Origin: Bryobacter sp. CoA8 C33
GTDB lineage: Bacteria; Acidobacteriota; Terriglobia; Bryobacterales; Bryobacteraceae
Reading direction: 5' to 3'
Length of the DNA stretch: 33,224 nucleotides
Assembly (NCBI GenBank): GCA_019931185.1
Contig: JAINDK010000004.1
Coordinates: 1 to 33,224, forward strand
Shown here: piece after piece, positions 1 through 33,224 of the stretch
Numbering within the stretch: position 1 is the stretch's first letter
Layout of the letters: every line of letters begins with the position of its first letter
Made by a program: the position numbers and the translations under genes
Notes under the pieces: model-generated
What the model saw: only the letters and a program-made list of their open reading frames with translations
Told to the model about the DNA's origin: nothing
Databases searched by the model: none

Positions 1-82
1 GAGGCAGACTCGGCAACCCTTTAAACTCTTCACCCTTGGGGTGAGCCACTTTCCCGCGTCTTCGCTTCGCCATGTGCCTCAT
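1..82 (-). CDS. IS1380-family transposase, N-terminal fragment (partial)
   Basis: This is the first ~27 codons of a transposase reading leftward from ATG at 82, with an alternative ATG at 73. The encoded start is rich in Arg and Lys and is the same peptide as the start of the transposase at 19307, apart from one Gln to Lys change. It has no stop within the window. The position equivalent to the amber codon of the other copy lies beyond the left edge, so I cannot say whether this copy is intact. Confidence 0.7.
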   Translation of the reverse strand, partial: MRHMAKRRRGKVAHPKGEEFKGLPSLP

Positions 83-141
83 TATGCAAGCCTTTCGCGT
101 CACATGCACCACTGGCGGTGGGTTCAACTGCCGTTTCTAGG
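1..141 (-). mobile_element. IS1380-type element, 5' end only (continues off left edge)
   Basis: The reverse complement of bases 1-139 matches the left end of the complete element at 19248-20872 almost base for base. I count two substitutions in the last ~30 bases of the compared stretch (one silent, one Gln to Lys). The outer tip at 126-141 reads CCTAGAAACGGCAGTT on the minus strand. That is the terminal inverted repeat, and CCTAG is a typical opening for IS1380-family ends. The element therefore points left, and most of its transposase gene lies outside the window. It is in inverted orientation relative to the copy at 19248. No target duplication can be assessed because the other end is not visible. 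Confidence 0.85.
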
Positions 142-317
142 ATGAATATGATGGGGTATGGCTGATGATGAAGAACACGTTGAGGACGCTGGCGGCACGA
201 AGGCTTGGCAACGTGTCCAGAGAAGGGATTTTCAGCCGCACCACATTCCGAATGTCACTGTGAAAAAACAAGATGTAGAAACCCCTCCCTAACTGCGGCT
301 CACTGGGTTCAACTTAC
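142..317. other. Intergenic stretch between IS end and permease gene
   Basis: These 176 bases lie between the tip of the left IS copy and the stop codon of the permease gene. Short open frames exist on both strands, but none has a recognisable protein or a good ribosome binding site. I see no strong terminator hairpin. It may be the remainder of the locus interrupted by the IS. Confidence 0.5.
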
Positions 318-1523
318 TTACTCATACCGCAACGCCTCGATCGGGTTCAACTGGCTCGCCCGGTTTGCCGGCAACATCCCAAACACCAGCCCCACGGCAA
401 ACGACACAAAAAACGCCACCACCACCGAGATCGAAGAAATCGCCACCCCAAACTCCGGCACAAGCCACTGCGCGATCAGCGGACCGCTCACGCCAACAAG
501 AATCCCCAGCAGTCCCCCGCCGGTGGAAATCAGGATCGCCTCCATCAGAAATTGCGCCAAAATCACCCGCCGTGACGCCCCCACCGCCATCCTCGTCCCG
601 ATCTCCTTCGTCCGCTCCGTTACCGTCACCAGCATGATGTTCATGATCCCAATCCCGCTGATCACCAGCGCAATCGCCGCCACCATGATCAGCACACCCG
701 TCAGGATCAGACTGATATTCCGCGCCGTCTCAAGGATCGCCCCCAGGTTGTCGACAAAATACTTCGCCCCCTTCCGGTGCCGCCCCTCGAGGATCCGCTT
801 CACCTCCCCCGTCAACGCCTCCACGTCCTCGGCCCGCTTCGCCTGTATGTACATCGGGTCGATCCGCTCCACCCGGTTGTAATAGCGCACCACCGTGATC
901 GGGATCACCGCCGCCCGCTCCGCCAGCTCGCTCAACCCAAAGCTCTGCACCCGTTCCCGAAAAACACCCGTCACTGTAAACTGGTGATCCTTCAGCTTGA
1001 TCGTGCGCCCCACTGCCGCCTCCGCTGTTCCATACAACAGCCGCGCCAGCCCCTCGGTCAGCAGCGCCACCTTCGCCCGCTGCCTTACCTCCGTCCCGTC
1101 GAAATAGCGCCCCTGCAACAGAATCAGATTGCGCACCATCGGATAATACTCATCCACCCCAAGGATGCTTGTGTCCTGCGGCCGGCCCTCCACACTCAGG
1201 CTCGCTGAACTCGACATCGTCGCCGTCACGGCCACGATGCGGTCGGCCAACTGCGCCCGCACCGCCTCCACATCGCTCAGCTTGACGAAATCCGCGTCCG
1301 ACTGGTCCGACTCCCGGCTGCCACTCTCAAAGTACGCCCAAACCACGTTCGAGCCGATTCCCCGGATCTGATCGAGGATGAACTCCGTCGAAGTCAGCGA
1401 GATCGTCACCACCAGAATCACGCTCGCGTTGCCAATCACCAGGCCCAGCGCCGTCAACAGCGTCCTCACCCGGTTCGCCTTCAGCGCCTCCCAACTCGAC
1501 TTCAGAATTTCAGCAATTCGCAT
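318..1523 (-). CDS. MacB/FtsX-family ABC transporter permease
   Basis: A 401-residue inner-membrane permease of the MacB/LolC type. A first transmembrane helix lies near residues 22-46. It is followed by a large periplasmic MacB_PCD domain (about 50-270), then three hydrophobic helices in an FtsX domain near 275-395. The FtsX part shows the family-typical TERTKEIGTRMAVGAS stretch and ends in NPIEALRYE. In known members such permeases work with a MacB-type ATPase and often a membrane-fusion protein, exporting substrates or transducing mechanical force. No such ATPase or fusion protein is in the window. The start ATG has GAGG about six bases upstream, and the gene begins 7 bases after the TPR gene, so it is probably the last gene of the operon descending from 5784. 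Substrate unknown. Confidence 0.88.
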   Translation of the reverse strand: MRIAEILKSSWEALKANRVRTLLTALGLVIGNASVILVVTISLTSTEFILDQIRGIGSNVVWAYFESGSRESDQSDADFVKLSDVEAVRAQLADRIVAVTATMSSSASLSVEGRPQDTSILGVDEYYPMVRNLILLQGRYFDGTEVRQRAKVALLTEGLARLLYGTAEAAVGRTIKLKDHQFTVTGVFRERVQSFGLSELAERAAVIPITVVRYYNRVERIDPMYIQAKRAEDVEALTGEVKRILEGRHRKGAKYFVDNLGAILETARNISLILTGVLIMVAAIALVISGIGIMNIMLVTVTERTKEIGTRMAVGASRRVILAQFLMEAILISTGGGLLGILVGVSGPLIAQWLVPEFGVAISSISVVVAFFVSFAVGLVFGMLPANRASQLNPIEALRYE

Positions 1524-1530
1524 TGCAGCC

Positions 1531-2385
1531 TCAAATCCCCTTCAGCCGGCCCAGCAGCCGCCGTGCCTCACTCTTATGATCGTCCTCCGGCTTTACTGCC
1601 ACGCTCAGATATTGCTCAAGCAGCCGCCGCGCCTCCCCAGGTTCGCGCTTCTGTTCAATCAGCAAATTGGCCCGCTCCCACAGATACACCGGTGAATTTG
1701 GCTCCAGCTTGCGCGCCTGTTCAAAAACACTCTCCGATTCCTGTCCGCGCCCGCGCCGGGCCAGAAACTTCGCCAGGTCGACAACTCTGCCCGCGTCGCG
1801 CGGCGCCAACTCCATGCCGCGCCGCAATTGCGCCTCTGCCGCGCGATAATCCTTCCTCTCCTCCGCCAGCCGCGCATTCGCCCAGCAGCGCTCCACCGGG
1901 TCGACGGCCCCGATCTTCTCCACTAGCCCCTGCGCCTTCTCGAGCCCCCCTCCGAGAAAGCCCGGAGCCTGCATGTAATACTCGAAAAGATCGTTCAACG
2001 CCTCGATGTTGCGCCCATCGAGCGCAACAGCCCGCTCCAGATGCTGTCTCGTCTTACTCGCATAGCCCGGCGCCAAAAACACGCTGGCCAACTCCGCCCG
2101 CCGCCCATAGCTCCGCCCCAGCCACAGCCAGTGCTCGCTGTTGCCCGGCTCAAGCGCCGTCGCCCGCTCAAACGCTTCCGTCGCCTTCCGGTAGTCTTCC
2201 ATCATGAATTGATTCCGCCCCAGCAGGTTCCACACCCCCGCTCCCCGCTCCTTCAGCGATTCCAGCAATCGCAAACTCCCCGCATAGTCCGCCTTCTCAT
2301 ACAAGAGCCGGGCACGCTCAAGCCCCGGGTCCGCGGCCCAGACCGCCGAAACCAGCAAAACCAAGGCCACCCACAGTTTCAACAT
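1531..2385 (-). CDS. Secreted tetratricopeptide-repeat protein
   Basis: A TPR protein of 284 residues from the ATG at 2385. I prefer this start because it opens directly into a signal peptide (MLKLWVALVLLVSAVWAAD, cleavage expected near residue 18). A GTG nine codons upstream at 2412 would put polar residues in front. Several 34-residue helix-turn-helix repeats are recognisable, for example the stretch with ALEPGNSEHWLWLGRSYGR, another around LAPRDAGRVVDLAKFLARRG, and a third around KLEPNSPVYLWERANLL. Such proteins usually scaffold protein-protein contacts, here presumably in the periplasm. It lies 58 bases after the DUF1552 gene and 7 bases before the permease, consistent with one transcript. 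Partner unknown. Confidence 0.85.
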   Translation of the reverse strand: MLKLWVALVLLVSAVWAADPGLERARLLYEKADYAGSLRLLESLKERGAGVWNLLGRNQFMMEDYRKATEAFERATALEPGNSEHWLWLGRSYGRRAELASVFLAPGYASKTRQHLERAVALDGRNIEALNDLFEYYMQAPGFLGGGLEKAQGLVEKIGAVDPVERCWANARLAEERKDYRAAEAQLRRGMELAPRDAGRVVDLAKFLARRGRGQESESVFEQARKLEPNSPVYLWERANLLIEQKREPGEARRLLEQYLSVAVKPEDDHKSEARRLLGRLKGI

Positions 2386-2443
2386 AGTAAGTATTCCGGA
2401 GCCAACCAACACGCCATCAGCCGGCCGCGCTTTCCCCCGGAGA

Positions 2444-3817
2444 TCACCCCCGAATTTCGTTCAACTGCTTCGTGGCGATGCCCACCGGCCGGTCATTCGG
2501 GATACCCGCACAGGCCAGCAGCGTCGTCAACAGGTCTCCCTGGTTGCCCTTCGTATCGGGGAGAAAGCGGCCCGTCTGGATGGCTCCGCCGCCTTTGCCC
2601 GCCAGGATGAAGGGCAGGTTCTCCCGCTCATGGTGCATCCCGTCCTCAAGGCCCGAGCCCCACATCATGATGCAGTTGTCGAGCAGCGTCCCATCGGCTT
2701 CCCGCAGACCATGCATCTTCTTCACCATATAGGCAAACTGCGCCACGTTGAATTGCACAATCGCCGCCACCTTGCGGATCTTTTCAGAATCGCCCTGGTG
2801 ATGCGTTTGCGAGTGGTGCTGGTCGTTGAAGCCGAGCTCCGGATAGGAAGCCCCATTCGGCGTGGAGCCAATGTACGTGCTCACCCGGGTCGTATCGGTC
2901 TGGAAGGCCAGGATGTTCAGATCACACATGATCTGCATGTACTCGCTCCGCTTATCGCCTTCGGGAATCTTGATTTCAATCGGCGCGGAATCGGTGTCGT
3001 ACCGCTTGCTCGCGCGCTGGCCCGCCTTCTCAAGCGCCGCCTCCTTCTGGCGGTGTTCGACGGCGGCGATCCGCCGCTCCACCGAACGCACACTGTCCAG
3101 GTACTCGTCCAGCTTGCGCTGGTCCGATACCGGCAGGCTGCGCCGCAGTTCCCGGGCGCCGCCGAGGACGATGTCGAGCAGACTCCGGTCGAGCGGCTTC
3201 AGCTGAGCTGATTGTCCCCCCGCCCCCTGCTTCTGGAACAGACGGTTGAGCACGTTGCGCGGGTTAACTTCCGCCGGCACCGCCTGCGTCGGCGAGCGGA
3301 AGCTGCAGTGGGAGTAGTATGCCTCGTTCAGGCCCTCCTGATTCTCCTTCCAGGTTTGCGGCATCGTCGCCAACTCGAGCGAAGGCAAAATCGTGAACGA
3401 GCCAATGTGATTGGCGGCGATCTGATCCGCCGAGATCGCGATGCTGATCTGGTTGCGCTTATCGGCGGCCGGCAGCGTCGCCGTCAGCCAGGTCGAGAGT
3501 TCAAGCGCATGCGGCGCGCCGTTGAACGGAGAAATCGGCACACCCGAGATTCCCTTCATCATCAGGCATTGGTCCAGCACCGGCTTGAGCGGCTGCAGCG
3601 CATGCGACGCCGCGCTCAGATAGCTCTCGGCGCTGGCCGGCCAGAATTGTTCCATGATCACGCCATGCGGCATATACATGAAGCCCAGCCGCACCGGTGG
3701 CTTGTATGGCTGTCCCTTCGTGTCCGCCCAACCCATCGTCTCAAGCAGCGGCAGGCCAAGCGACACGCCCAGCCCTTTCAGGCAAGCACGCCGGTTCAAT
3801 CTTTTGCTCTGCATCAT
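2444..3817 (-). CDS. Tat-exported DUF1552 (HXXSHH) family protein
   Basis: A 457-residue protein of the DUF1552 family, whose biochemical role is unknown. The N-terminus has a twin-arginine-like signal: two Arg at residues 9-10 followed by a hydrophobic stretch ([16 protein letters not shown]), so export in folded form is likely. A His cluster at 333-340 (QHHSQTHH) fits the family's HxxSHH-type motif with Thr for Ser and suggests metal binding. Further conserved-looking stretches are near 43-60 ([16 protein letters not shown]) and [13 protein letters not shown] towards the C-terminus. The last resembles the metal-site region of alkaline-phosphatase-like folds. Its start overlaps the stop of the DUF1592 gene by 4 bases, implying translational coupling. 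In Acidobacteriota and Planctomycetota these two families are commonly adjacent. Confidence 0.92.
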
Positions 3818-5784
3818 GGCTGTCTCCTGTTGTCTTCAATACGGCGGTGGGTAAATGGATAACTCGTGACCACGGCGTTCACGATCGACCGCATGCGGTG
3901 GTCATCCGCGGCGATCCCTTCCATCATCTTATCGACCACAATTTCGTCATAGCCCTCCAGCCGCCGCCCAAGAGCGTAGGCCAACAGCCGCTCGACGAGA
4001 TTGCGGCTTATGTCGTTGGCCCGCCCGGCGAGAATCCCCTTGAGATCTTTGGGGCTCGAGAATGATTGGCCCCCGGGCAACTGACCCGCCGCGTCGATCC
4101 GCTCGCCGTTGCTTTCCTGCGTCCGCCACTGGCCAATAGCGTCGAAGTTTTCGAGGCCAAACCCGATCGGGTCCAGAATCTGATGGCAATTCGCGCAGAC
4201 CGGATTCGTGCGGTGCAGTTCCGTGCGTTGGCGCGTCGTGAGGCGGCTGATGGCGGCCCGGTCCTGCTGGTCGAGGGCCGGAACGTTCGGCGGCGCCGCC
4301 GGTACGTGTTCACCAAGAAGTTGCTCGAGCACCCACACCCCCCGCTTGACGGGGCTGGTGCGGTTGGGAAAAGAAGTCGCAGCCAGTATGCCCGGCATCC
4401 CCAGAAGCCCGCCACGGTTCGGGTCCCGCAATTGTATTCTGCGCATCGCCGGGCCCCTTACCACTTTGTCCAGGCCATAGACCGCGGCCAGGCTCTGGTT
4501 CAGATAGGTGTAATCGCCGTCAACGAAGCGCAGCACGCTCTTATCCTCGCGCAGGATGCTCTCAAAAAAGAGGCGCGCCTCGTCGTACATCGCTGCTCGC
4601 AGTGCCGGCTTCATCTGCGGAAACACCGCCGGGTCGAAAACCTGTTTGGCGAGTGCGCCGACGCCCAGCCACTGTGCCCCGAAGCCGTCAAACAACGCTC
4701 GCGAGCGCGGGTGGTCGAGCAGCCGCTTGGTTTGGGCCTTCAAGACCTCCGGTTCGTGCAGGGCGCCACGGTCGGCAAGGCCCAGCAGTTGATCGTCCGG
4801 CATGCTGGCCCAAAGCAGATAGGACAAGCGCGAGGCAAGCTGGTAGTCGTCGAGCCGGACGAGGCCGCTGCTCGGGTTGGCCTCCCCGGCGGGCGTGATG
4901 AACAGAAACTGCGGCGAAACCAGAACGGCCTTGAGCATCAGGTGCAGGCTTTGCTGATAGCTTTGCTTGCTCCTCCCGGCAAGGTCATAGGCGGCAACCA
5001 GCACATCCACTTCCGCCTCCGTCGGTGGCCGGCGGTAGGCCTTGCGGGCCAGCCCGCGGGCGATTTCGCGGGCCGCCGCGCGACGCCTGGCCGGACCCTC
5101 GGGCGCCGTTCCGAATAGCCGTCGCTCGATAGTCGTGGGGGGCGCGCCTCTTGGGGCGGCGATACGTTGCACCACCTTGTCGGCGATCGCCAGATACTGT
5201 TCCAGTTGCAGCGGAGACAGCGAATTGAGATAACCCTCGCCGCTAACCTCATCCGGCAGGCTGTCGGCAATCGACGTAGGCACGCCAAACAGATCGTGAA
5301 GCGTGTTCGCGTATTCGGTCTTTGTCAGCCGGCGGATGACAAACGGTCCCGGGTCCTGCGGGCTCAGATACTTCACCTTGCCCATCCAGTCGATGATCAC
5401 CTGCCGCTCGGCCTCGCTCGGCTGCGGGGCTTCTTTCGGGGGCATATCATGCGCCTTCACCCGGGCCGCCGACCGCTTCCACTGTTCCGTGAACGCCGCA
5501 TGCCCCGGCGCCTTCAGCGCCGGGTCGAAGTTGACACCCGCGCGCGTCGGGCGCCGGTTCTGGTGGCACGGCGTGCAATAAGTCTTGATAACGGGCGTTA
5601 CGCTACCCCGAAAGTAGGCTTCCGCCTCCGCCTTCCGCGCCTCATGATCGATGGCCTGCCCCAGCGCGCCAGTCGCAAGGCAGAATAGAAAACAGAACGC
5701 CCGGGATCGGCTCACGCCCTTAGGTCTATCACAATGACGTGGGTCAGGAAAATCCAAAAACAGATTTCCACTCTCCTCAATCAT
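3814..5784 (-). CDS. DUF1592-group protein with two CxxCH haem-type motifs
   Basis: A 656-residue multi-domain protein with the usual series seen in Planctomycete-type proteins. A cytochrome-like N-terminal part has C70-x-x-C73-H74 (YCTPCHQN). It is followed by DUF1587 (about 150-215), DUF1595 (about 240-300), DUF1592 (about 315-445), DUF1588 (about 455-555) and DUF1585 (about 575-645). A second CANCH motif lies inside the DUF1588 part. The two motifs suggest covalent haem c outside the cytoplasm, probably in electron transfer, though no member has an assigned reaction that I know of. A hydrophobic segment ([16 protein letters not shown]) acts as signal peptide but begins about 29 residues in. 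The GTG at 5715 may therefore be the true start rather than the ATG at 5784. It heads the operon that includes DUF1552, TPR and permease genes. Confidence 0.9.
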
Positions 5785-5897
5785 TTATCCATTCTCTCCG
5801 CTCCCACAGTGAAAGTCTTTCACGGATTGAGCGCGCCGCCCTTCTTGCCCTGTCCATCCTTCCAGAGTGGCTTGTTAAACTTGTGCAAAAGTCAATC
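5785..5897. promoter_or_regulatory. Divergent intergenic region with a perfect palindrome
   Basis: These 113 bases separate two divergently transcribed units, the DUF1592 operon to the left and the small exported protein with aroA to the right. They must hold promoters for both unless transcription starts further inside. The clearest element is GTGAAAG-T-CTTTCAC at 5809-5823, a perfect 7-base inverted repeat around a single central base. That form is typical of a dimeric regulator's operator, and a short RNA hairpin is sterically unlikely. I cannot identify confident -35/-10 boxes. Confidence 0.45.
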
Positions 5898-6287
5898 ATG
5901 CGCCGCATACTGATCTGGATCGCCGTCATGGGCATGCTCGGGGGGGCTCAGGACAAGAAGCCAAAAGGGCCGGAACTGGAATTCGTTCAGGTATCGGTGC
6001 ACCGCGTCGACGACCAGTTGCTCGCCGCCGACGGCAGCATAAAGAATACCAGCATCAAGACCTTGAACAAAGTCCAATTGGTCTTTGAGTTCTTTGCCCC
6101 GGGCAAACAGTCGATCACCATCCAAAAAGGCGCCCCGGAGCCAAATTCCATCGGCCCAGGCGATCTCGTCGAGTTCCACCTCCAACTGCGTGCCCCGGCG
6201 CGGGCCGTCGAGGTTCTCATGGGCGCCGAAGAGGGCTCGGGCCGCGATCTCAGAGTGGGCAAACCGGGCCCTTATCCGGTGGAATAG
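5898..6287 (+). CDS. Small exported protein, FxLYD-like
   Basis: A 129-residue protein from the ATG at 5898. I take this start because it opens straight into a short signal-like sequence (MRRILIWIAVMGMLGGAQ), while the upstream in-frame stretch has no such logic. The mature part resembles FxLYD or DUF3426-like beta-sandwich domains that describe modified interaction with other secreted proteins. The recognisable part runs from an ADGSIKNTS turn through LVFEFFAPGKQ to a GDLVEFHLQL strand. No catalytic residues are evident. The gene ends 19 bases before aroA and is probably co-transcribed with it. Function unknown. Confidence 0.7.
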   Translation: MRRILIWIAVMGMLGGAQDKKPKGPELEFVQVSVHRVDDQLLAADGSIKNTSIKTLNKVQLVFEFFAPGKQSITIQKGAPEPNSIGPGDLVEFHLQLRAPARAVEVLMGAEEGSGRDLRVGKPGPYPVE

Positions 6288-6306
6288 AGAGATAAAGCAC
6301 GCAACC

Positions 6307-7584
6307 ATGTTTGAAACGATTCACCCCGCCGAAGCTGTCTCCGGCGCCATCCGCCTCCCGGGCGACAAATCGATTTCGCACCGCTGGGCGATGATTGCCG
6401 GCATCGCCGAAGGCAAGACCACAATCCATGGCTTCGCGACCGGCGAGGATTGCCATTCCACTCTCGGCATTCTCCAAGCCCTCGGCATCCCCGTCGAAGA
6501 CCGCGGCAGTGAAGTCATCATCGAAGGCCGCGGCCTCGATGGCTTGCGCGCCCCCGCGGGCATGCTCGATGCCGGCAACTCCGGTTCCACCATCCGCATG
6601 ATGAGCGGTATCCTCGCGGCACAACCCTTCGTCTCCCGCATCCACGGCGACGAGTCCCTCGCCAAGCGGCCCATGCAGCGCATCATGACTCCGCTCCAGT
6701 TGATGGGCGCCCAAATCGAGGCCACCAACGGAAAGTACCCCCCGCTGACCATCACCGGCTCTCAATTGAAGGCCATCGATTACACCCCGGCCGTGGCCAG
6801 CGCCCAGGTCAAGACCTGCATCCTCTTCGCCGGCCTCTATTGCCAGGGCGAGACGATCGTTCGTGAGCCCGTGAAGACGCGCGACCATACCGAACTGGCC
6901 CTGCGCATGTTCGGCGCCGACCTGCGCACCGTCGGCCCCGTCATCACCCTCAAGGGCCGCCCCAGGCTCGAAGCCAAGGAACTCACCGTCCCGGGCGACC
7001 TCAGTTCCTCGGCCTTCTTCCTGTCCGCCGCCCTGATGGCCCGGCAATCCAACCTCGTCATCGGCGGCGTCGGGCTCAACCCCACCCGAACCGCCCTGCT
7101 CGACTACCTCGTCAGCATAGGAGCGGAAATCAAAATCCTCAATGTCGGCGAACAGCATGGCGAACTCGTCGGCGACATCCTCGTGCGCGGCTCAGTCAAG
7201 CGCCCGGGCCAGATCACCGGCGCTCTGACAGCCGCCCTGATCGACGAAATTCCCACCCTGGCCGTCCTGGGCGCCGCCACCGAAGGCATTGACGTTCGCG
7301 ATGCCGCCGAGCTCCGCGTCAAGGAGACCGACCGCATTGCCACCGTCGCCGAAAACATGAAACGCGCCGGGATCCGCATGGAGGTGCGCGAGGACGGCTT
7401 CACCATCCCCGGCCACCAGAAGTTCCATGCCGCCGCCTTTGACAGCTTTGGCGATCACCGCATCGCCATGGCCTTCGCCGTAGCCGGCCTTTCCGCCGAC
7501 CGACCCTCGACCATCGAACGGGCCGAGGCCGCTAGCGTGAGTTTTCCCGAATTTTACGATACGCTAAGGCGCATCACCTCCTAG
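6307..7584 (+). CDS. aroA: 3-phosphoshikimate 1-carboxyvinyltransferase (EPSP synthase)
   Basis: EPSP synthase, 425 residues, a normal length. It transfers the enolpyruvyl group of phosphoenolpyruvate to shikimate-3-phosphate in the cytoplasm, the sixth step of the shikimate pathway to chorismate and aromatic amino acids. Visible motifs are the substrate-binding LPGDKSISHR at residues 17-26, LDAGNSGSTIRMM near 87-99, a KRPMQRI loop, VKETDRI, and the C-terminal FGDHRIAMAFA. I chose the ATG at 6307 because the family starts just before the GDKS motif; the open frame extends much further upstream but overlaps the preceding gene. It sits between a small exported-protein gene (19 bases) and a histidine kinase (12 bases), with no other aromatic pathway gene nearby. 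Confidence 0.97.
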   Translation: MFETIHPAEAVSGAIRLPGDKSISHRWAMIAGIAEGKTTIHGFATGEDCHSTLGILQALGIPVEDRGSEVIIEGRGLDGLRAPAGMLDAGNSGSTIRMMSGILAAQPFVSRIHGDESLAKRPMQRIMTPLQLMGAQIEATNGKYPPLTITGSQLKAIDYTPAVASAQVKTCILFAGLYCQGETIVREPVKTRDHTELALRMFGADLRTVGPVITLKGRPRLEAKELTVPGDLSSSAFFLSAALMARQSNLVIGGVGLNPTRTALLDYLVSIGAEIKILNVGEQHGELVGDILVRGSVKRPGQITGALTAALIDEIPTLAVLGAATEGIDVRDAAELRVKETDRIATVAENMKRAGIRMEVREDGFTIPGHQKFHAAAFDSFGDHRIAMAFAVAGLSADRPSTIERAEAASVSFPEFYDTLRRITS

Positions 7585-7596
7585 AACGGCTCACTC

Positions 7597-8226
7597 ATGC
7601 CGGAACGCTTCGAACAATTGACGCTTGCCGGTATCGTACACGACCTCAACAACGTCTTCGAGACTCTCTTCGAAGTCCATGACGTACTCAAAGCCGACCC
7701 CCGCAACGCGCGTGTCTGCGCCTCCATGCGCCGCACCCTCAAACACGGAGCACGCATCGTCAAGAGCCTCGAGGAACAGGGCGGGATGACCGACCCCGTC
7801 CGCCTTCTGGACCAAGTCGAGGCCTTGGTGCGAGACTTTCTCCTCGGCTCGCGCGGGCCCGGCTTGGAAGTCTCCTGCCAGGTAACCGAAGGCTTCCTGC
7901 TGCCCGGCAATCGCGGCGCCTGGGAGCGCGTACTGCTCAACCTGCTGCTCAATGCCGCCCGGATGATGCCCCAGGGTGGCAAGATCGAGGTGAGCATGTG
8001 GCGCGATGGGGCCGACGTAAAGGTCGAGGTGCGCGACAACGGCCCGGGTATCCCCGCAAAGCTGTTGCCCCGGCTCTTCGAGCCAGGCTTCAGCACCACC
8101 CCGCGCCATAAGGGGCTGGGGCTGCATATCGTGCGCACGATCGTCGAAGGCCTCGGCGGCACGGTGGCGGCAACGAACCGCGAAGACGGCCTGGGCGCCG
8201 TCTTCCTGATCCAGGTGCCCGCTTAG
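7597..8226 (+). CDS. Short soluble histidine kinase without sensor domain
   Basis: A 209-residue protein made only of the transmitter core. The phospho-acceptor H-box is LAGIVHDLNN with His15. The ATP-binding domain shows the N-box with Asn119 (LLNLLLNAARMM), the G1 box DNGPGI at 147-152, an F-box-like LFEPGFSTT, and the G2 box KGLGLHIV at 172-179. The H-box type is close to NtrB-like and hybrid kinases. There is no membrane segment and no PAS, GAF or receiver domain, so input must come from a partner. It lies 12 bases after aroA with no adjacent response regulator; the nearest in the window is at 29990. Its 3' end overlaps the convergent deacetylase gene by 4 bases. Confidence 0.85.
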   Translation: MPERFEQLTLAGIVHDLNNVFETLFEVHDVLKADPRNARVCASMRRTLKHGARIVKSLEEQGGMTDPVRLLDQVEALVRDFLLGSRGPGLEVSCQVTEGFLLPGNRGAWERVLLNLLLNAARMMPQGGKIEVSMWRDGADVKVEVRDNGPGIPAKLLPRLFEPGFSTTPRHKGLGLHIVRTIVEGLGGTVAATNREDGLGAVFLIQVPA

Positions 8227-9038
8227 CCGGTTGAATCCGGCAGCCCGCGGTAGCTCGTGAGCGTGATCGCCGCCGCGGCGAGCGCCGGCTTGAGCCGGGC
8301 GTCGGTGAGAGCGGCAAGTTCCGCCGCCCGCGAGTGTTTCAAGCGTGTGCGGGCAGCCAGAAGTTCCGGGCCCAGCTCCCCCGGATGGCACATGAACTCA
8401 GTCGAGCCTGCCGGCAGCCATGCCAGCAGAGCCAAGAGATCGTCGGCCGTATAGGCGCCGGTCCAGAGAAAGCCAGCGAAGTGATCGGTCGAGCGCGCCC
8501 CATGCGCCGCAAGCACCCGGGCGAAGTGGGGCCGCATGCGCGACATCAGACGATTGGCCAGCCGGGTCTTGAGCGAGGCCGGCCGCGTATCGAGCGGCAG
8601 GTCGAAAGGGCGGCGGATGAACGGGATCGCGTATTCCCGGCTGAGCCGCGCTACCGCCTCGAGAACCGGCGGCAGGATGTGTGTGTGCTTGTGCGTATCG
8701 AGGTGCGTGGGCCGGATGCCGGCGGCGAGCACCCGCTCGATCTGTGCCCGCAGTTCGGCGTGTATGTCCCAGACGGGCAGGCTCAGCAGTAGCTGGAGGA
8801 TCGTACCCGGCAGTTCCCGCCCCGGTTGGCTGAGGCTCGCCCCCTGCACCATCTGCAGGTGGACGCCAATGTCAAGCGAGGGATGTTCCCGCGCGAGGGC
8901 CACCGCATCGGCAAAGGCCGCGCCGTTGGCCATGAGCGTCGTCGCGGTAAGGATACCTTCGCGATGAGCGCGAACGATGCCGGCATTGGTGTCGCGCGTG
9001 AATCCGAAGTCGTCGGCGTTGACGATGAGATAGCGCAC
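8223..9038 (-). CDS. ChbG/HpnK (YdjC) family carbohydrate/lipid deacetylase
   Basis: A 271-residue metal-dependent deacetylase of the YdjC fold. The N-terminal VNADDFG (Asp9-Asp10), GVHL with His60, the HLDTHKHTH cluster at 112-120, and the late EFMCHPGE motif are the metal and catalytic residues of the family. ChbG removes acetyl from N,N'-diacetylchitobiose, and HpnK is linked to hopanoid gene clusters; the actual substrate here is not shown. The start is GTG at 9038, overlapping the TAG stop of the MCE gene by one base. It therefore appears translationally coupled to the lipid-transport operon, which favours a lipid-linked or glycolipid substrate. That link is inference. Confidence 0.88.
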   Translation of the reverse strand: MRYLIVNADDFGFTRDTNAGIVRAHREGILTATTLMANGAAFADAVALAREHPSLDIGVHLQMVQGASLSQPGRELPGTILQLLLSLPVWDIHAELRAQIERVLAAGIRPTHLDTHKHTHILPPVLEAVARLSREYAIPFIRRPFDLPLDTRPASLKTRLANRLMSRMRPHFARVLAAHGARSTDHFAGFLWTGAYTADDLLALLAWLPAGSTEFMCHPGELGPELLAARTRLKHSRAAELAALTDARLKPALAAAAITLTSYRGLPDSTG

Positions 9039-10108
9039 TAGAAGAGGGCGAGCTTGATACGGAGGAACTTCTTCGGGTTGGCGCGGAAGTCCTTCATGAG
9101 GCCTTTCATCTCCACCGCCGTACCGTCGAGGTTTTCATAGAGCGAGGGGTTGACCAGCAGTTGGCCCAGCGTGCCTTCGCCCTTGTTGACGCGATCGAGG
9201 ATGCGATCGACCTTGGTGAGGGTGGCCGACAACTGATTGGCGAGGGCCTCGTCCTTGAGCAGCTTGCCGGCCGTGCCTTTCCCAGCGTTGACATCGGCGA
9301 GCATGCGGCGCAGCTCGCTGATGCTTGCCTTCGCCTCGGTATAGACAGAGTCGTCCTTGAGCAGCTTGCCTGCTGTCCCCTGACCGGACTGTATGTCGGC
9401 GACGATCTGATCCATGCGCGTGAGAGTCTTGCGCACATCGTGATACAGGGCGTCGTCGTTGAGCAGTCTGCCCATGGTGCCTTTGTTCGAGTTCAGCGCC
9501 GCGGAAACGTTTTCGACGTCCTTCAAGATGCTGAGAAATCGCCTGTACAGCTCCTCGTCGACCAGCAGCTTGCCGATCGTGCCCTTGCCGGCCTCCACTT
9601 GGCCGACGATGCCTTCGGCCTTGATGAGGATGTTCTGCAGTACGGCGATGGTTTGCGATGCCTGCTTCTGGATGTCCTCGAGCTCGGGGGTAAAGCCGGA
9701 AGGCAGTTCGCCGTTCTTGCTGATCGGCGTGGCTGACTTACCTTTCTTGATGGCGACGAGCTTGGCGCCGAGCAGGTTTTCCGCGCCGACCATAACGGTG
9801 GAATCGCTCGGGATGAGAGGCAGCATGTGGTCGGCGATCTCGAGCGTGAGACGGATGGCGCGATTGGCGCGGTTGTCGCTGGAAAGCGTGATGTCCTCGA
9901 CCTTGCCGACCAGGACGCCGTTCAGCCGGACGGGGGCGTTTTTAAGGAGTCCGCCCGTGGTCTCCAGGTAGGCATAAATCCGGGAGCGCGTCTCGAACAT
10001 GTTGTTCGAACTCGTGATGTAGAAAATGAGAGAGGCGAGCAGCAGAAAGCCGGCGATGGCTAGAAGGCCAACCCGCAACTGCGCCCAACTGGTTTTCTTA
10101 GAAGTCAT
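9038..10108 (-). CDS. MCE-domain (MlaD-like) lipid transport substrate-binding protein
   Basis: A 356-residue inner-membrane-anchored protein. One N-terminal helix (residues 12-32) is followed by an MCE/MlaD domain near 42-122, with the typical GLLKNAPVRLNGVLVGKV stretch. The C-terminal half holds five repeats with GxGTxGxLL cores at exactly 34-residue spacing (starting at residues 174, 208, 242, 276 and 310). These are probably helical and form the stalk or tunnel-lining part. In the Mla system the MCE hexamer accepts phospholipids in the periplasm from the MlaE-MlaF complex. It overlaps the ATPase stop by 4 bases (ATGA) and the deacetylase start by 1. The MlaA, MlaB and MlaC partners are not present here. 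Confidence 0.92.
   Translation of the reverse strand: MTSKKTSWAQLRVGLLAIAGFLLLASLIFYITSSNNMFETRSRIYAYLETTGGLLKNAPVRLNGVLVGKVEDITLSSDNRANRAIRLTLEIADHMLPLIPSDSTVMVGAENLLGAKLVAIKKGKSATPISKNGELPSGFTPELEDIQKQASQTIAVLQNILIKAEGIVGQVEAGKGTIGKLLVDEELYRRFLSILKDVENVSAALNSNKGTMGRLLNDDALYHDVRKTLTRMDQIVADIQSGQGTAGKLLKDDSVYTEAKASISELRRMLADVNAGKGTAGKLLKDEALANQLSATLTKVDRILDRVNKGEGTLGQLLVNPSLYENLDGTAVEMKGLMKDFRANPKKFLRIKLALF
9080..9589 (-). repeat. Five 102-base in-frame repeats in the MCE gene
   Basis: Codons 174-343 of the MCE gene form five units of exactly 34 residues (102 bases each). Each begins with a GKGT-, NKGT-, GQGT- or GEGT-type turn, followed by xGxLLxD/N and a long helix. The core Gly falls at residues 176, 210, 244, 278 and 312. 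The DNA copies have diverged, so this is an old protein repeat rather than a recent tandem duplication. Confidence 0.85.
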
Positions 10109-10965
10109 GCCGGCAGGTACCCTTGATACAACTCCGCACCCGGTTTGGGCGCAGGCTGACGCAATACAAATTGTGACACATAGGGGTCACGGCAGGCTTC
10201 GAGTTCCTGCTGTGTACCGCGGAAGACGTTGCGACCTTCGTTCATGACGAGGAAGGTGGTGCGGAGATTGGCATACTCGCCCCAGGGGGCGGCTCGATAG
10301 ACAGTGTTGCGGTTTTTGTCCCAGCGGTAGTTAGCCATCATGGCGCCATCCTGGTAGCGGTGAGTAACCAGGACGGTGGTGGTGTGACGGATTTCGCGCT
10401 CCTTGACGATGAGAGACATGATGGTGTGCGCGGTGATGGGATCAAGGCCGGCGGTGGGGGAATCGTAGAGAGAGAGTTTGGGGTTGGTGACGCTGGCGCG
10501 GGCGATGCCGACGCGGCGGCGCATGCCGCCGGAGAGTTCGCTGGGGAACTTGTCGAGCGTATGGCCGAGTTCGACGAAGTCAAGGGAGGCTTTGACGCGC
10601 GCTTCGATCTGGTCTTCGTTGGTGTTGGAATTTTTTTGGTTGCGGAGGGGATAGCCGACGTTTTCAGCGATGGTGAGCGAGTCGAAGAGGCCGCCTTCCT
10701 GAAAGAGGATGCCGACTTCGGCGCGGAGGTCGAACATCTCGGATTCCCGGAGGCGGGTAATGTCGCGGCCGAGGAGGCGGATGGAGCCTTCATCGCACTG
10801 GAGCAGGGAGATAGCCAGTTTGAGGAGGAGTGTTTTGCCGGAGCCGGCGGCGCCAAGCAAAATGTACGTGTCTCCAGGCAGCACCGAGAAGGAAACGCCG
10901 GAGAGGACCCGTTTGTCATCAAATGATAGCCCGACGTTGCTGTATTCGAGGATGGGTTCGGCCAT
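10105..10965 (-). CDS. MlaF-like ABC transporter ATP-binding protein
   Basis: A 286-residue cytoplasmic ATPase that would power MCE-type lipid transport. Walker A is GAAGSGKT at 38-45, the Q-loop Gln is at 89 (ILFQEGGLFDSL, as in MlaF/Mce ATPases), the signature is LSGGM at 144-148, and the H-loop His is at 202. The Walker B region reads LSLYDSPTAGLDP, so Asp168 is followed by Ser169 where most ABC ATPases have the catalytic Glu. I use the ATG at 10965, shared with the permease stop as TAATG. A longer open frame upstream is an out-of-frame shadow of the permease gene. The C-terminal ~40 residues extend past the usual ATPase core. Confidence 0.93.
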   Translation of the reverse strand: MAEPILEYSNVGLSFDDKRVLSGVSFSVLPGDTYILLGAAGSGKTLLLKLAISLLQCDEGSIRLLGRDITRLRESEMFDLRAEVGILFQEGGLFDSLTIAENVGYPLRNQKNSNTNEDQIEARVKASLDFVELGHTLDKFPSELSGGMRRRVGIARASVTNPKLSLYDSPTAGLDPITAHTIMSLIVKEREIRHTTTVLVTHRYQDGAMMANYRWDKNRNTVYRAAPWGEYANLRTTFLVMNEGRNVFRGTQQELEACRDPYVSQFVLRQPAPKPGAELYQGYLPA

Positions 10966-11723
10966 TACTGGAGACTCACGAAGATTTGAGTAACAAGCAC
11001 GTCGAGGACGAAGACCCAAACGCTCGCGACGACAACAGCCTTGGTGGTGGCGAGGCCGACGCCCTGCGTACCGCCGGATGTACGCATGCCGTAGAAACAG
11101 CCGACCAGCGAGATGACGATGGCGAAGACGAAGGGCTTGAGCAAACCCTGAACCATGTCGTTTAGCTCGAGCACGTCGATGGCGGAAGTCCAATACTGAT
11201 TGGCGGTGTTGCCGATGACGGAAACGGCAATCAGCAGGCCGCCAATGAGGCCGACGAAGTCGGCGATGGCGGTCAGCAGAGGCTGCATGAAGGCAGTAGC
11301 CATAAGGCGGGGGACGACGAGTTTCTGGATGGGGTCGGTGCCGAGAGCGCGCATGGCGTCGATTTGCTCGGTGACCTTCATGGAGCCGAGCTCGGAAGCG
11401 ATGCCGGAGGCGTTGCGGCCGGCGACGAGGAGGGCGGTGAGGACGGGGCCGAGTTCGCGGATGATGCTGATGGAGACGACTTGGCCGGTTTGGGAAGTGG
11501 CGCCATAGGTGGACAGGGCTCGAGACATCTGGAGCGTCATGACGATTCCGGAGAAAGCGCCGATCAGGGCCACGATGGGGAGGGAGCCAACGCCGATGGA
11601 GTCCATCTGCATGAGGACGTCCCGCCAGTAGATAGGGGGTCTGGTGAGATTGCGAACGCTTCTGCCAGTAAGAACAAGGAAGTCCTGAAAGGTTTGGACC
11701 GGAGATTTGAGGTAATCGAGCAA
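10965..11723 (-). CDS. MlaE-like ABC transporter permease
   Basis: A 252-residue MlaE/YrbE-family integral membrane permease, the membrane core of MCE lipid transporters. Family features include the amphipathic N-terminal part, the SLPIVALIGAFSGIVMTLQ first core helix, IIRELGPVLTALLVAGRNAS, and MKVTEQIDAMRALGTDP, the coupling region that contacts the ATPase. Four to five hydrophobic helices are visible. The start is TTG at 11723, with GAGAGG about 8 bases upstream; no ATG lies nearby in frame. It is the first gene of the operon permease-ATPase-MCE protein-deacetylase. The divergent hydrolase gene begins only 37 bases away, so the promoter must lie in that gap or inside the neighbour. Confidence 0.93.
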   Translation of the reverse strand: MLDYLKSPVQTFQDFLVLTGRSVRNLTRPPIYWRDVLMQMDSIGVGSLPIVALIGAFSGIVMTLQMSRALSTYGATSQTGQVVSISIIRELGPVLTALLVAGRNASGIASELGSMKVTEQIDAMRALGTDPIQKLVVPRLMATAFMQPLLTAIADFVGLIGGLLIAVSVIGNTANQYWTSAIDVLELNDMVQGLLKPFVFAIVISLVGCFYGMRTSGGTQGVGLATTKAVVVASVWVFVLDVLVTQIFVSLQ

Positions 11724-11760
11724 TCCAATAGCCTCTCAGAGGGATGCTAGCATACACATC

Positions 11761-12729
11761 GTGAACGGCCTGAGCGCGATCGAAGGACTGAAGGTGGGGC
11801 ATGCCACGGATCTAGAGGGATTGACGGGCTGCACGGTGGTGTTGTGCGAGAAGGGAATGACGGCGGGGGTAGACATTCGGGGAGGGGCGAGCGGGACGGC
11901 GGAGATCGGGGTGATGGATCCACTGCATGTGACGCCGGTGGTGCACGGGATTGTTCTGGCGGGGGGAAGCGCCTTTGGGCTGGAGGCATCGAGCGGGGCG
12001 AGGCGGATTCTGGAGCAGCAGGGAGTGGGTTTCGAAATGCCGGGGGCGCGGGTGCCCATTGTTCCGGCGGCAATACTGTACGATTTGGGGATCGGCAGCG
12101 CGGCGGCGCGGCCCACACGGGAGATGGGAGAAGCGGCAGCGGCGGCGGCGCTAGGCGCGGAGCCGGGAGCGCGTACCGGGGAGGGAAACGTGGGGGCCGG
12201 CACGGGGGCGACGGTGGGCAAGTATTTTGGTATGGGGCAGGCGATGAAGGGGGGGCTGGGCTGTGCCGCCTGGAAGCTGGGCGGGAAGTGGAATGGGGTT
12301 ACCGTAGCGGCAATGGCGGCGGTGAATGCGTTCGGGGATGTGCTCGATGAGCGGGGGGCTGTACTGGCGGGACTGCGGCGCAGCGGGAGTGGCCGGGTAT
12401 TCGCCGGCACGACGCGTGTGATGCTAGACGGGCTAGAGCCACGGTATGAAGGTGGAAACACGACGCTGGTGGTGGTGGGCACGAATGCGCGCTTGACGAA
12501 GCTAGAGGCAACGAAGCTGGCGCAGATGGCGCAGGCGGGGGTGATGCGCGCGGTGTCACCGGTGCATACAACGCGGGATGGGGATACGCTGTTCGCCGTG
12601 TCGACGGGGGCGGTCGGGGGGATTGATTTGAATTCCCTGGGTGTGGCCGCGGGAGAAGTCGTGGCGGAGGCGATCCGGCGCGGCGTGAGGACGGCGAAGA
12701 CAGCCGGAGGCGTGTTGGGATTGGGGTAA
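11761..12729 (+). CDS. P1/S58-family peptidase (NylC/DmpA-like N-terminal-nucleophile hydrolase)
   Basis: A 322-residue protein of the P1 (S58, DmpA/NylC) family. These enzymes self-cleave to expose an N-terminal nucleophile and act as aminopeptidases or amide hydrolases. The N-terminus has the family-typical LKVGHATD, followed by GCTVVLCEKG and GGASGT. The predicted self-cleavage site is Asn233-Thr234 in GGNTTLVVVGTNA. Thr as nucleophile matches 6-aminohexanoate-oligomer hydrolase NylC (Asn-Thr cleavage) rather than DmpA, which uses Ser. Asn143 and the GEGNVGAGTGATVGK loop are also typical. The start is GTG at 11761, giving an N-terminus that lines up with the family. It has no signal peptide, so it should be cytoplasmic. 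Natural substrate unknown. Confidence 0.9.
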   Translation: MNGLSAIEGLKVGHATDLEGLTGCTVVLCEKGMTAGVDIRGGASGTAEIGVMDPLHVTPVVHGIVLAGGSAFGLEASSGARRILEQQGVGFEMPGARVPIVPAAILYDLGIGSAAARPTREMGEAAAAAALGAEPGARTGEGNVGAGTGATVGKYFGMGQAMKGGLGCAAWKLGGKWNGVTVAAMAAVNAFGDVLDERGAVLAGLRRSGSGRVFAGTTRVMLDGLEPRYEGGNTTLVVVGTNARLTKLEATKLAQMAQAGVMRAVSPVHTTRDGDTLFAVSTGAVGGIDLNSLGVAAGEVVAEAIRRGVRTAKTAGGVLGLG

Positions 12730-12735
12730 GCGGGG

Positions 12736-13218
12736 CTAGGACCGGAGGACGCGGAGCGTGACAGTGAGTTGCCCGAGGTGACGCTGAGTGTGCTCGGCAA
12801 TGTGAGCGAGCAGGGCGCCAAGGGGGACGGGGATGCGGGCGCGTCCGACGTGGCGGAGTTCCGTTTGTGGAGAATTGAGCACAGCGATGCGGGCGCGCCC
12901 CTCAGTGAGGCGCTGCTTGAGAAGGACGATCAGGGTTAGCAGGGGGAGCTGCTCGGTCGTTTCCGTGTCAAGGATCGCGAACTGGCCGGGGGAGAGGGGC
13001 TGCGATTCGGCGTAAGTGAGGAGGCGGTCGAGGGACTCGGCGATGTGGCGGATGTGAAAACCGGCGGAGGTGAGGCCGTGCGGATTGCGCCAGAGGTCCT
13101 CCTCGCCTAAGCCGCTGGTTTGCTCAACGATGTCCTCCTCGGCCTGCTGCAGGGTACAGAGCAGGAGATGGCGCAGCGGATCGAGCGTTAAGGGTTTGTT
13201 TCTTAGCCAGACTTCCAC
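12736..13218 (-). CDS. DinB-family protein
   Basis: A 160-residue DinB/YfiT-like four-helix bundle protein. The probable metal ligands are His55/His58 (FHIRHIAESLDRLLTY) and His143/His147 (AEHTQRHLGQLT). DinB-like proteins bind a divalent metal, and some are thiol-dependent transferases (for example acting on bacillithiol or mycothiol); others have no known reaction. The start is GTG at 13218, as no ATG fits. Its 3' end faces the hydrolase gene with 6 bases between stops, so the two genes converge and are not co-transcribed. Confidence 0.85.
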   Translation of the reverse strand: MEVWLRNKPLTLDPLRHLLLCTLQQAEEDIVEQTSGLGEEDLWRNPHGLTSAGFHIRHIAESLDRLLTYAESQPLSPGQFAILDTETTEQLPLLTLIVLLKQRLTEGRARIAVLNSPQTELRHVGRARIPVPLGALLAHIAEHTQRHLGQLTVTLRVLRS

Positions 13219-13292
13219 GCCTTTGACTGTACCTCCGAGCCGGACACGATCAGGAACAGTACCGCGAAAACATCGTTAAGAAGCCATCAGAA

Positions 13293-14312
13293 CTAGACTT
13301 CCAGCCGCAAATCACCCTCGGCGAGTGGCATGACATGAGGCAGTAGCGCCTGACGAAAAAACTCTTCGCGGTCGGCACAGGGCTTCCAATTCAGGGTCTT
13401 CTTCGCAAGGGAACAGTCCAGCGGCGCCGACATCGCCAGACTGGAAAAGTCGCGCAGCGGTGGAAAAGACACACGGCCACGGCGCACGACGTACTTGACG
13501 AAATAAATGAACAATTCACGGGTTTGGATTCGCCAGACAGGCCGTGCGATGAAGCGAAAGGGACGGTGCGTGGCCGCGGCGATACGCCGTAGATATTCCG
13601 CCGCGGTGGGACGAACATCACCGGCGAGATTGAAGGTCATGCCTTCTATGCCTGGGGCTGTAATGGATAGAAACAACGCCTGAGCTACGTCCAGAGCGAG
13701 TACACAGGGTAGGGGATGGCGACCGGAACCATAGCCGAGTACACAAACATCGTTGACGGCGTCGCCGAAGGCTCCATGCACCAGACGCCCACCAGGCCCG
13801 AGCACGATCCCAGGCCTGTGTATTACAACAGGCAGCCCACGGGAGCGGTGCAGCGCGAGCAGCGCTTTTTCAGCCTCCAGTTTCGCGCGGCCATAGAAAC
13901 CGCGGGATGCCGGTTTGGCGTCGCAGCCATCCTGCTCAGTGACCGTTGCTGAGCCGCCAAGGTAGATTGCAGAAATGGAACTGGTGTAGATCAGCCGGCG
14001 GACGCCATGAGCAAGGCAAGCCTCGGCGACGTGAACTGCGCTGTCGACAACTTCTGATTTCCAGCTTTCCCAGTCCAGGGCGCCGAAAGGCATGCTCAGG
14101 TCAAAGACGACATCAGCCCCGGCGACGGCATCGCGCACTTTGGCGGGATCGGAAACCGACGCCGGCAAAAACTTGAGCCTCTGATGGCCGCTTGTTCGCT
14201 CACCGGCCGAACGGCTGACGGCGACCACATGATGACCGGCTTCAAGCAACAGAGAACTGAGCGTGGACCCGATAAATCCAGCACCTCCGAAGATTACTAC
14301 TTTAAGGGACAT
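13293..14312 (-). CDS. NAD-dependent epimerase/dehydratase (extended SDR)
   Basis: A 339-residue extended short-chain dehydrogenase. The nucleotide-binding GGAGFIG is at 9-15. The catalytic residues are a Ser in YTSSISAIY (about 111-114) and Tyr140/Lys144 in YGRAK. IHRPGIVLGPGG and the substrate-region LAGDVRPTAAEYL are also present. Such enzymes act on nucleotide sugars, or on sterol or isoprenoid alcohols in the 3-beta-HSD-like branch. The exact substrate cannot be read from the sequence. Its ATG overlaps the oxidoreductase gene by 11 bases, so the two are almost certainly co-transcribed. The nearby flippase and deacetylase support a sugar role. Confidence 0.88.
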   Translation of the reverse strand: MSLKVVIFGGAGFIGSTLSSLLLEAGHHVVAVSRSAGERTSGHQRLKFLPASVSDPAKVRDAVAGADVVFDLSMPFGALDWESWKSEVVDSAVHVAEACLAHGVRRLIYTSSISAIYLGGSATVTEQDGCDAKPASRGFYGRAKLEAEKALLALHRSRGLPVVIHRPGIVLGPGGRLVHGAFGDAVNDVCVLGYGSGRHPLPCVLALDVAQALFLSITAPGIEGMTFNLAGDVRPTAAEYLRRIAAATHRPFRFIARPVWRIQTRELFIYFVKYVVRRGRVSFPPLRDFSSLAMSAPLDCSLAKKTLNWKPCADREEFFRQALLPHVMPLAEGDLRLEV

Positions 14313-15399
14313 GGGAGAAAGCCGAATCGATTATTTTCTGGCAGGCCTCGACAACTTCCAGACCCTGCTTGCCGGATACTCGCGGTGATTCGTGGCGCGC
14401 CAGAGAGGCATAGAAGTCAGCAAGGCTATTGCGTACGGAGATGTGTTGAAGCAGGTAGGGGTCAGCGAGGCCAAGCGCCCCACGGCCCCAGGCAATGAGA
14501 TTGCGCCACGCTTGGCGGCGTAGCGTAGCCGCGCGCTGCCGCGCGTCCTGGAAGTCATTGGTCTGGATATAGTGCGTCTTGGCGGACAGCACGCAAGTGC
14601 CGCGGCGCAGATCGACCTGGGCTTCGCCGTCCTGGCCGAAAACTTGGACGGTAGCGGCGTAGTTGTCTGCTGAGAAGCTCAGGTGCAGAGAGGCCGAGCC
14701 GCGCGTGCAATCTAGGACGGCGTTCCAGCGGCGGTGGAATATGACGCCGTTCCGCAGTGTGGCGGGAAGCGACGCAAGAGCGCGGGCAGCACGGACGGGC
14801 CCAAGTAGGCGGGTGACGGCGGATACAGGGTGGGGGCCAATTTCCATCATGAGAAGTCCCGGGGCTGAAAACATCCATCCCCGGGGAGGGATGGTTTGTG
14901 GCGGCGGACCAGGCAAGGAATAGGTGACGGCAACATGCTCCACGCCGCCGAGCTTGGCGGCGCGCAGGGCCGCTATGAGCTCAATCATAGCCGGCATGTA
15001 GGTGAGGTTGTGGTTGACGCCAATTTGGCGGTTGGCGCGGGCTGCAGCTTCCATTACCTCGTGACACTCGGCGACGGTAGCGCAGAATGGTTTTTCGACA
15101 AAAATGTGTACGCCGGCCGCAAGGCAGCGCAGAGAGGCGGCAGCGTGGGACGCAGGGGGCAGAAGGATATGAACAATGTCGGGTTTAGTTTCAGCAATCA
15201 TCCGTTCAAGATCGTTATGAATAGCCGGAGACGGCAAACCCATTGCAGCGGCTTCACTGGCAAGCTGGCTGGCGCGACCGGAGTCGAGATCGCAGACGGC
15301 CACCAGCGAAATCCCCGGAAGGCGCGAAATCGCAGCCAGATGGGTACTGGCAATAGCACCAGCCCCAAGAAAGGCAACACGGAAAGAATTTTTTGACAA
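14302..15399 (-). CDS. Gfo/Idh/MocA-family oxidoreductase
   Basis: A 365-residue NAD(P)-dependent oxidoreductase. The Rossmann motif FLGAGAIASTH (10-20) sits at the very N-terminus, followed by the conserved VEKPFC (101-106). A C-terminal substrate domain has NHNLTYMPA and MMEIGPHP, where Asp-x-x-x-His is more usual. These enzymes oxidise or epimerise sugars, often UDP-sugars in surface-glycan pathways. The start is TTG at 15399, because the first beta strand begins only five codons later and no in-frame ATG exists upstream. It is the first gene of a two-gene unit with the epimerase. The flippase gene diverges from it 53 bases away. Confidence 0.88.
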   Translation of the reverse strand: MSKNSFRVAFLGAGAIASTHLAAISRLPGISLVAVCDLDSGRASQLASEAAAMGLPSPAIHNDLERMIAETKPDIVHILLPPASHAAASLRCLAAGVHIFVEKPFCATVAECHEVMEAAARANRQIGVNHNLTYMPAMIELIAALRAAKLGGVEHVAVTYSLPGPPPQTIPPRGWMFSAPGLLMMEIGPHPVSAVTRLLGPVRAARALASLPATLRNGVIFHRRWNAVLDCTRGSASLHLSFSADNYAATVQVFGQDGEAQVDLRRGTCVLSAKTHYIQTNDFQDARQRAATLRRQAWRNLIAWGRGALGLADPYLLQHISVRNSLADFYASLARHESPRVSGKQGLEVVEACQKIIDSAFSHVP

Positions 15400-15452
15400 G
15401 CCCTTGTTTCATTATCATGCCATGAGGCGCAGTGGGGCGAGAATGAAAGATA

Positions 15453-16742
15453 GTGAGACGGATTCTCGAGGCGCTTCAACGCGCCAGAAGCCATCGCGTG
15501 GTGCGCAATGCGGCGCTGCTGTATCTCGTGCAAATGACGAGCTATCTGTTTCCGCTGTTGATCCTTCCCTATTTGTCACGTGTGCTGTCGCAGGAAAAGT
15601 TTGGCTTGATCGGCTTCTCCCAGATGTTTCTGTTCTACTTTACGATCCTGACCGACTATGGGTTTAACCTGACCGCAACGCGAGAAGTGGCCGTGGAGCG
15701 TGGTAAGCCGGGGCGAGTGAATGAGATTTTTGGCGCGGTGATGGTGGCCAAGGGTTTGCTCGTTGCTCTGGGCTGGGCGATCTTGTGGGTGGTGGTGGCT
15801 GCAACGCCCAAGCTGCGCCCCGATGCGCCACTCTACTTTTGGTCTTATCTGGGCGTGGTGGGCAACTGGTTATTCCCGCTGTTTCTCTATCAGGGGCTGG
15901 AGCGGATGGATCAGGTAGTGAAGCGCGACATAGCCGCCAAGCTACTGGCCCTGCTCCTGATTTTCGGGTTGGTGCGCGGAGATGATCAGTACTTGCTGGC
16001 AGCCGTGGCGCAGCCCGCAGCCGCCTTGCTGTGCGGGTTGCTGGTATTGGGGCGGGTCAAGGGGCTGGGTGTGAGCTGGGCTTGGCCGCAATGGGAGGCA
16101 GTGCGAGATCAGTTGCGGCGGGGGTGGGTACCGTTTCTCGGGTTGGTGGCCGTATCGGGGGCGAGCGTATCCAATGTGGTGGTGTTGGGCCTGATAGCCA
16201 CACCCGTGGAAGTGGCGGTGTTCAGCGGCGCGCAGCGCATTATTATTGCTCTTCGCACACTGGTCGCGCCGGTTTCGACGGCTCTTTATCCTTATGCCAG
16301 TCAGAAAGCGAGCGAGGGAGAGGCGGCTTCGCGGGCGTTTGTACGGCGTTATGTCTGGATGCTTGCCGCGCCGTTTATCTTGTGCGGGGCGCTGTTGCTG
16401 GTGGGCTCGCCGCTGTTGTTACCTTGGTTCTTGGGCGAAAAGTATCGGGAGTCCGTGCCGCTGTTGCAGATCATGGCCATGATTCCGGCACTGCTTTCGA
16501 TTGTGCAGGTTTACTCGACTTATTACATGCTGGCCTGCGGCTACGATAAGGAATGGAGGAAGATTACGCTCGCGGTGGCCGTGTTCAATCTAACACTCAT
16601 GTGCTTGCTGCTCCATGGCATGCGCGGGGCCTTTGCGATTGCCTGGACGTCGCTGGGCACTGAGGCGCTGGCAGCGTTGCTGTACTGGATGTTCTACCGC
16701 CGGCAGTCGCGGATCGTGCTGACTCGTGAGGGTGTGAATTGA
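15453..16742 (+). CDS. Oligosaccharide flippase (Wzx/RfbX-like)
   Basis: A 429-residue multi-pass membrane protein with about 12-14 hydrophobic helices. The N-terminal YLVQMTSYLFPLLILPYLSR and EKFGLIGFSQMF segments are characteristic of the RfbX/Wzx branch of the MOP superfamily. Such proteins flip undecaprenyl-linked oligosaccharide units across the inner membrane for exopolysaccharide or O-antigen assembly. The start is GTG at 15453, with only weak purine richness upstream. Its TGA stop overlaps the TTG start of the next gene (TTGA), so the two are translationally coupled. The glycosyltransferases and polymerase that would complete a Wzx/Wzy system are not in the window. Confidence 0.9.
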   Translation: MRRILEALQRARSHRVVRNAALLYLVQMTSYLFPLLILPYLSRVLSQEKFGLIGFSQMFLFYFTILTDYGFNLTATREVAVERGKPGRVNEIFGAVMVAKGLLVALGWAILWVVVAATPKLRPDAPLYFWSYLGVVGNWLFPLFLYQGLERMDQVVKRDIAAKLLALLLIFGLVRGDDQYLLAAVAQPAAALLCGLLVLGRVKGLGVSWAWPQWEAVRDQLRRGWVPFLGLVAVSGASVSNVVVLGLIATPVEVAVFSGAQRIIIALRTLVAPVSTALYPYASQKASEGEAASRAFVRRYVWMLAAPFILCGALLLVGSPLLLPWFLGEKYRESVPLLQIMAMIPALLSIVQVYSTYYMLACGYDKEWRKITLAVAVFNLTLMCLLLHGMRGAFAIAWTSLGTEALAALLYWMFYRRQSRIVLTREGVN

Positions 16743-18415
16743 GCACATCGCGTTTGAAAGTGGCCTTTCTGGTGGGCGGTGATACCCAGAGTACGAGGGA
16801 ATCGATCACGGCTGTTTGCGCCGTGGCGGGTGTGGAGCCGGTCGGAATTTTGCTCGATACCCATCAATTACCACTCAAGTCTCGGCTTCGCAATCTGCGG
16901 CGTAACATACGCCGTGAGGGGATTGGCTATATCGGAAAACGTCTGCTCGGAGTAGTACGCGACTGGCTCGACGGCATTGCGGATCGTCTCGTTGATCAAA
17001 ACGAAGTGGAGCAACTCATGCGGCGGGCCTTTCCGCGGGAGGCCTTTACGCTGCCCGAACTGGCGGACCAGATCGGATGTCCGCTCGAGCGGGTCGGCAA
17101 CTTGAACCACTCATTGGCGGCTGAGCGATTGCGGGCGCTGGGGGCGGATCTGGGTGTGGTGTTGGGGACTCGGGTCTTGAAACGGTCGACTTTTGGTGTG
17201 CCGCCGCGGGGGTCGATCAATCTGCACAAGGGCGAGGTGCCGCGTTTTCGCGGGTTGCCACCGGCGTTTTGGGAACTATTCGAGGGTGTTGCCGAGGCGG
17301 GCGTCACCGTGCACTATGTTGATGAAGGCCTCGATACCGGCACCGTGATTGGCGCCGGCCGGGTAAAGCTGCATCCTCGGGAGACCTGGATGTCTTTACG
17401 TAGAAAGCTGGATGAGCTGGGTAGCGCCGTGCTGGCCGATACGGTGGCGCGGCTCCTCGAGGGTGAAGTTGCTGGCCAGCCACAACCCGCCGGCAGTTGG
17501 CCCACCCGGACCCGGCCGACGGCTGCTCAATTGCGCGAGTTTGAGGCGCGTGTACCAAGCGATGGCGCCGACAGTGACCTGCGGCGTATCCTCAAAACCG
17601 CCCTGCATCTGGGGCAGTTTTACACGGGCATCTGGTGGATGCTGCGGCACTGGCGAACCGGGCTTACCGGCCGCGGAGGCATCATTCTGCATCACCGCGT
17701 GAACTCCCGCAGTTGGGATGCTTTGACGACGCAAACTCGAGTACTGGCCGAACAATTGGTCGTGCTGAAGCGCTATTACCAAGTGGTGAAGACGACCGAG
17801 CTCGTGCGCTGCATCCAGGAGCGGCGCAAGCTGCCGGACGGGGCCGTGGCGATCCATTTTGATGACTGCTACCGCGATGTCTACCAGTGTGCCGCACCGT
17901 TGCTCCAGGCAGCGGATGCCCCAGGGACGATGTTTATCGCCACGGGATTCATCGATACGGACCGTATGTTTGCCCATGACGAGCAGAAGTATGCGCTACG
18001 CTTTGATAACTTGCGCAGTGAGGAAGTAAGCCGCCTTGCGCGCTATGGTGTCGAGGTAGGAGCTCACACCGTGAATCATGTGGATCTCGGAGTGATTCCG
18101 GCTGAGCAGGCGCACTGGGAATTGGCCGAAAGCAAGCGGCGGCTGGAGGAGTTGACTGGCCAGGAGATCCGGCTGTTTTCCTTTCCGTTCGGCAAAGAAA
18201 GCAATATCCGCGACCAAGTGCGACGGATGGTACGGGAAGGGGGATTTGATGCATTATTCTCGGCACATGGGGGAGGTGTCAGCAAGGATTCAGACCCTTA
18301 CGACATCCACCGGTTTGGCTGCAATTCCCGCTACCGTGCGATTGATTTGATGATGGAACTCGAAGGGATCTCCCTCCATCACTGGGCACAAAAGTTGTTG
18401 CGCCTTCTAAAATGA
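16739..18415 (+). CDS. Formyltransferase-polysaccharide deacetylase fusion protein
   Basis: A 558-residue two-domain protein. Residues about 5-250 form a formyltransferase-like domain with the catalytic triad Asn161, His163 (SINLHKG) and Asp199 (EGLDTG), as in methionyl-tRNA formyltransferase and sugar N-formyltransferases. Residues about 310-540 form a NodB-type polysaccharide deacetylase: ILHHRV strand, HFDDC at 373-377 (Asp375/Asp376), and AHTVNH with metal ligands His443 and His447. The probable role is modifying an amino sugar, deacetylating and possibly formylating it, on a lipid-linked or surface glycan. The order of reactions and the formyl donor are not shown. No signal peptide is visible, so it should act in the cytoplasm. 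Its start is a TTG overlapping the flippase stop. The last 37 bases are antisense to the PEP-CTERM gene. Confidence 0.88.
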   Translation: MSTSRLKVAFLVGGDTQSTRESITAVCAVAGVEPVGILLDTHQLPLKSRLRNLRRNIRREGIGYIGKRLLGVVRDWLDGIADRLVDQNEVEQLMRRAFPREAFTLPELADQIGCPLERVGNLNHSLAAERLRALGADLGVVLGTRVLKRSTFGVPPRGSINLHKGEVPRFRGLPPAFWELFEGVAEAGVTVHYVDEGLDTGTVIGAGRVKLHPRETWMSLRRKLDELGSAVLADTVARLLEGEVAGQPQPAGSWPTRTRPTAAQLREFEARVPSDGADSDLRRILKTALHLGQFYTGIWWMLRHWRTGLTGRGGIILHHRVNSRSWDALTTQTRVLAEQLVVLKRYYQVVKTTELVRCIQERRKLPDGAVAIHFDDCYRDVYQCAAPLLQAADAPGTMFIATGFIDTDRMFAHDEQKYALRFDNLRSEEVSRLARYGVEVGAHTVNHVDLGVIPAEQAHWELAESKRRLEELTGQEIRLFSFPFGKESNIRDQVRRMVREGGFDALFSAHGGGVSKDSDPYDIHRFGCNSRYRAIDLMMELEGISLHHWAQKLLRLLK

Positions 18416-19002
18416 GCGTAGCCCCGGTTGCAAGCTAGGGCAAGTAGTATCGCGCCATCGAAGCACAGCGTCGAGGGTTCAGGAGCCGTTACGATAACTT
18501 CTTCACTGGCGAGCATAACGGGCTCGCCCTCAAATAGTTCTATGGGTATGTCGGAGGTAGCGATCGAGTCCGGAGTGGAGATGCGGCGGAAAGCCTGGAC
18601 TTCCACCCAACTATAGGAACCAGAAGTGTACATCATGTTTTGTGCATAGCTTGAAAAAAGGCTAATGCGATAATCACTGCCGAGAACATAAGGTATGGTG
18701 CTATTGCTGAATTGAGGACTACTGTGCGTACTATCGAAAAAGTGGCGCACGTTCAGGAATGTCTCACCTTCGACGGGATCTGGTAAAGTGTAGAAAATAA
18801 GATCGATACTGGCGGAGCAATAAAACTGAGTGGGGGTAATCGAGTAAGGCCCATTCAAACTGGCAGTATAGCGAGTCCAGCCGGAGTTATATGTCGGTCC
18901 ATAGGGAAGAAGAGTACAGCCTGGATCTCCCATCAACTGCGTTGTCGCCGCGGAAAGGCCGGTGATGCAGGCGAGCATCATCCAGATGGTACGAAATGGC
19001 AT
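18379..19002 (-). CDS. PEP-CTERM sorting domain protein
   Basis: A 207-residue exported protein with a signal peptide (MPFRTIWMMLACITGLSAAT). A Thr/Ser/Tyr-rich body is followed by a C-terminal tripartite tail: PEPSTL at 175-180, a short hydrophobic stretch (ILLALAC) and a basic end (HFRRRNN). This is the PEP-CTERM signal recognised by exosortase, which cleaves and anchors or releases such proteins in species making exopolysaccharide. The hydrophobic part is shorter and less regular than usual and carries Asp and Cys. AGGAG seven bases before the ATG is one of the best ribosome binding sites here. The gene is visibly more AT-rich than its neighbours, which suggests transfer or relaxed selection. 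The body matches no family I recognise; exosortase is not in the window. Confidence 0.85.
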   Translation of the reverse strand: MPFRTIWMMLACITGLSAATTQLMGDPGCTLLPYGPTYNSGWTRYTASLNGPYSITPTQFYCSASIDLIFYTLPDPVEGETFLNVRHFFDSTHSSPQFSNSTIPYVLGSDYRISLFSSYAQNMMYTSGSYSWVEVQAFRRISTPDSIATSDIPIELFEGEPVMLASEEVIVTAPEPSTLCFDGAILLALACNRGYAHFRRRNNFCAQ

Positions 19003-19247
19003 TCGTTTCTCCTATGATTGGCAGAAATGACAAAGTTCGTCAGGCATAATAAGCAAGACTTTTTCCCTGCGAACAGTTGTCACTTAATAGTATATGGTTT
19101 TTTCGCTTAGCGGCAAGAGCAACCCCAACTTGAGGGGCGCAAACCGGAAGGATGGTTGACAGAATAGACCGGCTTCCAGTATCCGCGCAATCGCCTCACG
19201 GCCGCCCACGGTTGTCCTCGCACCGTTTTGGGCGCCGGATTGGCTCC
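19003..19247. other. AT-rich upstream region of the PEP-CTERM gene up to the IS
   Basis: These 245 bases hold the leader of the PEP-CTERM gene (reading left) and end at the IS tip. The part nearest the gene is AT-rich (for example a run around 19085-19105) and is the likely promoter zone, though no clear -35/-10 pair stands out. The part nearest the IS returns to high GC. Small open frames on the minus strand match nothing I know. Confidence 0.4.
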
Positions 19248-19251
19248 CATT

Positions 19252-19264
19252 GAAACGGCAGTTG
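19252..19264 (+). repeat. Left terminal inverted repeat of the IS
   Basis: The core GAAACGGCAGTTG is shared with the right tip (reverse complement, differing by one inserted A) and with the left-edge copy at 129-141. The bases outside it (CATT) differ from the CCTA/CCTG seen at the other two tips. Confidence 0.75.
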
Positions 19265-19306
19265 AACCCACCGCCAGTGGTGCATGTGACGCGAAAGGCT
19301 TGCATA

Positions 19307-20848
19307 ATGAGGCACATGGCGAAGCGAAGACGCGGGAAAGTGGCTCACCCCAAGGGTGAAGAATTTCAAGGGTTGCCGAGTCTGCCTCCGGCGCACCGGG
19401 TAGACACCTTCGGCGGTCCGCTGCATGTAAAGTAGGAAGCGGATTCCGAAGTTACAGCGCACGGTTCGATCACTTATTTCATCGAGTTTCTAAAAGTGAG
19501 CGGGCTGTGGGAAGAATGGGTGCGGGACTGTCCGTTGGCCTACACTTCGACGAACGCTCCCCGCAAGGAGGAGATCCCCGGTACGATCCTGCCGAGCGTG
19601 CTGGCCGGACACAAGCGCTACTCGCACATCACGAGCATGCGGCAGGACCCGGTCTTGCCGCAGTGGCTGGGGCTGGCCTGCCTGCGCAGCGAGGACAGCA
19701 TCCGCCGCGCCTTCGCGCACGTGGACGGGGACGCCGCGACGCTGTGGTTGGACCTGCATCTGAACCGGACTTACGAACCGCTGCTGGGCACGGGCTGGAT
19801 TCTCGATCTCGATGCCACCGTGAAGCCGCTATACGGCGAGCGGGAAGAAGCCCGGCTCGGCTACAACCCGCACAAGCCGGGACGGCCCTCACACGTCTAC
19901 CAGGCCTTCCTGTGTTCGGCGGCCAAGCTGGTGCTCAATGTCGATGTGCAGGCTGGCAATCAGACGGCGAGCGAGTATGCGCAGCCGGTGTTGTGGGGCT
20001 GGCCGTCGCTGCTGCGCGGAGATCTGGCGCATGGTTCGGAGAACATGATGAAGGAAGCCGAAGCCCGCAATCTGCCCTATCTGTTCAAGTTGAAGCGTTC
20101 GCCGGGCGTCTTGAAGCTGATTGCGGAACTCGGGGTCCGGGACGTGGGCTGGCAAGATGCGGGCGGACACTGGCGGGGCATCGAGAGCAGCATCCGCTTG
20201 CAAGGCTGGAGCAGGCTCCGCCGCGTGATCGTGCCGCGGCGGAAGGTAGGAACTCCGCCGGAGCCATTCGAAGATCTGGAGCCGGGCAATGAACAGATGG
20301 CGCTACCGGGCCTGGAGTGGCAGGACCGGCAAGGCGAACGCTACGAGCATGCGGTGCTGGTCACCAGTTGGGCCGAGCAGAGTGTGCTGGCCGTGGCGCA
20401 GATGTACCGCGACCGGGCCGATGCCGAAAACATGTTCGACGAGTTGAAGAACCAGTGGGGCTGGACCGGCTACACGACGCGCGACCACAAGCGGAGCCAA
20501 CTGATGGCACGGATTGTGGCGCTGGTCTTCAACTGGTGGAGTATCTTCACGCGGATGGCGACGCGCAACATGCATCGCGAGGCGCTGACAACCCGGCCCT
20601 TGTTCCTGTTCAGTCTGGCCCGCAAGACGCGCAGCGGCAATCAGAGCTTTCTGACGATCCAGAGCATGCATGCCAAAGCGGGCAAAGTGGCGCACTTACT
20701 GGCGAGGATAAGTGGGTGGTTCAAAAGGTTCAAGATAATGGCGGAGCAGTTGGCGCTGAGTCAGAGGTGGTGCGTGATGCTGCGCTGGATTTTTCAGTAT
20801 TTCACCGCGGAAAAGCGGTCAGGGAAGCTGCTGGAGGGGACTGCGTGA
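19307..20848 (+). pseudogene. IS1380-family transposase interrupted by an amber codon
   Basis: A DDE transposase of about 513 codons if read through. The frame runs from the ATG at 19307 (or 19316), is broken by TAG at 19433-19435, and continues without further interruption to 20848. The sequence on both sides of the stop is continuous in the family pattern: DTFGGPLHVK before it, EADSEVTAHG and YFIEFLK after. Trp at the stop position is what I expect from relatives, so a TGG to TAG change is likely. Later motifs include WILDLDATVKPLYG (first Asp), RGDLAHGSENMM (second Asp) and YRDRADAENMFDELKNQWGW (Glu). A GTG at 19496 could start a shortened protein lacking about 63 residues that still contains the catalytic core. 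Confidence 0.85.
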
Positions 20849-20855
20849 GGGGGGG

Positions 20856-20872
20856 CAACTGCCGTTTTCAGG
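20856..20872 (-). repeat. Right terminal inverted repeat of the IS
   Basis: Read on the minus strand it is CCTGAAAACGGCAGTTG, pairing with the left tip. It starts 8 bases after the transposase stop codon at 20848, normal for such a compact element. Confidence 0.75.
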
Positions 20873-21044
20873 ATTACTTCCAACCGCGGCTCATGTAACA
20901 TTGTGAGCGGTTTTCAAGGGGAACTTCTGGCACAAGAAGTTGCCGTTGAGCCTCCCAAACGAGATATATTCATTTTCCGGGGCAGTGCGCGGAGGCAGTG
21001 CGCGGACTGCCCGGATGCTTCGATTGTGATAGGCTTTCCAAGCA
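20873..21044 (+). promoter_or_regulatory. Leader region with hairpins and a tandem 13-base repeat
   Basis: This is the only space for a promoter of the 21045 operon downstream of the IS. AACTTCT at 20922-20928 pairs perfectly with AGAAGTT at 20935-20941. GGCAGTGCGCGGA occurs twice in direct succession at 20981-20993 and 20994-21006. The second copy then forms GGCAGT/ACTGCC (20994-20999 with 21006-21011), and a competing pairing with the first copy is possible. An AT-rich patch (GATATATTCATTTT, 20961-20974) could be a -10 area. No good Shine-Dalgarno precedes the ATG at 21045. Confidence 0.4.
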
Positions 21045-23195
21045 ATGGGGACCCGACTTGTTTACTTGTGTGTCGTGGTTGCCGCGGTAACCGGCATGGC
21101 GGCGCCGAAACAGCTTTGGTCATTGCGGCCTGTGTTAAGACCGGATGTGCCGCAAGGAGTAACTTCCTCGCGCAATGCGATCGATGCCTTTATTGCCGCC
21201 AAGCATCAAGAAAAGGGGCTGCGGGCCAGCAGGCCGGCTGACAAGCTGACGCTGTTGCGCCGTCTGCACTTCGACCTCACCGGGTTGCCGCCCACGCCGG
21301 CCGAGCAAGATGCCTTTTTGGCTGACCGTTCAGCTGACGCCTATGAGAAGATAGTCGACCGCCTACTCGAAGACAAGCAGCACGGCGTGCGCTGGGCAAG
21401 ACACTGGCTAGACGTTCTCCGCTACACAGACCTCGACAGCTTTGATGGTTCGATCATGCCCTCGGCGCAGGGCATCCATCGCTGGCGGGATTGGGTGATA
21501 CAGGCCCTCAATCAAGATCTTCCTTACGACCGGTTTGTGCGGGCGCAAATTCTTGGCAACCGCCACGGCGGCAGGAATAACACCACTCCCGCCGGCCTCG
21601 TTCCGCAAGCCGCCGCAAACCCGGCGGATCAATTTGCATTGGGCTTTCTGGCACGGGCCGCCTTGACGGGAGCAGACAAAGAGCAGGAAATCCCGATCGC
21701 GGCCGTGGAGACGATTTCCTCGGCCTTTATCGGGCTGACATACGGTTGCGCGAAGTGTCACGACCACCGCTTTGATCCGATTTCGCAGCAGGATTACTTC
21801 CGCATGAAGGCGCTGTTCGATCCCCTTGTTTTGCGGCGCGTGGTGCTGGCTGGCCCGGCCGAGATCGCTGCTCAGGCACAGGCCCTCGAAGACTACTACG
21901 CCCGCAAGAGGGCGATTGACGGCGCTATTGAAAAGCTCACCGGCGCCTACCGGCAAAGGTTGTACGACGAACGGGTGGCGATGCTGCCGCCCGATGTGCG
22001 CGCCATTGTGGGCAAACCGGAAAACAAGCGCACGGCCGCTGAACAGAAAACCGCCGACGATTACTTTCCCGTTCTGCGAATCGATCCGCCTAAGATCAAG
22101 GCCATCATGACGCCCGCGGAAGTGGCCAGCTACCAGAAGTTATTGGATCAGGACAATGCTCTACGGCGGCCCCCGGAATTGCCCGCGCACTGGATCGTGG
22201 AAGAGGACAGTGCCCGGCTTCGTGACAAATCTTACATTTTGACCTCAGGGGATCCGTCTCGTCCGGAAAAAGACAAGCCTGTTGAACCCGGCTTTCCCTT
22301 CCAACTGGAGGGTACTGACTTGCGGGAAGGCCGCCGCGAGGCATTTGTGAACTGGCTGACGGCGCCGGAAAACCCTTTGTTTGCCCGCGTCGCCGTGAAC
22401 CGGATCTGGCAGTGGCACTTCGGCGAGGGCCTGCAGAAGGTTTCGAGCGACTTTGGCCTGCTTGGCGGGCGTCCGTCGGATCAAAAGCTGCTTGATTATC
22501 TGGCGGCCGAATTCGTCGCCAACGGCTACAGCATGAAATGGCTGCACCGTTTGATTCTCAACTCGGATACCTACAAAATGTCCTCGCGCGCCGACGCCGC
22601 CGAGGAGGCGGCCAACGCCCGAATCGACCCAGCGAATACCTATCTGTGGCGGTTTCGCCTCCAGCGGCTGGAAGCCGAACCGCTTTGGGATGCCCTCCTG
22701 TCCAGCGCCGGGCAGTTGGATTTGTCGATTGGCGGCAAGTCCTTCGACATGGTGACGCACCCGGAGGCCCAACGCCCCTTTCTCCCGCCTGCTGAAACAT
22801 TTGATTCGCGCAAGAACCGGCGCGGCATCTACATGGCCCGCGGTTACCTCTCGAGCGCTGAAATGATGCCGAGTTTTCTCACCACCTTCGACGTCGACGA
22901 CGGGCGTACCGTCTGCCCCGTGCGCGGCCAGACGATCACCGCTCCCCAGGCTCTGTTCACCATGAATCACGCCATTGTCGACAAGGCTGCCGAGGGGTTG
23001 GCCCAACGGGTGTTGCGCGATAGCGCCGGCGATCTCAAAGCGGCCGTGGAATTGCAGTTCCGCATTGCGCTCGGCCGGCCGGCCACGGCATCCGAGCGGG
23101 ACCGCGCCCTGAGCTATGTCGCCTCCGAAGCCGCCAGGCTCAAGGGCCTGGCCTGGCTCATCTTGAATCTGGATGAGTTTGTTTTCGTGAAGTGA
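21045..23195 (+). CDS. DUF1549/DUF1553 protein with one CxxCH motif
   Basis: A 716-residue exported protein. A signal peptide (VYLCVVVAAVTGMAA) is followed by DUF1549 at about 40-245, with FDLTGLPPTPAE and RWARHWLDVLRYTD. The motif YGCAKCHDHRFDPI (Cys235, Cys238, His239) suggests a covalently bound haem c. DUF1553 occupies about 430-690, with NRIWQWHFGEGLQ, NGYSMKWLHRLIL and TAPQALFTMNH. Many relatives carry an extra N-terminal cytochrome domain that is absent here, leaving a single motif. The family is abundant in Planctomycetota and Solibacter-like bacteria and has no established reaction. Its stop overlaps the GTG start of the DUF1501 gene by 4 bases. It is the first gene after the IS, so the IS may have displaced or supplied upstream control. 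Confidence 0.92.
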   Translation: MGTRLVYLCVVVAAVTGMAAPKQLWSLRPVLRPDVPQGVTSSRNAIDAFIAAKHQEKGLRASRPADKLTLLRRLHFDLTGLPPTPAEQDAFLADRSADAYEKIVDRLLEDKQHGVRWARHWLDVLRYTDLDSFDGSIMPSAQGIHRWRDWVIQALNQDLPYDRFVRAQILGNRHGGRNNTTPAGLVPQAAANPADQFALGFLARAALTGADKEQEIPIAAVETISSAFIGLTYGCAKCHDHRFDPISQQDYFRMKALFDPLVLRRVVLAGPAEIAAQAQALEDYYARKRAIDGAIEKLTGAYRQRLYDERVAMLPPDVRAIVGKPENKRTAAEQKTADDYFPVLRIDPPKIKAIMTPAEVASYQKLLDQDNALRRPPELPAHWIVEEDSARLRDKSYILTSGDPSRPEKDKPVEPGFPFQLEGTDLREGRREAFVNWLTAPENPLFARVAVNRIWQWHFGEGLQKVSSDFGLLGGRPSDQKLLDYLAAEFVANGYSMKWLHRLILNSDTYKMSSRADAAEEAANARIDPANTYLWRFRLQRLEAEPLWDALLSSAGQLDLSIGGKSFDMVTHPEAQRPFLPPAETFDSRKNRRGIYMARGYLSSAEMMPSFLTTFDVDDGRTVCPVRGQTITAPQALFTMNHAIVDKAAEGLAQRVLRDSAGDLKAAVELQFRIALGRPATASERDRALSYVASEAARLKGLAWLILNLDEFVFVK

Positions 23196-24586
23196 ATACG
23201 AATCTCCAGCACTTGTTCCCCTGCGGCCGCATCAGCCGCCGCAGCATGATGCTCACCGCCGCTCATGGCTTTCTCGGCGCGGCGGCAGGCGATCTCTGGG
23301 CTGCCGACGGCAAACTCGAAGACGCACGTCTGCCCGGCAAGCCGCCGGCAACATCGGTGATCTACCTCTTCCTGTGCGGCGGCATGAGCCACATCGACAC
23401 CTTCGACCCCAAGGACAACCGGCATGCCGGCAAGATGATGGATGCCATTGGTTTTGGTGACAACATGGCGCCGATGAAGCGCCCCGTCATTCCCATCCTG
23501 CGCACCTATCAGCGTCACGGCCAGTCCGGAATCCCGGTTTCGGACTGGTTTCCCGAAATCGGTTCGGTGATCGATGAATTTGCCGTCGTCCGTTCGATGT
23601 TTTGCCATCAGACGAACCACTTTCCCGCCGTGATCGAACAGACAACGGGCAAGCCTCTGCGGCAGTTTGAGCACCCTTGCCTCGGCAGTTGGGTGACTTA
23701 CGCTCTGGGTACGGAGAACAAAAATCTGCCGGCATTCGTCAACATCGGCCGGCCCTCCTCCCCGGTCCAATTGATGGGCGGCTACTTGGGCACGGCATAT
23801 TCGGCGACTCCCTTTCAGGCCACCGGCGCGCCGATTCCCGACCTGCAACCTCCGGCCGGCATGTCGCGCGCCGAACGGGACCGGCAGATGGAAGCCTTAG
23901 CCGATTTGAACCGGCAGTTCCGTGAAGATTATTCGGCCGAGATGCAAATCGCTGCGCGTCTGCGCGCCTACGAGTTGGCGGCGAAGATGATGATGACAGC
24001 GCCGGGTATCGTCGATTTCAGCAACGAACCCGAACACGTTCGGGGTCTTTACGGCATCGGCGCCAAGGACACGGATGACTTCGGCCGGCAACTGCTGCTC
24101 GCCCGCCGGCTTGTTGAAAACGGCGTGCGCTATATCCAGATTTGTCATGCTGGCGGCGGCAACGGCTCCTGGGACGCCCATGGGGATATGAAGACGCACG
24201 AGCCCTTATGCCGCTCAATTGACAAACCAATCGCCGGCTTGATCCGCGATCTCAAGCAGCGCGGCTTGCTCGAACGAACCCTCGTCGTGCTCACCAGCGA
24301 ATTCGGCCGCACCCCCTGGTCGCAGAATACGACCGGACGCGACCACAACGGGAAGGGCTTCTGCACGCTTCTTGCCGGCGGCGGTGTCAAAGGTGGCGTC
24401 GTCGAGGGGGCCACGGACGAGGTCGGCTACAAGGCCGTCGAAAATCCCCACTACATCAGTGACCTCCAGGCCACCATCCTGCGCCAGACCGGCCTCGACT
24501 ACAAGAAGATGGAATTCGTGCTGAATGGCCGGGCGTTTCGCCTCGTCGAAGAAGGAACAGGCCCCATTCTCAACATCCTCTCCTAG
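23192..24586 (+). CDS. Tat-exported DUF1501 family protein
   Basis: A 464-residue DUF1501 protein of the alkaline-phosphatase-like superfamily, with unknown reaction. Twin Arg at residues 16-17 (SRRSMMLTAAHGFLGAAA) indicates Tat export. Recognisable stretches are VIYLFLCGGMSHIDTFDPK, GQSGIPVSDWFPEIG, SMFCHQTNH, QICHAGGGNGSWDAHGD and VVLTSEFGRTPWSQ followed by GRDHNGKGF. These carry the conserved Asp and His residues expected to bind metal. The start is GTG at 23192, overlapping the preceding stop as GTGA. This pair of families is found together very widely, so the two proteins probably act as a unit. Confidence 0.93.
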   Translation: MNTNLQHLFPCGRISRRSMMLTAAHGFLGAAAGDLWAADGKLEDARLPGKPPATSVIYLFLCGGMSHIDTFDPKDNRHAGKMMDAIGFGDNMAPMKRPVIPILRTYQRHGQSGIPVSDWFPEIGSVIDEFAVVRSMFCHQTNHFPAVIEQTTGKPLRQFEHPCLGSWVTYALGTENKNLPAFVNIGRPSSPVQLMGGYLGTAYSATPFQATGAPIPDLQPPAGMSRAERDRQMEALADLNRQFREDYSAEMQIAARLRAYELAAKMMMTAPGIVDFSNEPEHVRGLYGIGAKDTDDFGRQLLLARRLVENGVRYIQICHAGGGNGSWDAHGDMKTHEPLCRSIDKPIAGLIRDLKQRGLLERTLVVLTSEFGRTPWSQNTTGRDHNGKGFCTLLAGGGVKGGVVEGATDEVGYKAVENPHYISDLQATILRQTGLDYKKMEFVLNGRAFRLVEEGTGPILNILS

Positions 24587-24674
24587 CGACGCGGCGCGAC
24601 GCCCGAAGAAGCCCGGCTTAGCGCGTGAACCAAAGCGGATTTTCTTGCTGCATCAGTGATAGAAACGAATTGGA

Positions 24675-26603
24675 ATGCCTCTCACTTCCCGCAGACACAT
24701 CTTGAAACAGACCGGCTTGGCCGGGGCTCTCGCCGCGGGGCAGGGAATTGCCACGGCAAGCACTCTCCGCTGTGATGTCAGCATCCATGCCGCTACCCCC
24801 GCCGGCATCGCCGCCGCTGTTGCCGCCGGCAGACTGGGACGGTCCGTGATCCTCAGCGAATCCGAGGATCACATCGGGGGCATTGTTTCCAATGGTCTCA
24901 CCAACGCCGATATCGGCAAGCGCCAAGCCGTCGGCGGCTTGTTCCACGAGTTCACCCGCCGCGTGCTCAAGCATTACCAGCAGCAGGACCAGGGGAATCC
25001 CGATCAACCCAACGTGAAACTCTGCCGCGATGGCTACTGGTATGAGGCAAGCGTCGCCGAAAAGGTCTTTCACGATCTCATAGGCTCGGCCGGAGGCCGA
25101 GTTCGCCTCCTGCTGCGCCATGAATTGCGGAGCGCGAAAGTCTCCCGTGGCCGGCTGACCGCCATCACCCTGGGGGATCTGGCCGGCGGACCGCCTGTTG
25201 AAATCCGCGCCAAGGTCTTCCTCGACGCCACCTACGAGGGTGATTTGGCTGCCCTCTCCGGCGCCCCCTTTCGCACCGGCCGTGAGGGGCGCGACGAGTA
25301 CGGAGAACCCCACGCCGGCCGCATCTACATGAAGTTTCGCGGCTCCGAATTGCTTCCCGGTTCAACGGGCGAAGCCGACGAAGCCGTGCAGGGCTACTGC
25401 TTCCGCTTTCATGTCACCAACGTTGCCGCCAAGCGCGTCCCGATTGAAAAACCGCGGGGATTTGAACGGCTGGACTACCAGGCTGTTCTCGACGATCTCC
25501 GCGCCGGCCGCGTCAAGCGTTTTCGCGATGTGATTCAGATTTTTCCCCTGCCGAACGGCCGCTTTGAGTTGAACAGCAATCACCCCAACCCGGATACCGG
25601 CGTTCCCAGCGAGTCGCTCGACCTGACCGAAGACAACTGGGATTGGCCCACCGCCACGCCTGCCCGGCGCAAGGCCCTTTACCAGCGCATTCTCACTCAT
25701 AACGTGGGTCTGATCTGGCTTCTGCAAAACGACCCGGAAGTGCCCGAAGCGATTCGCGCCGATGCCCGCCAGTGGGGCTGGCATCGCGACGAGTGGCCCG
25801 GCAACAATCATCTGCCGCGGCAGGTCTATGTCCGTCAGGGGCGGCGCATCCTCGGCGAGGCGATCCTGACGGAAAAAGACGGCGAGATCGATCCCCCCAT
25901 GCAACGCACACGGCTGAGAAAGGATTCCATCGCCATCGTCGAATGGGACTTTGATCCCCATGGCCATCACAAATACGATCCTCGCCATCCGGGTGTGCGG
26001 GAGGGCTATTTTTTTGTTGCCCATCCGCCGTTTCAAGTTCCATACGGCATATTGGCGCCCCGCGAAATCGATGCCTTGCTCGTGCCCGTTGCCTGCTCCT
26101 GCAGCCACGTCGCCTACAACGCCTTGCGGATGGAGCCTGTGTTCATGGCTCTGGGAGAGGCCGCCGGCATCGCCGCCCATTTGGCGGTGAGCCGGAACAC
26201 GCCCGTTCGACGCGTTCCAGTCCCCCTGCTGCAGAAGATCCTCGTTGAACGCCGCGGTGTGATCACCTTCTTCGAAGACGTGCCCTTCGATCACCCCGCT
26301 TTCGCCGCCCTGCAATTTCTCGGAGCACGCGGCTTGAACCTGGGTTACACGGCTCAACCCGAGGCGGCCTGCAGCGCCGCCACCGCCTGGGATGCACTGG
26401 AGCGCATCCTGCGCATCGAGGCTCGCCCTTGGCGCCGTCCTCCCGCCGAGCCGGGCGCGCCGCTGTTGCTAGCCGATCTGGCCGCGCAACTTCACCGCGC
26501 CGGTTATCGCGTCCACCTCAACCGGCCCCAGGACGGCGGAGTTCTCACCGTAGCCCAATTTGCCACTGTGGTTTATCAAGCGCTGCAACCGGCGGAAATT
26601 TAA
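24675..26603 (+). CDS. Tat-exported FAD-dependent oxidoreductase
   Basis: A 642-residue flavoprotein of the FAD_oxidored (PF12831-like) group. SRRHILKQTGLAGALAAG at residues 5-22 is a clear Tat signal. The dinucleotide-binding region reads HAATPAGIAAAVAAGRLGRS, with Ala where the first Gly of GxGxxG is usual; Gly-Ala-Thr-Pro-Ala-Gly is common in this family. It is followed by ESEDHIGGIVSNGL and, later, FLDATYEGDLAALSG and VPVACSCSHVAYNALRMEPVFMALGEAAGIAA, which are family hallmarks. Export implies cofactor loading before Tat transport and action in the periplasm on an unknown small molecule or sugar. It lies 88 bases after the DUF1501 gene and 24 before the TonB receptor. Confidence 0.9.
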   Translation: MPLTSRRHILKQTGLAGALAAGQGIATASTLRCDVSIHAATPAGIAAAVAAGRLGRSVILSESEDHIGGIVSNGLTNADIGKRQAVGGLFHEFTRRVLKHYQQQDQGNPDQPNVKLCRDGYWYEASVAEKVFHDLIGSAGGRVRLLLRHELRSAKVSRGRLTAITLGDLAGGPPVEIRAKVFLDATYEGDLAALSGAPFRTGREGRDEYGEPHAGRIYMKFRGSELLPGSTGEADEAVQGYCFRFHVTNVAAKRVPIEKPRGFERLDYQAVLDDLRAGRVKRFRDVIQIFPLPNGRFELNSNHPNPDTGVPSESLDLTEDNWDWPTATPARRKALYQRILTHNVGLIWLLQNDPEVPEAIRADARQWGWHRDEWPGNNHLPRQVYVRQGRRILGEAILTEKDGEIDPPMQRTRLRKDSIAIVEWDFDPHGHHKYDPRHPGVREGYFFVAHPPFQVPYGILAPREIDALLVPVACSCSHVAYNALRMEPVFMALGEAAGIAAHLAVSRNTPVRRVPVPLLQKILVERRGVITFFEDVPFDHPAFAALQFLGARGLNLGYTAQPEAACSAATAWDALERILRIEARPWRRPPAEPGAPLLLADLAAQLHRAGYRVHLNRPQDGGVLTVAQFATVVYQALQPAEI

Positions 26604-26606
26604 AAT

Positions 26607-26622
26607 GGGGGAATCATCCCCC
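26607..26622 (+). promoter_or_regulatory. Hairpin between FAD gene stop and TonB receptor start
   Basis: GGGGGA at 26607-26612 pairs perfectly with TCCCCC at 26617-26622 around the loop ATCA. It fills most of the 24-base gap. The 3' arm covers the place where a Shine-Dalgarno would normally sit before the ATG at 26628, and that place is pyrimidine-rich. It could tune receptor translation or mark an RNA-processing site. No U-tract follows, so a simple terminator is unlikely. Confidence 0.45.
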
Positions 26623-26627
26623 TCACT

Positions 26628-29600
26628 ATGTATCTCCGCACAGCAATCGTCCTCCTCGCGGCTCTCCCCTTGAGCTTTGGACAGAACCTCACTTCCGCCA
26701 TCACCGGTACCATCTCGGACGCCTCGGGCGCACTCGTTCCCGGCGCCGCCATCCGCGTTTGGAACCCCAGCACGGGCGTCACCGTCTTCCGCGGGTTCTC
26801 CAATGAACGCGGCGTTTACAATGCTCCCGCCCTTCCCGTTGGCGTGTACGATGTGCTGGTGGAAGCCCGCGGCTTCAAGCGCGCCGAAATCCAGGGCATC
26901 ACCGTGCAAGTGGACCAACGTGTTCGCGTGGATGCCCGCCTCGAGCCAGGCGCGGTCACGGAATCGATCACAGTTACCGCCGATTCCATTGCTCAGCTAC
27001 AGACGGAAACTTCTTACATGGGAGATAACATCAGCACCACTCAAGTGAAGGATATGCCGCTGCCAAGCCGGGCCATCCTCAACCTGCTTACTCTGGTCGG
27101 CGGCACCTCAAGCGGCGGCTCCGGCTCGGCGATCAACGCCAGTCAGTTGTCGATCAATGGCAGCCGCACTCTCAACAGTGAGTTCACCGTGGATGGCGTC
27201 TCTGTCGTCAGCGGCTCCACCGGCGGCCTCACCCGGCTGCCTTCCGCCGAAGCAATCCGGGAATTGAAAGTGTTGACCTCCGGTTATTCCGCCGAATACG
27301 GACGCACCTCGGGTGGCAGCATCAACGCCGTGATCGATTCCGGGACAAATGACTTCCACGGCGGGCTTTACTATTTCTTCCGCAATGAAGCAGCCAATGC
27401 GAACAACTACTTTCGCAATGCCCGGGGCGAGGTAAGGCAGCGCGACCGCTGGAATCAATTCGGCGGCAAATTCTCCGGTCCCGTTCTGCTGCCCAAACTC
27501 TATCAGGGCAAGGACCGCACCTTCTTCTTCTTCAACTACGAGGGCCTGCGCCGCACGCAGCCGGTCTCGAATTTATCGAGCGTTCCCGATGAACAATTCA
27601 AGGCCGGCAACTTTTCGCGTTCTCCCATCCTCCTGAATGACCCGCTGAGTGGTGCGCCCTTTGCCGGCAACCGGATTCCCGAAAGCCGACTGGATCCGGC
27701 GGCACGGCGCGTGATGAATCTTTTTCCCAATCCAAATACCCCCGGTATCTTGGATGCCGTCACCAACCGCTTCACGAATAACTTTGTAAATAATGCTCCA
27801 GTGTCTCCGGCCAACAATGAATTCACAACCCGAATTGATCACAGCGTGTCAAACGCAGCCCGGCTGTTTGGCCGCCTGACACGCTATACGGGCAACAATC
27901 CCTCGCAATCGGTAATTCCTGGCCCGCTGGACCCGGCAGAAGGGGACAATCGGACCCTCGGCTGGCAGACATCCTTCGGCTGGACGCATAGCTGGACACC
28001 GACTTTTCTCACCGAATTCAACGCCGGTTATCTGCGCGACGACCCCCGCATGCTTCCGCCCAGCCTCGGCGTGAATGTGGCGGAGACGCTCGGGATCGCC
28101 CGTTCCGTGGGTGGGGCCACGCCACGCATGGCCATCTCCGGCTTTCGCGAGGTGGGAATCAATACAAATACCTACCGCCTACAGATCAATAACAATTACC
28201 AGCTTGGTGTGGCCGCCACGAAGATCCATCGCAACCATGTCATCAAGTTCGGAGGCCAGTTACGCAAGAATCAATTCAACGTCTTCAATCCCGGCGGCTT
28301 GTGGGCGGGCCTATACAGTTGCAATGGTGAAACCACCTCGCCGGCCCGCGTCGGCGGTAACGCCGTTCACGCCCTGGGTGAGTTCCTCCTCGGCAATGTC
28401 AAGACGGCCGAGTATGAATTGCCACAACCCATGACGGGCCGCCGCAACTTCAATTGGGCCGTTTTCCTGCAGGATGACTGGAAGCCGCGGCGAAACCTGA
28501 CTCTTAACATCGGCCTTCGCTACGAATACGAGTCCCCGATGACCATGTCGAACCGGATTTACTCCCGCGTCGAACCCGCCACGGGCAAATTGCTCGTTGC
28601 CGGCAAGAACGCCACCAATTCACTGAATCATTCCGGAGACCGCCTGAACCTCGCGCCGCGAATCGGCTTTGCCTGGAGCCTCGACGAAAACACCGTCATC
28701 CGCTCGGCCTTCGGCCTGTTCTTCAGTCAGATCTTTTCCAATCTCGGCGGCGTCGTACTCTATCCGGGTTTTACCGTGCGCCAGCAATTCCTCAATCTCG
28801 GCCCCGGTATCGCACAGCCCTTTCGCCTCAGCGAGGGGATGCCGCTTCTGGCGGCCCAGAACCTCGACGATCCCTTCTTCGTCGAGCGCACCGCCACCGT
28901 CAACAACCCTTTGACGAGTGGTGCGAACCTCGGACAAGTCAACCCCCTTCCTTATTCCGCCCAATGGAACTTCGGCATCCAGCGGCAATTGCCGTTTCGC
29001 ATTCTTCTGGATACCAGCTACGTCGCCACCCGGGGCGTGAACCTACCCTTGAGCCTGCCCTTTAATCAGGTTCCCTACGACAGAGGAGTCGAGGCGGCCC
29101 GCGTCAATCAGGCCGCCTTCTCGAACAGTCTGCGCCCCTTTCCCACCGTGGCCGGCTTCGGCAGCTTTGTGCACGCCGGCACCTCCACCTACCACTCCCT
29201 GCAGATTCGAGTAAACCGTCAGGTGAGCCGTTCGGTTTCCTTCGTCTCCAACTACACCTGGTCCAAGAGTCTCGATGATGGCTCTGGTCTGTTCAGTTTC
29301 TCTCAACCGAATGACGTCGACAGCGGCCAGTTCATCAACCTCTTCCGGCGCCTCGACCGCGCCGTCAGCGCCTTTGACCGGCCCCAAAACTTCACTGCCG
29401 CCGCGCAGTACACAAACGGCGGTCCGAAGTGGCTGCGCGGTCTGCAGATCAACCCGATCTTCGTGCTTCGCAATGGATTGCCCGACACCATCAGCCAGAC
29501 GAATCTTCATCCGACAGCTTCGCAATTGCGCCCGAATCTGACCGGTTCCAGCAGCATTTACGCCCCGCGCCGCGAGCCCCAGGGCGCCGGCATTCGTTAT

Positions 29601-29978
29601 CTGCGCCCCGTCGCCGATCCCGACTTTCCTCTCACTCCCACCGGCCCTCTCTTTGTTGGCTCCGGCGCCTCCCGGCAACAGGTTCTCGCCTTCCAGGGGC
29701 CGGGCACGCTGGCCCGCAACTCCGTTCGTGAGCCAGGGGAATTCACCGTGGACGTTTCCGTCGTTAAACGCATCCCGGTGCGTGAGCGCCAATACTTCAC
29801 CCTTCGCGCCGAGGCCTTCAATCTCTTCAATCGCACCAATTTCAACGGTCCGGCAACTGCGCTCAGCGTCCAGGCCAATAGCCAGAATCAGGCTTTCTTC
29901 AATTCGCCGAATTTCGGCCTGATCACCTCGGCGCGGGCCGCTCGCCTCATGCAGTTCGTCGCCCGCTTCGACTTTTAA
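26628..29978 (+). CDS. TonB-dependent receptor, Oar-like, with carboxypeptidase-regulatory domain
   Basis: A 1116-residue outer-membrane protein. A signal peptide (MYLRTAIVLLAALPLSFGQ) leads into a carboxypeptidase-regulatory-like beta-sandwich at about 22-105 (ITGTISDASGALVPGAAIRV, GVYNAPALPVGVYDV). A plug domain follows at about 115-240 (ESITVTADS, ELKVLTSGYSAEYGRTSGG), then a long barrel that ends in aromatic Phe (FVARFDF), as needed for outer-membrane insertion. Very large receptors of this type are expanded in Solibacter-like Acidobacteriota and are thought to import oligosaccharides or other bulky organics using TonB energy. Position after two Tat-exported enzymes suggests it brings in their substrate; the ligand is unknown. 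Stop codons of this gene and the convergent regulator are 11 bases apart. Confidence 0.95.
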   Translation: MYLRTAIVLLAALPLSFGQNLTSAITGTISDASGALVPGAAIRVWNPSTGVTVFRGFSNERGVYNAPALPVGVYDVLVEARGFKRAEIQGITVQVDQRVRVDARLEPGAVTESITVTADSIAQLQTETSYMGDNISTTQVKDMPLPSRAILNLLTLVGGTSSGGSGSAINASQLSINGSRTLNSEFTVDGVSVVSGSTGGLTRLPSAEAIRELKVLTSGYSAEYGRTSGGSINAVIDSGTNDFHGGLYYFFRNEAANANNYFRNARGEVRQRDRWNQFGGKFSGPVLLPKLYQGKDRTFFFFNYEGLRRTQPVSNLSSVPDEQFKAGNFSRSPILLNDPLSGAPFAGNRIPESRLDPAARRVMNLFPNPNTPGILDAVTNRFTNNFVNNAPVSPANNEFTTRIDHSVSNAARLFGRLTRYTGNNPSQSVIPGPLDPAEGDNRTLGWQTSFGWTHSWTPTFLTEFNAGYLRDDPRMLPPSLGVNVAETLGIARSVGGATPRMAISGFREVGINTNTYRLQINNNYQLGVAATKIHRNHVIKFGGQLRKNQFNVFNPGGLWAGLYSCNGETTSPARVGGNAVHALGEFLLGNVKTAEYELPQPMTGRRNFNWAVFLQDDWKPRRNLTLNIGLRYEYESPMTMSNRIYSRVEPATGKLLVAGKNATNSLNHSGDRLNLAPRIGFAWSLDENTVIRSAFGLFFSQIFSNLGGVVLYPGFTVRQQFLNLGPGIAQPFRLSEGMPLLAAQNLDDPFFVERTATVNNPLTSGANLGQVNPLPYSAQWNFGIQRQLPFRILLDTSYVATRGVNLPLSLPFNQVPYDRGVEAARVNQAAFSNSLRPFPTVAGFGSFVHAGTSTYHSLQIRVNRQVSRSVSFVSNYTWSKSLDDGSGLFSFSQPNDVDSGQFINLFRRLDRAVSAFDRPQNFTAAAQYTNGGPKWLRGLQINPIFVLRNGLPDTISQTNLHPTASQLRPNLTGSSSIYAPRREPQGAGIRYLRPVADPDFPLTPTGPLFVGSGASRQQVLAFQGPGTLARNSVREPGEFTVDVSVVKRIPVRERQYFTLRAEAFNLFNRTNFNGPATALSVQANSQNQAFFNSPNFGLITSARAARLMQFVARFDF

Positions 29979-29991
29979 ACGGGGAGCCGTT
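29978..29991. terminator. Small inverted repeat between convergent genes
   Basis: AACGG (29978-29982) pairs with CCGTT (29987-29991) around GGAG in the 11-base gap between the TonB receptor and the response regulator. Its position suggests a two-way terminator, but the stem has only five pairs and no T-run follows, so the call is weak. Confidence 0.25.
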
Positions 29992-30697
29992 AGGCGCTCG
30001 CCGCCATCGGGCTCATCACACCCTCATTGAAGCTGTAGCCAAATCCCCGCACGCTGCGGATATAGTCCGGGGCTGTCGCGTCGGTTTCGATCTTCTGCCG
30101 CAAACGCAGAATGTACACATCCACCGTCCGGTCCGTCACCGCCCGGTCGTGTCCCCATACGGCATCGAGCAGTTGCTCGCGGCTGAACACCACCCCCGGC
30201 CGCGTCATCAAGAACTCGAGCAACCGGAACTCGGTCGCCGTCAGTTGCAGATCCTCGTTCTTGACCTTGACCCGGCAAGCCGTCCGGTCTAACTCGAGAT
30301 CTCCCGCCTTGAGCACCTTGGCGGCCGATTGCTGCCCCCGGAAATGAACCTTCACCCGCGCAATTAACTCCCGCACGAAAAAGGGCTTGACGATGTAGTC
30401 ATTCGCCCCCAGTTCCAGCCCAAGGATGCGGTCGGTTTCGCTCGCCCGCGCCGTCAGGAAAATCACCGGGATATTCGCCAGTTCCGGATGATTCCGTATC
30501 CCTTTGCAAATGTCCAGCCCGTCGGAATCCGGCAACATGATATCGAGCAAGATCAGGTCAGGCTTCTCGCGCCGGCACAAATCAATTGCCCCGCGGCCGG
30601 TCTGTGATCCAACCAACGCGAATCCTTCCTTTTCCAGGTTGTACTTCAATAGCGAGAACAGGTCCGCATCATCCTCGATCAAAACGATTTTCTTCAT
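29990..30697 (-). CDS. OmpR/PhoB-family response regulator
   Basis: A 235-residue two-domain regulator. The receiver domain (1-120) has the acidic pair at 9-10, phospho-acceptor Asp52 (LILLDIMLPDSDG), Thr83 and Lys105, all intact. A winged-helix DNA-binding domain follows at about 132-225 (LTATEFRLLEFLMTRPG, RTVDVYILRLRQKI, SVRGFGYSF), most like PhoB. A short non-conserved tail follows. No sensor kinase is adjacent. The gene lies 44 bases downstream of the permease gene on the same strand, and the TonB receptor converges on its 3' end. Its targets are unknown. I do not assign phoB without a neighbouring phoR or phosphate transport genes. Confidence 0.92.
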   Translation of the reverse strand: MKKIVLIEDDADLFSLLKYNLEKEGFALVGSQTGRGAIDLCRREKPDLILLDIMLPDSDGLDICKGIRNHPELANIPVIFLTARASETDRILGLELGANDYIVKPFFVRELIARVKVHFRGQQSAAKVLKAGDLELDRTACRVKVKNEDLQLTATEFRLLEFLMTRPGVVFSREQLLDAVWGHDRAVTDRTVDVYILRLRQKIETDATAPDYIRSVRGFGYSFNEGVMSPMAASA

Positions 30698-30741
30698 CCA
30701 AGCCTCTGCATCGATTCTGCCTCAATTCGATAGGGATCCGA

Positions 30742-32037
30742 TTACGATTTCGTTACAACTTGATGAAAGCGATGCGAGTACCAGTGCCAAAGGATGCCAA
30801 CGCAGAGCCAGCCGGCGCCGTACAGCTTTGCCGTCAGCGAAAGATTCCACCAGAGGTAGGCACAAATCAGGAATCCGCCCGCGGCCATGAAGCGCGACAG
30901 TGCCCCTTCGGCCCGTTTGAAGGCGGCCAGATTCACACCCATGAAGCCAATAAACGCTCCAAAATTGAGCAGTTCCGCGCCGCTTTGGTAGCTGAGCAGA
31001 AAACTGCCCATCAGCGCCGCGCCCCCAATCAGAGCCACGTTGCGGGCGGGAATCGCGCTGTCAGGATGAATATAGGAAAAAAAGGAGCGGGGCAGCGTGC
31101 CCTCACGGCCCATGCCATACATCAAGCGCGCCCCGGCAAGAACGCCCCCGGAGCCCGATCCAACCGTGGCCAGAATCAGCGTCAGGTTGATGATTTGAAA
31201 CAGCCAGGGGCCGCCGGCGCGCCCGGCGATATGGACATAGGCCGTATCGACATCCGGCAGAGCTTCTCCGTAAGGCCAGACGAGTTGAGCGGCGTAGGCC
31301 TCGATCGCACTGAGGATGCCGATGATCAGACAAACCAGAACGGTGCCGCGCAAGATGTTGCGCCGGGCGTCAATGACTTCTTCCCCGAGCGTGGAAATAC
31401 CGTCGAAGCCGATATAGGTCAGAACGGCCAGGCTGGTGCCGGCCGAAACGGCGGCAAGAGAAAATGTTCCAGGATCGTAGAACGGGCGCGTGAGATCGGC
31501 GAGGCCCGCCGCGGGCAGAGCGAAGAAGTATCGCGCTGAGAAGTAAAGCATGGCGACGATCACCAAGCCCATGACAAAGGTGAGTATCTGATTCGTTCGG
31601 GCCGTTGCCTGGATGTTGCGAAGGTTCAACCAGGTAAACAATGCGGCAAAAACAATGCGCCACAACTCCTCGGGTACAGCGGCGCTGACATTCGTCATGG
31701 CCCGCGCGCACCAGATTGTGCAGATCACCGGATTCAACACATAATCCATCAGCATCGACCAGCCGGCCAGAAAGCCGAGCGTGGGATGGAGTTCCTGGCC
31801 AACGTAGGTGTAGGCGGAGCCGGAATTCGGATGGAGGGCCGCCATACGGCCGTAGCTGAAAGCGGTCAGCAACATGCCGCACATTGCGATGAGAATGGCA
31901 GTGACAACATGGCCCCGCGCCGCCTCGTGTACGACGCCAAAAAGCGGCATCGGCGCCGTTGGCTGGATCATTACGATTCCGGTGAAGACCAGGGCCGGCA
32001 GGGTGAGGGTTCGGCGCAATTGGTTCGAGCAAGACAC
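30742..32037 (-). CDS. APC-superfamily amino acid/polyamine permease
   Basis: An integral membrane transporter of 431 residues from GTG at 32037, with about 12 hydrophobic segments. Family features are LRRTLTLPALVFTGIVMIQP in the first helix, the conserved SYGRMAALHPNSGSAYTYV stretch around helix 3, and FDGISTLGEEVIDARRNILR in the middle loop. It probably carries amino acids or a related amine in symport or exchange. I choose the GTG because it is 9 codons before the first helix. The open frame continues far upstream but would run through the divergent DUF58 gene and is not permease-like there. The divergent gap is about 67 bases. Confidence 0.88.
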   Translation of the reverse strand: MSCSNQLRRTLTLPALVFTGIVMIQPTAPMPLFGVVHEAARGHVVTAILIAMCGMLLTAFSYGRMAALHPNSGSAYTYVGQELHPTLGFLAGWSMLMDYVLNPVICTIWCARAMTNVSAAVPEELWRIVFAALFTWLNLRNIQATARTNQILTFVMGLVIVAMLYFSARYFFALPAAGLADLTRPFYDPGTFSLAAVSAGTSLAVLTYIGFDGISTLGEEVIDARRNILRGTVLVCLIIGILSAIEAYAAQLVWPYGEALPDVDTAYVHIAGRAGGPWLFQIINLTLILATVGSGSGGVLAGARLMYGMGREGTLPRSFFSYIHPDSAIPARNVALIGGAALMGSFLLSYQSGAELLNFGAFIGFMGVNLAAFKRAEGALSRFMAAGGFLICAYLWWNLSLTAKLYGAGWLCVGILWHWYSHRFHQVVTKS

Positions 32038-32104
32038 TGGCTCGCATTTTATTACGAGCCGCGCTCCGGTATCGTGGAAAAGCGTGGGCTTTGCCGCTAA
32101 ATGG

Positions 32105-33088
32105 ATGGAAAAGGCGAAAGAGCGTTGGCGCGAAGGGATTCGCCACCGCGTGACGCCGCTCGGAGCGATGATGCTGTCGCTGTTGTTCGCCTGTGGCATT
32201 CTCGCCTTCGCCACTGGGCAGAATGTCTTCTTTCTGCTTTTGAGTTTGCTTCTGAGCAGCATCCTCATCTCCAGCTTCGTGAATCGCCTGATGTTGGCCG
32301 GCCTTGATCTGCGCCTCGACTTGCCCGAGCATGTCATGGCGGGTGAACCTGCCGCCGCCACCCTTATGGTCGAAAATCAGAAGAACGGGCTGCCCAGCTT
32401 TGCTCTTGAAATCAACGCGCCGGTGGATCGCCGTTTTCACATCCCCGTGGTTGGCGGCCGGACTACGGGTGAGTTGCCGGTCGAAGTGGTCTGGAGCCAG
32501 CGCGGCCAGCCGAATCCAATCGTCGTAAATCTCTCGACGCGCTTTCCCTTCGGCTTCAGCGTCCGGCGAACGCTTGTCAGCGTGCCCGTACGCGGTCTGG
32601 TTTATCCATCGATCCGGCCACAGCCCGGCTTTGAGTCCTATCTGGAGCGGTTGTGCTCGCCAGGCAACGCAGCGCGCTGGCCGGGGCAGGATGAACCGGA
32701 CCAACTGCGTGATTATCAACCGGGGGATGACTGGCGGCGGCTGGCCATGCGCCCAAGCGCGCGAGCGGGCCGCTGGATCGTGCGCGCCAGCCATCGCGCT
32801 CACGAGGATATTCTCCATTTGGCTCTCGACCCTTACGCTCCCGACTGGGAAGCCACGATTGATCTTGCCGCCTACCTCATCTGGGAGTTGCACGCGCGGA
32901 GTATCGCCTTTCAACTCCATCTGCCAGCGGCGATGCTGACCGTCGATTCAACCGCCGCTGCCTATCGAGGCCTGCGATTTCTTGCCTTGCTGAGCCGGGA
33001 GGAATGTGCGTCGTTTTATCCGGTGCAAACGGTTTTTCTGCTTCGCTTTCCGCCTGCGACGACCGCAGACGCCGCACCAGGCAGCTAG
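32105..33088 (+). CDS. DUF58-domain membrane protein
   Basis: A 327-residue protein from the ATG at 32105; a GTG at 32084 is also possible. Two adjacent hydrophobic helices (about 20-38 and 40-62) are followed by a cytoplasmic DUF58 region with the hallmark DYQPGDDWRRLAMRPSARAG at 203-222. DUF58 proteins normally lie beside a MoxR-type AAA ATPase and transglutaminase genes, and are thought to be part of a chaperone or envelope-maintenance system. None of these partners is in the window; they could lie outside it. The stop codon at 33086-33088 lies only 9 bases before the transposase fragment, so the native C-terminus may have been cut or altered by the insertion. Confidence 0.85.
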   Translation: MEKAKERWREGIRHRVTPLGAMMLSLLFACGILAFATGQNVFFLLLSLLLSSILISSFVNRLMLAGLDLRLDLPEHVMAGEPAAATLMVENQKNGLPSFALEINAPVDRRFHIPVVGGRTTGELPVEVVWSQRGQPNPIVVNLSTRFPFGFSVRRTLVSVPVRGLVYPSIRPQPGFESYLERLCSPGNAARWPGQDEPDQLRDYQPGDDWRRLAMRPSARAGRWIVRASHRAHEDILHLALDPYAPDWEATIDLAAYLIWELHARSIAFQLHLPAAMLTVDSTAAAYRGLRFLALLSREECASFYPVQTVFLLRFPPATTADAAPGS

Positions 33089-33097
33089 TGTAGTACT

Positions 33098-33224
33098 TCA
33101 CACAGAGTGACCAGTAAGCGCCGATGCTTTGGCACGCATCACTTTGGCAAGAATGCCGTTGGCCTTAGCGGTCCAAATGAACGGCTTGGGGCTTTCGTTA
33201 TGGACATCGACGTATTCGTCGAGC
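33098..33224 (-). CDS. IS630-type transposase, C-terminal fragment (partial)
   Basis: The last 42 codons of a minus-strand gene entering from the right edge. It ends DEYVDVHNESPKPFIWTAKA, then NGILAKVMRAKASALTG and stop TGA at 33098-33100. The Asn-x-x-PKPFxWT pattern followed by a short helix is the usual C-terminus of IS630/Tc1-like transposases. The catalytic core is outside the window. The insertion-sequence end is expected between the DUF58 stop and this stop; a TA dinucleotide, the usual IS630 target, occurs at 33086-33087 and again at 33091-33092. Confidence 0.75.
   Translation of the reverse strand, partial: LDEYVDVHNESPKPFIWTAKANGILAKVMRAKASALTGHSV

Follow-up and report, generated by a model that had tools for sequence, protein, structure and literature searches.

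A conserved gene pair in Bryobacter encoding a cytochrome-like CxxCH protein and a predicted exported phosphatase-fold protein with a putatively altered active site

Gene pairs of the window and their genomic context

The 33,224-nucleotide stretch of Bryobacter sp. CoA8 C33 DNA analysed here (the window) carries two gene pairs in which a CxxCH-containing protein is encoded next to a partner with a twin-arginine signal. The locus raises the question of what such a pair might do, and whether the two pairs share more than their layout. The relevant features are as follows.

318..1523, minus strand: MacB/FtsX-type permease, adjoining here and not part of the module
1531..2412, minus strand: TPR protein, adjoining the first pair here and not part of the module
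2444..3817, minus strand: DUF1552 (HXXSHH) protein of 457 aa (Pfam), with twin-arginine signal NRRACLKG and predicted alkaline-phosphatase-superfamily fold
3814..5784, minus strand: CxxCH protein of 656 aa, DUF1587/1595/1592/1588/1585 (Pfam) plus a probable N-terminal cytochrome c domain
21045..23195, plus strand: DUF1549+DUF1553 protein of the second pair (Pfam), one CxxCH at residues 235-239
23192..24586, plus strand: DUF1501 protein of the second pair (Pfam), with twin-arginine signal; DUF1552 homologue by profile comparison

The basic architecture described in an earlier note on this DNA was borne out in every part, namely, the four-base overlap of the DUF1592-group and DUF1552 genes (bases 3814-3817), the two CxxCH motifs of the former product (CTPCH at residues 70-74 and CANCH at 530-534), the Tat-like signal and His cluster (HHSQTHH) of the latter, the TPR and FtsX genes following on the same strand after gaps of 31 and 7 bp, and the recurrence of the layout at 21045-24586 with the families DUF1549/DUF1553 and DUF1501, where bases 23192-23195 are common to both ORFs. 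Pfam assigned DUF1552/HXXSHH to the 2444-3817 product (E 2e-80) and DUF1501 to the 23192-24586 product (E 6e-120), and the first pair carries DUF1587-1595-1592-1588-1585 on one gene and DUF1552 on the next, as in the PSCyt3-PSD/DUF1552 module. None of the four paired proteins had an NCBIfam family, Rfam and tRNA scans gave no matches, and the scan of positions 1-6500 returned 0 promoters and 2 terminators, fewer than in shuffled sequence.

The first pair has the same domain set and gene pairing as the PSCyt3-PSD genes, which adjoin a family of unknown genes in Verrucomicrobia MAGs (PF07586/PF07631/PF07627; PMC5615132); in the part of that paper available to us, the account includes no fold, active-site analysis, or link between the two unknown families. 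As far as the accessible portions of the literature go, the pair is already in print as uncharacterised, the altered active site described below looks new, and no reaction is stated for these pairs. Sulfatase genes were described near the pairs in some Verrucomicrobia (PMC5615132, as seen in part). Here, the five partial ones among the 35 listed sulfatase matches were set aside; 6 of the remaining 30 lay no more than 10 kb from a pair, against at most 5.3 expected, and co-localisation was rejected.

The pair was shown to be a conserved, co-diverging, real unit. The CxxCH and DUF1552 genes are adjacent in all 13 copies of the genome itself, and the pair is kept in 15/15 orthologues of relatives. 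In a survey of the best 80 of 588 relatives, which gave 79 foreign loci, the DUF1552 gene lay directly downstream of the cytochrome gene in 63 of 75 uncut loci and not in the other 12; this rate excludes the 4 cut loci, and lone DUF1552 genes fall outside the count because the survey was seeded by the cytochrome. Within the genome, the distances in one partner family correlated with those in the other for the 13 DUF1552 pairs (r 0.85) and for 19 of the 46 DUF1501 pairs (r 0.96), with 0/5000 permutations as high in either case.

The TPR protein and the permease had been proposed as the scaffold and membrane part of a larger complex in which they would act together with the cytochrome and DUF1552 proteins. 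The four genes indeed lie on one strand with short gaps in the window. In contrast, the TPR gene was off the pair's contig in 14/14 relatives having both, no window-type TPR gene was found near the pair's cytochrome in the 79 foreign loci (best 80 of 588 relatives), and TPR and FtsX stood next to each other in 25 of the 29 loci read from relatives. The TPR-FtsX unit is independent of the pair, an unrelated neighbour found beside it in no other genome examined. The two genes were ruled out as module parts on this absence of linkage, and the complex is very improbable. The neighbourhood check called for earlier upheld the DUF1592/DUF1552 adjacency and not the linkage to TPR/FtsX beyond the window.

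The genome holds 13 DUF1552 and 46 DUF1501 matches, about 59 pairs (the 46 include one contig-end fragment, and among the 47 DUF1553 matches one gene appears in two pieces). Since it is so rich in both, finding the two kinds of pair within 33 kb is ordinary: 5 of 13 DUF1552 genes had a DUF1501 gene no more than 21 kb away, where density alone, with contig ends ignored, would give about 4, and the co-occurrence loses the evidential weight it had been given. Among the matches listed, pairs occur in Planctomycetota, Verrucomicrobiota, Acidobacteriota, and other phyla. Co-divergence of partners is also expected if pairs merely duplicate together.

Fold, kinship, and active site of the exported partners

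The twin arginines R9 and R10 of the DUF1552 protein are kept in 89/89 proteins of a set of 90, restricted to sequences that cover more than 330 profile columns, and TatC was found in the genome (C98); the protein is a predicted Tat substrate. Its AF2 model (pLDDT 85, pTM 0.86) matched phosphodiesterases first and then sulfatases in VIA (Z 17.7 over 246-250 residues at 3.4-3.5 A), and Foldseek returned choline sulfatase (E 2e-5), with model-normalised TM-scores of only 0.24-0.42 and large rmsd among the 50 matches listed. As judged from the model, the protein has the common alpha/beta fold of the alkaline phosphatase superfamily, which it shares with sulfatases and nucleotide pyrophosphatase-phosphodiesterases (Z up to 17.7). 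Sequence searches of the PDB gave 0 matches for P0001 and six at chance level (E at least 1.1) for P0002 of the first pair, and four weak matches for P0004, with sulfatases first at E 0.24. The C-terminal half of the phosphatase-fold partner matched sulfatases at E 5.4e-5, a match without permutation control.

The two pairs had been taken for unrelated families, a view that the profile comparisons overturned. The mature parts of DUF1552 and DUF1501 aligned in hhalign with E 7.6e-7 and a score of 57.9, whereas none of 60 column permutations scored above 25.0, and by this profile evidence the two are distant homologues. Partial rows were excluded from two of the sequence sets used (A7 and A8). 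The N-terminal cytochrome domain is likewise common to both CxxCH families (hhalign E 7.5e-17); the window's second copy is without it.

The residue that aligns with the nucleophile position is an unusual one. H103 is kept in 89/89 DUF1552 proteins and H143 in 38/38 DUF1501 proteins, and by alignment only, this column holds His where the superfamily has Ser, Thr, or the Cys of formylglycine. His143 faces the Cys of the sulfatase CxPSR motif in a segment matched by 0/100 permutations, and the DUF1552-DUF1501 segment that puts His on His was likewise equalled in 0/100. For DUF1552 His103 itself, also in register with that Cys, 4/100 permutations were as good, a result weak alone, the observed run being set looser in the alignment than its permutations. 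The S1 sulfatase signature CxPSR is absent from the window DUF1552 protein, where H-A-x aligns in its place; the sulfatase alignment retained 21 rows from 25 loci, of which L138 and L151 have their motif match close to the N-terminus, perhaps through a misreading. We infer that an invariant His replaces the hydrolytic nucleophile in both families.

The remaining conserved residues suggest a reduced metal centre. Candidate ligands of the first (M1-type) site are H335 (89/90), H339, and H396 (both 90/90) in DUF1552 and D328, H330, and H385 in DUF1501 (each invariant, 38/38, as is E370), all placed from profiles and their sequence order rather than from coordinates; the central motif may be aligned one residue off, so that H340 rather than H339 would face H330. 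At the second (M2) site, the columns that hold SDNG in sulfatases show GSGL in DUF1552 (commonest letters) and E370-F371 in DUF1501, the first Asp having no confident mapping. In both families the second site looks eroded, as far as alignment tells, with a probable M1 ligand set left, and H103 together with H335, H339, and H396 would form a single-metal, all-His site in DUF1552. Comparison with phosphodiesterases (8 of 20 loci used) gave nothing significant for DUF1552 and E 0.0013 over a C-terminal stretch for DUF1501, in both cases without a reliable active-site register. DUF1552 would differ from sulfatases and phosphodiesterases in its His for Ser/Thr/formylglycine, its apparently eroded M2 site, and its pairing with a cytochrome-like gene.

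The CxxCH proteins and the limits of a haem scheme

CxxCH is the canonical haem c motif. In the first CxxCH protein (3814-5784), C70 and C73 are kept in 97 of 98 homologues with a letter there and H74 in 98/98, and Met114 (of MPP) in 99/101, so that a CxxCH is joined by a conserved distal Met as in c-type cytochromes. Conservation of this order, here and in the His set of DUF1552, shows that the motifs did not arise by chance. Cytochrome_CBB3 matched the window protein at 24.9 bits, below the Pfam cut-off of 27, two paralogues (L006 and L012) matched PSCyt1 above its cut-off, and the genome encodes Ccm/Ccs-type cytochrome c assembly proteins (PF01578, 3 matches). The AF2 model (pLDDT 90.5) gave YhjA cytochrome c peroxidase (9qdt) as the best and sole VIA row at Z of at least 8 (Z 8.5, modest for a helical protein; 2.7 A). 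Since this match spans only 87 residues (first 57, last 495), we read it as mainly the N-terminal domain. This domain is probably of cytochrome c type, with haem binding as a prediction. Residues 1-13 and 16-19 had pLDDT below 50, and translation may begin at a point downstream of the annotated ATG.

The second CxxCH sits in a large helical core, where H524, C530, C533, H534, D538, and G541 are invariant in 101/101 homologues. Foldseek gave no match at E 0.001 or below, which does not make the core a new fold. Such a large invariant core, together with the peroxidase as best structural row and the 12 loci without DUF1552 directly downstream, could be accommodated if catalysis, of a peroxidase or oxygenase type, resided in the CxxCH protein itself, with DUF1552 as a helper for folding, metal loading, or substrate binding. 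The small, mainly N-terminal YhjA match and, less firmly, the absence of any peroxidase match for the core in the VIA rows speak against this proposal, which we consider quite unlikely. The same invariance of H524, C530, C533, and H534 would also suit a structural zinc- or iron-type Cys2His2 site, with cytochrome character confined to the N-terminal domain; this arrangement is improbable, given that the motif is the canonical one for haem c and that one CxxCH is also invariant across 21 aligned DUF1549/DUF1553 proteins. Among 22 such ORFs of the genome (a 254-aa fragment excluded, one cut ORF included), 12 have an N-terminal CxxCH that the window protein is without. The cores of the two CxxCH families gave local matches only (E 5e-5 to 5e-4; null best 0.034), and because the segments occur in different order, their common descent is suggestive only.

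DUF1501 was found to have another partner, DUF1800, with the DUF1501 gene directly downstream in 19 of 20 best-match loci; no CxxCH was present in the DUF1800 proteins (19/19; L127, with an internal stop, was left out). This pair, which in some bacteria is found alongside chitin synthase genes (PMC5122149, in the part available, where the twin-arginine motif on DUF1501 is already in print), shares DUF1501 with the window's second pair and differs in its CxxCH-free partner. Because the DUF1800-DUF1501 branch works without this haem motif, haem-based electron transfer is weakened as a common principle. What stands of the scheme of a haem protein serving a metal-binding partner is the pairing, the export-type signals, the probable cytochrome domain, and the His set. 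A likeness of the CxxCH core to DUF1800 (E 0.007, score 31.4) scarcely exceeded the permutation best (n=60; E 0.012, 29.5) and is not claimed.

The CxxCH-free partner of DUF1501 also speaks for a non-redox function. In this case DUF1552 would be an atypical hydrolase or transferase of the superfamily acting on phosphate, sulfate, or phosphonate esters, with His103 serving either as the covalent nucleophile or as the general base, while the cytochrome-like partner binds or senses. The hydrolases and transferases listed as its fold neighbours and the invariant His at the nucleophile column are consistent with this; however, both families appear to have an eroded second metal site, and two strictly conserved CxxCH motifs in the partner are hard to explain without haem. 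On balance, a non-redox function appears unlikely.

A predicted redox module

The reading that we prefer, at a probability of roughly 0.4, is a predicted exported two-protein module in which a cytochrome serves a repurposed phosphatase-fold metalloprotein, with a predicted metal-dependent redox function. DUF1552, predicted to be exported through its twin-arginine signal, would have the nucleophile changed to His and the M1 metal site left. Less certainly, the metal centre may do redox chemistry on a substrate, perhaps a carbohydrate, at the surface of the cell or in the periplasm, with the c-type haem protein carrying the electrons. If so, this would be new chemistry for a classic hydrolase fold.

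A wider proposition unites DUF1552 and DUF1501 in one ancient branch of the alkaline phosphatase superfamily. This branch would have lost ester hydrolysis and one metal site and gained the His at the nucleophile position, and its remaining metal site, all His in DUF1552, would have become a redox centre with a dedicated cytochrome c in most lineages. We regard this as doubtful; if true, the pairs, about 59 of them in this genome alone, would make up a large class of secreted oxidoreductases to which no reaction has ever been assigned. The homology of DUF1552 and DUF1501 and their one altered active-site position turn two families into one testable question, that of the metal, the substrate, and the need for haem. 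As for the substrate, one paralogue with a Laminin_G_3 domain hints at carbohydrate, as do the chitin synthase genes found with DUF1800-DUF1501 in some bacteria and the CBM-bearing PSCyt genes described in the available part of PMC5615132.

Layout and constancy of the gene pairs

The 33,224-base window (C129) belongs to a 5.05-Mb draft genome and carries two gene pairs, composed as follows.

2444-3817, minus strand: DUF1552 protein (457 aa), DUF1552/HXXSHH match across the whole profile, twin-Arg signal at its start
3814-5784, minus strand: CxxCH protein (656 aa), Pfam DUF1587, DUF1595, DUF1592, DUF1588 and DUF1585, CTPCH at residues 70-74 and CANCH at 530-534
21045-24586, plus strand: second pair, DUF1549+DUF1553 protein with a single CxxCH and twin-Arg DUF1501 protein

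The genes of each pair overlap by four bases; the ORFs, motifs and Pfam matches thus bore out the layout described in the earlier note, a CxxCH protein overlapping a twin-Arg partner.

The DUF1552/cytochrome pair is real. In its own genome, with 13 DUF1552 and 13 DUF1592 matches, a DUF1552 gene lay directly downstream of all 13 cytochrome-type genes on the same strand; likewise, a DUF1553 match was found within 3.5 kb of each of the 46 DUF1501 matches, and only one of 47 DUF1553 matches was without DUF1501. Among 79 foreign cytochrome loci taken from the best 80 of 588 relatives, DUF1552 was directly downstream in 63, four were cut by a contig end, and 12 were exceptions, comprising DUF1552 pieces 0.8-1.1 kb downstream (L017, L083), DUF1552 4-9 kb downstream (L028, L032) or on the opposite strand (L056), and seven with no DUF1552 found within the locus. 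Orthologues of the window DUF1552 gene (E ≤1e-100; 80-85% identical) were present in 15 of 60 relatives, own genome excluded, and were adjoined by the cytochrome gene in all 15. Divergence of the partners was correlated across the 13 cytochrome/DUF1552 pairs of the one genome (r 0.85) and across 19 DUF1501 pairs (r 0.96), with 0/5000 permutations as high in either case, a correlation which would also be expected from joint duplication alone. At one locus of the genome (L111, G000:C2:1-6000), DUF1501 preceded its DUF1549/DUF1553 partner, the reverse of the usual order.

The proposal that the adjacent TPR protein and FtsX-type permease are further parts of a complex did not hold, as the TPR gene and the DUF1552 orthologue were on different contigs in all 14 relatives having both; several best TPR matches among these were just 34-42% identical and may not be true orthologues, and those in G001, G003, G005, G011 and G030 were 46-69% identical. 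At E 1e-5, no TPR relative was found in the other 12 own-genome pair loci or in the 79 foreign loci (best 80 of 588 relatives; some loci shortened), and the permease had a single match across these loci, upstream in L031. At E 1e-20, 55 of the 60 relatives had the TPR gene, and 41 of these lacked a DUF1552 orthologue. Of the 29 relatives' loci read, 25 had FtsX beside the TPR gene; among the four exceptions, two loci ended near the gene. Clustering of neighbours over 92 loci gave clusters of 88 and 70 loci for the pair, with no further gene recurring similarly (next cluster, 13 loci). TPR and FtsX are neighbours of the pair, not parts of it.

Kinship of the pairs and a probably altered active site

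The two pairs, formerly called unrelated, are related. With signal peptides removed, the DUF1552 and DUF1501 profiles aligned at E 7.6e-7 with a score of 57.9, against at most 25.0 in 60 column permutations. The CxxCH proteins of both families have an N-terminal cytochrome domain in common (E 7.5e-17), and their cores gave local matches only, in different order; in the second family, the N-terminal CxxCH was present in 12 of 22 ORFs examined and absent from the window copy. Against same-genome sulfatases, the C-terminal part gave E 1.1e-10 for DUF1501 and 5.4e-5 for DUF1552, both as values without permutation control. A predicted DUF1552 model (pLDDT 85, pTM 0.86) matched sulfatases and LtaS in Foldseek (best E 2e-5; TM-scores just 0.24-0.42 among the 50 matches listed) and phosphodiesterases and sulfatases in VIA (Z 15.8-17.7 among the 50 matches listed). 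In Pfam, DUF1501 may already belong to the alkaline phosphatase clan.

In sulfatases, TG comes after a C-x-P-S-R motif whose Cys is the formylglycine nucleophile. In alignments of DUF1501 and DUF1552 with sulfatases, a His falls on this Cys, within H-x8-T-G in the window DUF1501 and H-x8-T-A in the window DUF1552 (family consensus H-x8-T-G), and it was invariant (DUF1552, 89/89; DUF1501, 38/38). Permutations as good as the observed segment numbered 0/100 for DUF1501-sulfatase, 4/100 for DUF1552-sulfatase and 0/100 for DUF1552-DUF1501 (His on His), with a stricter alignment setting in the permutations than in the observed runs. By alignment, the last metal His is equivalent in both families (H396 in DUF1552, H385 in DUF1501). 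Between strands, DUF1501 has D-x-H (38/38) and DUF1552 has H335-xxx-H339 (kept 89/90 and 90/90), motifs which by chain order we take to occupy the place of the phosphodiesterase D-xxx-H; direct alignment to phosphodiesterases at this place was not significant. At the second-site positions, most DUF1552 proteins have N or H51 ahead of G52, and most have GSGL; DUF1501 has G63 and E370-F371, so that the second metal site looks eroded in both. Based on these aligned residues and the apparent erosion, DUF1552 would probably offer one metal an all-His set, and DUF1501 probably D, H and H together with the same nucleophile-position His.

Haem and the proposed function

The N-terminal region of the first CxxCH protein is probably a c-type cytochrome: its CxxCH Cys was kept in 97/98 and Met114 in 99/101, and the best structural match was YhjA (Z 8.5, modest for a helical protein; 87 residues, 2.7 Å). 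In the window protein, Cytochrome_CBB3 matched below its Pfam cut-off, and PSCyt1 was above its own in two paralogues. The second CxxCH, kept together with H524 in 101/101, likely binds haem; a Cys2His2 metal site formed with H524 is possible. The genome encodes c-type cytochrome assembly proteins and TatC.

A haem-type partner as a scheme shared by all such pairs was weakened, because DUF1501 also pairs with DUF1800: in relatives, DUF1501 came directly after DUF1800 in 19 of 20 loci read, and none of 19 DUF1800 proteins checked had a CxxCH. Haem is thus a prevalent feature of these systems rather than their unifying principle. DUF1800 itself looks related to DUF1553 by profile comparison (hhalign E 7e-4, score 39.8 vs at most 22.4 in 60 permutations), and its Pfam model reached an own-genome DUF1553 gene at E 1.8e-4, below the cut-off.

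Most likely, the first pair is a secreted metal-dependent oxidoreductase, as predicted here, which would be served by its own cytochrome. The favoured guess at a substrate is carbohydrate, since one of the paralogous cytochromes scanned (L012:9685-13311, 1208 aa) carries a lectin-like Laminin_G_3 insert after DUF1587 and before DUF1595, PMC5615132 reports PSCyt genes bearing carbohydrate-binding modules, and, in certain bacteria, chitin synthase genes accompany DUF1800-DUF1501 genes (PMC5122149).

Distribution, earlier descriptions and other genes of the window

The closest relatives of the window DUF1552 protein were from Acidobacteriota, including Bryobacteraceae. In the tree, it fell in a 19-row group (eight rows from Verrucomicrobiota, six from Planctomycetota, four from Acidobacteriota and the window's own) with 100/100 support from a bootstrap that had not settled. 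Members were 71-83% identical to it across the three phyla, a closeness that points to gene transfer or to very strong constraint; errors in binning may also account for it. The 12 own-genome paralogues were just 24-36% identical to it. Overall (window 2444-5784; loci L013-L033), orthologues of the protein across these phyla were 71-85% identical, far closer than the paralogues.

Studholme et al. 2004 is reportedly among the prior literature. In the portions of the literature searched, the domains and their pairing were described with function unknown or just suggested, and no statement was found of this fold for DUF1552 or of His replacing the nucleophile. Those portions also contained the twin-arginine motif on DUF1501 (PMC5122149), regulation in Rhodopirellula (PMC2754498) and citations of Kamneva et al. 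2012 for DUF1501 modules (PMC4452313, PMC4960237).

Elsewhere in the window, a DDE transposase gene (19496-20848, plus) lies upstream of the second pair. Downstream of that pair and in the same orientation, 24675-29978 (plus) encodes an FAD-dependent oxidoreductase (PF12831) and a TonB-receptor-like barrel of 1116 aa (OMP_b-brl_4), which may form one operon with the pair. A row of YdjC-like, MlaD and ABC ATPase genes (8223-12821, minus) partly resembles a lipid-transport cluster, and its 361-aa frame (11736-12821, minus) had no Pfam match. The 558-aa frame at 16739-18415 (plus) matched both formyltransferase and polysaccharide deacetylase domains, an apparent fusion.
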